Assembly: GCF_000518985.1 (NCBI RefSeq)
Contig: NZ_JAEQ01000004.1
Location: 257,782-321,781 of the forward strand
Length of the DNA stretch: 64,000 nucleotides
From: Chelativorans sp. J32
Lineage (GTDB): Bacteria; Pseudomonadota; Alphaproteobacteria; Rhizobiales; Rhizobiaceae
Reading direction: 5' to 3'
The position numbers were made by a program, and so were the translations under genes. Of this stretch, positions 1 to 64,000 are shown piece by piece. Positions within the stretch are counted from its first letter, which is position 1. Every line of letters begins with the position of its first letter. The notes beneath the pieces are model-generated. The model was not told where the DNA came from. It did no database searches and saw only the letters and a list, made by a program, of their open reading frames with translations.

Positions 1-1
1 G

Positions 2-862
2 GCCCGCCGCACTGCGCTCGGCATATTCCGGCTGCCTGCCACTGTCTTTGCGGCCCTCATATTCGTGCTGTCCGTCGGCCTGCCGATCCTGACACTTTTC
101 CTCTCCACGGTGATGAAGCTTCCGGCGGATTTCTCATGGTCCAACTTCACCCTCGACTATTGGATCGGCCGCAATCTCGATACGGTGGCGCTGCGTGAGG
201 GCGTGCTCCTGACGCCCGATCTCTGGCAGGCGGCCTGGAATACGTTGAGGATCGTGGGCACCGCTTCAGTGTGCTCCGGACTGCTGGGGCTTCTCGTTGG
301 CTACGTGGTGGTTCGCACGCCGGTACGGCCGCTTTCGGGCTTCCTGCGGCAAGTGACGTTCCTGCCGTATCTCGTTCCTGGCATCGCCTTTGCCGCGGCT
401 TACCTCTCGCTCTTTGCGGTCCAGCGCGGCCCCATTCCCGCGCTTTACGGCACCGCGGCGATCCTGATGCTGGCCTTGGTCGCCGACCAGATGCCATACG
501 CCTCGCGTGCCGGAATTTCCGCCATGATGCAGCTCGGCAAGGACCCCGAGGAGGCGGCACAGATCGCAGGCGCGGGGTGGCTGCGGCGCATGATCGCCAT
601 TATCGTGCCGATCCAGAAGGGCGCGCTGGTCACGGGCGTCCTGCTGCCGTTCATTTCCGGCATCAAGGGGCTGAGCCTCTTCGTCATATTGGCGGTACCG
701 GCAACGGACGTGCTCACCACCTATTCGCTCCGTCTGGTCGATTACAATTACACGCAGGCCGCCAATGCCGTGGTCCTGATCATCGCCGGCATCGCGTATT
801 TCGGGACCGTTCTCGCCCAGAAACTCACAAGAACCAATCTGGCCGACGGACTAGGGAGCTGA
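2..862 (+). CDS. ABC transporter permease, iron(III)/sugar-phosphate type (5' end outside window)
   Basis: The reading frame is open from the window edge, so only the C-terminal 286 residues of an inner-membrane permease are seen. About six hydrophobic segments are visible, and an EAA-type coupling loop (EEAAQIAGAGWLRRM) sits near the middle, the site that docks on the ATPase. The visible length fits the second half of the fused two-domain permeases of the FbpB/AfuB type. The gene ends 9 nt before the ATPase gene, with a GGGAGG ribosome site in the gap, so both are one operon. The substrate is probably that of the three binding proteins downstream. The family is often annotated as ferric iron uptake, but the neighbourhood suggests a phosphorylated organic solute (inference). 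Confidence 0.88.
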   Translation, partial: ARRTALGIFRLPATVFAALIFVLSVGLPILTLFLSTVMKLPADFSWSNFTLDYWIGRNLDTVALREGVLLTPDLWQAAWNTLRIVGTASVCSGLLGLLVGYVVVRTPVRPLSGFLRQVTFLPYLVPGIAFAAAYLSLFAVQRGPIPALYGTAAILMLALVADQMPYASRAGISAMMQLGKDPEEAAQIAGAGWLRRMIAIIVPIQKGALVTGVLLPFISGIKGLSLFVILAVPATDVLTTYSLRLVDYNYTQAANAVVLIIAGIAYFGTVLAQKLTRTNLADGLGS

Positions 863-871
863 GGGAGGATC

Positions 872-2041
872 ATGCCTACCATTGCTTTGCAGAACGCAGA
901 CAAGAGCTATGGCGCAAACGCTGCCAACGCCGTGTCCAACCTCAACCTGGAGATCGGCGACGGCGAGTTCATGTGCCTGCTGGGTCCCTCCGGCTGCGGC
1001 AAGACCACCACGCTCAGGATGATTGCTGGCCTTGAGCACCTTTCGGCGGGCCGGATCGCCATCGGCGACCGGGTGGTTGATTGCGTCGCCTCCGGCACCT
1101 TCGTGCCGCCGGAGCGGCGGGAGATGGGGCTGGTGTTCCAAAGCTACGCGCTCTGGCCGCACCTGACGATCGAGCGCAATATCGATTTCGGCCTGCGTCT
1201 GCGCCGTGTCTCCAAAGCTGAGCGGGAGGCCTGCGTGGACCGCGTGATGCGCACGCTGGGCATCGAGCAGTATCGCAAACGCTACCCGTCGCAGCTCTCA
1301 GGCGGCCAGCAGCAGCGCGTGGCATTGGCGCGCATGCTGGCAGTAAACCCGGATGTTCTGCTCCTGGACGAACCGCTCTCCAATCTCGACGCGCGGCTGC
1401 GCCTCGAAATGCGCGCCGAGCTCAAGCGGCTGCACGAGGAATTCAAGACAACCATCGTTTTCGTCACCCATGACCAGTGGGAGGCGATGACGCTTGCCAC
1501 CTTGATCGCCGTCATGAGCGAGGGCGAGCTGCAGCAAGTGGGCACGCCGAACGATATCTACGACCGGCCGGCCAACCGGTTCGTCGCGGAATTCGTCGGC
1601 AGCCCGCCGATCAACATCATCGAGATGGACACGGGGCCGGCAACCGGTCTCACAGCGCTCGCGCAGGACTATCTCACCAGTCACTACCCGCAGCTTACGG
1701 AGATCGGCTCGGTCGGACTGCGGCCGGAAGCGATCGCAGCCGTCTCCAGCAGGGCCGAATTGCCCGCAGGTCACCTTTCCGGGGAGATGAGGATTTCGGG
1801 AATTCTGCCGACAGGGGGAAGCTGGATATTGGAGCTCGAGGCTGCTGACGCAAAGCTGTTCCTGACAATCCACCAGCCCCCCCGATTCAGGGTGGGCGAT
1901 ACAGGCTTTTTCCACGTCGCGCCTCAAGCACTTCATGTGTTCGATCGACAGGGCAGGCGATCGGCAATGGCCGATGAGCAACTGCGTCCAAGCGAGTTGG
2001 GTACGGTCCGGAAGATGGCCGGCTGCAGGGAAGTCGCCTGA
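872..2041 (+). CDS. ABC transporter ATP-binding protein, FbpC/PotA type
   Basis: 389-residue cytoplasmic ATPase that powers the adjacent permease. Walker A GPSGCGKTT is at residues 38-46, followed by the signature LSGGQQQR, Walker B VLLLDEPLSNLDA and the H-loop VFVTHD. The C-terminal third (about 240-370) matches the position of the TOBE-like regulatory domain of the FbpC/PotA/MalK group. ATG start with GGGAGG just upstream. The gene lies between the permease and the first of three binding proteins, so it should serve all three. The exact substrate cannot be read from the ATPase. Confidence 0.93.
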   Translation: MPTIALQNADKSYGANAANAVSNLNLEIGDGEFMCLLGPSGCGKTTTLRMIAGLEHLSAGRIAIGDRVVDCVASGTFVPPERREMGLVFQSYALWPHLTIERNIDFGLRLRRVSKAEREACVDRVMRTLGIEQYRKRYPSQLSGGQQQRVALARMLAVNPDVLLLDEPLSNLDARLRLEMRAELKRLHEEFKTTIVFVTHDQWEAMTLATLIAVMSEGELQQVGTPNDIYDRPANRFVAEFVGSPPINIIEMDTGPATGLTALAQDYLTSHYPQLTEIGSVGLRPEAIAAVSSRAELPAGHLSGEMRISGILPTGGSWILELEAADAKLFLTIHQPPRFRVGDTGFFHVAPQALHVFDRQGRRSAMADEQLRPSELGTVRKMAGCREVA

Positions 2042-2065
2042 CGAGGCGGCAGAAGGAGGAGGAGA

Positions 2066-3217
2066 ATGAAGGTAAATACACGAAGATGGGCCGGCTTTGC
2101 CGCTGGGCTGGGAGCGGCGGCATTGCTTTCAGGAACGAGCGCGTCGCCGGCCCGGGCGGAGGAGGCCTGGGCGCCGGAGAATTTCAGCCTCGATGCGCTC
2201 GTAGAGGCCGCACGCGCCGAGCCGCCGATCACCGTCTATGACAGCACAGGCAAGATCGTCGAGATCGCTGACGCCTTCACGGAGAAATACGGCGTCAAGG
2301 CAACTGGCTCGAAGGTTTCGAGCGGTGCGCAGATCGAGCTGCTCGTCCGCGAGGGGCAGGCCGGCAATATCGTTGGCGACGTGTCCGTTGTACAGGACGT
2401 CCCGCCCGCAATGGCACAGCTCTTTCCTCAAGGACTTGTCGAGAGCTGGTTGCCGCCGGACCTCGCCAAGTCAATCCCAGAGGCCTTGCAGGACCCGCTG
2501 GTCGTCGTGTCCTCGCCGAATATATGGGCCTACAACACCGAGGTTTACGACAAATGCCCGGTGGACAATATCTGGGCGCTTACCGACAAGGCGTGGACGC
2601 GCAAGATCGCCTTTCAGGATCCGCTCGGCAAGCCTTCCTACACCGACTGGTTCAACCAGATGGAGATGCACCACGACGCTGCGGTTGCTGCAGCCTACGA
2701 AGCTTACTATGGAAAACCGCTGGAGACCGACGAGGCGAGCGCCACCCGTGCCTGGGTGAAAGCGATCGCGCAGAACGCGCCGCTGCTCACGGATTCCGAC
2801 TCTGCGGCAGGCGAGGCGGTCGGTGCCAAGGGGCAAGCCGAGCCCTTCCTCGGTCTGGTCTCGACAGCAAAGTTCCGCGACAACGCGCCGGACGGCCTTC
2901 AGCTCGGCATCTGCACGGGCGTGAAGCCGTTCTCCGGCTGGATGTATCCCGGCATCGGGGTCGTTTCGACGAAGACAGACAGCCCGAATGCAGCACGCCT
3001 CTTCCTTCATTATCTGATGACGGAGGAGGGGATTTCTCCGCAGACGGTCGATGGCAAGATCTCGTCCAACACCGAAGTGCCCATGCATCCGGATGAGCCC
3101 TCGGGTGTGGGTGAGATTCTCGACCAGCTAATGCCCTACGCCTTATCCACGGCGCTGCAGGATTTCGACCTGCGGCAGGATTGGCAGGATTTCTGGCGCG
3201 TGAACTATACGCGCTGA
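2066..3217 (+). CDS. Periplasmic solute-binding protein 1 of iron/sugar-phosphate-type ABC transporter
   Basis: 383 residues with a signal peptide (hydrophobic 11-25, probable cleavage after Ala31, ...ARA/EE). It belongs to the FbpA/AfuA-like family 1/6 binding proteins and delivers solute to the permease upstream. The start has a strong AGGAGGAGG ribosome site. It is clearly paralogous to the next two genes: all share EPPITVY near the mature N-terminus, TGKIV, DWFNQME, TDSPNAARLF and a QDWQD ending. Two Cys are conserved in all three (CPV before NIW, and a Cys in the LGIC/LGLC segment) and may form a disulfide. In AfuA-type proteins the ligand is a hexose phosphate rather than iron; whether that holds here is inference. 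Confidence 0.92.
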   Translation: MKVNTRRWAGFAAGLGAAALLSGTSASPARAEEAWAPENFSLDALVEAARAEPPITVYDSTGKIVEIADAFTEKYGVKATGSKVSSGAQIELLVREGQAGNIVGDVSVVQDVPPAMAQLFPQGLVESWLPPDLAKSIPEALQDPLVVVSSPNIWAYNTEVYDKCPVDNIWALTDKAWTRKIAFQDPLGKPSYTDWFNQMEMHHDAAVAAAYEAYYGKPLETDEASATRAWVKAIAQNAPLLTDSDSAAGEAVGAKGQAEPFLGLVSTAKFRDNAPDGLQLGICTGVKPFSGWMYPGIGVVSTKTDSPNAARLFLHYLMTEEGISPQTVDGKISSNTEVPMHPDEPSGVGEILDQLMPYALSTALQDFDLRQDWQDFWRVNYTR

Positions 3218-3317
3218 CCGACGTGTCCTGGCGGTGAGCCGCCGGGCGCCAGCAGAAGAAGACAATACAGGGAGGATGCGGGGAGTTGCACGCGCAATCC
3301 CCGTACAAGGAGATGCT

Positions 3318-4445
3318 ATGACCCGCTTAAATGCAGGATGCGTGCAGAGCCTCATCATAGCGGCTGGACTTCTCTCCGGCACGAGCGCTGCGGTGCTGGC
3401 CGAGGAAAACTTCAGCCTCGATGCGCTGATCGAAGCGGCGCGCAAGGAGCCGCCGATCACGGTCTATGACAGCACCGGCAAGATCGTCGATATGGCGGAG
3501 GCTTTCAGCAAGAAATACGGAGTGCAGGCGACCGGTATAAAAGTCTCGGCCGCCGCGCAGTTCGAACAGATCATACGTGAGGCGCAGGCCGGCAACGTAC
3601 AAGGCGACGTGGCGATGCTGACCGACACGCCGGCCACCGTCGCGCAATTGTTGCCGCAGGGCTTCCTCGAAAGCTGGTTACCGCCGGACATGGCAGGCAA
3701 GATTCCGGCCGAATTCCAGAAGCCGCTCGCGGTGACCACGAATGCCAATGTCTTCGCTTACAATACCGAAGCTCACGACAGCTGCCCTGTCACCAATATC
3801 TGGCAGCTCACGGATCCGAAATGGGAGGGCCGCTTCGCCATGGTCGACCCTCTCACCAAGCCGAACTACGCGGATTGGTTCAATCAGATGGAGACCTATG
3901 GCGACGAGGCGCTGAAGAAAGCGTATGAGGATTATTACGGCGAGCCTCTGAAAACGGAAGAGGCGAGTGCAACGGCTGCCTTTGTGAAGGCGCTTGCCGA
4001 GAGCGGGCCGTTGCTGACCGACGGCGATGACGCCGTTTCGGAGGCTGTGGGCGCATCCGGGCAGGAGGATCCATTCTTCGGATTGTTGAGTTCGGCGAAG
4101 TTCCGCGACAATGCCGATTCCGGCTATGTGCTTGGCCTTTGCAAGGAAATGATGCCGTGGGTGGGGTGGAGCTATACGAAGCTCGCTCTCATTGCGGCCG
4201 GTACGGACAGTCCCAATGCGGCTCGGCTCTTCGTTCACTATGTGCTGACACGCGAGGGGATCGAGCCGCAGATGGTGGATGGAAAGATCCCTACCAATAC
4301 TGAAGTCAAGATGCCGGATGACGAGCCGTCCGGGCTGATGTCCGTTGTCGACAAGGTCTTCGGCTACAACGCTGCCAGCGCACTCGATGACTGGGACTCG
4401 CGCCAGGATTGGCAGGATTTCTGGCGTGTCCATTACAAGCGCTGA
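3318..4445 (+). CDS. Periplasmic solute-binding protein 2 (tandem paralogue)
   Basis: 375 residues from the ATG at 3318, which has AAGGAG 5-6 nt upstream and begins a normal signal peptide (cleavage near VLA/EE). An in-frame upstream start would add 28 non-signal residues and is rejected. The protein matches its two neighbours over the full mature length, with the same two Cys and the same motifs, but differs in the region after the second Cys (CKEMMPWVGWSY against CTGVKPFSGWMY), which may line the binding cleft. It probably feeds the same permease/ATPase with a related solute. Located 100 nt after binding protein 1. Confidence 0.91.
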   Translation: MTRLNAGCVQSLIIAAGLLSGTSAAVLAEENFSLDALIEAARKEPPITVYDSTGKIVDMAEAFSKKYGVQATGIKVSAAAQFEQIIREAQAGNVQGDVAMLTDTPATVAQLLPQGFLESWLPPDMAGKIPAEFQKPLAVTTNANVFAYNTEAHDSCPVTNIWQLTDPKWEGRFAMVDPLTKPNYADWFNQMETYGDEALKKAYEDYYGEPLKTEEASATAAFVKALAESGPLLTDGDDAVSEAVGASGQEDPFFGLLSSAKFRDNADSGYVLGLCKEMMPWVGWSYTKLALIAAGTDSPNAARLFVHYVLTREGIEPQMVDGKIPTNTEVKMPDDEPSGLMSVVDKVFGYNAASALDDWDSRQDWQDFWRVHYKR

Positions 4446-4509
4446 TGCCGAAGCGCGCGCCATGACGGCCCATCCCTCAGGAACAGCGACGAGCGGGAGG
4501 AGAACCGAA

Positions 4510-5634
4510 GTGAAAAGGATCTTACACTGCACCACCGGCCTTGCAGGCTTGGCGCTGCTGCTGGCCGTGGTCGCTCCCTCTATGAGCCAGCCGGCAACGG
4601 CATTCGATCTGGAAGCTCTCGTCGAAAAGGCTCGGAGCGAACCGCCCATCACCGTCTACGCCGTCACAGGCAAGATCGTCGAGACCGCAGAGGCCTTCAG
4701 CAAGAAATACGGTGTGACGGCGACAGGCCGTAAAGTGAACGAGGCCGAACAGATCGAACTGCTCATCCGTGAGGGCAGGGCGGGCAACGTAGTGGGGGAC
4801 GTCTCGGTGGCTGCGGATGTGGCGGCTATCGCCGGCCAGCTGATCCCATCCGGCTTGGTACAGAGCTGGGTGCCTCAGGATCTGGCCGGCGACATTTCGC
4901 CCGCTGCCCACGATCCGCTGGTTATCGTCACCGATCCGCACGTGTGGACCTACAACACCGAGGTTTTCGATGCCTGTCCTGTCAGCAATATCTGGCAGCT
5001 CACCGAACCCGCTCATGCGCGCAAGGTGACAATGCTCGATCCACTGGTGAAACCGAATTACGCCGATTGGTTCAACCAGATGGAGATGCATCACGACGCT
5101 GAAATGGCGCAGGCATACGAGGACTATTTCGGCAAACCCCTTGAGACGGAGGAACGCAGCGCCACCGCAGCCTGGGTGAAGGCCTTCGCGCAGAACCAGC
5201 CACTCCTTGCCGATTCATCCGCCGTCGCCGAGGCGATCGGCGCGCCAGGCCAGAGCGAACCCTTCTTCGGGATCGTCTCCACGGCCAAATATCGCGACAA
5301 CGAGGCTCACGGATACAAGCTCGGCATCTGCGCCGATATGCAGCCTTTCGCAGGCTGGCTCTATCCCGGCCTTGGCATGATTGCCTCTGGTACCGACAGT
5401 CCGAACGCCGCCCGCCTCTTCATCCGTTATCTCCTGACGGAAGAAGGGATCGCGCCGCAGACGATCGACGGCAAAATATCGGCGAATGGCTCCGTGCCCA
5501 TCCACGCGGAGGAGGCATCCGGGATCGGCAAACACCTAGACCGGCTGATGGCGTTCGAGATGAAAACGGCAATCGACGATTTCGACAACCGGCAGGATTG
5601 GCAGGATCTCTGGCGCTCCAATTATTCCCGCTAG
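4510..5634 (+). CDS. Periplasmic solute-binding protein 3 (tandem paralogue)
   Basis: 374 residues from a GTG at 4510, chosen because GGGAGGAG lies just upstream and a signal peptide follows (LAGLALLLAVVAPSM, cleavage near the ATA/FDL region). The longer in-frame ORF starting at 4345 overlaps the previous gene and lacks a leader. Like the two genes before it, it is an FbpA/AfuA-type binding protein with conserved Cys in DACPVSNIW and LGICADM. The Tyr pair present as YYG in copies 1 and 2 reads YFG here, so an iron site built on adjacent tyrosines at this position would not be shared. It is the last transport gene; the phosphatase genes begin 39 nt on. Confidence 0.91.
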   Translation: MKRILHCTTGLAGLALLLAVVAPSMSQPATAFDLEALVEKARSEPPITVYAVTGKIVETAEAFSKKYGVTATGRKVNEAEQIELLIREGRAGNVVGDVSVAADVAAIAGQLIPSGLVQSWVPQDLAGDISPAAHDPLVIVTDPHVWTYNTEVFDACPVSNIWQLTEPAHARKVTMLDPLVKPNYADWFNQMEMHHDAEMAQAYEDYFGKPLETEERSATAAWVKAFAQNQPLLADSSAVAEAIGAPGQSEPFFGIVSTAKYRDNEAHGYKLGICADMQPFAGWLYPGLGMIASGTDSPNAARLFIRYLLTEEGIAPQTIDGKISANGSVPIHAEEASGIGKHLDRLMAFEMKTAIDDFDNRQDWQDLWRSNYSR

Positions 5635-5673
5635 CCCTCGGAACCGAGGAGCTCGTTTCAATAAGAGAACACG

Positions 5674-6546
5674 ATGACCAATCTCACCACGCTCCCGCGT
5701 GCTTCCGTCACCGAGGCTACCCTGTCGCGCCATCTGCGTGAGGTAGCCATTCGAGCAGCGAGATCCGTGCAACCCTATCTCGTCAATGCATTCCGTTCCC
5801 CGATGGTGATCGATACCAAGCGCGACTTCCATGACGTCGTGACGGTGCACGATAAGGAAACCGAGAAGCGGCTGATCGATTTCATTCTGTGTGAGGTTCC
5901 GGATTCTTCGATCCTCGGCGAGGAGGGCGGCGCGACCGGCCAGGGGTCGATCCACTGGTACATAGATCCGATTGACGGGACGGCGAATTTTGCGCGCGGC
6001 CAAGGCTTCTGGTGCGTCTCGATCGGGGCGGTCGTGGAAGGTGAAATCATCGCGGGTGCAGTTCTCGATCCTGTTGCCGATCTCACGTTTAGCGCCGACG
6101 CGGAAGGAGCTTGGCTCGGCTCTGCACCACTACGCTCCCGCTCCACGCCGCGTGAAAGCGACGCCATCTTGATTACCGGCTATCCAGTTGAGCGAGATTT
6201 CCGTTCAGATGGGCGCGAGGCGGCGCTCGATCATTTCGGCACCCTGGTCGAAGCCTTCTCCACGCTGAGGAGGCCGGGCAGTTCGGCCCTCAGCATCTGC
6301 TCAGTTGCGGCTGGCTGGTGCGATGCAGCAGCGGGCTTCGGCGTCAATCCGTGGGACGTTACCGCCGCAATCCTGATCCTGAAGCAGGCCCGGGGGACCT
6401 ACATGCCCCTGGCTCTTCACAAGCCGCCGGCGACGCCCGATTTCGCCTGTCCCGGATATGTCGCGCTGGGGGAGGGCGCCAATTACCCGACACTGATGAA
6501 TGTTGCGCGCCTCGTGTCGGAAACCCGGGCGAAAGCCGCAAAATGA
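5674..6546 (+). CDS. Inositol monophosphatase family protein 1
   Basis: 290-residue Mg-dependent sugar/inositol phosphatase of the IMPase/CysQ/FBPase fold. The metal-site motifs are intact: GEE at 82-84, DPIDGTANF at 98-106 (ligands Asp98 and Asp101), and NPWDVTAA with Asp228. No signal peptide, so it acts in the cytoplasm on phosphate esters. It follows the third binding protein by 39 nt and precedes a second family member by 36 nt, which suggests that the transported solute is, or becomes, a phosphate monoester. Family members hydrolyse inositol phosphates, fructose bisphosphate, histidinol phosphate or PAP; the substrate cannot be chosen from sequence. Confidence 0.92.
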   Translation: MTNLTTLPRASVTEATLSRHLREVAIRAARSVQPYLVNAFRSPMVIDTKRDFHDVVTVHDKETEKRLIDFILCEVPDSSILGEEGGATGQGSIHWYIDPIDGTANFARGQGFWCVSIGAVVEGEIIAGAVLDPVADLTFSADAEGAWLGSAPLRSRSTPRESDAILITGYPVERDFRSDGREAALDHFGTLVEAFSTLRRPGSSALSICSVAAGWCDAAAGFGVNPWDVTAAILILKQARGTYMPLALHKPPATPDFACPGYVALGEGANYPTLMNVARLVSETRAKAAK

Positions 6547-6582
6547 CATCGCAAGAACCATCCAGAAAAGAGCAAGCATGCA

Positions 6583-7416
6583 ATGACGGCCCTATCTCCT
6601 ACCTTGAGCGCCGAGTCCGGCCCTACTCCTTCCGATCCGGGACTGGACAGGCGAGAAGCCTTCCTGATCGACCTTGCCCGCGAGGCCGGAAGGCTCGCGC
6701 AGCGCGCATTCTCCGGCGCTGAGACGCTTGCCTACCGCATGAAGGGGCCGCAGGACTTCCTGACGGTAACAGACGCGGCGGTGGAGGAACTGGTGCAAAA
6801 CCGCCTTCAATCGGCGTTTCCCGAGGATGGTTTTCTCGGCGAGGAATCCGGCGGTGTTCTCTCCCCACAGATCTGGGTGGTGGATCCCATCGACGGTACG
6901 GCCAATTTCGCCCGCCGCATCCCGCACTACTGCGTCTCCATCGCCTTCGTCTCGCACGGGGTGATCGCGCTGGGAGCCGTTTTTGATCCTGCCCACGACG
7001 AGCTTTACTTCGCACGGCAAGGCAGGGGTGCCACGCGCAACGGAAAGCCAGTCCGTGTTTCGGATGTTCGCGACGCACACGCTGCATGCGTCGAACTCGG
7101 CTGGTCCACCCGCGTGCCCAACAGCGACTATCTCGACGCATTGGCAGGCATTTTGAAGGCGGGGGCCAATGCGCGCCGCGGCGCCACCGGCGCCCTGGGG
7201 CTTGCTTATGTCGCGGATGGTCGTTCGGATGGATATGCGGAGTTGCACATGCAGCCCTGGGATTGCCTTGCCGGCCTCCTCCTGGTCGAGGAAGCGGGCG
7301 GAAGGGTGAGCCCGTATCTAGAAAACGGTGGCCTGGCAAAGGGCGGTCCCGTGCTAGCCGTTGCTCCCGGGGCTGCAGATCTGATGCAGTCCGCCACCGG
7401 AATCGCGCTCAAATAG
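6583..7416 (+). CDS. Inositol monophosphatase family protein 2
   Basis: 277 residues, second IMPase-fold phosphatase in tandem. Motifs: GEESGG at 86-91, DPIDGTANF at 101-109 (Asp101, Asp104) and QPWDCLAG with Asp227. It shares the fold and metal sites with the preceding gene but the proteins are clearly divergent outside the motifs, so this is either an old duplication or two recruited family members with different substrates. It is the last gene of the plus-strand operon; the LacI-type gene converges on it with only 6 nt between stop codons. Confidence 0.92.
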   Translation: MTALSPTLSAESGPTPSDPGLDRREAFLIDLAREAGRLAQRAFSGAETLAYRMKGPQDFLTVTDAAVEELVQNRLQSAFPEDGFLGEESGGVLSPQIWVVDPIDGTANFARRIPHYCVSIAFVSHGVIALGAVFDPAHDELYFARQGRGATRNGKPVRVSDVRDAHAACVELGWSTRVPNSDYLDALAGILKAGANARRGATGALGLAYVADGRSDGYAELHMQPWDCLAGLLLVEEAGGRVSPYLENGGLAKGGPVLAVAPGAADLMQSATGIALK

Positions 7417-7422
7417 AGGCCG

Positions 7423-8454
7423 TCATTTGGGCCGGACCGACTTGCGCCAGACAGGATCGGCCTGGAAGCGCACCGGCTCGTGGACAATCCGTGAATCAGG
7501 CTGATGATCGATTTGGCTGACGATATGCGTTGCGATTTGATCGATCGGTTGCCGGAAGGTCGTCAATTCGTAAGACGACCAGCCGGCCTGCTCGATATCG
7601 TCGAAGCCTACCACGCAAAGTTCCTCGGGGATATTGAGGCCGAATTCGTTTCGAGCGGCATCCATGAAGCCACAAGCAAGAAGGTCGGTGACGCAAAATA
7701 CACCGTCCGGCCGGTCGGAGCGGCTGAGGAGCAGGCGGGCGATCTCGGCGCCCGAAGCATAGGCGGTAGGGCCGAACCGCGTCACGCGGACTTCCATTCC
7801 AGCTTCCTTCGCCGCTTCGACGAATGCCCTTTCGCGCCCGGAAACGCTAGCGCTGCCTACGTCGGATGCAACGACGGCGAGCCTTTCGCAGCCCGCGCGC
7901 CGGAGCATGTGGAAGGCCTCACGGGCCGCGGCGCGGTTGGCGACGATCACGGTTTCGGGGCCGGGCACGAGCTCTTCGCGGTTGACGAGTATCACGTGCT
8001 GCCCGTTGTTGAGGCACGTTTCGATGAGCGAGGCTTTGGGCTGTCCGGAAAGCACGATCGTAGCATCGGCCCTGTAGTGCAGGGTTTGCCGCAACGCGCT
8101 TTCCACGCTGTCCGTCTCGCCGGAGGTGTTGATCACCATAGCCACCTTGTTTGCGAGTTGCAGCCGTCGCGTGAGGACCTCGATCATCTTCGACTGGTAT
8201 GGCGTGGCGATGTCGGTCACGACGAGCGAGACGATGTTGCTGCGGTCGCTGATCAGCCCCCGGGCAAGGTGATTCACGTGATAGCCGAGTGCCTCGGCGG
8301 CCTCGAGCACCTTTTTCCGCGTGGCTTCGGAGACGCTGGCTCCATCCGTGAATGTACGCGAGACGGCCGAGCGCGAAACACCGGCACGCTCGGCAACCTG
8401 CTGCGCACTCACGAAGGATCTGCTCTGGAGCCTGCTTCCCTTCGCAGCCGTCAT
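7423..8454 (-). CDS. LacI-family transcriptional regulator
   Basis: 343 residues from the ATG at 8454, chosen because AGGAAG sits 5 nt upstream; in-frame starts at 8472 and 8568 lack this. The N-terminus holds the LacI helix-turn-helix (VSAQQVAERAGVSRSAVSRTF, about 15-35) and hinge helix (LGYHVNHLARGL); the rest is a periplasmic-binding-like effector domain. LacI-type regulators usually sense sugars or sugar phosphates. The gene sits between the ABC/phosphatase operon and the phosphatase/Na-Pi pair. A perfect palindrome at 8665-8682 and a degenerate copy at 8486-8503 lie in its upstream region, so it probably controls itself and the divergent genes. Its effector may be the imported solute. 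Confidence 0.93.
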   Translation of the reverse strand: MTAAKGSRLQSRSFVSAQQVAERAGVSRSAVSRTFTDGASVSEATRKKVLEAAEALGYHVNHLARGLISDRSNIVSLVVTDIATPYQSKMIEVLTRRLQLANKVAMVINTSGETDSVESALRQTLHYRADATIVLSGQPKASLIETCLNNGQHVILVNREELVPGPETVIVANRAAAREAFHMLRRAGCERLAVVASDVGSASVSGRERAFVEAAKEAGMEVRVTRFGPTAYASGAEIARLLLSRSDRPDGVFCVTDLLACGFMDAARNEFGLNIPEELCVVGFDDIEQAGWSSYELTTFRQPIDQIATHIVSQIDHQPDSRIVHEPVRFQADPVWRKSVRPK

Positions 8455-8485
8455 GTTCTTCCTGTTGAGCATTGTCTGCTGTGTC

Positions 8486-8503
8486 TTTGCACGGGTGTGC
8501 GCT
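8486..8503. promoter_or_regulatory. Degenerate LacI-type operator before the LacI gene
   Basis: TTTGCACGGGTGTGCGCT resembles the perfect palindrome at 8665-8682, matching it at 13 of 18 positions, with the left arm TTTGCAC intact. It lies about 30 nt upstream of the regulator's ATG, a fitting place for autoregulation. The site is called by similarity to the better copy only. Confidence 0.4.
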
Positions 8504-8664
8504 TCTTTGCCGGCGATGAAACCACCGGACCGGAAAACTCTATAACGCGAGCCAAGCCGGGAGAGCAACCGTCCCCTTCACCATGGCGGCCCTTGCGGCG
8601 CCAACGCTATGGGATGCGAAGTGGCCAGATGCGAAGGAATTACCTCAGTCGCCGCGTTGACGCG

Positions 8665-8682
8665 TTTGCACACCTGTGCAAA
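8665..8682. promoter_or_regulatory. Perfect 18-bp LacI-type operator palindrome
   Basis: TTTGCACA-CC-TGTGCAAA, arms of 8 bp perfectly complementary around a 2-nt centre. Size and symmetry are those of LacI/PurR-family operators. It lies directly after a TTGACG -35-like hexamer and 100 nt before the phosphatase start, so binding would repress the phosphatase and Na/Pi genes. Confidence 0.6.
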
Positions 8683-8781
8683 ACAAACTATGGCGATCTG
8701 GGCTTCTGTGTTCATCCGGCTTCGAGGGGCCCATTCCGGATGGGCCCGGCAGACTCCAACCACAAGAACGAGAGACCTTTG

Positions 8782-9384
8782 ATGATGCAATTCTCACCTC
8801 GCTATGACCGCCCGGCAATAAGCCTCATCGCAACCGGATTGGGGGAGGACGGGGTGTCGCTATATCTCGGGGATTCCGAGGGCGCCCGCGACATCGCGCT
8901 GCTCAAGGAGCAGGGGATTACCACGGTGATCAATTGTGCGGTCAATCTCGACTTCAATTACGTCAATGATCCCGTGCAAAAGGAGGAGCCCGGCAAGGTG
9001 GCCGCAGGGCACGGAGTCGTGCGAGCCTACAAAATCGGCCTTATCGACGGTGAGGGCAATCCTGCGCGGATGATGCTTGCTGGCTACTACATCCTTGATG
9101 GCGCTCTGAAGCAGGTTATGCCTGAAAAGGAGAGCTATCCGCACCGTGAGCGTGGCAATGTTCTGGTGCATTGCCGGGGAGGGCGCAGCCGCTCCGTGGC
9201 GCTTGTGGCTCTTTACCTCCACAAAAATTTGCCGGAACGCTTTCCCACATTGGACGACGCACTTGCCCATGTGCGTGTCAAACGTGAATTGCGGCCCGAC
9301 GAATGGTTCGAGACGCCAAAGCCGATGCTGGTGGAGGCGGCCCGGCAAGCATCGGATGCAATCGACCTGCTGGAGGGCAAATAA
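8782..9384 (+). CDS. Dual-specificity/tyrosine-type Cys phosphatase
   Basis: 200 residues from the ATG at 8782; the in-frame ORF reaching back to 7504 is antisense to the LacI gene and is rejected. The signature HCRGGRSRS matches HCx5R with nucleophile Cys131 and Arg137; Asp89 in GLIDGEGN is a candidate general acid. The fold is that of small dual-specificity phosphatases, which act on phosphoproteins but also on phosphosugars, phosphoinositides and other small phosphate esters. It precedes the Na/Pi-cotransporter gene with no gap (its stop is followed directly by the ATT start), and an operator for the local LacI regulator lies upstream. This context suggests a small-molecule phosphate ester rather than a protein substrate (inference). 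Confidence 0.85.
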   Translation: MMQFSPRYDRPAISLIATGLGEDGVSLYLGDSEGARDIALLKEQGITTVINCAVNLDFNYVNDPVQKEEPGKVAAGHGVVRAYKIGLIDGEGNPARMMLAGYYILDGALKQVMPEKESYPHRERGNVLVHCRGGRSRSVALVALYLHKNLPERFPTLDDALAHVRVKRELRPDEWFETPKPMLVEAARQASDAIDLLEGK

Positions 9385-11037
9385 ATTTCCTCAACGCTGA
9401 TCCTGATCGATCTGCTTGGCGCCGGCGCGCTGCTCCTGTGGGGACTTCGTCTCATCAAGACAGGGATGCTGCGCGCGTTCGGCACTTCATTGCGCACCTG
9501 GATCGGACGCAGCACCAAGAACAGGATTTCCGCCGTCCTGGTGGGTATGCTTGCTACAATCGCCGTCCAATCCAGCACGGCGACGGCCGTCATCACCGCA
9601 TCCTTTGCTGCGCGCGATCTTCTTTCGGGAACGATGGCGCAAGCCGTCATGCTTGGGGCAAATGTCGGGACGGGGCTTGTTGCGGCCATCCTGTCGATGG
9701 ACCTGCATTGGCTCGCGCCTCTGATGATCCTGATCGGGGTGGCCGTATTCTTTCGTAGCCACCGCTCCCGGGGAAAGGGCATCGGCCGTTCTATCCTCGG
9801 GCTCGGGCTGATGCTTCTCGCTCTTCGTCTCCTTGGAGAGGCGACAGCACCTATTCGTGAATCGTCTCTTGTCGTCCTGATGCTGCGCGGGCTGGAGAAT
9901 GCGCCGATTTTCGCTCTGTTGTTTTCCACGGGTCTTGCGTTTCTTGCCTCGTCGAGCCTTGCCGTCGTGCTTTTCGTCGTTCTGTTGGGAAACGGCGGCG
10001 TCGTGACACCAGTTTTGGCGCTTGTGCTGGTCGCCGGTGCGAATCTCGGCGGCGCAATTCCGCCTTATCTGGCGGTCTTGCATGAAGGCGTGGAGGCAAA
10101 ACGCCTTGCTCTCACCAATCTAGCGATCCGCGCGGCGGGTGCGGTCGCGCTTACCTTCGGTGCAGCCTATGTGGCAGCGCTCGCCGCGCCATTTTGGCCA
10201 TCCACGGGAGCGCTGGCGCTTGCGGCTCATGTCGGATTTTCTCTGGCCTTGCTGCTCATCTTCCTGCCTGTTCTCGGACCGGTTACCCGGATGATGGAGC
10301 GGCTGGTGCCGTCCATGCCAGAGGATATGTTCGGTCCGCGTTATCTGGACGACAGCGCCATGGGGTCGCCGGCCATCGCGCTTTCCGCCGCGGCGCGCGA
10401 GACGCTGCGCCTGGGAGACATGGTGCGTGACATGCTGGAGGGGAGTATGCGAGCTCTTGAAACCTCGGATCCCGACATGCGCGCAGAGCTCGCCCGCATC
10501 GAGGATCAGGTCGACCGATTGCACGGCGCGATCAAGACCTATCTCGCCCGCCTCGGCCAGGAGAAACTCGACGCTGAGGACATGCAGCGCGCATCCGAGA
10601 TCATGTCCTATGCGGTCAATCTCGAACATATCGGCGACATCATCGACAGCGGGCTGTCGGATCTGGCGGCCAAGAAGGCGAAACGCAAGCTTGCCTTCTC
10701 CGCCGAAGGAATGGCCGAGATCATGGCGTTCTATCATCGCACGCTCGACATCCTGCAGATCGCACAGAGCGTCTTCCTCTCGCGCGATCCTGAGCTTGCT
10801 CGCCAGCTGGTGGGGTGCAAGGTCGATGTCCGCCGGCTGGAAGCGGAATCGGCGGAACGGCATCTTGAGCGCCTGCGCGCCCGCCGCACCGAGACGGTCG
10901 AGACCTCCGGCCTGCATCTCGATATCCTGCGCGATCTGAAGCGAGTGAACGCGCATCTTATATCCGTCGCCTATCCCATACTCGACGGCATCGGCGCCCT
11001 GAGTGACACCCGCCTCCGCCCGGCATCGGACCTGTAG
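9385..11037 (+). CDS. Na/Pi cotransporter family protein with PhoU-like C-terminal domain (probable ATT start)
   Basis: Membrane carrier of the NptA/YjbB family: two repeats of hydrophobic helices (residues about 5-310) with QSSTATA and SSSLAVVLF as the paired signature loops, then a soluble helical PhoU-like domain (about 340-550). Bacterial members move phosphate with sodium, and YjbB-type proteins export excess phosphate. The first ATG (9466) would cut off the first membrane helix (LILIDLLGAGALLLWGLRLI), which is encoded in frame upstream. The only initiator with proper spacing to the GGAGGG at 9372-9377 is the ATT at 9385, directly after the preceding stop, giving 550 residues. No ATG, GTG or TTG lies between. 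Start confidence is moderate; the family call is firm. Confidence 0.85.
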   Translation: MSSTLILIDLLGAGALLLWGLRLIKTGMLRAFGTSLRTWIGRSTKNRISAVLVGMLATIAVQSSTATAVITASFAARDLLSGTMAQAVMLGANVGTGLVAAILSMDLHWLAPLMILIGVAVFFRSHRSRGKGIGRSILGLGLMLLALRLLGEATAPIRESSLVVLMLRGLENAPIFALLFSTGLAFLASSSLAVVLFVVLLGNGGVVTPVLALVLVAGANLGGAIPPYLAVLHEGVEAKRLALTNLAIRAAGAVALTFGAAYVAALAAPFWPSTGALALAAHVGFSLALLLIFLPVLGPVTRMMERLVPSMPEDMFGPRYLDDSAMGSPAIALSAAARETLRLGDMVRDMLEGSMRALETSDPDMRAELARIEDQVDRLHGAIKTYLARLGQEKLDAEDMQRASEIMSYAVNLEHIGDIIDSGLSDLAAKKAKRKLAFSAEGMAEIMAFYHRTLDILQIAQSVFLSRDPELARQLVGCKVDVRRLEAESAERHLERLRARRTETVETSGLHLDILRDLKRVNAHLISVAYPILDGIGALSDTRLRPASDL

Positions 11038-11439
11038 GCGAAAGCCTGATCGCAGCTGATCCCCGCTTTTGCTGGAGTGGGGCGCTTCTGCTGGAGTGGG
11101 GCGCTTCTCATGGTATGATCACGAAATCCTTCCGTCCCCATGAGAAGCTTACCGGCCGGTCATCCGAAATTCTGTGCGTCCCCCCAGTTGATCCATTCAG
11201 GCAGCAGTCACGGATTGAAATGTGGTTCCCAGGTGCGAATCATGAAGAGTGTGCAACGGCCTCGATCAATTCTTCGGCGCTCCAGCGCGTATATCCGACC
11301 GGCCATTTCGATATTGAGCATCGAGGCCCAAGCGGCCTGCCAAAAGGTAGTGGAGTGCCTGGGCCATCCGGATGTCGACCTGATCTCCATGTCCGCAACT
11401 TGATCTTGCGGCAAGAGGCGCAGGTCTGCAAAGAACCTC
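11038..11439. other. 402-nt gap without a supported gene
   Basis: Short overlapping ORFs occur on both strands (for example 11208-11486 minus and 11140-11403 plus) but none has a recognisable domain, a ribosome site or a clean context, and the minus-strand one overlaps the propeller gene. The gap starts with a 19-bp tandem duplication. It may contain decayed coding sequence, but I cannot identify a parent gene. Confidence 0.4.
11071..11108. repeat. Perfect 2 x 19-bp tandem repeat
   Basis: The unit GCTGGAGTGGGGCGCTTCT occurs twice head to tail, at 11071-11089 and 11090-11108, with no mismatch. It lies about 35 nt after the Na/Pi gene. Probably a recent slippage duplication. Confidence 0.9.
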
Positions 11440-12444
11440 TCACCATGCCGGTCGATATATCCAGACGGCCGCTTGTTCTTCAGCATGTGCCCGCACGGCT
11501 AGGAACAAGCGGTCGAGCTCGGGGACGAATAGCGACGTGCGCGCGCCGGGCGCGGTGGGAACATGAGCGATCCGGCGGAGGCTGCCGTCTTCCGCTTCGA
11601 AGGCATCCAAATACCCTTCTCCGCAGCTGACATAAATCCGGCGGCGCTTGGCGTCCACGAACACGTCATCGGCATCGCCGCATGCCCCTGTGCTTGCGAC
11701 AGGCGATCCGTCCTGCATTGAAAAAGCGGTCAGCGTCGCCGGCTTGCGGAATGCAACGAGCAGCCGCCCGGAAGCTTCATCCAGCGCCATTGGATAGTTC
11801 TCGCTCGCCTGACCAGTCGGCCAGCGGGCTATCACCTCCCGGCGCTGGCGGTCGCCGACTTCAATCATGTGTGCGTCGGGAACGTTCACGAAAATCCGGC
11901 TTCCGCCGCTCTCAAGCCGGAAGCTTTCGGGATGGCCATCCAGGGGGACGTCGCCGCTCTTTCGGTTTGCTGCCGCGTCGATGATCGCCAGCGCTCCATC
12001 CCCATAGCCGACGAACAGCTGGTTGGCATCGCTGTCGATGCGGATGTTGTCTGCGTCCTCGCCAAGTTGGATGCGGCCGGTTTCCTTCAGATCCGGCCCC
12101 TGGAACAGCCGGAGCGACCCGTCGCCGCTTGCCACGTAAAGCGTGCCGGCAGAGGCCAGATATGCGACGCCCTGGGGCTCCTCAAGGCCGCCGATGCGTG
12201 CAGCCACCTGCGACTTCTTCAGGTCGACAACCCCAACGCTGTTGTTGCCAAGCTCGGCCACGAACAGGCGTTGCCGGTCGAGGTCGACCGCCAGATGATC
12301 GATCCGGCCTGCCACGTCGCCGAGAGGGATCTTGCTTTCGAGCTGCAGAGGGCCGGAATCGGCGGCGTAAGCGTTCGCAAGCTGGACTGCGGCGAAAAGG
12401 GCGGTCCAGATCGTCAGCCGTCGGGGATCGGAGAGGCAAGGCAT
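11440..12444 (-). CDS. Secreted YncE-like beta-propeller protein
   Basis: 334 residues from the ATG at 12444, which begins a signal peptide (LTIWTALFAAVQLANAYA, cleavage before ADSG). The in-frame ORF to 12498 would bury the signal. The mature protein consists of repeated blades with motifs such as IDHLAVDLDRQRLFVAELGN, GVAYLASAGTLYVASGDGS and ADDVFVDAKRRRIYVSCG, as in YVTN/YncE-type propellers. No catalytic motif is visible, so a periplasmic binding or scaffold role is likely. The gene stands alone; an inverted repeat lies 31 nt upstream of its start. Confidence 0.78.
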   Translation of the reverse strand: MPCLSDPRRLTIWTALFAAVQLANAYAADSGPLQLESKIPLGDVAGRIDHLAVDLDRQRLFVAELGNNSVGVVDLKKSQVAARIGGLEEPQGVAYLASAGTLYVASGDGSLRLFQGPDLKETGRIQLGEDADNIRIDSDANQLFVGYGDGALAIIDAAANRKSGDVPLDGHPESFRLESGGSRIFVNVPDAHMIEVGDRQRREVIARWPTGQASENYPMALDEASGRLLVAFRKPATLTAFSMQDGSPVASTGACGDADDVFVDAKRRRIYVSCGEGYLDAFEAEDGSLRRIAHVPTAPGARTSLFVPELDRLFLAVRAHAEEQAAVWIYRPAW

Positions 12445-12747
12445 TTTTACGCTCACTGCGTGAAGCCGAATGCTAATTCCGAAGTGGAATTGGTACAATG
12501 CCTCAATCGGACGATCCCGTACCCTTACGGCACAGTCAATGCTGGCAGCTAGACCTGTCCGCCGGACTCTTTCGCGTCAGGTATGATCCAAACCGATCTT
12601 CGACCGGCTGGCTCATGGAGACAGCGCGCCTGAGCCAAGGTTCTTTATCAAGCTATGGAGTGCCTCCCATTGTCGGCCACCGGCAACATGATCGGCGGCA
12701 ACAAAAGATGCACAGGCTTGGTGTCACGATAGATAGGCTGGCGATGG
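12445..12747. other. 303-nt intergenic region with inverted repeat at 12475-12491
   Basis: This gap lies between the propeller gene (start at 12444) and the end of the TRAP/RpiB operon (12748). AATTCC-GAAGT-GGAATT forms a perfect 6-bp inverted repeat at 12475-12491, close upstream of the propeller start, and could be an operator. Short ORFs here are unsupported. Confidence 0.35.
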
Positions 12748-13194
12748 TCAGCGCTCGCCGTCCATCTCCGCAAGCTTTTGCACGCGGCGGCGGAAATCCT
12801 CGTCGGTCGAAAACTCCGCCTGCAGGTAGGCCGTGACCAGATCCTTGGCGAGCCAGGGGCCGACGATCTGCGCGCCAATGCACATGACATTGACGTCGTC
12901 GTGCTCTACCGACTGATGGGCCGAGTGGATATCGTGACAGACCGCGGCCCGGATGCCCTTTACCTTGTTTGCAGCAATCGAGGCGCCGACGCCTGTGCCG
13001 CAGACCATGAGTCCGCGGTCGGCCTTGCCCGCGATGATCGACGAGGTGACGATTTTGGCGATGTCGGGGAAGTCGACCGGATTGGGGTCGTAGGATCCCG
13101 CGTCATGCACCTCGTGCCCCAGCGACCTGATGTGATCGATGATGGTCGCCTTGAGCGGGAAGCCGGCGTGGTCAGAACCGATGACAATGCGCAT
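12748..13194 (-). CDS. RpiB/LacA/LacB-family sugar-phosphate isomerase
   Basis: 148 residues from the ATG at 13194; a longer in-frame ORF to 13878 is antisense-like extension over the TRAP gene. Family hallmarks are GSDHAGFPLK near the N-terminus (phosphate/substrate site) and CGTGVGASIAANKVKGIRAAVC, which carries the catalytic Cys of RpiB. RpiB interconverts ribose 5-phosphate and ribulose 5-phosphate; relatives act on allose, galactose or tetrose phosphates. Here it is the last gene of a TRAP transporter operon and starts 21 nt after the DctM stop, which suggests a catabolic isomerase for the imported sugar or sugar acid rather than the housekeeping enzyme. Confidence 0.9.
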   Translation of the reverse strand: MRIVIGSDHAGFPLKATIIDHIRSLGHEVHDAGSYDPNPVDFPDIAKIVTSSIIAGKADRGLMVCGTGVGASIAANKVKGIRAAVCHDIHSAHQSVEHDDVNVMCIGAQIVGPWLAKDLVTAYLQAEFSTDEDFRRRVQKLAEMDGER

Positions 13195-13214
13195 CTTGAA
13201 GGATCTCCGGAAGG

Positions 13215-14492
13215 TTACTGGGCGATCATTCGCGGCAGCCACAACGTGAAATCCTTCGCGAAGGTGAGGATCGCGAGCGTGGTCAGCAGCGGGATGTAGA
13301 AGGGAAGCAGCGCCTTGAGCAGCTGCCGGATCGATACCTTTGCGATATCCGATACCAGGAACAGCGACAGGCCCATTGGTGGGGTCAGCAGTCCGACCAT
13401 CAGATTGAAGATGGTCACGATGCCGAGCTGGACGGGGTCGACGCCTGCCAGCACCAGCGGCGGCGCGATGATCGGAACCAGGAGCAGTGTGGCCGTCGTG
13501 GAATCCAGGAACATGCCGGCGACGAAAAAGATGAGGTTGGCGATGATGAGCAGCATCAGCGGGTCGCGCGAAAGGCCAAGGAGTGCTGCCGCGAAGGTCT
13601 GCGGCACCTGCTCCACGGCGAGGATCCAGCCGAAAAGTGCTGCGGCTGCGACGATGATGAGGATCGCGGACGAGCTGCGCGCCGTCAGCACGGCCGAGTT
13701 CCACAGGTGCTCGATGGTGAGTTCGCGGTAGAACACGGCGCTTATCACGATCACGTACATCGCCGTCATGGCCGCAGCTTCCGTCGGCGTGAAGGCGCCG
13801 TAGGTCATGCCGGCGACCATCAGCGCGGGCGCGATGATGGCGGGCAGCGCCGGCAGGAAGTCGCGAGCGACCTCCCATGGCGTCGGCCAGCGTTCGGCAC
13901 GTGGATGCTTGTGCCGGATCGCCACGATGAGCACGGTCACCATGAGGAGCACCGTGCAGACGATTGCCGGCATGATGCCCGCGACCAGCAGTTGCACGAT
14001 CGAGACGCTGGTGACCGAGCCGTAGACGATCAGCGGGATCGATGGCGGAAAGATTGGCCCGAGCGTCGCTGAAGCGCCCGTCACCGCTCCTGCAAAGGAA
14101 GGATCAAAGCCTCGCTTCTTCATCGCGTCGATCTCGATGCGGCCCAGCCCGCCGATATCGGCAAGTGCGGCGCCCGACATTCCTGAGAAGACGAGGCTGC
14201 CGAAGACGTTCACCTGTGCCAAGCCCCCCGGGATGCGGCCGACAAGCGTATAGGCGAAGCGGAATATGCGGTCGGTGATGCCCGACAGGTTCATCAGGTT
14301 GCCGACGAAGATGAACAGCGGCACGGCGACCAGCGGGAAGGAGTCGAGTGCGTAGGTGATGCGCTGCGCGAGAAGGCCGAGTGGCAGGCCCTCGATGATC
14401 ACATAGGCGATGGACGGCAGCAGGATCGCATAGACCACCGGGAAACCGAGCATGAAAAGCGCCAGGAAGGCGATGACGACTGCAAAACCCAT
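13215..14492 (-). CDS. TRAP transporter large permease, DctM type
   Basis: 425 residues, very hydrophobic, about 12 membrane helices; it is the channel-forming subunit of a tripartite sodium-coupled transporter. Typical DctM stretches are visible: FGSLVFSGMSGAALADIGGLG, GPIFPPSIPLIVYG and TPTEAAAMTAMYV. It lies 5 nt after the DctQ gene and 20 nt before rpiB, all one minus-strand operon with the FadR-type regulator at its head. Substrate unknown; context suggests a sugar or sugar acid. Confidence 0.95.
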   Translation of the reverse strand: MGFAVVIAFLALFMLGFPVVYAILLPSIAYVIIEGLPLGLLAQRITYALDSFPLVAVPLFIFVGNLMNLSGITDRIFRFAYTLVGRIPGGLAQVNVFGSLVFSGMSGAALADIGGLGRIEIDAMKKRGFDPSFAGAVTGASATLGPIFPPSIPLIVYGSVTSVSIVQLLVAGIMPAIVCTVLLMVTVLIVAIRHKHPRAERWPTPWEVARDFLPALPAIIAPALMVAGMTYGAFTPTEAAAMTAMYVIVISAVFYRELTIEHLWNSAVLTARSSSAILIIVAAAALFGWILAVEQVPQTFAAALLGLSRDPLMLLIIANLIFFVAGMFLDSTTATLLLVPIIAPPLVLAGVDPVQLGIVTIFNLMVGLLTPPMGLSLFLVSDIAKVSIRQLLKALLPFYIPLLTTLAILTFAKDFTLWLPRMIAQ

Positions 14493-14497
14493 GGGCG

Positions 14498-14965
14498 TCA
14501 GACCGCGATGTTGGTATCGGCCTGCGGCGGCTTGCGCAGGTGGAGGAGGTGGATCAGCGCGGCGCCTGCGAAGCCGAACAGCGTCGCGCCAAGAAAGAGC
14601 CAGAACGGAATCCCGAGAGTTGGTGTCGCGTTTGTGAGATTGCGCGAAATGTTGGTGGCGGTGACATAGGCGATGAAGCCCGTCGCGGCGATTGCGCTTA
14701 TCGAGATCGACCAGTTCACGATCCCGCGCAGCCGCTTCGGCATCGCGGCCTTGAATTCCCCCATCACGATGTTCTCGCCATTTTGCACCACGAGCGGGTA
14801 GGCACAGAAGATCAGGCAGATGAGCAGGAAACGCGTAAACTCCTCCGCCCCGATGAACGGCAGCACGAAGACGCCGCGCGTGATGACCTGAGCTGTCGGC
14901 ACAAGCACGAGCCCCGCCATGATGAAGACCACGAATGCCGTGAGAATGCGTTCTGGAATGCGCAT
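14498..14965 (-). CDS. TRAP transporter small permease, DctQ type
   Basis: 155 residues from the ATG at 14965, chosen because AGGGAGGG lies 5-6 nt upstream; the ORF to 15052 has no such site. Four hydrophobic helices (about 8-28, 44-65, 82-105, 125-145) match the DctQ family, which bridges the binding protein and the large permease. It contains the common FTRFLLICLIFCAYPLVVQ segment. Located between DctP (98 nt upstream) and DctM. Confidence 0.92.
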   Translation of the reverse strand: MRIPERILTAFVVFIMAGLVLVPTAQVITRGVFVLPFIGAEEFTRFLLICLIFCAYPLVVQNGENIVMGEFKAAMPKRLRGIVNWSISISAIAATGFIAYVTATNISRNLTNATPTLGIPFWLFLGATLFGFAGAALIHLLHLRKPPQADTNIAV

Positions 14966-15063
14966 CCGGTCCCTCCCTGAAGATCGCTCGGCACGCAAGG
15001 CGCCGCCGACAATTGGTCTGGTGGGCGGCCGGAGCGACGGGCGCCTCGGCACGCCAAGAAGAC

Positions 15064-16053
15064 TTACCGCACTGACTGGATCTGCTCGATGAGCGGCGTG
15101 AAATTCGGGAAATCCTGGGCGATCTGGGCGCTGACCTTCTCGCGGAACGCGTTGACGTCCAGCCCGTCGGCCTCGGTGATGATGGTCATGCCACGCCCCT
15201 TGAGCTCTTCGACAAGCTGGGCTTCACCTTCCTGTGCCAGCTGAAGCGACTTCTTCGCCTCCTCGTCCAGCACCTTCGTGATCGCCGCCCGCTGCTCCTC
15301 GGTGAGGCCCTGCCAGACCTCCTCATTGACGAACACCGCAAGCACGGCGCGCATATGCCCGGTCATCGAGATATGCGACTGCACCTCGTTGAGGTTGTTC
15401 GACGCGATCATGGTGAGCGGGTTCTCCTGGCCGACGACAACGCCCGTCATGAGAGCAGTCGGCAGTTCGGCGACCTCGACGGGGGTCGGAATGGCTCCGA
15501 AGCCCTTCACCATCGAAACCCAGAGTTCAAGCGGAACGGCACGGAACGGTTTGCCGGCAAGATCGGCGGGCGACTTCACCGGGAAATTGGACGATATCTG
15601 CCGATCGCCACGATAGATACGGCCGATGATGCGCACGCCTTGTGCGATCAGCTTCTCGTTGATCGCCTGAAGCGCCGGCGAGGTCGCCGGATCGGTTGCC
15701 TTCAAGGCATGCTCGCCGTCGCGATAGATGAAGGGCGCATTGAACACCGCAACCTCGGGTACGAGGCGGGCGAGCGAGGCAAAATCGTGGTGGCCCATCG
15801 AGATGGAGCCCATCTTGATGCCGTCGACCATCTCGGCGACGCCGCCAAGCTGGCTTGCCGGATAAACGGTCAGCGTGACCTCGTCGTTGGTGGCGGCAGC
15901 GATGCCTTTGGCCGCCTCGGCGGCGAAGATCGTCTGTATGTCGCCCTCTGCCCCCACATGCGCATATCGCAATTCGACGGCGAGCGCGGCCCCCGCCATT
16001 GCCACCAAAAAGGCGGCACCGGTCAGGGCGCGGATGATGGTCCTCTGCAGCAT
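15064..16053 (-). CDS. TRAP transporter periplasmic binding protein, DctP type
   Basis: 329 residues from the ATG at 16053; GGGAGGA lies 8 nt upstream and inside the longer ORF that begins at 16080, which supports the shorter start. A signal peptide (LTGAAFLVAMAGAALA) precedes VELRYAHVG. It has the DctP architecture, with the KPFRAVPLELWVSMVKGFGA region that in this family carries the Arg binding the ligand carboxylate. It captures the solute in the periplasm for the DctQM subunits downstream. First structural gene after the FadR-type regulator. Confidence 0.93.
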   Translation of the reverse strand: MLQRTIIRALTGAAFLVAMAGAALAVELRYAHVGAEGDIQTIFAAEAAKGIAAATNDEVTLTVYPASQLGGVAEMVDGIKMGSISMGHHDFASLARLVPEVAVFNAPFIYRDGEHALKATDPATSPALQAINEKLIAQGVRIIGRIYRGDRQISSNFPVKSPADLAGKPFRAVPLELWVSMVKGFGAIPTPVEVAELPTALMTGVVVGQENPLTMIASNNLNEVQSHISMTGHMRAVLAVFVNEEVWQGLTEEQRAAITKVLDEEAKKSLQLAQEGEAQLVEELKGRGMTIITEADGLDVNAFREKVSAQIAQDFPNFTPLIEQIQSVR

Positions 16054-16088
16054 GTCGAAAATCCTCCCTTTGTTCTTCATGCTTCTGC

Positions 16089-16829
16089 TTAGGTCTGCGG
16101 CCTCCTGGTGAAGGCCGAGATGAGGCTGCGGCGGCGGAACTCGTCGCCGATCGCGAAATGATCGCGGAGTTTGAGATCAGCGGCATTTGCGTCCCGCTCC
16201 AGGATCGACAGGAACACCTCCCGGTGCGCCTCGACGAGGTAGTCGACAATGCCGGGCTCGGAGATCGTTACTTCACGGCGCTGGACATGGCTGCGGCGCA
16301 GCAGCTCGCCGATGGCTCCGTAAAGCGTGGTCAGAGCCTCGCTGTGGCTTGCCTCGACGATCGCCTGGTGGAAAGCGAAGTCGGCCGCACCGCCTTCGAC
16401 CGGGTCGTGAAGCGTATCCATCAGCTGGGTGAGCCTCGACCCGATGCGCTTGAGGTCGCTTTCGGTGGCGCGCTCGCAGGCCAGCCTGATGGCCTGGCAC
16501 TCGATGGCAATCCGTGCCTGCATCACGTCATCGAGGATGTCCGGCTGTTGGGCGAGGCTGAAGGTGAAGAAATCGGACAGGACGTTGATATCGGCCTGGC
16601 GCACATAGGCCCCTTTGCCATGCCGGATGTCGAGAAAGCCAAGCATTGCTAGCGAGCGCAACGCCTCGCGAAGCAGCGGGCGCGACACGCCGAGCTTCAG
16701 GGACAATTCCCGCTCGCCGAGCAGGCGTTCGCCGGGCTTCAACGAGCCGTCGAGCAGCGCATCACGGAAGAAGGCGAACACCTTCTCGGCGCCTGAAAGA
16801 TCACTGCTCTCGGCTAGCACGGTGGACAT
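16089..16829 (-). CDS. FadR-type GntR transcriptional regulator
   Basis: 246 residues. An N-terminal winged helix (about 12-75; GERELSLKLGVSRPLLREALRSLAMLGFLDIRHGKGAYV) is followed by an all-helical FCD effector domain. Members sense organic acids or sugar acids. It heads the minus-strand TRAP/RpiB operon, 35 nt before DctP. A textbook FadR-group operator, TGGTCAGACCA, lies 28 nt upstream of its start, so autoregulation together with the operon is likely. Confidence 0.93.
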   Translation of the reverse strand: MSTVLAESSDLSGAEKVFAFFRDALLDGSLKPGERLLGERELSLKLGVSRPLLREALRSLAMLGFLDIRHGKGAYVRQADINVLSDFFTFSLAQQPDILDDVMQARIAIECQAIRLACERATESDLKRIGSRLTQLMDTLHDPVEGGAADFAFHQAIVEASHSEALTTLYGAIGELLRRSHVQRREVTISEPGIVDYLVEAHREVFLSILERDANAADLKLRDHFAIGDEFRRRSLISAFTRRPQT

Positions 16830-17152
16830 CGGGGCTCCTCCCCACTGGCATTACAGTGGTCAGACCACTTGATTCCCGATCAGCCGTCTCTTGTCAAGCA
16901 CTCCCAGGTTCAGGTGCGGCGGCACGGGGAGCCCACTCCGCAACCCCTCGATGCTTGACGGGCAGGCCGGCCATCTTCAGCGCTGACCAAGTTTGTGCGG
17001 ACAGCGAACGACGAGCTGCTGCACTCGATCCTCATCGACAGGGGCATTGCAACCGGCGGTGGGAAGAGGGGAGGGCGGAGCTGCGCGAGCGCAAAAAGCT
17101 ACGCCCGTTGCAGAGGCACATCGGGCGATATGCGGATCGGCTAGGCTTCGCC
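16830..17152. other. 323-nt intergenic region
   Basis: The first 40 nt carry the FadR-type operator and must include the promoter of the TRAP operon. The remainder, up to the end of the next minus-strand gene, shows no supported gene or repeat; short plus-strand ORFs have no domains or ribosome sites. Confidence 0.5.
16857..16867. promoter_or_regulatory. FadR/GntR-type operator TGGTCAGACCA
   Basis: A perfect 11-bp palindrome around one central base, matching the TGGTNNNACCA form recognised by the FadR subfamily. It lies 28 nt upstream of the FadR-type gene that heads the TRAP operon. Confidence 0.7.
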
Positions 17153-17905
17153 TTATCTGAGCGAACCGCCGCCCGCCCGGCGTGACTGCGGCATATCGGA
17201 ATCCGACTGGCTCGGGATCACCTTGCGAAGGCCCTCAAGGGTAATATGGTAATGCTCGGTCAGCAGCTGACACGCCAACTCCACATTGCGTTCGAGCACG
17301 GCATTGAGGATCGCCTGATGCTCGGCCGCAGCGCCTTCGCGCCGGAGTTTGCTCGGATTTGTATTCATCGAAAGGTTCCGATACCGCACCGCCTGGTCCA
17401 TCAGCGTCGAGCAGAACCCCAGCAACCAGCTCGATCCGCAGCGATCCAGAAGCAGCAAGTGGAATGCCTTGTGCCGAACCTCCCATTCCTCGGAAATCTC
17501 GCGCCCCGTCTCGGTAGGCAGCAGCCGCTGCGTACGCGCTAGACGGTGATAACTTACCACCAGCGCATCCTCCCACGCCTCGTCCGCATTGCGCATCGAC
17601 TGTTCGAGCGCGAGTGTCTCCAGCCAGACGCGCGTCTTCACCAGTTCCTCGAGATCGGCCATCGAGATGGTTGCCACGAAGAAGCCGCGATGGCTTTTCC
17701 TGTCGACGAGGCCTTCCGACGAAAGCCGGTTCAAGGCCTCGCGCACCGGCACGGCTCCGATCCCGTAACGCTCGGAAATGGCGTCTATCTGGAGCTTTTC
17801 GTTGGGGAACAGTTCGCCGTACAGGATATCGTGCCGAATCCTGTCATAGGCCTGCTCCGATAGATTTCTGACTTCCACTACATCACCAATGCCGCGACTG
17901 CTCAT
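17153..17905 (-). CDS. GntR-family transcriptional regulator, FCD domain
   Basis: 250 residues from the ATG at 17905, one nucleotide after the permease stop, so it is the last gene of the ABC operon. N-terminal winged helix (LSEQAYDRIRHDILYGELFPNEKL ... GIGAVPVREALNRLSSEGLVDRKSHRGFFV), then a helical FCD domain with His residues that usually bind a metal and ligand. It probably responds to the imported solute or a breakdown product. Its target may be the 9-bp-arm inverted repeat at 20709-20739 in the divergent promoter region of the operon. An extended ORF to 17950 overlaps the permease gene and is not favoured. Confidence 0.92.
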   Translation of the reverse strand: MSSRGIGDVVEVRNLSEQAYDRIRHDILYGELFPNEKLQIDAISERYGIGAVPVREALNRLSSEGLVDRKSHRGFFVATISMADLEELVKTRVWLETLALEQSMRNADEAWEDALVVSYHRLARTQRLLPTETGREISEEWEVRHKAFHLLLLDRCGSSWLLGFCSTLMDQAVRYRNLSMNTNPSKLRREGAAAEHQAILNAVLERNVELACQLLTEHYHITLEGLRKVIPSQSDSDMPQSRRAGGGSLR

Positions 17906-17906
17906 C

Positions 17907-18755
17907 TCAGCCGATTGCGCCCTGACGTTCGGACTTGTTCCAGAACACAAATCTGCGCTGCGCCCACGCGATCGTGAAATAGAGCGCCAGTCCGAGAAGG
18001 CTGAGATAGAGAATGAGAGCGAACACGCGCGGCGTGTTCATCTGGCTGGCCGATTGTCTGATCAGCGCGCCAAATCCTTTGCCGCCGCCCAGGAACTCTC
18101 CTGTGATCGCGCCGGCCATCACGCCGACTGAGGCGATCTTCAGGCCGGTGAAGATGTAGGGAAGGCCGGTCGGCAGCTTGAGCCGGATCAGCGTTTGGAA
18201 TCGCGACGCTCCCATGGATTTGAACAGCATTCGCTCGTTTTCCGACGCGGCGTAAAGACCCGCAGCTGTCGCCACCACGATCGCGAAAGTAGCGATGAAA
18301 GCCGCAAGCGCCACTTTCGAGGAGATGTCGAAACCGAGCCACGCAATGAAAAGGGGCGCGAAGGCGATCTTGGGCATCGTGTCGATTGCGACGAGGTAGG
18401 GCATGACGGCCCGTTCCCCGAACTTTGTTTCTCCCACCAATACACCCAATGAAAACCCGATCGCCGCGGCTATCAGGAATCCATAGATGACGGTCAGCGT
18501 CGTGGTCCACAGCGCCCCCAACATATAGTCTCCGGTGACCAGGTTGTGCCCGACGAAGATCAGGTCGTCCAGCGTTTCCCGCGGACTGGGAAGGATGATG
18601 GGAGACACCCAGCCCATGCGCGTGACGAGGTCCCAGATCGCGACCACCGCCACGAACAGGATCGTCATGGCAAGCCATCGCGGAATTCGATCGATCAGCG
18701 CGTCCCGTTCGACCCAGACCGTATCCGCACGTTCCGTATGCGAAACATCCGTCAT
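17907..18755 (-). CDS. ABC transporter permease, nitrate/sulfonate/taurine type
   Basis: 282 residues, six membrane helices, BPD_transp_1 family of the SsuC/TauC group. The coupling loop is visible as ERMLFKSMGASRFQTLIRLKLPTGLPYIFTGLK. It starts inside the end of the ATPase gene (4-nt overlap), a sign of translational coupling. Works with the ATPase and binding protein just upstream. Substrate group by homology: sulfonates, nitrate, thiamine precursors, pyrimidines or aromatic acids. Confidence 0.93.
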   Translation of the reverse strand: MTDVSHTERADTVWVERDALIDRIPRWLAMTILFVAVVAIWDLVTRMGWVSPIILPSPRETLDDLIFVGHNLVTGDYMLGALWTTTLTVIYGFLIAAAIGFSLGVLVGETKFGERAVMPYLVAIDTMPKIAFAPLFIAWLGFDISSKVALAAFIATFAIVVATAAGLYAASENERMLFKSMGASRFQTLIRLKLPTGLPYIFTGLKIASVGVMAGAITGEFLGGGKGFGALIRQSASQMNTPRVFALILYLSLLGLALYFTIAWAQRRFVFWNKSERQGAIG

Positions 18756-19570
18756 GCGAAAGCCTCCCGGCCAAGTAGGTTGCGTATATGCGCCACGATC
18801 TCGCCAAAGCGCGGTGTGTTGATCATTTCAAGCGTTCGCGGTCGCGGCAGATCGATCGGCACGTCTTCGACGATCCGGCCGGGGCGAGCCTGCATGACGA
18901 GGATCCGGTCCGACAGTATCACCGCTTCGGCGAGCGAATGGGTGACGAGGAAGGCGGTTGCCTGGCGTTCCATGCAGATGCGCTGCAACTCCATATTCAT
19001 GAAGTCGCGCGTAAGTTCGTCGAGCGCCGAGAATGGCTCATCGAGCAAAAGGACGGCTGGATCCGCGATGAGCATGCGGCAGATGGCGGCGCGCTGCGCC
19101 ATGCCGCCGGAAAGCTCACCCGGATAGACATTCCCGAACTCGCCGAGTCCTACGAGTTGCAGCAGATCGCGCGCACGGGCCATGGCAGCCTTCGCGGCCC
19201 CGCGGCCGGACCGGATCTCGATCGGCAGCACGATGTTCTCGACCGTGGTTTTCCACGGCAAGAGGGTCGCCTGCTGGAACATCATGCCGATATCGGGCCG
19301 CGGCCCGAGCACCGGTTGCCCCTCGAGCACGACACGTCCCCGGGTGGGCGGCAGGAGCCCCGCCATGATTTTGAGCAGCGTCGACTTTCCGCAACCGGAC
19401 GAGCCGATCACGGAAACGAACTCGCCCTTGCGAAGCGTCAGGTTTACATCGGTGAGCGCGGTCAGGCTGTTGCGGGCGTAGGTCTTCGCCAGCCGCTCGA
19501 TCTCATAGACCGGCCGCGCTTCCCGCGCGACCGGTTCCGCACTCAGCGGGCGGGTTTTCACCATCGTCAT
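18752..19570 (-). CDS. ABC transporter ATP-binding protein, nitrate/sulfonate/taurine type
   Basis: 272 residues. Walker A GSSGCGKST at about 56-64, Q-loop in FQQATLLPW, signature LSGGMAQR, Walker B VLLLDEPFSALD, H-loop LVTHS. The FQQATLLPW form is typical of the SsuB/TauB/NrtD group. The start codon overlaps the stop of the binding-protein gene by one base, and the permease overlaps its end by four. Confidence 0.94.
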   Translation of the reverse strand: MTMVKTRPLSAEPVAREARPVYEIERLAKTYARNSLTALTDVNLTLRKGEFVSVIGSSGCGKSTLLKIMAGLLPPTRGRVVLEGQPVLGPRPDIGMMFQQATLLPWKTTVENIVLPIEIRSGRGAAKAAMARARDLLQLVGLGEFGNVYPGELSGGMAQRAAICRMLIADPAVLLLDEPFSALDELTRDFMNMELQRICMERQATAFLVTHSLAEAVILSDRILVMQARPGRIVEDVPIDLPRPRTLEMINTPRFGEIVAHIRNLLGREAFA

Positions 19571-20604
19571 CAGGCGTTCCAGCCCGCCACGAATTCGTTC
19601 GTGTACACAGACGACAGATCGTCCAGCGGCTTTTCGAGGGCCCCCGATGCGACTGCAGAATCGTGGATCTTCTGCCAGTGCTCAGGCGGCTGATAGCCGT
19701 AGCCCTGAGCAGCGTAAGCCTCAGTCGGCGTCATCCGGTAGATCACACCCTCAAGCAACGAAGCCGCGAAGTTCTTGTCCTCGCCTTCCTGCGGGTTGCC
19801 CGCCGCGCAATGCTCCAGCGCCTTGTCCTTGTTGGCCGGATCCATCGCGAATTTCGTGCCGCGCACCAGCGCCTTGCCGAATTTCGGCGCCAGGTCGGGT
19901 GTTGCCGCCATCTGGCTTTCCAAGATCGCGATTCCGTTGCCGAAGAAGCCGAGATAGGCTTCCGGGGTGATCTCGCGCAGCTTCAGGCCGCGCGCGGCGA
20001 GGATCGCGGCATCGGAGACGGCGCCGGCATAGCACGCGACCTCATCGCGCAGGAAAGCCACCGCCGCCGTACCTCCGTCGCCCACGGGCAAGAACGTGTA
20101 GTCGGTACCCTCCTCCAGATTGAGATCGGCCATGATGGCCCGGGTGAAGGAGACTTCGGCGCCATCCGCGGTTCCTACGCCGATCACCTGTCCTTTCAGG
20201 TCGGCGGGCTCCTTGAACTCGCTCTCTTCCTTCACCAGCAGGCCGAAGACCGACTTCGGATAGAGATTGTAGATGAACTTGACATCGACGCCGCGGGCAC
20301 GTGCGCCCAGTACCGGTCCCGGTCCTGGCGCTCCCAGTTGCGCCTGGCCCGCTGACATTGCCTGGAGCACAGCCGATGATCCGTCGATCGCCTCCAGCGT
20401 GGGGTTAAGTCCTTCCTCCTCGAAATAACCCTCTCCGACCGCAACCCAGTAGGGCAGCCAGGTCAGAGCCGACGGGTTCGGCACGGCGAACGTGATCGCA
20501 GTCTGCGCACGCACGATCGCCGGCATGCCCAGCGCCGCGGTCGCAATGCCGGCGCCAGTCAGCTTTGCGAAGGTGCGGCGCGATACCTGAGTTCTAAGCG
20601 TCAT
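19570..20604 (-). CDS. ABC substrate-binding protein, NMT1/SsuA-like, Tat-exported
   Basis: 344 residues from the ATG at 20604, chosen because GGGAGGAAGG lies upstream and inside the longer ORF. The N-terminus has a twin-arginine motif (SRRTFAKLTG) and signal ending before QTAITFAV. The body has the SsuA/TauA/THI5 features: WLPYWVAVGEGYFEEEGLNP and AVLQAMSAGQAQLGAPGPG. First gene of the minus-strand ABC-GntR operon. The divergent neighbour encodes a fumarylpyruvate-hydrolase-like enzyme, so an aromatic or dicarboxylic compound is as likely a ligand as a sulfonate. Confidence 0.91.
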   Translation of the reverse strand: MTLRTQVSRRTFAKLTGAGIATAALGMPAIVRAQTAITFAVPNPSALTWLPYWVAVGEGYFEEEGLNPTLEAIDGSSAVLQAMSAGQAQLGAPGPGPVLGARARGVDVKFIYNLYPKSVFGLLVKEESEFKEPADLKGQVIGVGTADGAEVSFTRAIMADLNLEEGTDYTFLPVGDGGTAAVAFLRDEVACYAGAVSDAAILAARGLKLREITPEAYLGFFGNGIAILESQMAATPDLAPKFGKALVRGTKFAMDPANKDKALEHCAAGNPQEGEDKNFAASLLEGVIYRMTPTEAYAAQGYGYQPPEHWQKIHDSAVASGALEKPLDDLSSVYTNEFVAGWNA

Positions 20605-20708
20605 GAGTTCCTTCCTCCCACTCATCGTTGCTGGGCACCGACAGGTGAAGATGGCCGCCAGCGCCCATCATTCAAAGGTATACGAACCGCCGCGGATTGC
20701 AAAAGAAT

Positions 20709-20739
20709 ATATGAAATTACGAAAACAGTGATTTCATAT
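20709..20739. promoter_or_regulatory. Inverted repeat in divergent promoter region, probable GntR operator
   Basis: ATATGAAAT at 20709-20717 and its exact reverse complement ATTTCATAT at 20731-20739, with 13 nt between. It lies between the ABC operon (start 20604, minus) and the hydrolase gene (start 20827, plus) in an unusually AT-rich patch. The operon's own GntR regulator is the natural candidate to bind it. Confidence 0.5.
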
Positions 20740-20826
20740 CTTGATCTCGAGGCCGTTATGGGAAATCGTGGCGCGACTTCAAGCGGCAGCCGTCAGGTTG
20801 CCAGTCATTCATGAGGGAGGACATCT

Positions 20827-21525
20827 TTGGTTTCTTACGCCGTTCCGACGCCGCCCCAGGCGCATCTCGACATCACCGGCTCGGACGAAAAATTCCCGGT
20901 CCGGCGCATTTATTGCATCGGCAAGAACTATGTGGCCCATATCCGCGAGATGAACGCCGACGAGCGCGATCCGCCCGTGATTTTCATGAAGCCGGCGGAT
21001 GCGATCGTGAAGAATGGCGGGGAAATTCCCTATCCGGTGTTCACGAACAACTTCCATTACGAGTGCGAACTGGTCGTTGCGCTGAAATCGGGGGGCTACA
21101 ACATTTCCGAGGCGGACGCGTCGAAACACATCTTCGGCTACGCCGTCGGGCTGGACATGACACGCCGCGACCATCAGGCCGCTGCTTTGGCCAAAGGCCT
21201 GCCGTGGGAGGTGACGAAAGCTTTCGACCTTTCCGCGCCGGTCGGCCCGATCACCCGAGTTGAAGACTGCGGCGTGCTCACCACCGGTCACGTCAAGCTC
21301 AAGGTGAATGGCGAGGTTCGACAGGATTCCGATATCTCGCTTATGATCTGGAAGATCGACGAGATCATCGCCAAGCTTTCCGAGCAGCACCGCCTCATGC
21401 CCGGCGACATCATCATGACGGGAACGCCGGCGGGGGTCGGGGCCGTGGTGACGGGAGATGTGCTCGACTGCTCCGTCGACGGGCTCGCCCCGATGCAGCT
21501 TCGCATAGGGGCACCCGCAGTGTGA
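20827..21525 (+). CDS. Fumarylacetoacetate hydrolase family protein, fumarylpyruvate-hydrolase-like
   Basis: 232 residues from a TTG at 20827 with GAGGGAGGA 6 nt upstream. Length and opening (FPVRRIYCIGKNYVAHIREM, then MKPADAIV) resemble the short fumarylpyruvate/acylpyruvate hydrolases (NagK/YcgM type). The metal-binding Glu pair appears as YECELVVAL, and the family end MTGTPAGVGAVVTGD is present. Such enzymes hydrolyse the C-C bond of 2,4-diketo acids, for example the last step of gentisate breakdown. No gentisate dioxygenase is in the window, so the pathway is not established. First gene of a plus-strand set divergent from the ABC operon. Confidence 0.9.
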   Translation: MVSYAVPTPPQAHLDITGSDEKFPVRRIYCIGKNYVAHIREMNADERDPPVIFMKPADAIVKNGGEIPYPVFTNNFHYECELVVALKSGGYNISEADASKHIFGYAVGLDMTRRDHQAAALAKGLPWEVTKAFDLSAPVGPITRVEDCGVLTTGHVKLKVNGEVRQDSDISLMIWKIDEIIAKLSEQHRLMPGDIIMTGTPAGVGAVVTGDVLDCSVDGLAPMQLRIGAPAV

Positions 21526-21632
21526 CTGCGTGACCGCCTCGCCCCCGCCGAGGGCAGGCGAGGCGGATCATCGAAGGGCTGCGGGCCGGCGGGACGACGT
21601 TGGTCCCTGGATTGAGGGGGAGGGGGAAGACA

Positions 21633-22496
21633 ATGAGCCTTATCGGAATTGCTGGTGCCGGCCGGATGGGCACAGCGTTCGCGCGCCGCCTTATCGAAAC
21701 CGGGCACGAGGTGACGATCTGGAACCGAACGCCGGCGCGCACCGCAGAGGCCGCGCAAGCGGGCGCTGGCCTCGCGTCCGACCTTGCTGCACTGGCCGGA
21801 TCGGACGTCATTCTGATCTCGTTGACGAACGGCACCGCGGTAAACGCGGTCGCCGATGGGCTGATCGCTGCCGGCATCGGTGGGCGGCTCGTCATCGACA
21901 TGTCCACGATCCTGCCGGACGAAAGCCGCGCGGTGGGGGCGAAAATTGCTGCTGCCGGAGCAGACTTCGTCGACTGTCCGGTCGGCGGCACGGTCGCCCC
22001 CGCGCTGAAGGGGCAACTTCTCGGAATGGCAGGCGGGTCGGATGCCGCATTCGCCCGTGCAAGGCCCGTTCTGGAGCAACTTTGCCGCCGCGTCGAGCAT
22101 CTCGGGCCGGTAGGCAGCGGCGCGCAGATGAAACTCGCCATCAACCTGCCGCTGGCGATCTATTGGCAGACGCTGGCGGAGGCGTTGGTCTTGTTGGACG
22201 ATGCGGGGATCCCGGCGGAGAAGGCGGTGGGACTGATCGCGGACAGTTCGGCCGGGCCGGCTGTGCTGAAGAACCGCGCCCAGGTCGTGGTGGATACGCT
22301 GGGCGGTAAGGACCAGCCGGGCACCTTCGACATTTCCGGTCTGGCCAAGGACCTCGACCTGGCATTGCGCTTCGCGGCCGCGGGCGGCAAAGAGCTGCCG
22401 ATATCCCAGACGGTAAGAGCCAGTTACGCTCGCGCGCTCGCGGAAGGACTCGGCCGTTTCGACGGCGCGAGCCTCACGCGCATGCTTCTGGGTTAA
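21633..22496 (+). CDS. 3-hydroxyisobutyrate dehydrogenase family NAD(P)-dependent oxidoreductase
   Basis: 287 residues from the ATG at 21633, preceded by a G-rich ribosome site; the ORF from 21600 has none. The N-terminal Rossmann motif is GIAGAGRMG, the family substrate-site motif is DCPVGGTVAPALKGQLLGMAGG, and the catalytic Lys is in GAQMKLAINLPL. These enzymes oxidise short 3-hydroxy acids (3-hydroxyisobutyrate, tartronate semialdehyde, glyoxylate/succinic semialdehyde). It follows the hydrolase gene by 107 nt and precedes the exporter by 5 nt, so it belongs to the same putative catabolic unit. The exact substrate is unknown. Confidence 0.9.
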   Translation: MSLIGIAGAGRMGTAFARRLIETGHEVTIWNRTPARTAEAAQAGAGLASDLAALAGSDVILISLTNGTAVNAVADGLIAAGIGGRLVIDMSTILPDESRAVGAKIAAAGADFVDCPVGGTVAPALKGQLLGMAGGSDAAFARARPVLEQLCRRVEHLGPVGSGAQMKLAINLPLAIYWQTLAEALVLLDDAGIPAEKAVGLIADSSAGPAVLKNRAQVVVDTLGGKDQPGTFDISGLAKDLDLALRFAAAGGKELPISQTVRASYARALAEGLGRFDGASLTRMLLG

Positions 22497-22501
22497 GTGC
22501 C

Positions 22502-23332
22502 TTGGAGATATTCGCTGATCCACAGACGCTTTTCGCCCTGATCGCCGCCCTTGTGGTGGCCGGTGCGGCGATCGGCTTCCTCGCCGGCCTGTTCGGGATT
22601 GGCGGAGGCGCCATATCAGTCCCGGTCTTCTACGAGATCTTCGGCGTCCTTGGCTATAATCCCGAGGTGGCTATGCCCCTCGCCGTTGGAACATCGCTGG
22701 CCGTGATCGTGCCGACCTCGATAAGTTCGGCTCGGGCGCATCATGCCAAGGGAACCGTGGACATGGCGCTCCTGCGCATCTGGGCGGTGCCGGTGCTTGT
22801 CGGCGTGCTGCTTGGGGCCGCCATCGCGCGTTACGCCGATCCAGCGGTTTTTCAGGCGGTCTTCGTCGGAGTGGCGACGGTGAATGCGGCAAAGCTGCTC
22901 ACGGGCGGAAAGGGGTGGCGCTTACGCGAGGAACTGCCGTCAAAAGGCGTGCTGCGCATCTATGGCGCCGCGATCGGGCTCGTATCCGCGCTGATGGGTA
23001 TCGGCGGCGGGGCGGTGTCGAACCTGGTGATGACGCTGCACGGCGTGCCCATCCACCGGGCGGTGTCCACCGCGGCGGGCGTCGGCGTCCTCATCGCAAT
23101 TCCGGGAACGCTGGGATACATGATTGCCGGCTATGGCCGGCCCGACCTTCCTCCGGACGCCATCGGCTTCGTTTCGCTGGCTGCTTTCGCCCTGACGATC
23201 CCAACCTCGCTTCTCACCACGCGTCTGGGCGTAGCCTTGGCGCATGCCCTGCCGAAACGCACGCTTGAGACCGCATTCGGCTTGTTCCTCCTTTTGGTGT
23301 CCCTTCGTTTTCTTTGGGATCTCCTGGGATAG
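22502..23332 (+). CDS. TauE/SafE-family (TSUP) membrane exporter
   Basis: 276 residues from a TTG at 22502 (no stronger start is available; the ribosome site is weak, and coupling to the gene ending 5 nt earlier is likely). About eight membrane helices; the duplicated family motif is seen as AGLFGIGGGAISVPVFYE and SALMGIGGGAVSNLVM. TSUP proteins export sulfite, sulfoacetate or other small anions. Near a sulfonate-type ABC operon this suggests removal of an inorganic or organic anion by-product, but that is inference. Confidence 0.9.
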   Translation: MEIFADPQTLFALIAALVVAGAAIGFLAGLFGIGGGAISVPVFYEIFGVLGYNPEVAMPLAVGTSLAVIVPTSISSARAHHAKGTVDMALLRIWAVPVLVGVLLGAAIARYADPAVFQAVFVGVATVNAAKLLTGGKGWRLREELPSKGVLRIYGAAIGLVSALMGIGGGAVSNLVMTLHGVPIHRAVSTAAGVGVLIAIPGTLGYMIAGYGRPDLPPDAIGFVSLAAFALTIPTSLLTTRLGVALAHALPKRTLETAFGLFLLLVSLRFLWDLLG

Positions 23333-23335
23333 CCT

Positions 23336-23362
23336 GGCGTACCCTGTACCAGCTGGTACGCC
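23336..23362. terminator. Nested inverted repeats after the TSUP gene, possible terminator
   Basis: GGCGTACC at 23336-23343 pairs with GGTACGCC at 23355-23362; inside lies a second perfect palindrome GTACCAGCTGGTAC at 23346-23359. It starts 4 nt after the stop of the exporter gene. There is no T-run, so it may instead be an operator or processing site. Confidence 0.4.
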
Positions 23363-23463
23363 GGCGCTGCCAAAAAGAGCTTGGCTCCGCGCATTGGTTG
23401 AGCCTATTCGGATGGCAGGTGCCGCGCTGCCAGGCTCGCTTTTGAACTGACCCAGGACATCAA

Positions 23464-23979
23464 ATGACTGCACCGCTCTACGTCGTCACCGGGGCAATGG
23501 CTGCCGGCAAGTCTACCGTTGCCAAGGCGCTCGTGCAGCGCTTCGAAAAATCTGCCCATGTCGGCGGGGACGCGTTCCTGCGCATGATTGCCAAGGGAGG
23601 CGCCGTGATGGGGCCTGTGCTCAGCACCGAAGCCATCGCGCAGCTCCATCTGCGGCAGGACATCGCCATGGATGCGGTGCGCCGCTTTGTCGGAGCGGGA
23701 TTCACCACGGTGTACCAGGACATTTTGATCGGGGCAGACTTCGTCCGAGTGACCAAGGCACTCGCCGATCTCTCCCCACGCGTGGTGGTGCTCAATCCCA
23801 ATGCCGAAACGCTCGCGCACCGCGATGCGAACCGACACAAGACAGGTTATGGCGAACACTTCCCGCCGAATGTTCTTGCCGAGGCCCTGCAGTCTGAGAC
23901 CCCCCGCGAAGGGCTATGGCTCGACACCTCCGCGATGACGGTCGATGAGGTGGTCGAGCAGATACTCCAGAACTGGTAA
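23464..23979 (+). CDS. P-loop kinase-like AAA family protein
   Basis: 171 residues with a Walker A at the very start (GAMAAGKST, residues 10-18) and a fold size typical of small nucleoside/sugar kinases and zeta-like or chloramphenicol-phosphotransferase-like proteins (AAA_33). HVGGDAFLRMI is a likely substrate or lid segment and RDANRHKTGYGEH an Arg-containing LID-type segment. It probably phosphorylates a small molecule, which I cannot name. It stands between two transport units, 131 nt after the exporter and in the same direction as both. Confidence 0.75.
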   Translation: MTAPLYVVTGAMAAGKSTVAKALVQRFEKSAHVGGDAFLRMIAKGGAVMGPVLSTEAIAQLHLRQDIAMDAVRRFVGAGFTTVYQDILIGADFVRVTKALADLSPRVVVLNPNAETLAHRDANRHKTGYGEHFPPNVLAEALQSETPREGLWLDTSAMTVDEVVEQILQNW

Positions 23980-24112
23980 CGCCGCGCCAATGACCTCTCG
24001 GTCAGCTTTGGCTCGCAGCCGCGTCGCTCTTGTGTGAACCAGTTCCGCTCCTGATATCGCGTGGCAATAACCGAGCCTGCCTGAGCGCCAAGCACGGCGA
24101 TGAAATATCAGA

Positions 24113-24139
24113 TTGCGCGTTTGATACATCAGTTATAAA
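24113..24139 (+). promoter_or_regulatory. Candidate promoter of the second nitrate/taurine-type ABC operon
   Basis: TTGCGC at 24113-24118 and TATAAA at 24134-24139 with 15 nt between, in an AT-rich patch about 105 nt before the binding-protein start. The spacer is short for a standard promoter, so the call is tentative. A TGAT-AC-ATCA half-symmetric element lies inside the spacer. Confidence 0.3.
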
Positions 24140-24245
24140 AGTTTTCTCGTTTCGGCGATCAGCTCGGCACAATCTTCGCTTCAGAGGAGGGCGGGGGGAT
24201 CGTAAAGTGCGGCAGGAAAGCCAATTAGGTAGGGGGGTCTCGCAC

Positions 24246-25262
24246 ATGCCTTTAATAGATCGTCGTCGTATTTTGGCAGCGGCGGCTGCCGCCACGTTGG
24301 CAGCCACCATCGCGTCGCCGGCATGGGCGCAGGAAACGCCGGAGATCGAGTTCCTCTACTCGCCCTTCGCCGACTACGCGCCGTTCTTCGTTGCCGAAGA
24401 GCTGGGCTATTTCGATGAATTCGGCCTGGACGTGACTCTTTCGCCCAAGAGCGGCACAGCGGAAACCATCCAGATGCTTGCGTCCGGCAATGTCGTTTCG
24501 GGTGCGGCGACCTGGGGCGCCGGCCTCTTCAACTCCATCAACAGCGGAGCGACCGTGACCATCGTCGCCACGCTGGCCAAGATGCCGAACTCCGTGCCAT
24601 CGCCGTCGCCTTTCATGGTGTCGGAGCAGGCCTGGCAGGCCGGCATCCGCGAGGTGAAGGATCTCAAGGGCAAGCGTGTCGGCATTCCTGGACCGGGTGG
24701 GTTCGGTCTCTATTCGGTTGCCAAGGCGCTGGAGAAGGGCGGGCTTACCCTCGAGGACGTCGAGCAGGTCTTCCTGCCACCGCCGGCTACCGCGGCTGCC
24801 TTCGCCAATGGCGGCCTTGAAGCGGGTTGGAGCATCGAGCCATTCGCGCTGCAGCTAGAAAAGGAAGGGCTGGGGCGCCGCCTCGTGGAAGACCACACCT
24901 TCGGCACGGAACTCGGCTTCATCGCCTTCAACAACGAGTTCGCAAAGGAGAACGAGGATTCCGTCGTCAAATTCCTCGCCGCTTTCCTGAAGGCCGCGCG
25001 CCAACTCGACAATGGCGGCTGGCAGGACGACAACATCCTGGAGATCGTTTCCAAATACACGGGCACGGAGAAGGAGACGCTGAAGGGGATCGCTTACACG
25101 GTCCGCTCGGAAGATGGTTCTATCGATCTTGCCTCGGTTCGCGAGCAGGAGGAGTTCTTCCGGGCGCGTGGCGCCCTCGAATATGACGGTCCGATCGACA
25201 TCGAGTCCGTCTATCGGACCGATCTTCTCGAAAAGGCCAACGCCCTTCTCGCAAAGCAATGA
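24246..25262 (+). CDS. ABC substrate-binding protein, nitrate/sulfonate/taurine (NMT1) type
   Basis: 338 residues from the ATG at 24246, which starts a signal peptide with RRR before a hydrophobic run (ILAAAAAATLAATIASPAWA, cleavage before QETPEIEF). The longer ORF from 24030 has no leader. Family features: YSPFADYAPFFVAEELGYFDEFGLDV and ETIQMLASGNV, as in SsuA/THI5-like proteins. First gene of a seven-gene plus-strand operon running to 30865. The ATPase overlaps its stop by 4 nt. Confidence 0.91.
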   Translation: MPLIDRRRILAAAAAATLAATIASPAWAQETPEIEFLYSPFADYAPFFVAEELGYFDEFGLDVTLSPKSGTAETIQMLASGNVVSGAATWGAGLFNSINSGATVTIVATLAKMPNSVPSPSPFMVSEQAWQAGIREVKDLKGKRVGIPGPGGFGLYSVAKALEKGGLTLEDVEQVFLPPPATAAAFANGGLEAGWSIEPFALQLEKEGLGRRLVEDHTFGTELGFIAFNNEFAKENEDSVVKFLAAFLKAARQLDNGGWQDDNILEIVSKYTGTEKETLKGIAYTVRSEDGSIDLASVREQEEFFRARGALEYDGPIDIESVYRTDLLEKANALLAKQ

Positions 25263-26065
25263 ATTTGCCCGTCTCAGAAATCGGCCGGAATTCGGTCCCG
25301 GTCGATGCCGCCCCAGCCATCGAGGTGCAAAATCTCGTCAAGGCGTTCTACGACGTTGCGGGGGATCGCATCACGCTTGCGACCACTGACGTCAACTTCA
25401 CGGTCAGGCGCGGCGAATTCGTCTGCATCGTCGGGCCCAGCGGCTGCGGCAAGACAACGGTGCTGCGCATCCTCGCGGGTCTGGAGCAACTCTTGAGCGG
25501 GCATGTGCGCATCGACAGCACAACCCCGCCGGCCATGGTCTTCCAGGAAGCGTCCGTGCTTCCCTGGTTGACGGTGGCGCAGAACGTCGCCTTTCCGCTC
25601 AGCCTAAAGGGTGTGCCCAGGCAGAAGCAGCGCGAGCGCGTGAGCGAATTGCTGGCGCTGACCGGCTTGACGGATTTCGCCGACGCGCGTCCGCATCAGC
25701 TTTCCGGCGGCATGAAGCAGCGCGTTTCGGTGGCACGTGCACTGGTCGATGACCGCGACATCCTTCTGATGGACGAGCCTTTCGGCGCTCTCGACGAGCA
25801 GACGCGTCTCACGCTGCAGCAGGAACTGCTTCGCATCTGGGAACGCACCGGCAAGACCGTCGTGTTCATCACGCATAGCGTTGACGAAGCGCTGACGCTG
25901 GCAGATCGCGTGCTGGTCATGTCGCCGCGACCCGGTACCATCGTCGCCGATCTGGCCGTTCCTTTCGGGCGCCCGCGCGACGTGGTGGAGATGCGCCGGG
26001 ACAAGCGGTTCTGGGACCTTACCTACGAGGTCTGGCGATTGCTGGCCACCTCACCGGAGCGTTGA
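25259..26065 (+). CDS. ABC transporter ATP-binding protein, nitrate/sulfonate/taurine type
   Basis: 268 residues. Walker A GPSGCGKTT at about 59-67, Q-loop in FQEASVLPW, signature LSGGMKQR, Walker B ILLMDEPFGALDEQTR, H-loop FITHS. The start codon overlaps the binding-protein stop (ATGA type) and the permease starts one base after its stop, so the three are translated together. Confidence 0.94.
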   Translation: MNLPVSEIGRNSVPVDAAPAIEVQNLVKAFYDVAGDRITLATTDVNFTVRRGEFVCIVGPSGCGKTTVLRILAGLEQLLSGHVRIDSTTPPAMVFQEASVLPWLTVAQNVAFPLSLKGVPRQKQRERVSELLALTGLTDFADARPHQLSGGMKQRVSVARALVDDRDILLMDEPFGALDEQTRLTLQQELLRIWERTGKTVVFITHSVDEALTLADRVLVMSPRPGTIVADLAVPFGRPRDVVEMRRDKRFWDLTYEVWRLLATSPER

Positions 26066-26066
26066 G

Positions 26067-26882
26067 ATGACGACCGCCCATCCTTCTCTCTCGCCGGAAG
26101 AGATCGAGCGCCTTAAGGCGCCCGCACGCCGCGAGAACATCTATCGCATCCTGTCCTTTTTCAGCCCGCTGCTGCTCCTCCTGATCTGGGAGGTGGCGGC
26201 GCAGGCTGCACTGATCGACCGCCGCTTCTTCCCGCCGCCGAGCGCCATCGCAGGTACGGCCTGGCAGATGATCGTCAGCCTGGAGCTTTTCGAGCATATC
26301 GGGGCGACTCTGCGCCGGGTAGCGGTCGGCTATGCGATGGGCGCCATACCCGGAGTGTTGCTTGGCCTGATCCTCGGTCTCTCCACCCGTATCCGGCGTG
26401 TCCTGGGGCCGATCTTCGCGGCGCTCTATCCGGTGCCGAAGATCGCCATCCTGCCGCTCATCCTGCTGATCTTCGGCGTCGGCGATGCTTCGAAATTCGT
26501 GGTCATCGCAATCGGCGTGTTTTTCCTCATGTTCTACAACACGCTCGGCGGCGTGATGCAGATCCCGCAGATCTATCTCGATGTCGCGCGCAACGCGGGA
26601 GCAACGAAGTTTCAGACTTTCCGCCGCATCGCGCTGCCCTCGGCGATGCCGAGCATCTTTACCGGGCTGAAGCTTGCGGCCGGATCATCTTACATCATCA
26701 TTGCCGCCGCGGAGTTTCTGGGTGCCCGCAGTGGCGTCGGCTTCTTCATATGGGCATCCTGGCAGACTTTCGCGGTGTCGCGGATGTTCGTCGGCATCGT
26801 GGTGATTTCGGTCATGGGCTATCTCACCATCCTCGCGCTCGAAGCGCTGGAGCGGCGTTTCGTGCCCTGGGCGAAGCATTGA
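26067..26882 (+). CDS. ABC transporter permease, nitrate/sulfonate/taurine type
   Basis: 271 residues, six membrane helices in the SsuC/TauC arrangement. Coupling loop: YLDVARNAGATKFQTFRRIALPSAMPSIFTGLKLA. The cytoplasmic N-terminus of about 30 residues is typical. It completes the transporter of this operon; the GntR regulator starts 19 nt further on. Confidence 0.93.
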   Translation: MTTAHPSLSPEEIERLKAPARRENIYRILSFFSPLLLLLIWEVAAQAALIDRRFFPPPSAIAGTAWQMIVSLELFEHIGATLRRVAVGYAMGAIPGVLLGLILGLSTRIRRVLGPIFAALYPVPKIAILPLILLIFGVGDASKFVVIAIGVFFLMFYNTLGGVMQIPQIYLDVARNAGATKFQTFRRIALPSAMPSIFTGLKLAAGSSYIIIAAAEFLGARSGVGFFIWASWQTFAVSRMFVGIVVISVMGYLTILALEALERRFVPWAKH

Positions 26883-26901
26883 AGGGCTCGGGGGCTATCG
26901 C

Positions 26902-27618
26902 ATGACGTTCGATGCCGGTTCGGCCACCACCGCTCCTGCATCTGTTTCGGAGCGCATCTACCTGGCGCTCCGCCAGGAGATCATGCGTTGCGAGATCGCA
27001 CCGGGAGCGACGCTCGATGCAGCCTCCATCGCGCGTCAGTACGACGTCTCGAAGACACCGGTGCGCGATGCCATGCAGAAGCTCGCCGCCGACGGGCTGG
27101 TAACCATTCTGCCGCGCAGCGGCTATCGCGTCGCTCCGATCACCTTTCAGGCGGTTCACGAAATCCTGGACTTGCGCGCGGCGATCGGGCCGCATGCGGC
27201 CAGGCAGGCGGCGCGCTACGCCACTGCGGCAGATATCGCGGTGCTGCGCCAGATCGTCTCGGAATATGCCGCTCCCCTCGATGTCGGCACGATGCAACAG
27301 GTCGCTCGCCGCTTTCACATCGCAATCGCCCGCTGCAGCCGCAACAAGCGCATCGTCACTCTCTCGGAGAGCCTGTTCGACGAGCTCGAACGCCTGCTGC
27401 GCTTCGCAATCGATTTCTCGGTCAAGACGGGGGAGCATTCCGAAGAGCATACGGCGCTGGTTGATGCGATCGAGGCGGGCGACGGCGAGCGGGCCGCCGC
27501 GATCGAGGCTGCCCATATCAAAAGCAGCCGAGAGTTCCTGATCGAGCGCCTGATGACGTTGGGCTACCTGTCGGAAGGCGAGATCCAGCTTGGCAATGCG
27601 CGGGGTGCGGGCGAATGA
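26902..27618 (+). CDS. GntR-family transcriptional regulator, FCD domain
   Basis: 238 residues: winged helix at about 12-75 (SERIYLALRQEIMRCEIAPGATLDAASIARQYDVSKTPVRDAMQKLAADGLV) and a C-terminal helical FCD domain. It is encoded within the operon between the permease and an Ldh-family gene, whose start overlaps its stop by 4 nt. It likely senses the imported acid and controls the operon from the region upstream of 24246. Confidence 0.92.
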   Translation: MTFDAGSATTAPASVSERIYLALRQEIMRCEIAPGATLDAASIARQYDVSKTPVRDAMQKLAADGLVTILPRSGYRVAPITFQAVHEILDLRAAIGPHAARQAARYATAADIAVLRQIVSEYAAPLDVGTMQQVARRFHIAIARCSRNKRIVTLSESLFDELERLLRFAIDFSVKTGEHSEEHTALVDAIEAGDGERAAAIEAAHIKSSREFLIERLMTLGYLSEGEIQLGNARGAGE

Positions 27619-28526
27619 TCGCGGTCTCTGATGCCATCGATCGGTTGTCGACCGCCCTGGGCGGTGGCCCTGCAGCAAAGCTCGCAGCTTCGGCTTTGAT
27701 CGAGGCGGACGCGCTCGACCTGCCGCGATTTGGTATTGCCATGCTCGATGAGTGGACAGCCGATGCTGCGCCCGTACCGACGGTCGAGGGCCGGCAAGGC
27801 ATAAGCTGGCTCGACTGCTCATCCGCTTTTGCGCCGCTTGCGGTCGCCGCCGCTACGCTCGATCTGGCTGAGGCTGCGCGGCAATTCGGCATCGCCGCCG
27901 TCTTCCTGCGGGGCGTAAGGGGACTTGGCCGGCTCGCGCCCTTCGTTCGCCATTTTGCCGATGCCGGCCTCATCGGAATGGCGGGAGCAGAGGGTCCGCC
28001 TTTCGTTGCACCTTTCGGCGGCACCCGGCCGGTGATCGGCACGAATCCCTTTGCCCTCGCCATGGGGAAGGGCGACGACCGTGTGATAATCGACGTCGCC
28101 AGCAGCACAGCCACCATGGCCGATATTCGCAACGCGCGTGCTTCCGGCACGCCCATGCCCGAGGGAATCGCGGTCGACAGAGAAGGACGGCCGACCAGGA
28201 TTGCCGCCGAGGTTGCGGCATTGCTGCCGCGCGGCGGGCAGATCGGCTCGCTGCTCGGGTTGGTGGTCGAGCTCATGGCCGGCGCCGCCGGCGGGGGCAG
28301 GGGCGATCCAAAAGGTCGGGGCGCCTTCATCATCGCGCTCGATCCGGCCAGGGCGGAAGAAGGCGTCGACTGGCAGGCCAAACTTGCCGCGCTGAAGACC
28401 GATTGGACCGATGGAGGCGGCCACTGGCCACGGGGCGGCAGCGTGCCGCCCGATGCCGTGCTGGACAGTGTTTTTGCAGAGCGTTTGGAAAGTTATCTCG
28501 TCCGGATGACAGGTCAGACAGGCTGA
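27615..28526 (+). CDS. Divergent Ldh (malate/sulfolactate dehydrogenase type) family protein, catalytic residues apparently lost
   Basis: 303 residues, shorter than the usual 330-360. The NAD-site half is recognisable: VAPFGGTRPVIGTNPFALAMG, VIIDVASSTATMADIRNA and MPEGIAVDREGRPTR. However, the early SHG motif and the NS-HFG segment carrying the catalytic His of this family are replaced (PRFGIAMLDEW and LRGVRGLGRL). It may be a non-catalytic relative or an enzyme with changed chemistry. It overlaps the GntR gene by 4 nt and lies in the ABC operon, so it probably acts on, or senses, the imported hydroxy acid. No frameshift is visible; the frame is intact. Confidence 0.8.
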   Translation: MIAVSDAIDRLSTALGGGPAAKLAASALIEADALDLPRFGIAMLDEWTADAAPVPTVEGRQGISWLDCSSAFAPLAVAAATLDLAEAARQFGIAAVFLRGVRGLGRLAPFVRHFADAGLIGMAGAEGPPFVAPFGGTRPVIGTNPFALAMGKGDDRVIIDVASSTATMADIRNARASGTPMPEGIAVDREGRPTRIAAEVAALLPRGGQIGSLLGLVVELMAGAAGGGRGDPKGRGAFIIALDPARAEEGVDWQAKLAALKTDWTDGGGHWPRGGSVPPDAVLDSVFAERLESYLVRMTGQTG

Positions 28527-28613
28527 TGATGCGGCGCTTCACTGCCTCCGGCAATCCTCCTCCAGATGTGGAAATCCGGACAAGCTGACCGACCCGCAAA
28601 GATGGTGAACCTG

Positions 28614-29954
28614 ATGACTGCAAAGCCAGTTTCGACCCCGGTTTTTTCGATCGATCCTATCCATGGCCTGATTGATGAGCCGCGCCGGATTATCGTTTCC
28701 GGCCTGGCTCCCGACGAGCTCGTCGCCATATCGGCCCGCACGCAGCGCGCGGGGGGCATTGACTGGATGAGCCAGGCAACCTTCATGGCCGATGCGCATG
28801 GCATGATCGATCTGACGCGCGACGCCCCGGTTGGCGGCGATTACGCGGAAGTGTCGGCCATGGGGCTGATCTGGAGCCAGCAACCGGTGGACGGCGCGAG
28901 CGCCGAACTCTTTCCCGATGATGTCATGGAGCCACTGCTGACGAAGCTTACGGCCGAAACCGCCGATGGCGTCCAGGCTGAGGCCGAACTCTACCAGCGC
29001 TTCGCGGCACAAGGCGTGGAGCGGCGGGAGATTCGCGAGGACGGGTTGGTGGGCACGCTCTTTACGCCTTCGGGCCAAGGCCCCCATCCTGTCGTGATGG
29101 TGCTCAACGGCTCCGGCGGGGGGATCAACGAGCCGCGCGCAGCACTGCTCGCTTCTCGCGGCTACCAGGCCTTTGCGCTCGCCTATTTCAAGGCACCGGG
29201 CCTGTCGCCCTTCATCACGGAAACTCCGCTCGAATATCTTGAGGCGGGCCTCAACTGGGTGCGCCGGGAGCTGCAGCCGAAAGACGGTTTCGTCGCTGTC
29301 AGCGGGCAGTCGCGCGGCGGCGAGCTCGCTCTACTGCTGGGCGCCACCTTCCCGGATCTGGTCTCGGCCGTGATCGCATTTGTGCCCGGTGCCATGGTGC
29401 ATGGCGCCCAGGGTGCCGGCGATCCCGCACGCGGCGGCTGGCAGGGTGCAACCTGGACCAGAGGTGGCGTTCCCCTGCCGCATCTGTGGCAGGACAACAG
29501 TGCCGTCCATTGGCATCCCTGGGCGGGCGACGCACCGCCCAGCCGGCACCACTCGGTTTTTTTCGAGGGGCTGAAGGATAGGGAGCTGGCCACGCGGGCG
29601 CGTATCCCGGTCGAGAACATCGCAGGCCCGGTGCTTCTGATCTCGGGTCGCGACGATCGAGCCTGGCCGTCCAGCCTCTATTCCCGCATGGTGGTCTCGA
29701 CCCTGCGTCGGCATGACCATCCTCATTTGGTCCGCCATCTCGATTTCGACGATGCCGGGCACGCCATCAACCTGCCGATCGTGCCGTCGACGCAGCTGGT
29801 CCGCGTTCATCCGGTATCGAAGGTGCCCTACACGAATGGTGGCACGCCTTCCGGCAATGCCAAAGCCAATGACGGCTCCTGGCGCGGAATGCTCGCTTTC
29901 CTCGACGAGGTCAGCGGGTCCGCAGGCCACCAGCGCTCTCAAGCAAACACCTGA
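28614..29954 (+). CDS. Acyl-CoA thioesterase/BAAT-family alpha/beta hydrolase
   Basis: About 446 residues from the ATG at 28614; ATGs at 28602 and 28566 are in frame and possible, but the family usually needs only about ten residues before the IDPIHGLIDEPRRI segment. An N-terminal Ig-like domain (about 10-125) is followed by an alpha/beta hydrolase with the nucleophile Ser in GQSRGGE, an acidic residue in SGRDDRAWPS and a His in DDAGHAINLP. The BAAT family uses Cys or Ser to cleave acyl-CoA thioesters or transfer acyl groups to amino acids; the Ser here favours hydrolysis. A cytoplasmic partner of the imported compound is plausible. Confidence 0.83.
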   Translation: MTAKPVSTPVFSIDPIHGLIDEPRRIIVSGLAPDELVAISARTQRAGGIDWMSQATFMADAHGMIDLTRDAPVGGDYAEVSAMGLIWSQQPVDGASAELFPDDVMEPLLTKLTAETADGVQAEAELYQRFAAQGVERREIREDGLVGTLFTPSGQGPHPVVMVLNGSGGGINEPRAALLASRGYQAFALAYFKAPGLSPFITETPLEYLEAGLNWVRRELQPKDGFVAVSGQSRGGELALLLGATFPDLVSAVIAFVPGAMVHGAQGAGDPARGGWQGATWTRGGVPLPHLWQDNSAVHWHPWAGDAPPSRHHSVFFEGLKDRELATRARIPVENIAGPVLLISGRDDRAWPSSLYSRMVVSTLRRHDHPHLVRHLDFDDAGHAINLPIVPSTQLVRVHPVSKVPYTNGGTPSGNAKANDGSWRGMLAFLDEVSGSAGHQRSQANT

Positions 29955-29974
29955 ATTTTTGAAGGGAGACGAAC

Positions 29975-30865
29975 ATGCCCACAAGAGAACATTTGGAAGG
30001 CCAGTGGCGCGAATGGCGCTACGCCCATGTAGCCAAGATGTTCCGTCCCTACGGCTGGACCTCACTCGTTGCCCAGTACTGGCTGGAAGCAGACGACAAG
30101 GGCGTCAGCTTCGATCTGCTTCCCGGAACCTGGTCGGTCGAAGAGGGCCGCATCATGTTCACTCCGCCTGCCTCGGGACCGAACCTTTCAGTGAACGGTG
30201 AATACCCCTCTGAGCCCGTGGAAATTGTCCCAGGCCGCAACCAGACCTATGGCCACGGCAAGAGCGTGCCGGTCTATTTCGGCTTGAAGGAAGTCGAGAC
30301 GATCCTGCGCAGCAACCATGATGGCCACCCCCTCTATGGCGTGCGCGTCCGCGATCCGCTCAAGGCGATCCGGCCTGAGGATGCCGGCGTCACCGCTTTC
30401 GACTACGATCCCGCATGGCGCATCCGCGGCTTCTATACGCCGAGCGCGCTCACCGAATTCGAGGCCGAAACCGTGGAGGCCGGGGTGCGTGAATCGACGC
30501 CGCGCATCGGCACGTTCACGTTCGAGCACAAAGGCAAAAGCTATAGCCTCGTGCTGATCGGCAAGCAGACGGCGACCGGCGTGCAGCCCGTGGCACATAT
30601 TCGCGACCAGACCAGCGGCCCCATCACCTATGGTGCGGGCCGCGTCATCGAGCTGCAATTTGCGGACGAAACGAACACCCGTATCGATTGGATCGATTTC
30701 AACTACGCGGTGGCGCTGCCATGCGCGTTCACTAATTTCGTGACTTGCCCGGTGGCGCCTCCCGAGAACCACCTCGATTTCGAGGTGCTCGCGGGAGAGA
30801 AGCGCCCCGCGCAGGATGTGGTAAGGACAATGACCTATCAGCCGCGAGCAAACGGCGCTTCGTGA
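29975..30865 (+). CDS. DUF1684 family protein
   Basis: 296 residues. The conserved C-terminal stretch of DUF1684 is clear: DFNYAVALPCAFTNFVTCPVAPPENHLDFEVLAGEK, with two Cys and a PPEN motif. The N-terminal half contains GWTSLVAQYWLEADDKGVSFDLLPGTWS, also standard. The biochemical function of this family is unknown. No signal peptide. Strong AAGGGAG ribosome site; it starts 20 nt after the BAAT-type gene and ends the operon. Confidence 0.9.
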   Translation: MPTREHLEGQWREWRYAHVAKMFRPYGWTSLVAQYWLEADDKGVSFDLLPGTWSVEEGRIMFTPPASGPNLSVNGEYPSEPVEIVPGRNQTYGHGKSVPVYFGLKEVETILRSNHDGHPLYGVRVRDPLKAIRPEDAGVTAFDYDPAWRIRGFYTPSALTEFEAETVEAGVRESTPRIGTFTFEHKGKSYSLVLIGKQTATGVQPVAHIRDQTSGPITYGAGRVIELQFADETNTRIDWIDFNYAVALPCAFTNFVTCPVAPPENHLDFEVLAGEKRPAQDVVRTMTYQPRANGAS

Positions 30866-30888
30866 CGGGCGCTGCTCATGCGGGGACG

Positions 30889-30915
30889 GGTGTCCATCAA
30901 CAGCAGATGGACACC
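30889..30915. terminator. Bidirectional hairpin terminator
   Basis: A perfect 10-bp stem, GGTGTCCATC (30889-30898) with GATGGACACC (30906-30915), and a 7-nt loop. It lies between two convergent genes, 24 nt after the DUF1684 stop and 24 nt from the end of the methionine aminopeptidase gene. No clear T-run. Confidence 0.65.
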
Positions 30916-30938
30916 TGCTTACGCTTCCGCATCGTGTG

Positions 30939-31718
30939 TTATACGCTGCTCGCTAGCATTGGCATCTCGTCGCGGCGCAGGGTCAAGACATCGACGCCCG
31001 TCCCCGTGACCGCGACCGTATGCTCGAATTGGGCGGAGAGCTTGCGGTCCCTGGTGACGACCGTCCATCCGTCGCTCTCGGTCGAGACTCTGCGGGTGCC
31101 CTGGTTGACCATCGGCTCTATGGTGAAAACCATGCCTTCGCGCAGCTCGAGGCCGGTTCCGGGCCGCCCGTAATTCAGCACCTGCGGTTCCTCGTGCATC
31201 TCGCGGCCGATGCCATGTCCGCAATATTCCCGCACGACCGAAAAGCCGTTTCTTTTGGCGTGCCGTTCGATCGCGAAGCCGATATCCCCCAGATGTGCTC
31301 CGGGCCGCACTTGCCTGATGCCTTTCCACATTGCTTCGTGAGCGACCCGCACGAGCCGCTTTGCGGCGGGCGAGGCGTTGCCGACCAGGTAGGTCTTGCT
31401 CGAATCGGCGATAAATCCGTTCTTCTCCAGGGTGATGTCGAAGTTGATGATGTCGCCGTCGCGGATGATCTCACCCGCATCGGGCACACCGTGGCAGACA
31501 ACATGATTGATCGAGCAGTTCAGGACGTAGTTAAAGCCATACTGCCCCTTGCTGGCCGGACGTGCGGCGAGATTCACGGTGATGAAACGCTCGACCAGAT
31601 CGTTCACCTGCAAGGTCGACATTCCGGCAAGTTCCTGCCCGTCAAGCATCTCGAAGACGGACGCCAGCAACCGGCCGGATAGGCGCATGAGCGCCAGTTC
31701 GTCTGGGGATTTCACCAT
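30939..31718 (-). CDS. map: Type I methionine aminopeptidase
   Basis: 259-residue cytoplasmic metallopeptidase removing the N-terminal Met from new proteins. All five metal ligands of the family are present: Asp94, Asp105, His168, Glu201 and Glu232, with His76 in the CHGVP segment. Most such bacteria also keep a main chromosomal map gene elsewhere, so this may be a second copy. It starts one base after the stop of a ParD-like gene and is probably translated with it. Confidence 0.94.
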   Translation of the reverse strand: MVKSPDELALMRLSGRLLASVFEMLDGQELAGMSTLQVNDLVERFITVNLAARPASKGQYGFNYVLNCSINHVVCHGVPDAGEIIRDGDIINFDITLEKNGFIADSSKTYLVGNASPAAKRLVRVAHEAMWKGIRQVRPGAHLGDIGFAIERHAKRNGFSVVREYCGHGIGREMHEEPQVLNYGRPGTGLELREGMVFTIEPMVNQGTRRVSTESDGWTVVTRDRKLSAQFEHTVAVTGTGVDVLTLRRDEMPMLASSV

Positions 31719-31719
31719 G

Positions 31720-31926
31720 TCAGGCGGCAGTTAAATCCGCCACATGCACATTCGCCGCGGCGAACTGCATCTTGACGATCTCGTTGAAAGACAGGGTCGG
31801 ATTGGCTTCCGCCAGCATGCCGATCTTCATCCAGAATTCGGCCTGCGCATTGATGGACCGGCACATCACCGTGCTGGCCCGGCGGGCTTCCTCATGCAGG
31901 TCGTCGTCGATTTTTACGATGCCCAT
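31720..31926 (-). CDS. ParD-like small antitoxin-type protein
   Basis: 68 residues from the ATG at 31926, with GGGAG 5 nt upstream; a TTG two codons earlier is less likely. The sequence starts with a ribbon-helix-helix-like strand (MGIVKIDDDLHEEARRAS) and contains SINAQAEFWMKIGMLAE, the hallmark of the ParD_like family. No toxin gene is beside it; instead it is coupled to methionine aminopeptidase. It may autoregulate the pair through its predicted DNA-binding N-terminus. Confidence 0.8.
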   Translation of the reverse strand: MGIVKIDDDLHEEARRASTVMCRSINAQAEFWMKIGMLAEANPTLSFNEIVKMQFAAANVHVADLTAA

Positions 31927-32196
31927 GGGCAACTCCCAAGTCGATCAATATACGAACCATATATGTTTCGGATGTTCTGCGGTCAATCCTGCGCTGCGGA
32001 ACCTGCTGTTGCAGCTTCTGGTCTGGTCGAGGCAGGGGGCTGATTTGGCGGAGACTTTGGTAAAGCGGAAGCCTCAAGCAGAAAGGCGCTGATACACACA
32101 ATCTTCGCCTGCGCCATCGTGCCTGTGGGAATCTCCGCGGCGATGCTTCGCTCTGCGAGGCGGCGGATGTTAAGGACGTGCTCGAAGGGGTGCCGG

Positions 32197-33693
32197 ATGA
32201 AGGTCAATATCGACATGGGCGCCGCGGCCGGCGGAGCCGTGGCGGAGCTGGATCTGGAAGAGCTGCTCGCGACCCGCCTGCTGGTGCAGGGCAATTCCGG
32301 GTCGGGCAAGTCGCATCTGCTGCGTCGCCTGCTCGAACAAAGCGCGCCCTGGGTGCAGCAATGCATCATCGACCCCGAAGGTGATTTCGTCACGCTGGCG
32401 GAAAAATTCGGCCACCAGGTGGTGGACGCCGCCCGCACCGAAGCGGAGCTGACGCGGATTGCCGGCCGCGTGCGGCAGCACCGCGTTTCCGTCGTGCTCA
32501 ATCTGGAGGGGCTCGATGTCGAGCAGCAGATGCTCGCGGCGGCTGCCTTCCTCGGCGGCATGTTCGACGTCGAGCGTGACCATTGGTATCCCGTGCTCGT
32601 CGTCGTCGACGAAGCTCAGCTTTTCGCGCCTGCCGTTGCCGGCGAAGTCTCAGACAATGCGCGAAAGCTGTCGCTGGGCGCCATGACCAATTTGATGTGC
32701 CGCGGCCGGAAGCGGGGCCTGGCGGGCGTCATCGCCACCCAGCGTCTGGCCAAGCTTGCTAAGAACGTCGCGGCGGAAGCGTCCAATTTCCTGATGGGGC
32801 GCACCTTCCTGGATATCGACATGGCGCGCGCCGCCGATCTGCTCGGAATGGATCGGCGTCAAGCCGAAATGTTCCGCGAGCTTGCCCGCGGAAATTTCAT
32901 CGCGCTGGGCCCTGCGTTGTCGCGCCGCCCGTTGCCGATCACGATCGGCCCCGTCGAAACCTCTGCGCGCTCGACCAGCCCGAAACTCATGCCACTGCCG
33001 GAGGCGCCGGAGGACGCCCGCGACCTGATCTTCATGCCCGGCCCCGAAGAAGCTTCTCCGGTGGTGCGAAGACCGCCGCCAAAGCCGATTCCGACAGACG
33101 AGATTTTGACGCAACTGTCGCGGCCGAGGCTGGTCCCGCAACCGCCGGCCGAGCCGGTTTTTGCCGTCATCGACGAGGCGGAGCGCGAAGCCGGCATCGA
33201 TGCGGTGCTGCGCGAGATCCTCGAAGATCCCGATGCCGCCTTCCGCTCGGATGCCGTGCTCTATCAGGATTTTCTGGTGCGCAGCCGCATCCGCCGCGTG
33301 CCCGGCGAGCCACTGCCGCTTTCCGCTTTCCGCCGTCGGCTGGCGATAGCCCGCGCCGGCGTCGATGAAGGCTCGGAGGGTGAAACCTGGGCGATGGCGC
33401 TGTCCCTCTCTGAAACATTGCCCGACGATCTTCAGGGCATATTTTTGATGGTCGCCCGCGCGGCAACCAACAACGATCCGTGCCCGTCCGATGCCGCTTT
33501 GGCGCGCGCCTATGGCAGCCACTCGCCCCGCCGGGCGCGGCGCCTGCTTGCCTATTTCGAGGAGCGCGGCTTGCTTGTCGCCCGCACCGATTTTCACGGA
33601 CGCCGCGTGCTCGCCTTCCCAGATCTTGGATGCGAGACGGCGCCGGGCCATCCCGATGCGCCCGACGAGACCCAGCGCGACGCTGCGGAGTAA
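32197..33693 (+). CDS. HerA-like/DUF87 ATPase with C-terminal winged-helix-like region
   Basis: 498 residues from the ATG at 32197; upstream in-frame starts have no ribosome site. Walker A GNSGSGKS at 32-39, Walker B VLVVVDEAQLF, and an arginine-rich CRGRKRGLAGVIATQR segment that resembles the sensor region of HerA/FtsK ATPases. After about residue 240 a Pro-rich linker leads to a helical C-terminal region (about 340-480) with a winged-helix-like end (YFEERGLLVARTDFHGRRVL). HerA proteins act on DNA ends with the NurA nuclease, but no NurA gene is adjacent. Role uncertain. Confidence 0.85.
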   Translation: MKVNIDMGAAAGGAVAELDLEELLATRLLVQGNSGSGKSHLLRRLLEQSAPWVQQCIIDPEGDFVTLAEKFGHQVVDAARTEAELTRIAGRVRQHRVSVVLNLEGLDVEQQMLAAAAFLGGMFDVERDHWYPVLVVVDEAQLFAPAVAGEVSDNARKLSLGAMTNLMCRGRKRGLAGVIATQRLAKLAKNVAAEASNFLMGRTFLDIDMARAADLLGMDRRQAEMFRELARGNFIALGPALSRRPLPITIGPVETSARSTSPKLMPLPEAPEDARDLIFMPGPEEASPVVRRPPPKPIPTDEILTQLSRPRLVPQPPAEPVFAVIDEAEREAGIDAVLREILEDPDAAFRSDAVLYQDFLVRSRIRRVPGEPLPLSAFRRRLAIARAGVDEGSEGETWAMALSLSETLPDDLQGIFLMVARAATNNDPCPSDAALARAYGSHSPRRARRLLAYFEERGLLVARTDFHGRRVLAFPDLGCETAPGHPDAPDETQRDAAE

Positions 33694-33729
33694 GCACCTT
33701 CTGTCCGGTGCGGATCGCAGGTTTGCCGG

Positions 33730-34179
33730 TCAGGCCGTCCTCCGAGCCGCAAACCCTTCCATCGCCTGAACGGCAATGGCGTAGCCCTCCGGACCGAAGC
33801 CTGCCATGACGGCGGTGGCTATCTTGGATACGAAGGAGTGGTGATAGTAAGACTCGCGCCGGTGAATGTTGGAGATATGAAGCTCGATTATCGGGCCGGG
33901 AAACATCTTCAGTGCATCCAGGATTGCGATGGAGGTGAAGGTGAGCGCGGCCGGATTGATGATGATGCCGGCAGCACCTTCGTCGATCGCCTCGTGGATC
34001 CAGTTGACGATCTCGCCCTCGAAATTCGATTGATGGAAGCGGACGGGGCGGTCGCCCGCAGCCTTCCGACACATCGCCTCGATCTCGGCCAGCGTCGTCG
34101 TGCCGTATATTTCCGGTTCCCGCTTGCCGAGACGGTTGAGATTGGGGCCATTGAGAACGAAGATCGGCTTCGTGATCAT
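33730..34179 (-). CDS. aroQ: Type II 3-dehydroquinate dehydratase
   Basis: 149 residues. The fold motifs are intact: GPNLNRLGKREPEIYG with the catalytic Tyr, NPAALTFTS, ELHISNIHRRES with the catalytic His, and GYAIAVQAM. It converts 3-dehydroquinate to 3-dehydroshikimate. It is the last gene of the minus-strand TRAP operon next to shikimate/quinate dehydrogenase, and a dehydroshikimate dehydratase is encoded divergently, so it likely serves quinate breakdown rather than aromatic biosynthesis. Confidence 0.94.
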   Translation of the reverse strand: MITKPIFVLNGPNLNRLGKREPEIYGTTTLAEIEAMCRKAAGDRPVRFHQSNFEGEIVNWIHEAIDEGAAGIIINPAALTFTSIAILDALKMFPGPIIELHISNIHRRESYYHHSFVSKIATAVMAGFGPEGYAIAVQAMEGFAARRTA

Positions 34180-34190
34180 AGGATTTCCTT

Positions 34191-35492
34191 TCAGCCCTGA
34201 TAGCCCAGGAGACGAGGCAGCCAGAGCACCGTTTCAGGAACGAAGGTGATGAGGGCGAGTGCGCCGATCATGGCGAAGAGGAAGGGGAGCACATCCCTAA
34301 CGAGATCCTTGATCGGGACCTCAGCGATCCGTGTCATGACGAAGAGCAGGAGGCCGTAAGGTGGTGTGATCAGGCCCAGCATGATGTTGACCACCACCAC
34401 CACACCGAAATGGACGAGGTCGATGCCGAGCGCTTGTGCGGTCGGGACCAGCACGGGCACGACGACGAGAAGGATCGTCGTACCTTCAAGAAGGCAACCA
34501 AGCAGCAGAAGCAGTACGTTGACCAGGATGAGATAGGTGGTTGGCGAGAGGTCCCACGCGGTGAGCAGCGCCCGGATCTCGTTCGGGATGTTTTCGACCG
34601 TGACGACGTAGTTGAAGACGAGGGCCCCGGCGATCAGCATGCCGATGGAGGCGCTTGTGCGTGCGCTTGCGAGGACCGAGGCGTAGAAGTCGCGGAAACT
34701 CACGCTGCGATAGAGCACCACCGAGATGATCAGGGCATAGGCGGCGGCGATCGCCGCCGCTTCGGTGGGCGTGGTGACGCCGGTGTAGATGCAGCCGAGA
34801 AGGACGACCGGCATCATCAGTGTCGGGAATGCGCGCCAGGTGATGCCCGGTAGTGCGCGCAGCGGCGTGGGCTCTTCGACCGGGAAGTTTTCGCGCCGGG
34901 CGGCGAGCACGACGATGATCATCTGCGCGAGCGCCATCAGGAGCCCAGGCACCATGCCGCCCAGGAAAAGATAGCCGATGGAGGCGTCCGATACGAGCGC
35001 ATAGAGCACCATTGGAATTGAAGGCGGGATGATCGGGCCGATCACGGCGGTGGCCGCGGTCAGTGCGGCGGCAAAGCTTGCACGATACTTGCCGTTGGCG
35101 GTCATCATGTTCTGCATCATCTTGCCGGTGCCGGCGGCGTCCGCGATCGCTGAACCCGACATGCCGGCAAAGATGATGCTTTGCAGGATGTTGACATGCG
35201 CCAGTCCGCCCCGGAAGCGGCCAACAAACGCATCGCAGAACTTCAACAGCCGCTCCGTCATGGAGCCGATATTCATGAGTTCCGCTGCCAGGATGAAGAG
35301 CGGCACCGCCAGGATGATGTAGTTGGAATACATCCCGTTGAGGAACTGCTCGGCGGCTGTGCCCATGTCGAGACCGGCGAGCAGGAGATAGAGAATCGAG
35401 CCTGCGATCATCGAATGGCCGATCGGCAGGCCGAGGAAGGCGAGGACCGTGATCGCCACGATCGATATGGAGAACGGGCTGGCGAAGCTCAT
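34191..35492 (-). CDS. TRAP transporter large permease, DctM type (quinate/shikimate locus)
   Basis: 433 residues from the ATG at 35492, which overlaps the DctQ stop by 4 nt; an extended frame to 35843 only mirrors the DctQ gene. Twelve or so helices with typical DctM segments: IIFAGMSGSAIADAAGTGKMMQNMM, GPIIPPSIPMVLYALVSDASIG and TPTEAAAIAAAYALI. It transports the solute captured by one or both of the tandem DctP proteins. The cluster's enzymes point to quinate, shikimate or dehydroshikimate. Confidence 0.95.
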   Translation of the reverse strand: MSFASPFSISIVAITVLAFLGLPIGHSMIAGSILYLLLAGLDMGTAAEQFLNGMYSNYIILAVPLFILAAELMNIGSMTERLLKFCDAFVGRFRGGLAHVNILQSIIFAGMSGSAIADAAGTGKMMQNMMTANGKYRASFAAALTAATAVIGPIIPPSIPMVLYALVSDASIGYLFLGGMVPGLLMALAQMIIVVLAARRENFPVEEPTPLRALPGITWRAFPTLMMPVVLLGCIYTGVTTPTEAAAIAAAYALIISVVLYRSVSFRDFYASVLASARTSASIGMLIAGALVFNYVVTVENIPNEIRALLTAWDLSPTTYLILVNVLLLLLGCLLEGTTILLVVVPVLVPTAQALGIDLVHFGVVVVVNIMLGLITPPYGLLLFVMTRIAEVPIKDLVRDVLPFLFAMIGALALITFVPETVLWLPRLLGYQG

Positions 35493-36007
35493 AGGCCGGA
35501 CCCTGCTTTGGCGGGATCGAATTCCTGCGGCGCGCGGCCGAACATGGCGCGCCAGCAGAGCCAGATGTAGCGAATGATGACCGCGACCACGAAGATGATG
35601 TAGATCGAGAAGAGCCAGTCGAAGCGGATCTTGAGATAGGCGGTGCTTTCCACGCGCATGAAGGTCACATAATCGAGCACGGCGGGAAATGAGATGCCGT
35701 AGAGCGCTATGAGGGCGAGGGCGGAGACGATGAGCATGATGCGGCGCGCCCGTGGCCCTGCCGAGGCATAAAGGAGGTCGAAGCGGATCTCTTCCTCCTC
35801 CTTCAGCACGAAGGCCGCGCCCCAGAGCACCATCCAGATCCATAGGACGACGCTGATCTCGTTCGTCCAGCCGATCGGCAGGTTAAGCGCGTAGCGGAAC
35901 ACGATCTGCAGCAGAAAGGCGGCGAACATAGCCATGAGCATTGCTGCAAGCGCGTTTTCGGCCCGCCGGTAAAGCCAGCCGCCGAGGCTGCTTCTCGTTA
36001 CGTTCAT
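35489..36007 (-). CDS. TRAP transporter small permease, DctQ type (quinate/shikimate locus)
   Basis: 172 residues from the ATG at 36007, with GGGAGGGG upstream; the ORF to 36160 is unsupported. Four membrane helices and the family segment IGWTNEISVVLWIWMVLWGAAFVLKEEEEIRFDLLY. Coupled to DctM by a 4-nt overlap and located 73 nt after the nearer DctP gene. Confidence 0.93.
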   Translation of the reverse strand: MNVTRSSLGGWLYRRAENALAAMLMAMFAAFLLQIVFRYALNLPIGWTNEISVVLWIWMVLWGAAFVLKEEEEIRFDLLYASAGPRARRIMLIVSALALIALYGISFPAVLDYVTFMRVESTAYLKIRFDWLFSIYIIFVVAVIIRYIWLCWRAMFGRAPQEFDPAKAGSGL

Positions 36008-36080
36008 CGCCCCTCCCGGATTTTCTGCGGTTAACCACGAGGGCTGGATGCCTGGGGCTCCGACCCTCCGATGCGGTCGA

Positions 36081-37067
36081 TCAGAGTGCGTTGATCTTCT
36101 CGACCATGCCTTCCGGCCAGTCCTTGGCGAGATCGGAAGCCAGATATTTTTCTTGCGCATATGATCGGAAGGCCGCGATATCCGGCTCGTAGATCTTCAG
36201 TCCCTTCTCCTTGAAGAAGGTGACGAGCTCGGCCTCGTGCGCCAAGTGCTTTTCGGTGCTGAAGTCGATCGCCGCATCGGCCGCAGCCTGGAAGCGCGCC
36301 TGCTTATCCGAGTCCATCTCGTCCCAGACCTTCTTGGAGACGACCAGGAGGTCGAAGCCAACGAGATGCGAAGTCATGACGATCTGCGACATCACCTCGT
36401 AGAACTTCATGTTCTCGACATTGGGGAGCGGATTGTCCTGGCCGTCGATCGCGCCGGTCTGCATACCGGTATAGACCTCGGCATAGGCCATCGGCACAGG
36501 ATTTGCGCCGAGCGCCTCGCCCAAAAACTGCCACGCATCGCCACCGGGCATGCGCAGCTTGATGCCCGCCATATCGGCGGGAGTCCTGATCTCCTTCTCG
36601 GGCTTGAGACCCACCTGCCGCGCGCCGAAATAGGTGGGGCCGAGCACGCGGATCCCGAGTTGGTCCTCGGCCATCTTCTTCATCTCGGCACCGAGATCGC
36701 TGTTGAAGAAGGTTTTCAGGTGCGCCGCGTCGCGGAAGAGATAGGCGGCCGTCACAACGGACCAGGCCGGGATCTGCTTGGAGATGTCCTGCGGGGCGAT
36801 GTTGCCCATCTCCAGATTGCCGCGTTGTATGGCGACGAGTTCCGTACCCTGCTTGAAGAGATTGCCGCCATAATAGCCTTCGAACGTGAAATCGTCCTTT
36901 ATGGCGTCGGCAAACTGCTTCATCATCTCGGCGCGGATGTCCTGTTCCGAGAACACGGCAGAAAAGCGCAACTTCGGCTTGTCCTGGGCGAAGGCGGGAA
37001 AGGCGGCGGCAGCGGCCGCAAGGCCTGTCCCGATCAGGAACCGGCGGCGATTTGTGGTCATATCCAT
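36081..37067 (-). CDS. TRAP transporter binding protein A, DctP type
   Basis: 328 residues; ATG at 37067 with GGGAGG 7 nt upstream. Signal region NRRRFLIGTGLAAAAAAFPAFA with two or three Arg before the hydrophobic run, possibly Tat. Contains the DctP carboxylate-binding region (GIKLRMPGGDAWQFLGEALGANPVPMAYAEVYTGMQTGAIDGQDNPL, with Arg in KLRMPGG). It is about half identical by eye to the DctP encoded just upstream. It probably has a related ligand and shares the single DctQM pair. Confidence 0.93.
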   Translation of the reverse strand: MDMTTNRRRFLIGTGLAAAAAAFPAFAQDKPKLRFSAVFSEQDIRAEMMKQFADAIKDDFTFEGYYGGNLFKQGTELVAIQRGNLEMGNIAPQDISKQIPAWSVVTAAYLFRDAAHLKTFFNSDLGAEMKKMAEDQLGIRVLGPTYFGARQVGLKPEKEIRTPADMAGIKLRMPGGDAWQFLGEALGANPVPMAYAEVYTGMQTGAIDGQDNPLPNVENMKFYEVMSQIVMTSHLVGFDLLVVSKKVWDEMDSDKQARFQAAADAAIDFSTEKHLAHEAELVTFFKEKGLKIYEPDIAAFRSYAQEKYLASDLAKDWPEGMVEKINAL

Positions 37068-37090
37068 GGTTTTCCTCCCTTTATGGTGCG

Positions 37091-38080
37091 TTAGAGCGCG
37101 TTGATCCTTTCGAGCATTCCCTCCGGCCAGTCCTTCGAAAGCGGGGATTCGAGATATTTCTTATTGGAATAGGTCCGGAATGCCGCGATGTCTGGCTCGT
37201 AGACGTCGAGCCCCTCCGTCTTGAAGAATTCGATGAGCTCCGCCTCCTGCCGGATGTATTCGGCATCGCTCCACTCGAAGGCGGCATCGGCGGCCTCCTG
37301 CATTCTTTGCTGCTGTTCGGGCGTCAGCGAATCGAAGAGCTTGGCGTTGATGAGGAGCAGGCCGAAGCCGACATTGTGCCGGGTGAGCACGATCTGGTCC
37401 GTCACCTCGTGGAATTTCATGAGCTTGTTGTTGGGGAGCGGATTGTCCTGGGCGTCGATCGCTCCGGTCTGGAGGCCGGTATAGACTTCCGCGTAATCCA
37501 TCGCGACCGGATTGGCGCCGATCGATTCGCCGAGAAACTGCCAGGCCTCGCCGCCGGGCATACGAAGCTTCACGCCGGCAAGGTCCTCGGGCCTTTCGAT
37601 CTTCTTGTTGCCCTTGAGATTGAGGTGGCGCGTGCCGTAATAGGCAGGCGCCAGGATGACGACGCCCATCTTCTCACGGGCCATTCGCTTGAACTCATCG
37701 CCGATGTCGCTTTGGAATATCGCCTTGAGATGGGCAGCATCACGAACAAGATAGGCGGCGGTCAGGATGCTGAAGGCCGGCACCTGCTTGGCGAAATCGG
37801 AGGGCGGCATCAGCGCCATCTCCAGATTGCCGCGCTGGACGGCGACGATCTCGGTGCCCTGCTTGTAAAGCGTGCTGCCGAAATAGGGCTCGAACAAGAA
37901 CTCCTCGCCAAGCTGCTTGGCAAAGATGTCAACCAGCGCCACGGAGCGCGGTGCGTCGGCCGTGGTTGAATCGGCGAAGCGCAGCTTTATCGGCTCGGCG
38001 AATGCCTGCCTCGCGGCCGCAAGCAGCCCGAGCGCAGCAATGCCCGCTGCAAGCGCCCGCCTCGTGAACTTTATCCCCAT
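37091..38080 (-). CDS. TRAP transporter binding protein B, DctP type (paralogue of A)
   Basis: 329 residues with signal FTRRALAAGIAALGLLAAARQAFA. Same core motifs as the following DctP (KLRMPGGEAWQFLGESIGANPVAMDYAEVYTGLQTGAIDAQDNPL) and the same C-terminal KDWPEGM-INAL ending. The two genes lie 23 nt apart in the same direction, a tandem duplication. It may bind quinate where the other binds shikimate, or the reverse; sequence alone cannot tell. Confidence 0.93.
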   Translation of the reverse strand: MGIKFTRRALAAGIAALGLLAAARQAFAEPIKLRFADSTTADAPRSVALVDIFAKQLGEEFLFEPYFGSTLYKQGTEIVAVQRGNLEMALMPPSDFAKQVPAFSILTAAYLVRDAAHLKAIFQSDIGDEFKRMAREKMGVVILAPAYYGTRHLNLKGNKKIERPEDLAGVKLRMPGGEAWQFLGESIGANPVAMDYAEVYTGLQTGAIDAQDNPLPNNKLMKFHEVTDQIVLTRHNVGFGLLLINAKLFDSLTPEQQQRMQEAADAAFEWSDAEYIRQEAELIEFFKTEGLDVYEPDIAAFRTYSNKKYLESPLSKDWPEGMLERINAL

Positions 38081-38091
38081 TTGTTGCCTCC

Positions 38092-38982
38092 CTAGTGTCC
38101 GAAACGATGTTCGGGCAGACCTTGCCCAAGCCCCTCGATAGCCAAAAGCGCGCCTGCCAAGGGCTCCGCCGCTCGCTGGTCCGGAGTCAGGAACTTGGTG
38201 GCGCTGGTGATGAAGAGCGTTTTGTAGTCCTTGCCGCCGAAGCAGAGGCAGGTCGGGTTGGTGACCGGCAGCGGGAACGTGCGGTCGATCACGCCGTCCG
38301 GCCGGTAGCGCACCAGCCTTCCTCCGGCAAAGAAAGCCGCCCAGAGGCAGCCCTCGACGTCGACGCAGGCGCCGTCCGGGCGGTCGCCGGTCGCCGAATA
38401 ATCCGCGAACACCCGGCGGTTGGTGATCACACCGTCGTCGAGGTCCAGATCGTAGGCATAGCTCAGGTGGCGGCGCGTGTCGGTGAAGTAGAGCGTGCGT
38501 CCGTCGGGCGAAAAGGCGATACCGTTGGCGACGATCACACCTTCCTCCATTCGGGACACCGTTCCGTCCGGATCGACGCGGTAGAGCCCGCCATTGCCGC
38601 GATGGAGCTGGTTGTCCATGGTGCCGACCCAGAACCGGCCGCGCGCATCGACACGACCATCGTTCAGGCGGTTGTCCAGCCCCGTCTCCACCGTGGCAAA
38701 GGACGTCCTCTCCCCGGTCTCGAGATCGAGCCGGTAGAGTGATAGATCGGCCGCAAGCAGGCGGCCGCCGCTCCGGGTGAGCGCCTGCGTCCCGGCGAAG
38801 GTGCCGGGAAGAGGGATGGCCTCATAAGTCCCGGTCTCCGGGTCGAGGGACTGCAGCTTCGGCCTTTCGATATCGAGCCACCAAAGACGCCCGGTCCGGT
38901 CGCACCAGAGCGGCGTCTCGCCCAACTGGTCGGCCCCGTTGAAGAGCACTTCGATGCTGCGGTTTTTCAATTCGAGGTTCAT
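38092..38982 (-). CDS. SMP-30/gluconolactonase family protein
   Basis: 296 residues from the ATG at 38982, overlapping the dehydrogenase stop (ATGA). A six-bladed propeller lactonase; metal-site segments seen are GETPLWCDRTGRLWWLDI (Glu), NRLNDGRVDARGRFWVGTMD (Asn), VIVANGIAFSPDGRTLYFTDT (Asn) and DRPDGACVDVEGCLWAA (Asp). These enzymes open sugar lactones with Ca or Zn. In a quinate/shikimate operon the substrate may be a lactone such as quinide, or a sugar lactone if the transporter has a wider range. Inference only. Confidence 0.9.
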   Translation of the reverse strand: MNLELKNRSIEVLFNGADQLGETPLWCDRTGRLWWLDIERPKLQSLDPETGTYEAIPLPGTFAGTQALTRSGGRLLAADLSLYRLDLETGERTSFATVETGLDNRLNDGRVDARGRFWVGTMDNQLHRGNGGLYRVDPDGTVSRMEEGVIVANGIAFSPDGRTLYFTDTRRHLSYAYDLDLDDGVITNRRVFADYSATGDRPDGACVDVEGCLWAAFFAGGRLVRYRPDGVIDRTFPLPVTNPTCLCFGGKDYKTLFITSATKFLTPDQRAAEPLAGALLAIEGLGQGLPEHRFGH

Positions 38983-39809
38983 GCCGCGGCCTCGAAATGA
39001 CGGGCCATGGCACGCATGTCTGCGGCGCGGCCCGTGAAAAGCTCGAAGGCGCGGACTGCCTGCCCGATGGCCATGCCGATGCCCGGCAGGACTTTGCAGC
39101 CGAGCTGGCGCGCATGGCGCAGAAGCTCGGTCTCCGGCGGGAAATAGATGATCTCGGCCACCCAGTGGCCGGGCCGCAAGTATTCGGCGGGGAAGGGGAG
39201 GCCGGGATATTTCGCCATGCCAACCGGCGTTGTGTTGACGAGCCCATCTGCCGTCCTTAGCGCTGCCGCCGCATCCGTTTCCGCCCGAACGGCCTTGCCC
39301 GTTGCCATACACATCTTTTCGGCGAGGAGGCGCGAGCGCGATGGGTCCGTATCGATGATCGAAAGACTCTTTACGCCGAGTTCCAGCAGCGCATAAGCGA
39401 CCGCTGCCCCCGCGCCGCCGGCGCCGAACTGGGTTACCCTGTCGAGAGGGATGCCCACCATCTCCCGCCGGAAACTTTCGGCGAAGCCCCAACAATCCGT
39501 GTTGTGACCGGTCGCCTTGCCGCCCGAAAAGACGACGGTGTTGACCGCGCCGATGGCGGCGGCTTCGCTTGCGAGCTCGCCAAGGCAGGAGAGCACCTGT
39601 TGCTTGAACGGATGCGTCACGTTGAGACCGTTGAAGCCGAGCTCCCGCGCCGCGGCGATGCAGGCCGGCAGGTCGTCGTCGGTGAGGTGCAGCCTGTCGA
39701 AATCGGCAAGAACATAGGTGGAGCTGAGGCCGAGTCGCGCCGCCTCGCGCTCATGCATGGCGGGGGTGCGGGAGGATTGGATGGAGCGCCCGACGAGGCC
39801 CACGACCAT
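38979..39809 (-). CDS. aroE: Shikimate/quinate dehydrogenase
   Basis: 276 residues from the ATG at 39809. A GTG at 39896 with GGAGGAG close upstream would add 29 residues and is a real alternative. Motifs: GRSIQSSRTPAMHE (substrate site), GLNVTHPFKQ with catalytic Lys, NTDCWGF with catalytic Asp, and the Rossmann GAGGAGAAVAYAL. It oxidises shikimate and probably quinate with NAD(P). It is the first gene of the minus-strand operon and lies divergent to the TetR gene. The setting favours a catabolic role. Confidence 0.92.
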   Translation of the reverse strand: MVVGLVGRSIQSSRTPAMHEREAARLGLSSTYVLADFDRLHLTDDDLPACIAAARELGFNGLNVTHPFKQQVLSCLGELASEAAAIGAVNTVVFSGGKATGHNTDCWGFAESFRREMVGIPLDRVTQFGAGGAGAAVAYALLELGVKSLSIIDTDPSRSRLLAEKMCMATGKAVRAETDAAAALRTADGLVNTTPVGMAKYPGLPFPAEYLRPGHWVAEIIYFPPETELLRHARQLGCKVLPGIGMAIGQAVRAFELFTGRAADMRAMARHFEAAA

Positions 39810-39999
39810 GTCCGATTCGGATTGGCGCAGAACGGAACGCTTCTCCGCAATGAGATCGCGAAACGATGCGACGATCGAATGAACGGCTGCGGGCACTTCT
39901 CCTCCGCTTTTCCAGTGCAGACGGCATGCGGTGAGCACGCCGTGCTTGTGTTCCCTCCGGCTCGCCCGATAATTGCCCCTGGCGAGCAAGCTTCACTTT

Positions 40000-40017
40000 G
40001 TACGAAATAGTTAGTAC
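40000..40017. promoter_or_regulatory. Candidate TetR operator A in the aroE-tetR divergent region
   Basis: GTACGAAATAGTTAGTAC; the core ACGAAATAGTTAGT is a near-palindrome with two mismatches. It resembles operator B (40776-40789), sharing GTACGAA-TAG and GTAC at the right end. It lies 13 nt before the TetR start and upstream of the catabolic operon, so one regulator could control both. Confidence 0.55.
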
Positions 40018-40029
40018 ACGGAATCAAAA

Positions 40030-40746
40030 ATGAAGACAAGGCACCAATCCATGGCGACAGAGCCCAGGCGGGGCGGGGATTCCGATACGCTGAAGCGGCA
40101 GCAGGACCCTGAGGGCACCAAGCGCGACATTATAGAAACGGCATCTCGCGAATTCGCGCTGAACGGCCTTTCCGGCGCCAGGATCGATGAGATCGCGGCC
40201 CGGACCCGCTCTAGCAAGCGCATGATCTATTATTATTTCGGCGACAAGGAGGGGCTTTACCTCAAGGCGCTGGAGAACGCTTATCAAAGAGTGCGCGAGG
40301 GCGAGGCCCAGCTCGACACGAAGGGAATGCCACCGATTGAAGCGCTGAAGCGATTGGTGGAATTCACCTTCGACCACCATCACCAGCACGAGGAGTTCAT
40401 CCGGATGGTGATGATCGAGAACATCCATCACGGCGAGTATCTGGACAAGTCCGAGGTGATCCGCGACTTGAACGTAACCGCCATCGACAACATTGCCGCG
40501 ATCTACGAGCGTGGGGTGGAGGAGGGCGTGTTCCGCTCCGGGCTCGATCCGGTGGAACTCCATTGGCAGGTGAGCGCCCTTTGCTTCTTCAATGTCTCAA
40601 ACCGTACGACTTTCTCGAAGATTTTCGGGCGGGATTTCGGCTCGGAGGAGGCGCTTGGCCGGTTGCGGAAGAATGCGGTGGATATGGTTTTGCGCTTCGT
40701 CATCCAACCCGAGGCGCTTTCGCTTCTCGACGAATCCGCAGGTTGA
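40030..40746 (+). CDS. TetR-family transcriptional regulator of the quinate/shikimate locus
   Basis: 238 residues. The N-terminal HTH is at about 28-75 (REFALNGLSGARIDEIAARTRSSKRMIYYYFGDKEGLYLKAL), with a helical ligand domain after it. The ATG at 40030 is the earliest; an in-frame ATG at 40051 is possible. It sits between the minus-strand transport/dehydrogenase operon and the dehydroshikimate dehydratase gene, with similar near-palindromes on both sides. The likely effector is a pathway intermediate such as dehydroshikimate or protocatechuate. Confidence 0.92.
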   Translation: MKTRHQSMATEPRRGGDSDTLKRQQDPEGTKRDIIETASREFALNGLSGARIDEIAARTRSSKRMIYYYFGDKEGLYLKALENAYQRVREGEAQLDTKGMPPIEALKRLVEFTFDHHHQHEEFIRMVMIENIHHGEYLDKSEVIRDLNVTAIDNIAAIYERGVEEGVFRSGLDPVELHWQVSALCFFNVSNRTTFSKIFGRDFGSEEALGRLRKNAVDMVLRFVIQPEALSLLDESAG

Positions 40747-40775
40747 CTTGCATCCTCGCCGGCCGATCTAGTATT

Positions 40776-40789
40776 GTACGAACTAGTAC
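40776..40789. promoter_or_regulatory. Candidate TetR operator B before the dehydratase gene
   Basis: GTACGAACTAGTAC; shifted by two, ACGAACTAGTACGT is a palindrome with one mismatch. It lies 28 nt before the dehydratase ATG and matches operator A upstream of the TetR gene. Confidence 0.55.
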
Positions 40790-40816
40790 GTTCATTTCTC
40801 GGAGGGATATTCGAGG

Positions 40817-42724
40817 ATGAAGACTTCTATTGCCACCGTCTCCATCAGCGGCGACCTGAAGGAGAAGCTCGCCGCGATCGCTGCTGCCGGGTTTGACGGC
40901 GTGGAGATCTTCGAGAACGACTTTCTCGCCTTCGATGGGACGCCTGCCGAGGTGGGCCGCATGGTGCGGGACCATGGGCTCGAGATCACGCTGTTTCAGC
41001 CTTTTCGCGATTTCGAGGGGATGCCCGAGCCGCATCGGTCGCGCGCCTTCGACCGGGCGGAACGCAAATTCGACCTGATGCAGGAGCTGGGTACGGACCT
41101 GATGCTCGTCTGCTCGAACGTCTCGCCTCTGGCGCTCGGCGGCGTCGATAGGGCCGCCACGGATCTCCGCGAGCTTGGGGAGCGAGCTGCGCAACGTGGC
41201 CTTCGCGTCGGCTATGAGGCGCTCGCCTGGGGCCGCCACATCAACGACCATCGTGATGCGTGGGAGATCGTCCGGCGGGCAGATCATCCCAATATCGGCC
41301 TGATCCTCGATTCTTTCCATACGCTGGCGCGCCGTATCGATGTAGAGACGATCCGGGCCATTCCGGGCGACCGCATTTTCATCGTCCAGCTTGCCGACGC
41401 ACCCGAGATCGATATGGATCTGCTCTATTGGAGCCGCCACTTCCGCAACATGCCCGGGCAGGGCGACCTGCCGGTTGTAGACTTCATGCGGGCGGTCGCG
41501 GCCACGGGATATGATGGCCCGCTCTCGCTCGAAATCTTCAACGACCAGTTCCGCGGCGGATCGCCGAAATCGATCTCCGTCGACGGGCGGCGGTCCCTCG
41601 TGAGCCTCATGGATCAGGTTGCGCGCATCGAGCCCGGCATCCGGCTTTCCGTGCCGTCGATCCCCGACAGGATCGTGGTTGAGGGCGTGGAGTTCATCGA
41701 GTTCGCGGCGGATGAAGAGGAGGCCCGGGAACTCGCCGGCCTGCTCTCTGCGATGGGCTTTGCCCTTGTCGCCCGCCACCGCAACAAGGATGTCGACCTT
41801 TGGCGGCAGGGCGGGATCAACATCGTCATCAACACGGAGAAGGAAGGTTTTGCGCACTCCTCCTATATCGTCCATGGCGCCAATGCCTATGCCATGGGGC
41901 TCAAGGTGGAGGATGCCGCCGCTACCGTCGCTCGCGCAAAGGCGCTAGGCGCGGAAATCTTCGAGCAGCGGCATGGACCGGGGGAACTTGCCATACCGGC
42001 TATCCGCGGCGTCGGCGGCGGGGTCATCTATTTCCTGGACGGCAGAAGCGAGCTTTCGCGTGTCTGGGAAATCGAGTTTGAGCCCCTGGCTGGCGGCAAG
42101 GAGGCGGATGCGGGGCTCGTGGCAATCGACCATGTCGCCCAGACCATGAATTATGAGGAGATGCTGACGTGGATCCTGTTCTACACGTCGATCTTCCGCA
42201 CCCGTAAGTCGCCCATGGTCGACGTTGTCGATCCTGCCGGGCTGGTCCGCAGCCAGGTCATCGAGAGTGAGGATGGGGCGTTGCGGCTGACGCTCAACGG
42301 CGCAGAGAACCGGAAGACGCTCGCCGGCCATTTCATCGCGGAAAGTTTCGGCTCGTCCGTGCAGCACCTTGCCTTTGCCTGCCGCGACATTTTCGATACG
42401 GCGCGCGCTCTGAAGGAACACGGTTTCGAGGCACTGGAAATCTCGCGCAACTATTATGACGACCTCGAGGCCCGCTTCGGCCTTGATGCGGATTTCTCCG
42501 ACCGGCTGCGGGCGGAAAACATTCTTTATGACCGTGACGGCGAGGGCGAGTATTTCCAGCTCTACAGCACCAATTATGGCGAGGGCTTCTTCTTTGAGAT
42601 TGTCGAGCGCCGCGGCAGTTACCGCGGCTACGGCGCTGCGAATGCGCCGTTCCGCATCGCTGCGCAGAAGCGCTCGCTGAGACCTGCAGGACTTCCGAGC
42701 CTGGACTTCACCACAATACCATAG
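40817..42724 (+). CDS. quiC: Two-domain 3-dehydroshikimate dehydratase with HPPD-like C-terminal domain
   Basis: 635 residues. Residues 1-280 form a sugar-phosphate-isomerase/AP-endonuclease-2 TIM barrel, the dehydroshikimate dehydratase half that gives protocatechuate. Residues about 290-635 form a double VOC (glyoxalase) domain like 4-hydroxyphenylpyruvate dioxygenase; its iron-ligand positions are filled: His439 (IDHVAQT), His517 (VQHLAFAC) and Glu594 (FFEIVER). This fusion is known for QuiC1-type enzymes. The gene has GGAGGG before the ATG and is preceded by a probable TetR operator. It completes the route quinate-dehydroquinate-dehydroshikimate-protocatechuate with the genes across the TetR regulator. 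Confidence 0.9.
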   Translation: MKTSIATVSISGDLKEKLAAIAAAGFDGVEIFENDFLAFDGTPAEVGRMVRDHGLEITLFQPFRDFEGMPEPHRSRAFDRAERKFDLMQELGTDLMLVCSNVSPLALGGVDRAATDLRELGERAAQRGLRVGYEALAWGRHINDHRDAWEIVRRADHPNIGLILDSFHTLARRIDVETIRAIPGDRIFIVQLADAPEIDMDLLYWSRHFRNMPGQGDLPVVDFMRAVAATGYDGPLSLEIFNDQFRGGSPKSISVDGRRSLVSLMDQVARIEPGIRLSVPSIPDRIVVEGVEFIEFAADEEEARELAGLLSAMGFALVARHRNKDVDLWRQGGINIVINTEKEGFAHSSYIVHGANAYAMGLKVEDAAATVARAKALGAEIFEQRHGPGELAIPAIRGVGGGVIYFLDGRSELSRVWEIEFEPLAGGKEADAGLVAIDHVAQTMNYEEMLTWILFYTSIFRTRKSPMVDVVDPAGLVRSQVIESEDGALRLTLNGAENRKTLAGHFIAESFGSSVQHLAFACRDIFDTARALKEHGFEALEISRNYYDDLEARFGLDADFSDRLRAENILYDRDGEGEYFQLYSTNYGEGFFFEIVERRGSYRGYGAANAPFRIAAQKRSLRPAGLPSLDFTTIP

Positions 42725-42766
42725 GCGTTCTTCGAGCGTGATCGAAGCCGAAGGCGGTTGTGCATC

Positions 42767-42865
42767 CCGGTGCAAACACCGGAGATCCGGCGTAGCTTTA
42801 ACCGACACGTGCTCCGTCCCGGTTGGGCGAGGGGGAGGCGATTACGTTCCTGCCTTAGGGAACGT
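42767..42865 (+). other. Two hairpins in the gap between quiC and the DUF1206 gene
   Basis: CCGGTG-CAAA-CACCGG at 42767-42782 could end quiC transcription, although no T-run follows. ACGTTCC (42844-42850) and GGAACGT (42859-42865) form a second hairpin about 50 nt before the DUF1206 start, where it could act in the leader. I do not recognise a known riboswitch here. Confidence 0.4.
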
Positions 42866-42915
42866 GCCCAGTCGTCCGCGCATTTCTCCTCACCTGATAT
42901 CTGCGAGGAGGGACC

Positions 42916-43704
42916 ATGCTGCGGGACGTCAAAGATTCATTCCGACCACTCGCCCGCGCGGGGTATGCGGCGCGTGGCTTGATCTATGCCGTGATTGGCT
43001 TTTTTGCTGCGCTCGCGGCGATCGGCGGTGGTGAAGCGATGGGTTCTCGCGATGCGTTGATGGTGCTGCTGTCCAGCGGGGCGGGCAATGCGCTTGCCTA
43101 TGCGCTTGTCTTTGGATTCCTGTTCTATGCTCTGTGGCGTTTTATCCAGGCGGGTTTCGATACCGATCATCATGGAAAGACTGCCAAGGGTATCGCCATC
43201 CGAACGGGTCTCGCGATAAGCGGGATCACCTACGCGGCACTCGCCAGTTACACATGGTCCCTTGCCAGAGGTGCGGGAAGCGGCGGTAGCGGCGGCGGAT
43301 GGGCGGACACGCTTGCCTCCTTCGTCGGCGCGCGCTGGGTTTCGGCGGGGCTTGCTCTGGCTCTTGCCGGCGCGGGCATAGCCCATGTGATGAAGGCTCT
43401 TCGCGAACGCTACGCCCGCTATCTCGAAGCAGACGCGAAAACCATGAAGGTCATAAATCCGATCGCCAAGGCGGGACTGATTGCGCGCGGTCTGGTGTTC
43501 CTCGTACTCGCGTTCTTGCTGGCCACACGCTCCGTGCGGGGAGGCGAGGAAGCGAGTTCCAAGGGCGCGCTCCAGTTCATTCAAGGGCTGCCGTTTGGGT
43601 GGCTTCTTCTGACGCTGATGGGCTTGGGCCTGATCGCATTTGCAATATATTCGTTCACCGAAGCGATCTATCGGCGCATCAATGTGGAAGACGCTCGGGT
43701 CTAG
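42916..43704 (+). CDS. DUF1206 membrane protein
   Basis: 262 residues with six hydrophobic helices arranged as three repeats of a two-helix unit, each starting with a similar pattern (ARAGYAARGLIYAVIGFFA, AIRTGLAISGITYAALASY, AKAGLIARGLVFLVLAFLLA). This is the DUF1206 architecture. Function unknown; such genes often sit among stress-linked genes. ATG preceded by GAGGAGG. A strong hairpin terminator follows. Confidence 0.92.
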   Translation: MLRDVKDSFRPLARAGYAARGLIYAVIGFFAALAAIGGGEAMGSRDALMVLLSSGAGNALAYALVFGFLFYALWRFIQAGFDTDHHGKTAKGIAIRTGLAISGITYAALASYTWSLARGAGSGGSGGGWADTLASFVGARWVSAGLALALAGAGIAHVMKALRERYARYLEADAKTMKVINPIAKAGLIARGLVFLVLAFLLATRSVRGGEEASSKGALQFIQGLPFGWLLLTLMGLGLIAFAIYSFTEAIYRRINVEDARV

Positions 43705-43719
43705 CCCGAGCCCGGCAGA

Positions 43720-43744
43720 AGCCCCGGCCCTAAAGGCCGGGGCT
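43720..43744. terminator. Strong GC-rich bidirectional terminator hairpin
   Basis: AGCCCCGGCC (43720-43729), loop CTAAA, GGCCGGGGCT (43735-43744): a perfect 10-bp stem between the convergent DUF1206 and DUF378 genes. There is no T-run on the plus strand, but position and strength support termination. Confidence 0.75.
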
Positions 43745-43761
43745 CGTCTGCACAGGTCTTC

Positions 43762-43992
43762 TCAGTGCACATTCCGCTCGGCCCTGACCTCGCCCTCGCT
43801 GAGACTTCTGACGAATGGTATGAGCTGCCAAATCGCTGACAGGCCAACGAGAACATAGACGATCCGCGAAAGCGTTGCGTCCTGGCCACCGAAGATGGCC
43901 GCAACGAGGTCGAACTGGAACAGGCCCACCAACAGCCAGTTCAGGCCGCCCACGATGATGAGCAGCAGCGTTATGATGTTCAATGCGTGCAT
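43762..43992 (-). CDS. DUF378 small membrane protein
   Basis: 76 residues, two membrane helices (about 5-30 and 41-62) joined by a short loop, with the DUF378 pattern NIITLLLIIVGGLNWLLVGLFQFDLVAAIFG and RIVYVLVGLSAIWQL. Function unknown; often found among stress genes. ATG at 43992 with AGGAGAAG upstream. Confidence 0.88.
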   Translation of the reverse strand: MHALNIITLLLIIVGGLNWLLVGLFQFDLVAAIFGGQDATLSRIVYVLVGLSAIWQLIPFVRSLSEGEVRAERNVH

Positions 43993-44178
43993 TTGCTTCT
44001 CCTAGAGCTTGATGGCTCCCAACAGCCCCGGTGGCGCAACGTTCCCTTGAGGAAATCCCTCGTGAGCTCCCTTCATCGGGAATCTGGATCAACAGCCGCG
44101 CCGCCCTCTACTAGCGACCGGACTGCGGTCGCAGACCTGGGAAGTCCGCCTGTGGGAGCAGCTTGGCGGCGACGCATG

Positions 44179-44595
44179 TCAGCGCTGGACCACGATTTCC
44201 GTCTTCAAGCTCTTCTGAAGGGCGATGCCCGAACCGCCCGCGGCTGGAGTAGCTGCGTCGTCAGGCTCAATGGCGGAACCATGGCTTTGCCAGCGCAAAT
44301 CTTTCGTCGGCGCGCTGAAGGAAGCATGAATGCCTTCGCCCTCCATCCTTCCATGGGCTGTCGGCAGCACGCCGGCGACGCGGCACGCCGCCCTGAAGGC
44401 GCGGAAGGCAGCGGAAGGTGCTTTCAGCCCGTCGAGGCAGTCGCGGCAGGCCCGGACGGCACTGCGATATTCTCGGCATCTTGTGATTGGCCATGACCCA
44501 AGCAGGCACTCTAGTGCCTCGAAGGCCGTCGCCACGTTGCGCAGATTACCGCCGAGCGAAATTTGCACGGTCAACGGAAAGGCTTTGTCGTTCAT
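44179..44595 (-). CDS. DUF982 domain protein with extended C-terminus
   Basis: 138 residues from the ATG at 44595 (the ORF to 44661 has no better start). The first 75 residues follow the DUF982 pattern: FPLTVQISLGGNLRNVATAFEALECLLGSWP, RSAVRACRDCLDGL and FRAFRAACRVAGVL. The last 60 residues are a variable tail. DUF982 genes are small, of unknown function, and common in rhizobia in multiple copies. A second copy lies 200 nt upstream on the same strand. Confidence 0.75.
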   Translation of the reverse strand: MNDKAFPLTVQISLGGNLRNVATAFEALECLLGSWPITRCREYRSAVRACRDCLDGLKAPSAAFRAFRAACRVAGVLPTAHGRMEGEGIHASFSAPTKDLRWQSHGSAIEPDDAATPAAGGSGIALQKSLKTEIVVQR

Positions 44596-44798
44596 GGTAT
44601 TCGCCGTGTTATTGTCGTTTTTGTCGGTGGCTTCGCCCCATATCAGCCGGCCTTTCAACACCCGAGGCCGCGGTTGGTTCCCCTGGATCGTTCCTTTTTG
44701 CGAAGGGAGCGATGAATGCGGTCACCCGCATCGGGCCCGCAGCATGGTGGCGCGTGCTGCATTGGGTCAGGTGCTCTTAATGGCAGGGGATACGTGGT

Positions 44799-45083
44799 TT
44801 AGGGCCTGCAACGCAGCCCGTCGGATGCTCTTCCCGGCGCCGGCATATCAGAAGCCAGAATGCCGTAGGTCTCGGCAAAATCGAGGAATGCTTCCCAAGC
44901 GTTTTCCACAAGCTCGGAGTCTTCCGTGGCGGATACGAACGAGTCAAAAGCGCGTTCCAGGACGGCATCGCTCTCGATCGGGAACTGGGCAACGATGTCG
45001 ATGGCCTGCTCCAAATCCCAAACCTCGGCATTCTCGCCGGGGCTCAACACGATCCTTACGGGAAGCTGGAAATGCGGCTGCAT
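44799..45083 (-). CDS. DUF982-like small protein
   Basis: 94 residues from the ATG at 45083, with GGGA 7-8 nt upstream; the frame is open to 45287 but the upstream part looks non-coding. FQLPVRIVLSPGENAEVWDLEQAIDIVAQFP, FDSFVSATEDSELVENAWEAFLDFAETYGIL matches the DUF982 layout although weakly. Probably paralogous to the next gene downstream. Confidence 0.62.
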   Translation of the reverse strand: MQPHFQLPVRIVLSPGENAEVWDLEQAIDIVAQFPIESDAVLERAFDSFVSATEDSELVENAWEAFLDFAETYGILASDMPAPGRASDGLRCRP

Positions 45084-45281
45084 GCTCGTCCCTTTTGCAA
45101 GCCAAAGAGCCAAAACGGCCGAGAGCGGCAAAAGTTGCACGTTCATCGCCGGGGAGTCCAGCGACAGGGATCTTAGAGCCGGTATCTGCGCCGCTGCAAC
45201 AGGCGGTCCGGGCCGAACTTTTTGCCCCGCCGCTTGTTCGAATGTCCCGGCAGATGCCGTGACCCGAACTAGGAGAGCCAG

Positions 45282-45464
45282 ATGCACAAGGACGAAGCAA
45301 AGGGTACCGCAAAAAAGATGCGCGGCAGCGTCAAAGAAGCCGCAGGAAGAGCAACCGGCGATGACAAACTTCGCGCCGATGGCAAGGCCGATAAAGCAGA
45401 AGGCAGCGTCCAGAAGGGCGTCGGCAAGGCCAAGGACGCGATCAGAGACGCGCTCAAGAAGTAG
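45282..45464 (+). CDS. CsbD-family stress protein
   Basis: 60 residues, all polar and Lys/Ala/Gly rich (AKKMRGSVKEAAGRATGDDKLRADGKADKAEGS), the standard CsbD signature. CsbD-like proteins are small, abundant and induced by general stress, often under extracytoplasmic or EcfG-type sigma control in alphaproteobacteria. Clear AGGAGAG ribosome site. A hairpin terminator follows at 45488. Confidence 0.93.
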   Translation: MHKDEAKGTAKKMRGSVKEAAGRATGDDKLRADGKADKAEGSVQKGVGKAKDAIRDALKK

Positions 45465-45487
45465 TGGCGGTTCCCGGAATTTGATCT

Positions 45488-45518
45488 CGGCTGGGCTGAC
45501 GCAGCAGTGGCCCAGCCG
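45488..45518. terminator. Hairpin between convergent csbD-like and DUF6790 genes
   Basis: CGGCTGGGC (45488-45496) pairs exactly with GCCCAGCCG (45510-45518) around a 13-nt loop. It lies between two convergent genes, 24 nt after the CsbD stop and 10 nt from the end of the other gene. Confidence 0.6.
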
Positions 45519-45527
45519 GAAACGAGG

Positions 45528-46049
45528 TCAGGCGTTCAACGCAGGATGGCGGCGAGCCCCGCCATAGCGCATCCAGAGCAGAAGCGCTCCAAGCACAGGC
45601 ACCAGAATGTCGGTGTAGAAGATGATTCCCGCATTCCCCGGCGCAAAATTTCCGGCAGTGACCATCTGGTATACGTGACCACCGGCTGCACCAAGCAGGA
45701 AGCAAGCAGGTCCCAGCACGGCGGCCAGGCGCATTTCGAAGCCGCTGCGATAGGCAAGAAAACCGACGACCGCGAAACCTAAGCTCGCCCAGCCCACTTC
45801 CGCTTGAAACGGGCTGTTCTCCCACCCGATGAAGGAGGCGGCCACGTCTCCGAAGAAAACGTGCATGACGAAGTTATAGAGAAACGTGAAGCCGATCACG
45901 AACAGCGCGTAGAAGGCCAGCGCCGACTCAGCGAACTCAGAGCGCCCCGTTACCCGCGCTCTCGATTGGGAGATCGCGGTCGCAATCGCGGCGATTATGA
46001 GAAAAGTCAGCGTGAAGTTGCTCAGCAGAAAAGCGATTAGATTCGCCAT
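45528..46049 (-). CDS. DUF6790-type membrane protein
   Basis: 173 residues from the ATG at 46049, which has GGGAGGAGAG upstream; the longer frame to 46232 is not supported. Five or six hydrophobic helices with conserved polar patches (FLYNFVMHVFFGDVAASFIGW, GHVYQMVTAGNFAPGNAGIIFYTDILVP). I assign it to the DUF6790 family from this pattern; function unknown. Confidence 0.75.
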   Translation of the reverse strand: MANLIAFLLSNFTLTFLIIAAIATAISQSRARVTGRSEFAESALAFYALFVIGFTFLYNFVMHVFFGDVAASFIGWENSPFQAEVGWASLGFAVVGFLAYRSGFEMRLAAVLGPACFLLGAAGGHVYQMVTAGNFAPGNAGIIFYTDILVPVLGALLLWMRYGGARRHPALNA

Positions 46050-46188
46050 CTCTCTCCTCCCGCCTTGATGGCTGCAAGCCGTCGTCGCGCTCAGTCGCGG
46101 CCCGGCTTCGGGGGAAATATGGCACAGCAAGGCCTCACCGGATAGCGGTGCAGCATGTATGATCCGCGCAACCCGCCGGATTGATGGG

Positions 46189-47370
46189 CTAGAGCCGTCG
46201 GCCCGCAACCGTGCTGAGCGGAATGGGCGCAATCACCGCCCGGTTCTTGCCGGCCTGCTTCGCCTTGTAAAGCGATCGATCCGCACTCGCCATCATTGCC
46301 GAAAGCTGCTCCGACTGATGCCGCGTATGGATGCCGATGCTTATCGTGACGGGATAGTCATCCGGAAGCCCCGTGATTCTTGCACGGTCCAGTTCGCTGC
46401 GGACCCGCTCGGCGTATTCGAGCAGATCATGCCGTCGTGTCTGGTGGTAGAACAGCGCGAACTCCTCACCACCTGTACGGCCGACGAAATCGGCAGCGCC
46501 ATGGAGGGCAAGAACTCTTCCGACACCGGCTATGACCTGATCGCCGACGGCATGGCCGAACGTGTCATTGATCTGTTTGAAATTGTCGATATCGGCGAGC
46601 ATAAGTGCCGAGGAAAGCGGCGCGGGTGCAGTGCATTTTAGTGCCGTGGCTACCTTGCTCTCGAAACCGCGACGGTTGAGGATACCCGTCAGATAGTCCT
46701 GGTCGACCTCTGTGCGAAGCTCGTTGAGCATCTGAGCAGCCGCCGCCACCAAGAAGGTCAACGCAATCAGGATGGCAAGCAACGGCGTCACCGCCTGCAC
46801 GGTTGCCCAGTAGGCCGACCCGTGAACGGAGCCTGAAGAATTGACATCCAAGGCTTTGAACAAAGTGGCCGTCGGCCGTACGACCGCGATCGCGAAGAGG
46901 AAAATCGTTACGGCCACGAACAGCCGATCTACACTCGATCTGATTCCGGCTCGTATCAGCAGCCAGCCGGTCACTGCAGAAAGGACCGCAAAGCCAGTGT
47001 TCACGGTGTAAATGCGCCCCTCGACGGAAGGGACGACAAGGAGATAGCGGTAGAAGAATACAGCGCAGATCGCACACGTCGTCACGAAAGCCAGGACGGG
47101 CACCCGTGCTCTCACGCGCATGAGAGCGCTCACGCAGGCTGACAGGACCGCGCCAAGAAAGAGGCAGTTGACCGCAATGCGAAGACCCGGACCTTCGAAT
47201 TCGTCGAGAAAGTCATTCGCCACGAAAGCCAGTCCATAACAAAGGAATGCGATCCCAAGCAGCAAGAGATGTTTTTGGGTTGGCTTACTCCACCATAGAA
47301 GAAGAAACGTCGCGGTTAGGACTGCGGCGATCGCTGGGTTCAGCAACTCAAAAAACAACTGACCTGCCAA
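46189..47370 (-). CDS. Membrane-bound diguanylate cyclase (GGDEF protein)
   Basis: 393 residues. Residues 1-215 hold about seven membrane helices forming an unclassified sensor; 222-385 form a GGDEF domain with DYLTGILNRRGF, DIDNFKQINDTFGH and the active-site loop GGEEF at 300-304. It makes cyclic di-GMP from two GTP. The I-site RxxD is not intact: the position of the Arg is Gly291 (GAAD before FVGRTGGEEF), so product inhibition through that site is unlikely. No EAL domain. Stands alone on the minus strand. Confidence 0.92.
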   Translation of the reverse strand: MAGQLFFELLNPAIAAVLTATFLLLWWSKPTQKHLLLLGIAFLCYGLAFVANDFLDEFEGPGLRIAVNCLFLGAVLSACVSALMRVRARVPVLAFVTTCAICAVFFYRYLLVVPSVEGRIYTVNTGFAVLSAVTGWLLIRAGIRSSVDRLFVAVTIFLFAIAVVRPTATLFKALDVNSSGSVHGSAYWATVQAVTPLLAILIALTFLVAAAAQMLNELRTEVDQDYLTGILNRRGFESKVATALKCTAPAPLSSALMLADIDNFKQINDTFGHAVGDQVIAGVGRVLALHGAADFVGRTGGEEFALFYHQTRRHDLLEYAERVRSELDRARITGLPDDYPVTISIGIHTRHQSEQLSAMMASADRSLYKAKQAGKNRAVIAPIPLSTVAGRRL

Positions 47371-47574
47371 GTGTCAGCCTTTTCATTGTAGGAGAGTTCT
47401 ATGATCTCCCTCTAGATCCACCTGCCCAAGGAAGCGTTAAACCCCAACTTGGTTGAATGCACAGAAGTGGTGGTAACGGCAGAAAGCCGGGCACCCCACT
47501 CCGTCGTCATAGGATCGCTACCGTCGCACGCGCCAGCCTGCATATCCCGCCGTTAAGCGGCACTGCGGCCAACG

Positions 47575-47739
47575 TCACGCCAGCCAATAGGCGAGACAGA
47601 ACGTTGCCAGGAAAAGCACGCAGACCAGTGCGGTGAAGGTCGCCGGGCGGCTTCTGGGAGCCAGATCCTCGGCCAGAACCTTGAATTTCTTGGGCTCCCC
47701 CCATTTCACCCGCCGGAACTTGTAGACGTTATCCCGCAT
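47575..47739 (-). CDS. Small membrane protein (54 residues)
   Basis: A short open frame from ATG 47739 to TGA 47575-47577. The N-terminal 32 residues are basic and polar (MRDNVYKFRRVKWGEPKKF...), and residues 33-54 form one membrane helix (TFTALVCVLFLATFCLAYWLA). The composition looks coding, but there is no clear ribosome site and no family that I recognise. Its tail-anchored shape suggests a cytoplasmic-facing small membrane protein. Confidence 0.45.
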   Translation of the reverse strand: MRDNVYKFRRVKWGEPKKFKVLAEDLAPRSRPATFTALVCVLFLATFCLAYWLA

Positions 47740-47821
47740 TTTGCGAATTTTGGCGCCGGGGGCGTTAAGAATCAGTCAAGACTGTGCCGGCGCCATGGAT
47801 ATTGGCCTCGATGAAATGCGT

Positions 47822-48535
47822 TCATTCACACTGCCGGCGAGGACCGCCGCCGTAAGGCTGGTACGTATTGTCCTCCGGCCGATACGAGCGGTATCTGGCA
47901 AAGCAGGACTGGATATGTGCCGGATCCAGGTGAGAGGCTGGCGCTGGGGGCGCACTGAAGCTGTTGCCCAACGCGGAGGATTCCTCTGACGAAGCGCTGA
48001 CCACCTGCTCTGGCTCGTCCCGTGTTTCGAAAGCGTTGGAAGTTTCGGAGAACGGGGAGACGCACTCGCGTCGCTCGCCGCTATAGGCGGTGTATCTGTT
48101 GTCCTCGGGATTGTAGGAGCGATATCGCTCCAAACACCATGCGACATGCGCTGCGTCGGGCTGCGAAGCCGGCTGAAAGGTCGGCTCGGCTACGGCCGAG
48201 GCGGTTATAGGGTCGACGGTCGACTCCATAGGATCCATGGTCGACCCGGCGTTGAATCCGGCGAGTTGCTCATCGGCAGCGGCTTGCGCCTGCATTGGCA
48301 TTCCTGCTTTGGCTGGCGCCGGTGCGGGTTTCGTATTCTTCGGCAAAGCTTCCTGATTGGCGCTGACCCTTACGGGTTCGTTGCTCCATGGCCCTGAATA
48401 ACTCGCATTGAACTGACGGACAGGAACCGGCTCGGCGGTCAGATACACAATAGTGACGGCGGCGCCGCTCACGAAGATGACGAGGGTCAGGAAAAAGCCG
48501 CTGATGAAGGCGAATAGATATTTCATAGTGCGCAT
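47822..48535 (-). CDS. Membrane-anchored protein with two BA14K-like repeats
   Basis: 237 residues from the ATG at 48535 (ATG 48526 is nearly as likely; the frame is open to 48604). An N-terminal membrane helix (YLFAFISGFFLTLVIFVSGAAVTIVYL) is followed by a Pro/Ala-rich linker and two BA14K-type units: HVAWCLERYRSYNPEDNRY...RREC and HIQSCFARYRSYRPEDNTY...RRQC. BA14K is a Brucella immunoreactive, lectin-like family found in Hyphomicrobiales, normally with one unit. The paired Cys in each unit could form a disulfide in the periplasm. Confidence 0.8.
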   Translation of the reverse strand: MRTMKYLFAFISGFFLTLVIFVSGAAVTIVYLTAEPVPVRQFNASYSGPWSNEPVRVSANQEALPKNTKPAPAPAKAGMPMQAQAAADEQLAGFNAGSTMDPMESTVDPITASAVAEPTFQPASQPDAAHVAWCLERYRSYNPEDNRYTAYSGERRECVSPFSETSNAFETRDEPEQVVSASSEESSALGNSFSAPPAPASHLDPAHIQSCFARYRSYRPEDNTYQPYGGGPRRQCE

Positions 48536-48860
48536 CCCTGGTTCGTCCCTCCCTTCCAGAATGAAGCGAGCGGCCCAGAGTTCCCTCCGATGTGAGTCGG
48601 ACAAGGATTTGCGCTGGGGATGCGCAATGAGACAGGCAATGGGAGCTGGACGTTACCTGGTCTGTACCCGCGATCCCGTCAGAAAGAAGCGCCGCGTGGT
48701 CTTGCTGGATATTGACCGGTTGCCACTGTTTACAATCGTCTAGTTCTGCATATTTCGGATGCCAAGGATATCTTTATGCGGCCAAAGATGCCGTGGCCGT
48801 ATTTACTTCACCCTGCTTGCGTTATAAATCGCTTCTGGGGAACAATTGGGGGAAGTTGAC
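48536..48860. other. 325-nt intergenic region
   Basis: It contains the promoter side of the BA14K-like gene and, on the plus strand, a possible 38-codon frame starting at 48627 and ending with TAG near 48743, with GGGGA upstream. That frame shows no family and I do not call it. Nothing else is recognised. Confidence 0.4.
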
Positions 48861-49073
48861 GTGGAAAACCATCCGCGTTGGAGCTGTCATGGGTGCGACG
48901 CCGAATTTCCATTGCGGCTGAACGACAAGTGGCGAACGCTTCGGGTATCGATCAGCCATCCCGAAGCTGCATCTCGCCTCGATGAGGTCTTCGAGCTGTG
49001 CCCCGCCTGTCACTTGAAGCTGATGGAGCTTGCCCACCCTCGAAAATGGCCCCGGGTGGGCGTTGGCAGCTAG
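48861..49073 (+). CDS. Small zinc-ribbon-like protein
   Basis: 70 residues from GTG 48861, which has GGGGGA 7 nt upstream (a TTG at 48846 is in frame too). Two CxxC pairs, CHGC near the N-terminus and CPAC at about residue 47, could bind one zinc. The remainder is short and unlike any family that I can name. Function unknown. Confidence 0.55.
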   Translation: MENHPRWSCHGCDAEFPLRLNDKWRTLRVSISHPEAASRLDEVFELCPACHLKLMELAHPRKWPRVGVGS

Positions 49074-49205
49074 CAGCGACGCGGAAGGGGCATGCCTCTC
49101 CCGGCGATGCTGAAGCTGCGGCCGGCACTTTCGCGGTGCGTTCATGCCGGCGGAAGAGCAGGGCGCTCCGCCGTTGTAAAGAGCAGCGAGCGCCTCTCAT
49201 CCCGT

Positions 49206-51008
49206 TCAGGCGGCCTCGAAAAGCTCGACAATCTCCATCTCCGGAACAAGCACGAGCCCCTTGTCGGTGATGCGGATTTCCGGAATCACCGAGAGCGGGA
49301 TCAGGTTGAAGCCCATATAGGGAATGGAGCAGCCTGCCTTTTCCCATTCTGCCTTCAGGGCCTTCACCTCCTCCGCAACCTCGGTCACACGCTTGTCTGA
49401 AAGCAGGCCCGCGATCGGCAGGGGGACCATTGCAGTCACCTTGCCGTCCACCACCACGCAGACACCGCCTTGAGTCTCTTCGATAGCGCGCAAGGCCGCC
49501 TGCATGTCTGCTTCATTGGTGCCGGCCACGATGACGTTATGGCTGTCATGGCCGACGGAAGAAGCGACTGCGCCGCGCTTCAGGTTGAAATTGCTCAGAA
49601 GCCCGTGCGCGACATTGCCGGAGGATTTTCCGTGCCGCTCGACGACGGCTACGAAGCAGAGTCCATGCCGGTCGAAATGGTCCTGCCAGTTGTTTGCAGG
49701 CTCTAGCGTGATCCGCTCATGGCCGAGGGTTATTCCCGGAAGCTCGGTGCGGATCGCATGCGCCACCACTTTAATGGTCGGCAGATCGGGCGTCAGCTTG
49801 ACGTTTCGAGGCAGTTTCACCGTCTGGTAGGCGGCTTGCGGGTAATGGTAGCGGTTGGAGAGGGCTGCATCGAGCAGCGGCGTGATGCGGTGGTTTTCCA
49901 CCACAAGCTCTCCGCCATACCAGGTGTTGACCGGCTTGAAGCCATCATCGAGCAGGACGAGATCCGCGCGGCGCCCGCCGCCGAGGCCGCCGATCTCGCC
50001 TTCCAGGCCGAAGCGGGTCGCACCATGGAGCGAGCCCATGGCCCAGGCCTGCTCCGGCTTCATGCCCGCCCTCATGGCTTCCCGCGTGACCCAATCGAGG
50101 CCGAAGAGCAGAAGGTCGTCCGCATCCCGGTCATCGGTGCAGACTGCGATCCGCTTGTGCGAGGCACCGAGTTCAGTGATCGTCTTGATTGCCTCCGGCA
50201 AGCTGTGCCACGGCGTGGTCGGCGGGCCGCCGCGAAGAAAAAGCCAAATGCCAGCCTCGAGGAGGTCGTCCGCAATATCACGGTCGATCGCCTCATGCGT
50301 ATCGGTCACGCCGGAAGCCGCGTAAGCCGCGACGAATTCGCGGCCATAGACGTGGCCGGAGACGGGACGTCCGCGCTGGAGCGCCGCCGCCAGTATAGCA
50401 TGGCTGCGTTCGTCACCCATGGCGACCTGCACGAAATCCATCTTCTCGCCCAGGGCAACGGCTTCGGGCCACTTGTCGAAGAGGGCTGCGATTTTCTGTG
50501 CGGTGAGGTCGCCGCCTGCGGTCTCCAATTGCGGAGATGTGGCCGGCACGGTGCTCGGTACTGTGAGGAAGATGGAAAGCGGCGCCTGGCGCGCGTCTTC
50601 CAGCATGGCCTCGATGCCCGCTATATCCATCACATTGCCGATTTCGTGGCTGTCGCAGAAGATCGTGGTCGTGCCGTTGAGAAGCGCGGCTTCCGCATAG
50701 GCGCAGGCGGTCACCATGCTTGATTCGATGTGGATATGCGGGTCCACGAGCCCGGGAGCAATCAGCCCGCCCGCAGCATCATAGGTCTTGGCGAGGCTTC
50801 CCTTGTGGCTGCCGGCCGGCTTCACCGCTGCGACACGCCCGCCCGCAATCCAGATCTCGCGATCGGGCAGGATACGCTCCGAATAGGTCGAGAGCACCCG
50901 CGCGCCTTTGATGACGAGGTCCGGGTCGGCGCGACCCGAAGCCACGTCGGCGAGATGCCGCGTCATGGTTGCCAAGGGGCGCACGGAAAAGCGGGTGAGG
51001 GAATTCAT
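49206..51008 (-). CDS. ade: Adenine deaminase
   Basis: 600 residues from the ATG at 51008; the frame upstream to 51143 has no start signals. An amidohydrolase with the metal site HIHIESS, the CDSHEIGNV segment, and GHVYG and DDRDADDLL further on, the layout of the Ade family (deaminates adenine to hypoxanthine with Mn/Fe). The C-terminal domain has [17 protein letters not shown], characteristic of Ade. Cytoplasmic purine salvage. Divergent from the SDR gene. Confidence 0.93.
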
Positions 51009-51160
51009 GGTGACCTCAATGATCGAGAAGCAAGCCAGGCAGGCAGAATGGCCCTGGTATGGTGAAGGATCAAGCGGCCTTGGGCTTGCGCGGTCAACGC
51101 TCGCAGAACCTTCAGGACCTTCCCTCGTTATACAGGCGGTCAAAGCAAGGACAATGGGAT

Positions 51161-51931
51161 ATGCGTCTCACCGACAGGATAGCGATTGTCACGGGCTCGG
51201 ATTCGGGCATGGGGAAGGCAATAGCGGAGGAGTGCGCGCGCGAAGGCGCCGACATCGTCGTAACCTACCACTCGGATGAGGAAGGAGCGGAGGAAACCCG
51301 CAAAAGAGTGGAAGCTGCGGGCCGGAGGGCACTGGTCCAGCAATTGGACGTCAAGGACGAGAGCAATGTGGTGAGCTTGTTCGAAGCCGTCCAGCGCGAA
51401 CTGGGCCTTCCGGACATCCTGGTCAACAATGCCGGCATTGGCGGCGGCGGCGCGAGTGTCGCCGAGATGACGACGGAAGATTTCGACCGCGTCGTGAAGA
51501 CCGATCTCTACGGGCCGTTTTTCTGCTGCCGCGAGTTCATCAAAATCCGCAAGGAGAAGCGCGGCGGCAAGATCATCAACATCACCTCCGTGCACGAAGC
51601 AATCCCTAGCCCTCGAAGCGCGGCCTACGGCGCTGCGAAGGGTGGTCTTCTGACCTTTACGCGCTCGCTGGCGCTTGAGCTTGCGCCCCTGCAAATCAAC
51701 GTCAACGCGATCGCTCCCGGGCTCATACGCACGCCCATGACAGCGCAGCGGACAGAGGACCCGGAGAAGATGCGAGAGGAACTGCCAAATATTCCCTGGC
51801 ACCGTCCCGGCGAGCCTTGGGAGATCGCGAAACTGGCGCTTTATCTCGCATCCGACGATTCCGACTATGTGACGGGCCAGAGCTTCACGATCGACGGCGG
51901 CCTGGAGATGAACTGGGGGCAGGGGGCCTGA
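51161..51931 (+). CDS. Short-chain dehydrogenase/reductase, glucose-dehydrogenase-like
   Basis: 256 residues from the ATG at 51161. Classical SDR: cofactor motif [16 protein letters not shown], catalytic Ser in NITSVHE, YxxxK as YGAAK, and the C-terminal [12 protein letters not shown]. Resembles the glucose 1-dehydrogenase/3-oxoacyl-ACP-reductase-like group, for which substrate cannot be deduced. Divergent from adenine deaminase, so a shared promoter region of about 150 nt. Confidence 0.9.
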
Positions 51932-52122
51932 TATTCGCAGGCCTCCCGATCAGGCCTGCAGCTCCGGTGGTGACCTTTTTCGACCGCGGTCGCGCGGATC
52001 GAGCCAGGCCCGCGCGTCTTTCCTTGGACTTTGTCTTTGCAACGCTTTTGTTCCAGCCGAAGGCGCGCTAGAGGTGGCGCGAAACGCGTAGACGTGTGCC
52101 GTATAGTCGGTAGGAGGCGTCC

Positions 52123-53541
52123 TTGAGCGAGCCGGAGACGCAGGAAAGAAACGGAATCCCGGCCGCAGCGTCCGGGCATGATATCTACGGCGAGGATGGC
52201 TCCGTCTCTGCGCAGTTTCTCTCGCATGTCGGCGCCGCGATTGCCGATCGGGACACGCTGACCCTTCGCAGGGATGTCGGCACGCTCCACCAGTCGGAGA
52301 TCGGCCACCTCCTCGAGGCTTTATTGCCCGAGCAGCGTCGTGCCCTGGTCCAACTCATGGGCAACGAGTTCGACTTCACCGCATTGACGGAGGTCGACGA
52401 CGCCATACGCCACGATATCGTGGAGAGCCTGCCCAACGCGCAGATCGCTCAAGCCGTCCAGCAGCTCGATTCGGACGACGCGGTCTACATCCTCGAGGAT
52501 CTTGATCCGGAGGATCAGGACGAAATCCTGGCACAGCTGCCCTTCACGGAGCGAGTGCGACTTCGTCGGTCGCTGAGTTATCCGGAAGAGACCGCCGGCC
52601 GGCGCATGCAGACGGAGTTCGTTGCCGTTCCTCCGTTCTGGACGGTGGGGCAGACGATCGACTACATGCGCGAGGATCAGAATCTCCCGGACAGCTTTGC
52701 GCAGATCTTCGTCATCGACCCGACGTTCCGGCTCGTCGGCGCGGTCGACCTCGATCGCATTTTACGTACGAAGCGCTCGGTCAAGATCGAGGAGATCATG
52801 CGCGAGACGCGCCACGCCATTCCGGCCACGATGGACCAGGAGGAAGCCGCGCGCATTTTCGAGCAATACGATCTGCTTTCCGCGGCGGTGGTGGACGAGA
52901 ATGAGCGTCTGGTCGGAGTGCTGACCATCGACGACGTTGTTGACGTGATCACCCAGGAGGCGGAGGAAGACCTTCTGCGCATGGGCGGCGTGGGCGACGA
53001 GGAACTGTCCGATTCGGTGCTGGCAGCCGGGCGGTCGCGGGTGCCCTGGTTGATGGTCAATCTTGTGACCGCCTTTCTGGCGGCTTCGGTGATCAGCTTG
53101 TTCGACGCCACGATCGAGCAGGTTGTTGCGCTCGCCGTTCTGATGCCCATCGTGGCCGGGATGGGAGGGAACGCCGGGTCGCAGACGATGACGGTGACGG
53201 TGCGCGCGCTCGCTACCGGCGACATCGACATTTACAATGCCGGTCGCGTCATACGCCGTGAAATGGGGGTAGGGCTGCTCAATGGCGTCGTCTTTGCCAC
53301 GCTGATAGGGCTCGTCGCCGGGATATGGTTCCAGAACGGCGACATCGGCGGCATCATCGCGGCAGCAATGATCATCAACATGTTCGTCGCTGCGCTCGCG
53401 GGTATACTTATCCCTCTCTTGCTTGACCGTGTCGGCGCCGATCCCGCGGTTGCCTCTTCCGTCTTCGTGACGGCTATAACGGATGTTGTCGGGTTCCTTG
53501 CCTTTCTCGGCCTCGCAAGCTGGTGGTTCGGCCTGCTATGA
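52123..53541 (+). CDS. mgtE: MgtE-type magnesium transporter
   Basis: 472 residues from a TTG at 52123 with AGGAGG 6 nt upstream. An N-terminal helical domain (about 30-150; LLEALLPEQRRALVQLM, LEDLDPEDQDEILAQLP), two CBS repeats (about 150-275; VDLDRILRTKRSVKIEEIM and VVDENERLVGVLTIDDVVDVI) and five C-terminal membrane helices with the pore segment PIVAGMGGNAGSQTMTVTVRAL. Gated inner-membrane Mg channel. The gene overlaps the end of the convergent rlmB by 6 nt. Confidence 0.95.
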   Translation: MSEPETQERNGIPAAASGHDIYGEDGSVSAQFLSHVGAAIADRDTLTLRRDVGTLHQSEIGHLLEALLPEQRRALVQLMGNEFDFTALTEVDDAIRHDIVESLPNAQIAQAVQQLDSDDAVYILEDLDPEDQDEILAQLPFTERVRLRRSLSYPEETAGRRMQTEFVAVPPFWTVGQTIDYMREDQNLPDSFAQIFVIDPTFRLVGAVDLDRILRTKRSVKIEEIMRETRHAIPATMDQEEAARIFEQYDLLSAAVVDENERLVGVLTIDDVVDVITQEAEEDLLRMGGVGDEELSDSVLAAGRSRVPWLMVNLVTAFLAASVISLFDATIEQVVALAVLMPIVAGMGGNAGSQTMTVTVRALATGDIDIYNAGRVIRREMGVGLLNGVVFATLIGLVAGIWFQNGDIGGIIAAAMIINMFVAALAGILIPLLLDRVGADPAVASSVFVTAITDVVGFLAFLGLASWWFGLL

Positions 53542-54366
53542 CCTCGCGGCAAGCGACCGGCGCGCGACGTAAAGCGCCACCGCAGCCGCATTCGAGACAT
53601 TGAGCGAGCGAATGGCGCCTGGCATATCGAGGCGCGCGAGAGCCCGCACCGTCTCCCGTGTCTTTTGCCGCAGCCCCTTGCCTTCGGAACCCAGCACGAG
53701 GGCGATCTTCTTGCCTTGAAGCGAGTCTTCCAGCAGCTCCGGCCCGTCCGAATCAAGGCCGACGGTGAAGAAGCCCGCCGCATGCAGCTCCTCGAGGGCA
53801 TTCGCGAGATTACGCACTTCGATGTGATCGATGTGCTCCAGCGCGCCCGACGCAGCCTTGGCGAGCACCCCCGATTCGGTGGGGCTGTGACGAGAGGTGG
53901 TGACGAGCGCATCCGCGCCGAATGCCACCGCCGAACGCATGATGGCCCCTACATTGTGAGGGTCGGTCACCTGGTCGAGCACCAGAACGAGGGAGGCCTT
54001 GTCCAATCCGGAGAGCGGTTTCGGGCGACGCGCCTCCGCCTCCACGAGCACGCCCTGGTGCACGGCGTCAGGTCCCACCAGCGCGTCGATGATCTTGGGC
54101 TCGACGATTTCCGTCGGGAAGGGCAGGGCGTCGGGATTGGCGATCCCCAGCCGCTGGGCGGCATTGCGCGTTATCAGCATGCGATGAATCGAGCGCGCAG
54201 GATTGTCCAGGGCCGCGCGCACGGTATGCAGCCCGTAAAGGCGCACGATATCTTCCGGCAATTCCGTTTCCGCCTGCCTTGTGGGCGCGGTGCGGTCACG
54301 ATGTGCCCTGCGCAGCCGGGCATAGTGGCTATCCTTGGGGGATCCTGGTTTTTTCTGGTCGCTCAT
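53536..54366 (-). CDS. rlmB: 23S rRNA 2'-O-ribose methyltransferase RlmB (TrmH/SpoU family)
   Basis: 276 residues. N-terminal substrate-binding domain (LYGLHTVRAALDNP...) then a SPOUT knot with the three motifs NVGAIMRSA, LVLGSEGKGL and SLNVSNAAAVALY. It methylates the 2'-O of a conserved 23S guanosine (G2251 in E. coli numbering) using S-adenosylmethionine. It stands alone on the minus strand between mgtE and the tRNA gene. Confidence 0.93.
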   Translation of the reverse strand: MSDQKKPGSPKDSHYARLRRAHRDRTAPTRQAETELPEDIVRLYGLHTVRAALDNPARSIHRMLITRNAAQRLGIANPDALPFPTEIVEPKIIDALVGPDAVHQGVLVEAEARRPKPLSGLDKASLVLVLDQVTDPHNVGAIMRSAVAFGADALVTTSRHSPTESGVLAKAASGALEHIDHIEVRNLANALEELHAAGFFTVGLDSDGPELLEDSLQGKKIALVLGSEGKGLRQKTRETVRALARLDMPGAIRSLNVSNAAAVALYVARRSLAARS

Positions 54367-54564
54367 GGGCCCTCCTATAAAGGAGCGAAGGGCCCGCGCC
54401 TATGGTCGCACGGGCACCTTCTTGCGATTTTCCGCGTTGATGTGCCTCGACGCTGTTGACAGCCGGAAATGACGTGGCCATAAGGCGCTCACGAAAGACA
54501 GACGCATTGACCTGCGTGCATGTTTTTCCCAAATAGATCCCGCGTGCTACATGCCGCGCGGCTC

Positions 54565-54649
54565 GGAGGGGTGTCCGAGTGGTTAAAGGAGACGGACTGT
54601 AAATCCGTTGGCTTCGCCTACGCTGGTTCGAATCCAGCCCCCTCCACCA
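54565..54649 (+). tRNA. tRNA-Tyr (anticodon GTA)
   Basis: An 85-nt sequence ending in a genomic CCA. The acceptor stem GGAGGGG pairs with CCCCTCC, the anticodon stem ACGGA/TCCGT (54592-54596 and 54604-54608) holds the loop CTGTAAA with anticodon GTA at 54599-54601, a long variable arm typical of class II tRNA-Tyr follows, and the T arm contains GGTTCGAATCC. Discriminator A at 54646. No repeat of its 3' end or integrase gene is seen nearby. Confidence 0.96.
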
Positions 54650-54688
54650 TCCTGCTTTGATGGTTTCCAATGTCGGGACGGTTGACCG

Positions 54689-55465
54689 TCAATCGAGATC
54701 AAGTTCGATCCACACAGGCGCATGATCGCTTGCGCCGTCGCGGCCTCTGACCTCCCGGTCGACGCCTGCCCTGACGAGCTTTTCGCGCAAGTTCGCCGTC
54801 AGCAGCAGGTGATCCAGCCGCAAGCCGGCATCGCGCTGCCAACGCAAGCGCTTGTAATCCCAAAACGTGTATATCCGCTCATCGAGGTGGAGAAACCGAA
54901 CGGCATCGGTCCAACTCCGCCCGAGAAGCTGTTTGAAGGCTGCACGGCTCTCCGGCTGGATAAGAGCGTTGTCGCTCCATGACTTGGAGGGGTAGATGTC
55001 GAGATCGGTGGGCGCCACGTTGAAATCGCCCGCCAGAACGATGGGAGCGCCGGTTTTCCTGAGCGCGGTCGCGTGCCTTCGCAGGCGTTCCATCCACGCC
55101 AGCTTGTAGTCGAATTTCGGTCCGGGCTGCGGATTCCCGTTTGGCGCATAGATCGAGGTGATGAGAACCCCGCGGACAGCCGCTTCGATATAGCGGGCTT
55201 GCATGTCGGAAGGATCGCCCGGCAAACGCGTACGGGTAAGAACCGGCTCGCCGACCCGCGACAGAATCGCCACTCCGTTCCAGGATTTCTGGCCCTTCCA
55301 GACCGCGCCGTAGCCGGCACCCTCGATTGCATCCCGCGGGAATGCATCATCCGTCGCTTTCAGTTCCTGCAGGCAGACCACGTCGGGCTTGGACGACTGC
55401 AGCCAATCAAGAAGATTGGACAAGCGCTTGTTGACATTGTTGATGTTGAAAGTGGCAATCTTCAT
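54689..55465 (-). CDS. xthA: Exodeoxyribonuclease III
   Basis: 258 residues from the ATG at 55465, which overlaps the upstream hydrolase stop by 4 nt. EEP-family fold: MKIATFNINNVNKRL, CLQELKA (metal Glu), GDFNVAPTDLD, WDYKRLRWQRDAGLRLDHLL and the final DHAPVW. Repairs abasic sites and trims 3' ends in DNA. Confidence 0.95.
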   Translation of the reverse strand: MKIATFNINNVNKRLSNLLDWLQSSKPDVVCLQELKATDDAFPRDAIEGAGYGAVWKGQKSWNGVAILSRVGEPVLTRTRLPGDPSDMQARYIEAAVRGVLITSIYAPNGNPQPGPKFDYKLAWMERLRRHATALRKTGAPIVLAGDFNVAPTDLDIYPSKSWSDNALIQPESRAAFKQLLGRSWTDAVRFLHLDERIYTFWDYKRLRWQRDAGLRLDHLLLTANLREKLVRAGVDREVRGRDGASDHAPVWIELDLD

Positions 55466-56094
55466 CGTGCAATGCGATCTGCCCATGCTGCCACGGCTCG
55501 CGCAACCGTACGCAGATGGTCGGCGCTGGAGTATCCGGACACGCTCTTTCGGGGCTTCAGGTCGTGATCGCCATCCTCGAGCCAGAGCATTTCGATCCGG
55601 TCGGACAAATCGTAAGCGGCAACCTCCTCGCGCGTTCCGAACTCGTCCCTGGTTCCCTGGCAGATCAAACTGGGAGTCTTGAGGTCGACCAGATGTGCGG
55701 TCCGCAACTGTGCCGGCTTCCCCGGTGGATGGAACGGATATCCGAGGCAGAGCAGGCCGGCGATTCGGTTCTTCGAGTAGAGGTCGTCGGCGATCATCGA
55801 GGCCACCCGACCGCCCATTGATTTTCCACCGATGATCAACGGTCCTGAGGCGCTGAGTGCATCGACTGCGGCGAGATATTCGGGTTTCAGCGATTCCGCC
55901 CGGGGTGGCGGCTTTCGTTGCCCGCTTCGGCGGCTAGCCATATAGACGAACTCGAAACGCGCGATGCGCAAGCCTTCCGCCGCCAAGGCTGCAGTGGTGG
56001 CGTTGAGAGAGGCCGAATCCATCGGCGCTCCCGCTCCATGGGCGAGCAAAAGGGTAACGGGTCCATCTTCCGGGCCGTCCAACAGAAAATCCAT
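55462..56094 (-). CDS. Alpha/beta hydrolase, KANL3/Tex30-like
   Basis: 210 residues. Small alpha/beta hydrolase with LLAHGAGAPMDS near the N-terminus (oxyanion region), nucleophile Ser in GGKSMGGRVA, an acidic residue in CQGTRDEFG and a His in EDGDHDLKP. This short type lacks a cap domain. Substrate unknown; probably a serine esterase. Coupled to xthA by a 4-nt overlap. Confidence 0.88.
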   Translation of the reverse strand: MDFLLDGPEDGPVTLLLAHGAGAPMDSASLNATTAALAAEGLRIARFEFVYMASRRSGQRKPPPRAESLKPEYLAAVDALSASGPLIIGGKSMGGRVASMIADDLYSKNRIAGLLCLGYPFHPPGKPAQLRTAHLVDLKTPSLICQGTRDEFGTREEVAAYDLSDRIEMLWLEDGDHDLKPRKSVSGYSSADHLRTVARAVAAWADRIAR

Positions 56095-56123
56095 GATAAC
56101 CCCTCTGTTTGGCCGGTCCTTGC

Positions 56124-57044
56124 TTACTGCCGGGAAGGATCGTCCGCCTTCAGATCGGAACGCAGAAACTCCATAAGCTGATCCGCGCCGCTGGACAGCT
56201 GCCTTCGAAGAGAAGCGATCTGGCGGATCTGAAACGTCAGCTCGGGGCCATCGAAATCAAGGATGGTAAGCAAGCCGCGCGCCACGTCCGCTTCGACGCT
56301 TCTGGCGAGCGAGCAGGAAATGCCGACGCCGGCTGCGACGAACTCGCGAAGGAAATGATATTCCGTCGCCTGTGCCGCCACTTTCACCTCGCCAATTCCT
56401 GCTGATGCGAGCAGCTTGGAAACGGCGCGGCCGAAGCGCGAGGATGGCGGCGGACCGACGAAATCATAGCGTTCGATCTCGCGCGGCTTGATCCGTTTGC
56501 GCCCCGCCAAGGGATGCGTCGGCGAGGCGACGAGCACCAGCTTTTCGAAGCCGATCACGTCCGAACGCAGCCCGCGCGTCTCCTCATTGCTCAGGAAGCA
56601 GCCCACATCGGCAATGCCGTCCCGAACCTCGTCGATGACGTCTTCCTGTTTGCCGATGCGCACCACCAGTTGAACTTCCGGATGGGAGAGGGCGAAACCT
56701 GTGATCTGCTGTTTCAGCGCGTAATTGGCGAGCGAGCGCTGGCAGGAAAGCACCACCCGATGGCCGGTTGCGTTCCGCAGCTTCACCACATCCGCACGCA
56801 TGTCGTCGGCCTCTGCCAGAAGCTCGCGCGCATGCAGGAGGATGCTGCGGCCGAGATCCGTCAAGACCGGCTTGCGGCCGCGTCTGCGTTCGAAAACATC
56901 GCCGCCGACCATCCGTTCCAGTGCCCGGATATGCGCGCTGATCGATGGCTGCGCAATGCCGAAGCGATCCGCTGCAGCAGCGAAACTGCCTTCATCGACA
57001 ATGGCGACGAACACTTCCATTCGCCGAAGGGTGACGTTCAACAT
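56124..57044 (-). CDS. LysR-type regulator of the hydantoinase operon
   Basis: 306 residues from the ATG at 57044; an in-frame TTG at 57050 is weaker. N-terminal HTH (FVAIVDEGSFAAAADRFGIAQPSISAHIRALE at about 13-45) and a C-terminal two-lobed effector domain. It is divergent from hyuA with 226 nt between, the classic LysR arrangement. An interrupted inverted repeat at 57064-57083 is the likely binding area. It probably activates the hydantoinase operon in response to its substrate. Confidence 0.93.
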   Translation of the reverse strand: MLNVTLRRMEVFVAIVDEGSFAAAADRFGIAQPSISAHIRALERMVGGDVFERRRGRKPVLTDLGRSILLHARELLAEADDMRADVVKLRNATGHRVVLSCQRSLANYALKQQITGFALSHPEVQLVVRIGKQEDVIDEVRDGIADVGCFLSNEETRGLRSDVIGFEKLVLVASPTHPLAGRKRIKPREIERYDFVGPPPSSRFGRAVSKLLASAGIGEVKVAAQATEYHFLREFVAAGVGISCSLARSVEADVARGLLTILDFDGPELTFQIRQIASLRRQLSSGADQLMEFLRSDLKADDPSRQ

Positions 57045-57063
57045 GATCAAACATATAGCCTAT

Positions 57064-57083
57064 AGCTTATCGAAGCGATAGCT
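57064..57083. promoter_or_regulatory. Candidate LysR binding site before the hydantoinase operon
   Basis: AGCTTATCG (57064-57072), AAG, CGATAGCT (57076-57083): an interrupted dyad with one extra T in the left arm. It lies 20 nt upstream of the LysR start in the divergent region, consistent with autoregulation. Confidence 0.4.
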
Positions 57084-57199
57084 GCCTGACCCGTTGCTCC
57101 TGCACGCGCTGTATCTGATCTTCCATCTCGACAAGCAGATGACGGTCCGACCGTCCGCTTGCCCGGCACAATAGTCATCGTTCCGGGGAAGGAGGATGA

Positions 57200-57274
57200 A
57201 TGGCAGCGCGAGTTGGTAGGCGTTCCTTCGATCATCCCGGCGGACGGTCTCCGTATCCGGGGATGAGCGAATGA
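57200..57274 (+). CDS. Possible 24-residue leader peptide before hyuA
   Basis: ATG 57200 is preceded by GGAGG at 57191-57195 (spacing 4). The frame runs 25 codons and its TGA (57272-57274) overlaps the hyuA ATG (57271-57273) as ATGA. The peptide is Arg/Gly/Pro rich (MAARVGRRSFDHPGGRSPYPGMSE). The good ribosome site and the overlap suggest translational coupling to hyuA, or an upstream ORF with no peptide function. Could be chance. Confidence 0.35.
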   Translation: MAARVGRRSFDHPGGRSPYPGMSE

Positions 57275-59328
57275 ATGTAGTTGGAATCGATATTGGCGGC
57301 ACTTTTACGGATCTCGTCGGCTATGTGGACGGAGCGATCGTCACCTCGAAAACCTCCACGGTTCCGGCCGATCCGACAAAGGGCATCGTGACGAGCCTGG
57401 AGCTCGCCGGATGCCGGACCGACCGTCTGGATGAGATCCTCCACGGCTCCACGATCGCCATCAATACCGTCCTCGAACATAAAGGTGCGCGCACCGCACT
57501 TATCACGACCAAGGGCTTCCGCGACGTCTATGCGATCGGCCGTTCGAACCGCATCGAAGCATTTAATCTTTTCTTCAAACGCCCGCAGCCGCTCGTTCCG
57601 CGCAGCCTGACCTTCGAAATCCCTGAGCGCATCCTTGCTTCAGGCGAAGTGCTTGAGCCTTTGGACGAGGGAGCACTGGAAGCCGTTATCCGCGAGCTCG
57701 ATGCCGAGGACGTCCAGGCCGTGGCCGTTTGCTTCCTCCATTCCTATGCGAATCCTTCGCACGAGCGCCGGGTCGGCGAAATCCTGCGCAAGGCGCGGCC
57801 AAATCTCTTCGTGACGCTGTCGCATGAGATCCTGCGTGAATACCGCGAATACGAACGCACCTCGACCACTGCCCTCAATGCCTTTGTCGGCCCGCGCGTG
57901 GAAGGCTATCTGAAGCGTCTCGAAGGGCATCTGCGCGACGGCGCCTTTGGTGGCAAGATCCACATCATGCGCTCCAATGGCGGCGTGATGTCGATCAAGG
58001 TGGCGCAGGAGCAGCCGGTCTCCATGATGGAATCGGGTCCGGTTGCCGGCATGATCGGCGCCGGGCGCTTGGCGAAGCTCCTGGGGTTGAAGCGCTGCGT
58101 CGGCTTCGACATGGGCGGTACGACCGCCAAGTCCAGCCTTATTACGGACGGCGCACCGGCCATCGAGAGCGGCTATGTGATCGGCGATCATGCAAGTGGC
58201 CAGCCGATGCAGCTTCCAGTCGTCAACATCGTGGAGGTGGGTGCCGGTGGCGGCTCAATTGCCTGGGTTGACAAGGCGGGCGGCCTGCATGTCGGTCCGC
58301 AGAGCGTCGGCGCCGATCCGGGACCGGCATGCTACGGCAAGGGCGGACAGAACCCGGTCGTGACAGATGCGGACCTGATCCTCGGCCGGATCAATCCGCA
58401 GCGCTTCCTGAATGGTGGCATGCCGCTCGACAGGGCAGCGGCCGAACGTGCCATGCAGTTCAAGGTCGCCGGTCCGCTTCAGCTCAGCGTCACCGAAGCC
58501 GCACTCGGCGTCGCGCGGATTGCCGATGCGTCCATGTCGCTTTCGGTACGCGCCGTTTCCATCAACAAGGGCGTGGATCCAAGGGACACCGCCATGATCG
58601 CATTCGGCGGGGCAGGTCCGCTGCATGCGGTCTCGATTGCCCGCGAGATCCACATCCCGACGGTGATCATCCCGAAGCTGCCCGGCACTTTCTCTGCGCT
58701 TGGAATGCTCATGGCTTCCTGGCGGCAGGACTTCGTGCAGACGCTTATCGGGCGCATCGGCGCCTTGTCCACGGTGGAGATCGAGAGGGTTTTCAGCGAG
58801 CTGAGCGCCGCCGGACGCGAGCAACTCGAGCGGGACGGCATCGACACAGCTTCAGCTGATTTCCGCTTTTTCGCCGACCTCCGCTATGTTGGCCAGGAGC
58901 ACGCGATCTCCATTCCGCTGGAGAATGTGGAGATGCTCTCGGGGGATACTTCGGAAATCCGCCGGCGCTTCGACCGCGAGCACGACCAGCGCTACAGTCA
59001 GTCCGCGCCCGACGAATCCCTCGAGATCGTCAGCCTTCGCCTGGTTCTGACCGCTGCCCGCAACGATGACGCGGCGGACGAATGGCTGTCGCGGCCATGG
59101 GTGCCGGAGGCTGAAGCCGAGGTGACTACCCGCGATGTGGTTTTCAATGATCCCGAAAAACCGCTTGAAACCAGCATCTATTGGCGTCCGGCATTGGCGG
59201 CGGGCACCACGCTCCGCGGACCGGCCGTGATCGAGGAGCCCAACTCCACGATCCTCATCCATCCCGGTGACGAAGTGCTGGTGACCGAGGCCGGCCACCT
59301 CGTGATCACGCTCGCCAAGAACGCCTGA
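57271..59328 (+). CDS. hyuA: Hydantoinase/oxoprolinase family protein, subunit A
   Basis: 685 residues. N-terminal ASKHA-type ATP fold: GIDIGGTFTDLVGYVDG, then GSTIAINTVLEHKGARTALITTKGFRDVYAIGR, GPVAGMIGAGRLAKLLG and CVGFDMGGTTAKSSLI, the standard HyuA pattern. With subunit B it opens cyclic amides (hydantoins, 5-oxoproline, N-methylhydantoin) with ATP hydrolysis. It carries GGGGA upstream and overlaps a small leader frame. First large gene of the operon; subunit B starts 8 nt after it. Confidence 0.94.
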   Translation: MNVVGIDIGGTFTDLVGYVDGAIVTSKTSTVPADPTKGIVTSLELAGCRTDRLDEILHGSTIAINTVLEHKGARTALITTKGFRDVYAIGRSNRIEAFNLFFKRPQPLVPRSLTFEIPERILASGEVLEPLDEGALEAVIRELDAEDVQAVAVCFLHSYANPSHERRVGEILRKARPNLFVTLSHEILREYREYERTSTTALNAFVGPRVEGYLKRLEGHLRDGAFGGKIHIMRSNGGVMSIKVAQEQPVSMMESGPVAGMIGAGRLAKLLGLKRCVGFDMGGTTAKSSLITDGAPAIESGYVIGDHASGQPMQLPVVNIVEVGAGGGSIAWVDKAGGLHVGPQSVGADPGPACYGKGGQNPVVTDADLILGRINPQRFLNGGMPLDRAAAERAMQFKVAGPLQLSVTEAALGVARIADASMSLSVRAVSINKGVDPRDTAMIAFGGAGPLHAVSIAREIHIPTVIIPKLPGTFSALGMLMASWRQDFVQTLIGRIGALSTVEIERVFSELSAAGREQLERDGIDTASADFRFFADLRYVGQEHAISIPLENVEMLSGDTSEIRRRFDREHDQRYSQSAPDESLEIVSLRLVLTAARNDDAADEWLSRPWVPEAEAEVTTRDVVFNDPEKPLETSIYWRPALAAGTTLRGPAVIEEPNSTILIHPGDEVLVTEAGHLVITLAKNA

Positions 59329-59335
59329 AGGAAGA

Positions 59336-61036
59336 ATGATGAAGCACGCCGATCCGATCACGGTTGAAGTCGTCCGCAATGCGGTCGTGGCCTATGCGGA
59401 CGAAATGGCCGAGGCGCTCTGCAAGTCGGCCTATAACATGATGATCTATGAGGTGCGGGACTATTGCTGCGGCCTCATCGACACCGAAGGCCGCATGATC
59501 TCGCAGAACCGCGGCGGACTGCCGATCTTTCTCGCCGATCTCGGGGTCGCGGTGGAGGACGGTATCCGCAAATACGGCCTCGACGGTTTCTCGGAAGGCG
59601 ATGTGCTCGTGATGAACCATGGCCATGTCTGCGGCCAGCATCTGAACAATGTCGTCGTCTACGCACCCTGCTTCCATGATGGCAAGCTGATTGGCTTTGC
59701 CGCAAACCGCGCCCACTGGGTTGATATCGGCGGCGGACGGCAGGGCTTCGGCTCGAATGCCACCACCGACATCTTCAGCGAAGGCCTGCAGATGCGATCG
59801 CTCAAGATCTACAAGGCAGGTGAGCTCAACGAGACACTTTACCAGATCATCAGCGACAATATCCGCTATCCGGAGGCAAGCCTGGGCGATCTGCGCGCGC
59901 AGGTGGCGTCCTGTCAGATCGGTGCGAAGCGCTATGCCGAGCTGGTTGGGCGTTATGGGCGGGAGACGGTCGAGGAATGCGTGAGCACCATTTGGGACCA
60001 CACGGACCAGGCGGTGCGCCGCGTGATCGAACGCATTCCGGACGGCGTCTACACGGCCGAGAGTTTTCTCGACAATGACGGGCGGAATCTCGACACTCCG
60101 CTGCGCATCAAGGTGAGCGTGGCTGTTTCCGGTTCGACCATGACGGTCGATTTTTCCGAGATGCACCCCCAGGTGAACAGCCCCCTCAATTCGGGCCGCT
60201 CCGGCGGCATCGCCGCCGCGCGCGTGGCCTTCAAGGCGCTGACTTCGCCGGAGCTCGACGTGAATGAGGGCTGCTTCCGCGCCCTCAATGTCGATCTGCC
60301 GGACGGCACGATCCTTAGCGCCCGCCCGCCGGCGGCGCTCGGCCAGTGGAGTATTGCCCTGCCGACGGTGATCGACACCATCCTGAAGGCCCTTGCGCCG
60401 GCAGTGCCGGAGCTCATACCGGCTGCGCACAAGGGCGATATGGGCGGCTGCTCCTTCTTCGGCTTCTATGAGGATGGTTCGCGGTTCCTGCTCATGAATA
60501 TCTTCGGCGGCGGCTGGGGCGGCAGACCACATGAGGATGGCGAGTCCGCAGCAGTCTCGGTGTGCCAGGGAGATGTGCGCAACACGCCGGTCGAGCTGCA
60601 GGAGATCAAATATCCCTTCATCATCGAGCAGCATGCGCTTCGGCCCGATTCGGGCGGGGCGGGAGAGCATCGCGGCGGGCTTGGGATCGCGCTTACTTAC
60701 CGAGTGCTGCGCGATTGCCGTGGCAACATCAATTTCGACCGCACCGTCACACCGCCATGGGGCCTTCACGGCGGTAAGCAAGGGGCCGTCAGCGTGGCGG
60801 TCATCGAGCGCGCCGATGGCACGCTTGAGAAGGTGCAGAAGGCGACGGACGTGCAGTTCCGGGCAGGTGATCGGGTGACCTATCTGACCGCCGGCGGCGG
60901 CGGCTATGGCGATCCCAAGATGCGGAGCAGGGAACTGGTCGAGGAGGATATCGCCATGGGCATCGTTTCGCCGGAAGCGGCCCGCGCCGACTACGGCTAC
61001 ACCGAACTGCCGCAGAAGCTGGCCGCCAATTCGTGA
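59336..61036 (+). CDS. hyuB: Hydantoinase B/oxoprolinase family protein, subunit B
   Basis: 566 residues. Family features: DPITVEVVRNAVVAYADEMAEALCKSAYN, DYCCGLIDTEGRMISQNRGGLPIF, ANRAHWVDIGGG and GGWGGRPHEDGE, with the usual Gly-rich C-terminal GGGGYGDP. It forms the catalytic partner of HyuA for ATP-dependent ring opening of a cyclic amide. The next gene starts 4 nt inside its end. Confidence 0.94.
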   Translation: MMKHADPITVEVVRNAVVAYADEMAEALCKSAYNMMIYEVRDYCCGLIDTEGRMISQNRGGLPIFLADLGVAVEDGIRKYGLDGFSEGDVLVMNHGHVCGQHLNNVVVYAPCFHDGKLIGFAANRAHWVDIGGGRQGFGSNATTDIFSEGLQMRSLKIYKAGELNETLYQIISDNIRYPEASLGDLRAQVASCQIGAKRYAELVGRYGRETVEECVSTIWDHTDQAVRRVIERIPDGVYTAESFLDNDGRNLDTPLRIKVSVAVSGSTMTVDFSEMHPQVNSPLNSGRSGGIAAARVAFKALTSPELDVNEGCFRALNVDLPDGTILSARPPAALGQWSIALPTVIDTILKALAPAVPELIPAAHKGDMGGCSFFGFYEDGSRFLLMNIFGGGWGGRPHEDGESAAVSVCQGDVRNTPVELQEIKYPFIIEQHALRPDSGGAGEHRGGLGIALTYRVLRDCRGNINFDRTVTPPWGLHGGKQGAVSVAVIERADGTLEKVQKATDVQFRAGDRVTYLTAGGGGYGDPKMRSRELVEEDIAMGIVSPEAARADYGYTELPQKLAANS

Positions 61037-62151
61037 GCGCTGCGATGAGCACCGCCGAGACGCGTAGGAAACGATTGGCGAGGGCGATGGCGGAGACCGG
61101 GCTGGATGCTCTGGTCCTCTACGGCAATGCCTGGCAGAACGACTATCTGCGCTATGCCGTCGATTTCGGCATCCTTGAGGGCGAAGGGATCGCGGTGGTG
61201 GGCCGCGACGGCGAGACGGCGCTCTATCTCGACCTTCCGATCGAGGCTGAACGCGCTTCGGTGGAGTGCCCCGAAGCCGATATTCGCCTTGCTTCGGATC
61301 TGGTAGGAGAGGTCGCGGCCGTCATCGAGCGTCTCGGCAACAGCCGGGTGGCTGCGGGACCTGCCCGCCATCTCCCCTATGGCCTGGTGCGGAGCGGCAA
61401 GCGTTTTGAGGACGCGACCGCGCTGATCGATCGCCTGTTGATGGTGAAGGCACAAGACGAGCTCGACTGGGTTCGCAAGGCTGCAGCTATCGCGGACGAG
61501 GGCTATGCCGTCTTTCGCGCCGCAGCGCGACCTGGCCGGCCGGATTACGCATTGATCGCGGAAATCGAAGCCTTCTTCCGCACCAAGGGTGTGGACGACA
61601 ATTTCATGATCATCGGAGTCGGCGGGCCGGAGGTGCGCGGAATGGCGCCGCCCTCCGGCAAACTCCTGAAGCCCGGCGATATGGTCACGACGGAACTTAC
61701 CCCGTGCATGGGCGGCTATTACGCCCAGATCTGCCGTACGCTCGTGGTGGGCGAACCTTCGCAGGCGCAGCAGCAGGCATTCTATATCTTCAAGGAGGCT
61801 CTGGAGGCGGGCATCGCCGCTGTGAAGCCGGGCGTGACGGCTGCCGATGTGGCCCGCGCGGAAAATGACGTCTTCCGTCGCTACGGTCTCGGCGACTATG
61901 TCACCAGCGAATATACCCGGGTTAGGGGACATGGGGTGGGGCTTTTCCCCGACACGAAGCCGCAAATCCTCGAGGATGTGACGACCACGCTCGAAGAGAA
62001 CATGTCGATCATCGTGCACCCCAACACCTATCATCCGGAAGTGGGCTATATCGTGCTGGGCGACACGCTGATCATCGGCGCGGACGGTCCGGAGGTGCTT
62101 GCGCGCACCCCTCGCGAGCTATTTGCCGGCACGGCCGGAAAGGAGGGCTGA
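61033..62151 (+). CDS. M24-fold (creatinase-like) hydrolase with changed metal site
   Basis: 372 residues from the GTG at 61033 (GTGA overlap with hyuB), or the ATG at 61045. A creatinase N-terminal domain (1-135) is followed by a pita-bread M24 domain. Of the five metal-ligand positions only His300 (GHGVG) is kept; by alignment to aminopeptidase P the others read Glu221, Gln232, His329 and Gly343. Creatinases share the fold but do not use metal, so this is more likely a metal-free C-N hydrolase acting on the ring-opened product of HyuAB than a peptidase. The next gene shares one base with its stop. Confidence 0.85.
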   Translation: MSAAMSTAETRRKRLARAMAETGLDALVLYGNAWQNDYLRYAVDFGILEGEGIAVVGRDGETALYLDLPIEAERASVECPEADIRLASDLVGEVAAVIERLGNSRVAAGPARHLPYGLVRSGKRFEDATALIDRLLMVKAQDELDWVRKAAAIADEGYAVFRAAARPGRPDYALIAEIEAFFRTKGVDDNFMIIGVGGPEVRGMAPPSGKLLKPGDMVTTELTPCMGGYYAQICRTLVVGEPSQAQQQAFYIFKEALEAGIAAVKPGVTAADVARAENDVFRRYGLGDYVTSEYTRVRGHGVGLFPDTKPQILEDVTTTLEENMSIIVHPNTYHPEVGYIVLGDTLIIGADGPEVLARTPRELFAGTAGKEG

Positions 62152-63206
62152 TGCGACGCGGTCTCATGCTTTGGCGCGAGCAGGAACTTTCGGCAACGGA
62201 CGTGCTGTCGCGCCAGCAGCGGCTGGAAGCCGCCATGAAGGCGGCCGGGCTCGATGCGTTTCTCGTCTATACCAATCATGTGCGTTCGGCGGGCGTGACC
62301 TACCTCACGGGGTTCACGCCGTACTGGTCCGACGCACTCCTTCTTATCGTTCCCGGAAAGTCGCCGCTCCTTTCCACCGCGCTTTCCAAGCGGGTCGGAA
62401 ACTGGATCCGCTCGGTAAATCCCACATCCGAGGTCGCCCACTCGCCAAAGCCGGGCCGCCTCGTCGGCGAACGGCTCGCTGCCGCTGGCTGTCGCCGTAT
62501 CGGCGTCCTGGAACTTGATCGTCTCCCGGCAGGGCTTGCCGAGGAAATCGCATCGGTTTCCGATGTCGAGTTCGTAGACGCCAGTGCAGTCTTTGCCGAT
62601 GTGCGGGCAACGGCGGATCGGGCGGAACTCGACCTTGTGTTCCGGGCAGAAGCGCTTGCGCGTGAAGCACTTCAGGCGGTCGACCCGAACCAGGAGCGCG
62701 CTGGCGAAGCCGTCAGCCTTCTCGAACGCGTGGCGCGAGAGGCGGGCGCAGAGGAGTGCTATGTCGCCGTCGCGCCGGATCTTGAGAAGGACAGCCGTCT
62801 CGGGCGCCTCGGCAATGTACCCCTCGGGCGGCTCTTCGCGGTCCGGCTTTCGCTTGCCTATAACGGCGTCTGGATCCGCCTGACGAAGACATTCTCGCGT
62901 GACGCGGCGGTGCGCGAGCAGGTGCAAAAGCTGGAAGAGGCCTTTGCGGAGATGGCGCCGGAACTCGATCTGTCCGGCCCCCTGGGCCCACAGCTCTTGA
63001 AGATGGCCGATGTGAGTGCTTGGCGCCTGGAGGTTCCGAGCGGCACGTTGCCGCTGGCGGAGACGGCCAATGAGAGAGAGGACGTGGGAACGCGGGCTTC
63101 CTATGGCAATCTGAGCGCCGCGTTTCTGCTCGGCGGGGCCACCGTTCTTCTGGGAGGACCCGTCGGCCACCGTTTTTCGAGACCAGCCACGGAGGCTGCC
63201 GCTTGA
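62151..63206 (+). CDS. Second M24-like protein, degenerate catalytic domain
   Basis: 351 residues. The creatinase N-terminal domain (LWREQELSATDVLSRQQRLEAAMKAAGLDAFLVY ... YLTGFTPYWSDALLLIV) is recognisable; the C-terminal half has M24-like helices (RAEALAREALQAVDPNQERAGEA) but lacks GHG, the acidic ligands and other active-site motifs. It probably pairs with the protein encoded just upstream as a structural or regulatory subunit. It overlaps the preceding and following genes by 1-4 nt. Confidence 0.8.
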   Translation: MRRGLMLWREQELSATDVLSRQQRLEAAMKAAGLDAFLVYTNHVRSAGVTYLTGFTPYWSDALLLIVPGKSPLLSTALSKRVGNWIRSVNPTSEVAHSPKPGRLVGERLAAAGCRRIGVLELDRLPAGLAEEIASVSDVEFVDASAVFADVRATADRAELDLVFRAEALAREALQAVDPNQERAGEAVSLLERVAREAGAEECYVAVAPDLEKDSRLGRLGNVPLGRLFAVRLSLAYNGVWIRLTKTFSRDAAVREQVQKLEEAFAEMAPELDLSGPLGPQLLKMADVSAWRLEVPSGTLPLAETANEREDVGTRASYGNLSAAFLLGGATVLLGGPVGHRFSRPATEAAA

Positions 63207-64000
63207 ACGCACGCGAATTTCTGGCGCCACTTGCCGCGATCGACGGGCAGGATCAAAAGCTGCGGTCCCTTGCAGGATTGCATGCCGCCGACTCCCTTGC
63301 CTGCCTGATTGCCGGCGCTCAGACGCTCGAAGGCCGCGCGCTGACAGCCTTCTATCGGTCAGACGGCGTCCCGGAACCATTTGCCGCCGCCGCGGCAGCC
63401 GCCGCTGTCATCCGCTTCACCGAGTGGGACGATATTCATGTTCCTTCCTGTGTGACGCCGGGGGCAGTGGCGGTCCCTGCGGCATTGGCATTTGCCGCTG
63501 ACGAGGCATCCTTCTCGGCGGCCATGGCTTCCGGATACGCCATCGGCACCGCTTTGGGCGAGGCCATCGGCGGTGTTTCGGCGCTTCCTGAAACCTGGCC
63601 TGGATTGTTCGCCGCTCCCGCAATAGCTGCCATTGCGACTTCAACTGCGCTCGGCCTCGCCCCCGAGATCAAGGCGCAAGCGCTCGTCCTGGCACTTGCC
63701 GGAAGCTCAGGCCGTCATGGCCGGCCTTCCGGCACGCCTTCGGCCCGGTGGCTCGTCATCGGCGAGGCGACGTTGAAGGGCATCCGCGCCGCCTTTGCCG
63801 CACGCGCTGGGTTCAAGGGTGATCTTGACCTGCTCTCGCCCGGATGGCTGCGGGCTCAGAGCGGGGCCGCGGGGGAATGGCAACTGCCGCGCCCTGATGC
63901 GATCCGATCGGTTGGGCTGAAGCCCGTTGTCGCGGCGCGGCAAGGCATGAACGCCATCGAAGCCTTCCGCCGTTTGATCGCTGCAGGCATGGAGCCGGGG
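63203..64000 (+). CDS. MmgE/PrpD family protein (3' end outside window)
   Basis: A 266-codon frame from TTG 63203 (GGAGG 7 nt upstream, TTGA overlap with the previous stop) that stays open to the window edge. Family features: HAADSLACLIAGAQT, RFTEWDDIHVPSCVTPGAVAVPAALAFA, and SGRHGRPSGTPSARWLVIGEATLKGIRAAFAARAGFKG. MmgE/PrpD proteins are dehydratases or isomerases (2-methylcitrate dehydratase, cis-aconitate decarboxylase and similar). It belongs to the hydantoinase operon, possibly processing a carboxylic acid from ring cleavage. Confidence 0.85.
   Translation, partial: MNAREFLAPLAAIDGQDQKLRSLAGLHAADSLACLIAGAQTLEGRALTAFYRSDGVPEPFAAAAAAAAVIRFTEWDDIHVPSCVTPGAVAVPAALAFAADEASFSAAMASGYAIGTALGEAIGGVSALPETWPGLFAAPAIAAIATSTALGLAPEIKAQALVLALAGSSGRHGRPSGTPSARWLVIGEATLKGIRAAFAARAGFKGDLDLLSPGWLRAQSGAAGEWQLPRPDAIRSVGLKPVVAARQGMNAIEAFRRLIAAGMEPG

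Follow-up and report, generated by a model that had tools for sequence, protein, structure and literature searches.

What does a single importer gain from three receptors, and what does it carry into the cell? The question is raised by a 64,000-nucleotide stretch of the Chelativorans sp. J32 genome (hereafter the window, whose first letter is position 1), near the beginning of which three genes for related binding proteins follow a permease gene and an ATPase gene.

Three receptor genes stand beside one permease gene and one ATPase gene

The transport genes of the locus are the following:

1..862, forward strand: fused two-domain ABC permease, 3' part (PF00528, E 5.8e-8)
872..2041, forward strand: ABC transporter ATPase (PF00005, E 5.6e-34; TOBE_2)
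2066-3217, forward strand: SBP1, periplasmic solute-binding protein, 383 aa, ATG start (PF13531, E 1.1e-15)
3318-4445, forward strand: SBP2, periplasmic solute-binding protein, 375 aa, ATG start (PF13531, E 1.9e-18)
4510-5634, forward strand: SBP3, periplasmic solute-binding protein, 374 aa, GTG start (PF13531, E 8.1e-13)

The 5' part of the permease gene lies outside the window, with a likely ATG at L084:9794 (about window position -988) and a stop at L084:11644, equal to window position 862; the frame in the genome itself gives a full permease of 616 aa. Its best NCBIfam match is PhnU2, a phosphonate permease, at 131 bits, below the cut-off of 593. The mechanical ORF of SBP2 starts at GTG 3234, upstream of the chosen ATG, and that of SBP3 at TTG 4345; the GTG chosen for SBP3 is preceded by AGGAG.

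ORFs, domains and whole-length alignment bear out the initial annotation of three tandem, full-length paralogous binding proteins beside one fused permease and one ATPase. SBP2 and SBP3 are 60% and 62% identical to SBP1 over their whole length and agree with each other in 194 of 344 columns (56%), a similarity that, as aligned, is far above chance. The Cys pair said to be common to all three is present (C164 and C283 of SBP1, that is, residues 133 and 252 in a model numbering whose residue 1 is SBP1 residue 32), and both columns are at least 95% conserved in a 184-row alignment. The segments after the second Cys differ as described (model 253-272), and so do N-lobe loops at 28-29, 54-57, 78-82 and 119-121. 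A search of the whole genome returned three strong members of the receptor family, all at this cluster, and two weak, distant ones elsewhere (E 2.2e-8 and 2.8e-7).

The spacing of the genes suggests that these paralogous receptor genes form one operon with the permease and the ATPase and are read as a single transcript. A scan for sigma-70-like promoters found none between the receptor genes, and promoter- and terminator-like sites in 800-9500 are no more frequent than in shuffles. When the gaps were folded as RNA, stem-loops after SBP1 (z -1.8) and SBP3 (z -2.1) were somewhat better than shuffled sequence, and the gap after SBP2 folded no better.

The receptors diverged long ago

The locus was compared with 78 related loci, which represent the best 80 of 195 places, so that copy numbers among them are no census. 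To count as a receptor, an ORF had to reach 100 aa, exceed 45% identity and cover half of a window protein; this rule passed over distant SBPs at L062 and L031 and let in two short pieces (207 and 289 aa). Where a contig ends, or where the flank is 8 kb or shorter, genes of these loci can be hidden. Three such receptor genes were found at 40 of the 78, the commonest state within these best 80 of 195 places, and a pneumococcal importer with five receptors, Ami, has been described (PMC11192437); the suggestion that three receptors per transporter are unusual is not supported here. The laboratory strain Sinorhizobium meliloti 1021 carries a two-receptor version of the cassette on pSymB.

SBP1, SBP2 and SBP3 each group with orthologues from other loci, in other genera, and a tree that holds the three window receptors as one clade was rejected (p-AU 9.5e-10; built on 62 of the 184 rows, which represent 25 of the 78 loci and the window). 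Because each receptor groups with orthologues elsewhere and the joint clade is rejected, the three receptors are, on phylogenetic grounds, anciently diverged, and recent amplification is not their source. The initial annotation had reasoned that identical clefts and ligand profiles would point to simple amplification; what we find are ancient paralogues with type-specific differences in the cleft loops of the predicted fold.

Type-specific differences cluster in the predicted cleft

An AlphaFold2 model of SBP1 residues 32-383 reached a pLDDT of 95.6. Its predicted cleft loops (model 28-34, 52-58, 78-84, 117-123, 153-162, 211-217, 234-240 and 258-266) make up 61 of 344 columns and contain 10 of the 16 positions that are diagnostic between the SBP2 type (a set of 60 rows) and the SBP3 type; the associated p value (Fisher, 5e-5) is indicative, because the cleft set was drawn from model secondary structure after a first comparison had been seen. 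A further alignment comprised 47 of 48 chosen relatives and the three window proteins. Since differences conserved within clades are concentrated in the predicted cleft loops, the model favours several related ligands for the importer.

On a rival view one ester is the ligand of all three receptors, which would differ in their affinity for it, in stability or in when they are expressed. Many predicted cleft-loop positions are indeed common to the types (T30, G31, K32, K52, D80, D154, K158, K238 and R240). This view seems unlikely, given the clustering of type-specific differences in those same loops, the different types retained by loci with one or two receptors (among the best 80 of 195 places), and the tight spacing of the receptor genes, between which the scan found no sigma-70-like site.

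Within the predicted cleft loops K32, K52, K158, K238 and R240 are nearly invariant across the 184 rows. Twelve columns hold Lys or Arg in at least 97% of rows, five of them in the cleft set (p 0.04) and seven elsewhere; of all 90 invariant columns, 17 belong to the cleft set, which is no enrichment (p 0.75).

Phosphatase genes and a Na/Pi symporter gene accompany the importer

Downstream of the receptors lie the genes of three predicted phosphatases, a regulator and a phosphate transporter:

5674..6546, forward strand: IMPase-family phosphatase 1, motif IDPIDGTANF (PF00459, E 2.5e-45)
6583..7416, forward strand: IMPase-family phosphatase 2, motif VDPIDGTANF (PF00459, E 6.3e-55)
7423..8472, reverse strand: LacI-family regulator (PF00356, PF13377)
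8665..8682, forward strand: TTTGCACACCTGTGCAAA, predicted operator in the LacI-DSP intergenic region, from a palindrome search
8782..9384, forward strand: dual-specificity-type (DSP) Cys phosphatase (PF00782, E 2.7e-10)
9385..11037, forward strand: Na/Pi symporter with two PhoU domains (PF02690, E 7.8e-37; PF01895, E 3.1e-19; scanned over 9466-11037)

DPIDGT is the metal motif of the IMPase family, and both proteins belong to that family by their PF00459 scores (155.5 and 187 bits, with a curated cut-off of 27); their exact functions are predicted from sequence. The CX5R signature of the DSP protein is invariant in 33 of 33 aligned sequences (32 relatives were picked by length and redundancy from 75 found). 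The window protein lies above the PF00782 cut-off and two relatives lie below it. Its fold matches known structures with Z up to 17.4 (rmsd 2.5, 144 aligned), and the matches listed are mostly eukaryotic protein phosphatases; enzymes of this type can have proteins as substrates. The Na/Pi frame is open from the first base past the DSP stop and has its first ATG at 9466, so that its start codon is unsure.

Across the 78 loci (best 80 of 195 places), an IMPase is found at 75, a DSP at 75, a LacI relative at 76, a calcineurin-like phosphoesterase at 60 and a Na/Pi gene at 36. The phosphoesterase was not found in the J32 genome itself with one relative's protein as query, in a search that had no positive control. 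This setting of phosphatases, Na/Pi symporter and LacI regulator, which lay outside what the initial annotation had described, says more about the class of ligand than any other clue: a conserved gene set so rich in phosphatases argues that the importer most likely takes in small molecules that carry phosphate, which would be dephosphorylated inside the cell. Among the titles and abstract openings listed from open PMC, none describes the cassette.

A palindrome recurs before two transcription units

The palindrome before the DSP and Na/Pi genes has a partner, with 1 mismatch, before the permease gene (L084:9590-9607, about window position -1192), and with up to two mismatches allowed the 4.7-Mb genome contains no further site. 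At up to three mismatches, 45 of the 78 loci (best 80 of 195 places) have the palindrome, with 94 sites in all; one shuffle per locus, with base composition kept, gave 0. In the same set it is present at 40 of the 45 loci whose LacI is more than 45% identical and at 4 of the 31 with a more distant LacI; it was not seen at 33 loci, five of which have a LacI above 45% identity. For 15 of the 94 sites, the rule that was applied places no start of a permease, LacI, DSP or IMP2-type gene close enough. Two transcription units that share a palindrome follow the pattern of a local LacI-family regulon, and we predict that the LacI protein (whose domain scan began at the second codon, one inside the likely start) binds both sites. 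The gene set of the cassette is conserved and probably jointly regulated. Among the passages listed from PMC4052901, a paper on LacI regulons, none shows a matching regulon.

What the cassette may import

We propose, with a probability of roughly 0.68, that the cassette serves the regulated uptake of several organic phosphate esters, which lose their phosphate in the cytoplasm, with inositol phosphates as one candidate. Under LacI control, the ABC importer would take up several related small esters (phosphates of polyols or sugars are the likeliest), the three anciently diverged receptors widening the ligand range of a single permease and ATPase. IMPase-type and DSP-type phosphatases would then remove the phosphates in the cytoplasm; the carbon skeleton would pass to catabolism, and the Na/Pi symporter may balance or expel surplus phosphate.

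A narrower version strikes us as less likely than not. In it the receptors take different inositol phosphates that phytate or phosphoinositides release; step by step, the IMPases and the DSP, joined in relatives by the phosphoesterase, would remove the phosphates until inositol is left for the iol pathway. Two IMPase-family genes lie in the operon, and the best solved relative of the second is an inositol-1-monophosphatase (E 2.1e-43); neither reaches the 332-bit cut-off of the inositol-1-monophosphatase equivalog PRK10757 (107 and 153 bits). Several distinct phosphatase folds would suit a multi-phosphate ligand, as would the conserved Lys and Arg of the predicted cleft loops; phytase is not among the DSP-model matches listed, an absence that excludes nothing. 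The gene iolD scores above its cut-off in the J32 genome and in 36 of 38 cassette genomes searched, chosen by hand among those that contain the 78 loci (best 80 of 195 places), compared with 46 of 337 in a class sample. This co-occurrence gives no specific support to inositol catabolism, because the control gene, xylose isomerase, is equally enriched (35 of 38 and 22 of 337). Near the window iolD is common anyway (27 of 61 relatives), and it is missing from two of the 38, among them the genome with locus L006, which resembles the window more closely than any other locus listed; G013 also lacks it. The idea becomes more speculative still when it is extended to a widespread bacterial cassette for living on inositol (poly)phosphates. 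Each of up to three receptors of the importer would then suit a different phosphorylation pattern, cytoplasmic phosphatases and a phosphate outlet would complete the set, a single repressor of the sugar type would control it, and symbiotic megaplasmids, as well as a Klebsiella plasmid that types as conjugative, would carry it.

Import of ferric iron would match the names of two annotated relatives, whose permeases are called 'iron ABC transporter permease', and the FbpA-type fold matches. FbpA-type ferric receptors carry an adjacent Tyr pair in the C-lobe; a Tyr-Tyr pair in model 226-248 occurs in 0 of 184 rows. We set iron aside as the main reading on this ground, and the phosphatases and LacI regulator of the cassette also make it very improbable. 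Recent simple amplification for dosage, to which the tandem order and some 60% identity might point, is scarcely credible in view of the rejected clade and the orthologues in other genera.

If organic phosphates are imported, soil and plant bacteria could use phosphorylated compounds whole, as carbon and phosphate, needing no secreted phosphatase and sharing no product with neighbours. Given the names of those two permeases, a conserved cassette for uptake in rhizobia and their relatives probably bears the wrong functional label. Its ancient receptor types form a natural set for studying one permease with different receptors.

Comparison with known systems

The closest solved folds include ferric- and citrate-binding proteins, so that fold leaves the ligand unfixed. 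The metal-citrate receptor MctA (7F6 entries) is the best profile match (E 2e-12), and among folds VIA-align puts it first (Z 26.9, rmsd 3.0, 311 aligned), level with HitA (26.6); Foldseek ranks VmFbpA first by E-value. MctA differs in sequence (20% identity), and we know of no phosphatase cassette that accompanies it.

AfuABC is described as a hexose- and heptose-phosphate importer of Actinobacillus and Citrobacter whose receptor AfuA binds G6P, F6P and S7P (PMC4546632). The proposed likeness to AfuA held for superfamily and fold (SBP1 model to 4r72: Z 24.6, rmsd 2.9, 297 aligned; profile E 6.2e-10), and by analogy the cassette here probably also brings in a nutrient that carries phosphate. 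It is a distant likeness: identity is 17% over those 297 residues, AfuABC has one receptor where three are found here, and the word phosphatase is absent from the main text of PMC4546632. His205 is given there as a sugar-binding residue; in the corresponding stretch, model 205-270 as set by the aligned ranges, SBP1 and SBP2 have no His and SBP3 has one, at 245. P5PA, reported to bind pyridoxal phosphate (PMC8427247; 6WCE), resembles the receptors in fold (Z 23.2, rmsd 4.0, 298 aligned) and in a probable phosphate-ester ligand, and differs in identity (14%), in its operon and in that the main text of PMC8427247 lacks the word phosphatase. The phosphate esters bound by AfuA and P5PA, distant relatives as they are, speak for the reading proposed above, and so does the sub-threshold PhnU2 match of the permease.

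The Na/Pi domain is shared with YjbB- and NptA-type proteins; YjbB is discussed as insufficient for Pi import in PMC13170248, which cites a 2011 title proposing Pi export. Unlike those proteins, the Na/Pi gene here adjoins a putative organic-phosphate cassette, with a common palindrome and a LacI regulator. For the multiplicity of receptors a parallel is Ami, the peptide importer of pneumococcus, with its five paralogous receptors AmiA and AliA-AliD (PMC11192437). Its ligands are peptides and its receptors belong to another SBP family (PF00496), whereas the arrangement is alike: several paralogous receptors go with a single permease-ATPase core, and their identity is about 52-60% in Ami, as described there, and 56-62% here.

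Three receptor genes and one importer core

On its forward strand the window carries the end of a fused permease gene (read whole from the same genome, just beyond the window edge), an ATPase, three solute-binding proteins (SBPs) and two IMPase-family genes, to which a LacI-type regulator gene is convergent. The main features are:

2066-3217, + strand, SBP1
3318-4445, + strand, SBP2
4510-5634, + strand, SBP3
6583-7416, + strand, second IMPase-family gene (IMP2-type)
8782-9384, past the LacI gene, dual-specificity-type phosphatase (DSP)
past the LacI gene, Na/Pi symporter carrying PhoU domains, its frame already open at the first base beyond the DSP stop

The initial annotation proposed three tandem paralogous binding proteins, and this was borne out: SBP2 and SBP3 are 60% and 62% identical to SBP1 in full-length alignment, and all three have a common Cys pair. 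A search of the same genome found three strong SBP members, all at this locus, and two weak members elsewhere. Stem-loops in the gaps after SBP1 (3212-3325) and SBP3 (5630-5678) are predicted to be slightly more stable than those of shuffled sequence (z -1.8 and -2.1), and might have a role in setting each receptor's amount.

Each receptor has orthologues in other genera

A scan of genome contigs yielded 195 relatives, and the best 80 of these 195 places, retained as 78 loci, hold three SBP genes in 40 cases, two in 23 and one in 15. In a tree of 184 proteins and a more careful tree of 62, each window SBP clusters with orthologues from other genera; forcing the three into one group in the careful tree costs 313 log-likelihood units (p-AU 9.5e-10). 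The window and related locus L006 have the order SBP1-SBP2-SBP3; L011 and L058, Pelagibacterium loci with three receptor genes, have SBP1-SBP3-SBP2. In Microvirga subterranea a second, distant receptor (L062:455-1564, 28% identical) lies with ATPase, DSP and IMPase relatives immediately upstream of the main cassette.

Fold and predicted binding cleft

SBP1 alone matched no solved structure at E up to 0.01. A 50-sequence profile matched the metal-citrate receptor MctA (2e-12), 8x1a, a G6P receptor entry by its title (8.4e-12), and AfuA (6.2e-10). The confident AlphaFold2 model of SBP1 (pLDDT 95.6) resembles MctA (Z 26.9, rmsd 3.0, 311 aligned), HitA (26.6, 3.0, 295), AfuA (24.6, 2.9, 297) and P5PA (23.2, 4.0, 298).

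Loops at strand ends were taken as cleft-lining (61 of 344 columns), a set chosen from the model, so that p-values are indicative. Ten of the 16 positions distinguishing SBP2-type from SBP3-type receptors fall in this predicted cleft (Fisher p 5e-5), and window SBP pairs agree at 32 to 35 of its 61 columns, versus 162 to 187 of the 283 others. Invariant columns overall are not enriched there (17/90, p 0.75). The predicted cleft loops hold five nearly invariant basic residues (K32, K52, K158, K238, R240), an enrichment (p 0.04) that is weak because seven equally constant Lys/Arg columns lie elsewhere. None of 184 rows has YY in model positions 226-248; an adjacent Tyr pair in the C-lobe is a feature of FbpA-type ferric receptors. 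As for AfuA His205, SBP1 and SBP2 have no His in model 205-270, where the aligned ranges would place it, and SBP3 has one at 245.

Phosphatases and phosphate transporter

By tblastn, the 78 loci from the best 80 of 195 places contain a permease (77), an ATPase (77), a LacI relative (76), an IMPase (75), a DSP (75), a calcineurin-like phosphoesterase (60), a Na/Pi protein (36) and a HAD hydrolase (15). The DSP model has the DSP fold, and the CX5R signature is kept in all 33 aligned family members. Neither IMPase gene reaches the cut-off of the inositol-1-monophosphatase equivalog. Between the DSP stop and the first ATG of the Na/Pi gene (9385-9466) the frame stays open and reads as a plausible protein start, which makes a rare start codon likely.

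A palindrome shared across loci

Between the LacI and DSP genes, positions 8665-8682 form a perfect palindrome. At up to 2 mismatches the 4.7-Mb genome has only one further site, which lies some 187 bases ahead of the likely start of the permease gene. Allowing up to 3 mismatches gives 94 matches over 45 of the 78 loci, and none in one shuffle per locus; the matches precede the permease (45), LacI (23), IMP2-type genes (10) or DSP (1), or lie elsewhere (15). Occurrence tracks regulator similarity: where LacI and the window's LacI are >45% identical, 40 of 45 loci have such a site; where the regulator is more distant, 4 of 31 do (at two loci no LacI was called). We infer that the window's LacI binds it, and the importer, phosphatases and phosphate transporter are probably under joint regulation.

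Distribution among genomes and plasmids

Near the window the cassette is patchy: matches better than 1e-40 occur in 4 of 61 related genomes (own included; two of the four in its own genus) and in 4 of 337 of an even class-wide sample, own included. Searching a plasmid collection with SBP2 gave 158 records at E up to 1e-20, some of which are distant relatives only. Rhizobial megaplasmids carry the cassette, including pSymB of Sinorhizobium meliloti 1021 (L085, 2-13160), where a two-receptor version has a DSP gene on either side, together with a phosphoesterase, a Na/Pi gene and, at the edge of the locus, part of an IMPase. In an S. medicae record the DSP match is split over two frames. Outside Alphaproteobacteria, a Klebsiella pneumoniae plasmid typed as conjugative (L101, 5029-10439) has a compact single-receptor cassette, in which relatives of the permease, ATPase, SBP, IMPase, DSP and LacI show about 51-69% identity; Saccharospirillum provides another such case.

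Other features of the window

An RpiB/LacAB-type isomerase domain follows an N-terminal extension of about 230 aa (12748-13878, - strand) and adjoins a TRAP-type DctM/DctP transporter (13887-16080, - strand); the two are possibly another sugar-use cluster (12748-16080). Two separate NMT1/THI5-type ABC import clusters (17907-20625, - strand; 24030-26065, + strand) lie within 9 kb, on either side of a TauE-type exporter (22502-23332). At 28566-29954 (+ strand) is a gene whose product has both the N- and the C-terminal domain of the acyl-CoA thioester hydrolase/BAAT type.

Proposed function and known systems

The set of parts suggests that phosphate esters are imported whole and dephosphorylated inside: the importer would take up intact esters, the phosphatases would remove phosphate within the cell, and the Na/Pi protein may expel the surplus. 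Since hexose-6-phosphate is usable without a phosphatase, the several phosphatases favour esters needing prior dephosphorylation. The IMPase genes make inositol phosphates candidates, but the IMPase family also acts on other substrates. The inositol gene iolD is found in 36 of 38 cassette genomes (chosen from genomes of the 78 loci), 27 of 61 window relatives and 46 of 337 class genomes; it is absent from two cassette genomes and also from G013, a genome compared. Xylose isomerase is equally biased (35/38 versus 22/337), so the iolD bias lends no specific support to inositol phosphates.

The locus is real and conserved, and is best read as a multi-receptor importer. No description of the cassette was found in the open-access literature, as covered by titles and abstract starts; its new element is that an importer is linked, in a conserved and probably jointly regulated way, with several phosphatases as well as a phosphate transporter. 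As described for AfuA and P5PA (PMC4546632, PMC8427247), this superfamily of binding proteins can bind phosphate esters at nanomolar affinity. In the Ami system (PMC11192437), several receptors widen the ligand range, and we propose that the window SBPs would do the same for their importer, which is best placed among known ABC importers, as a variant.
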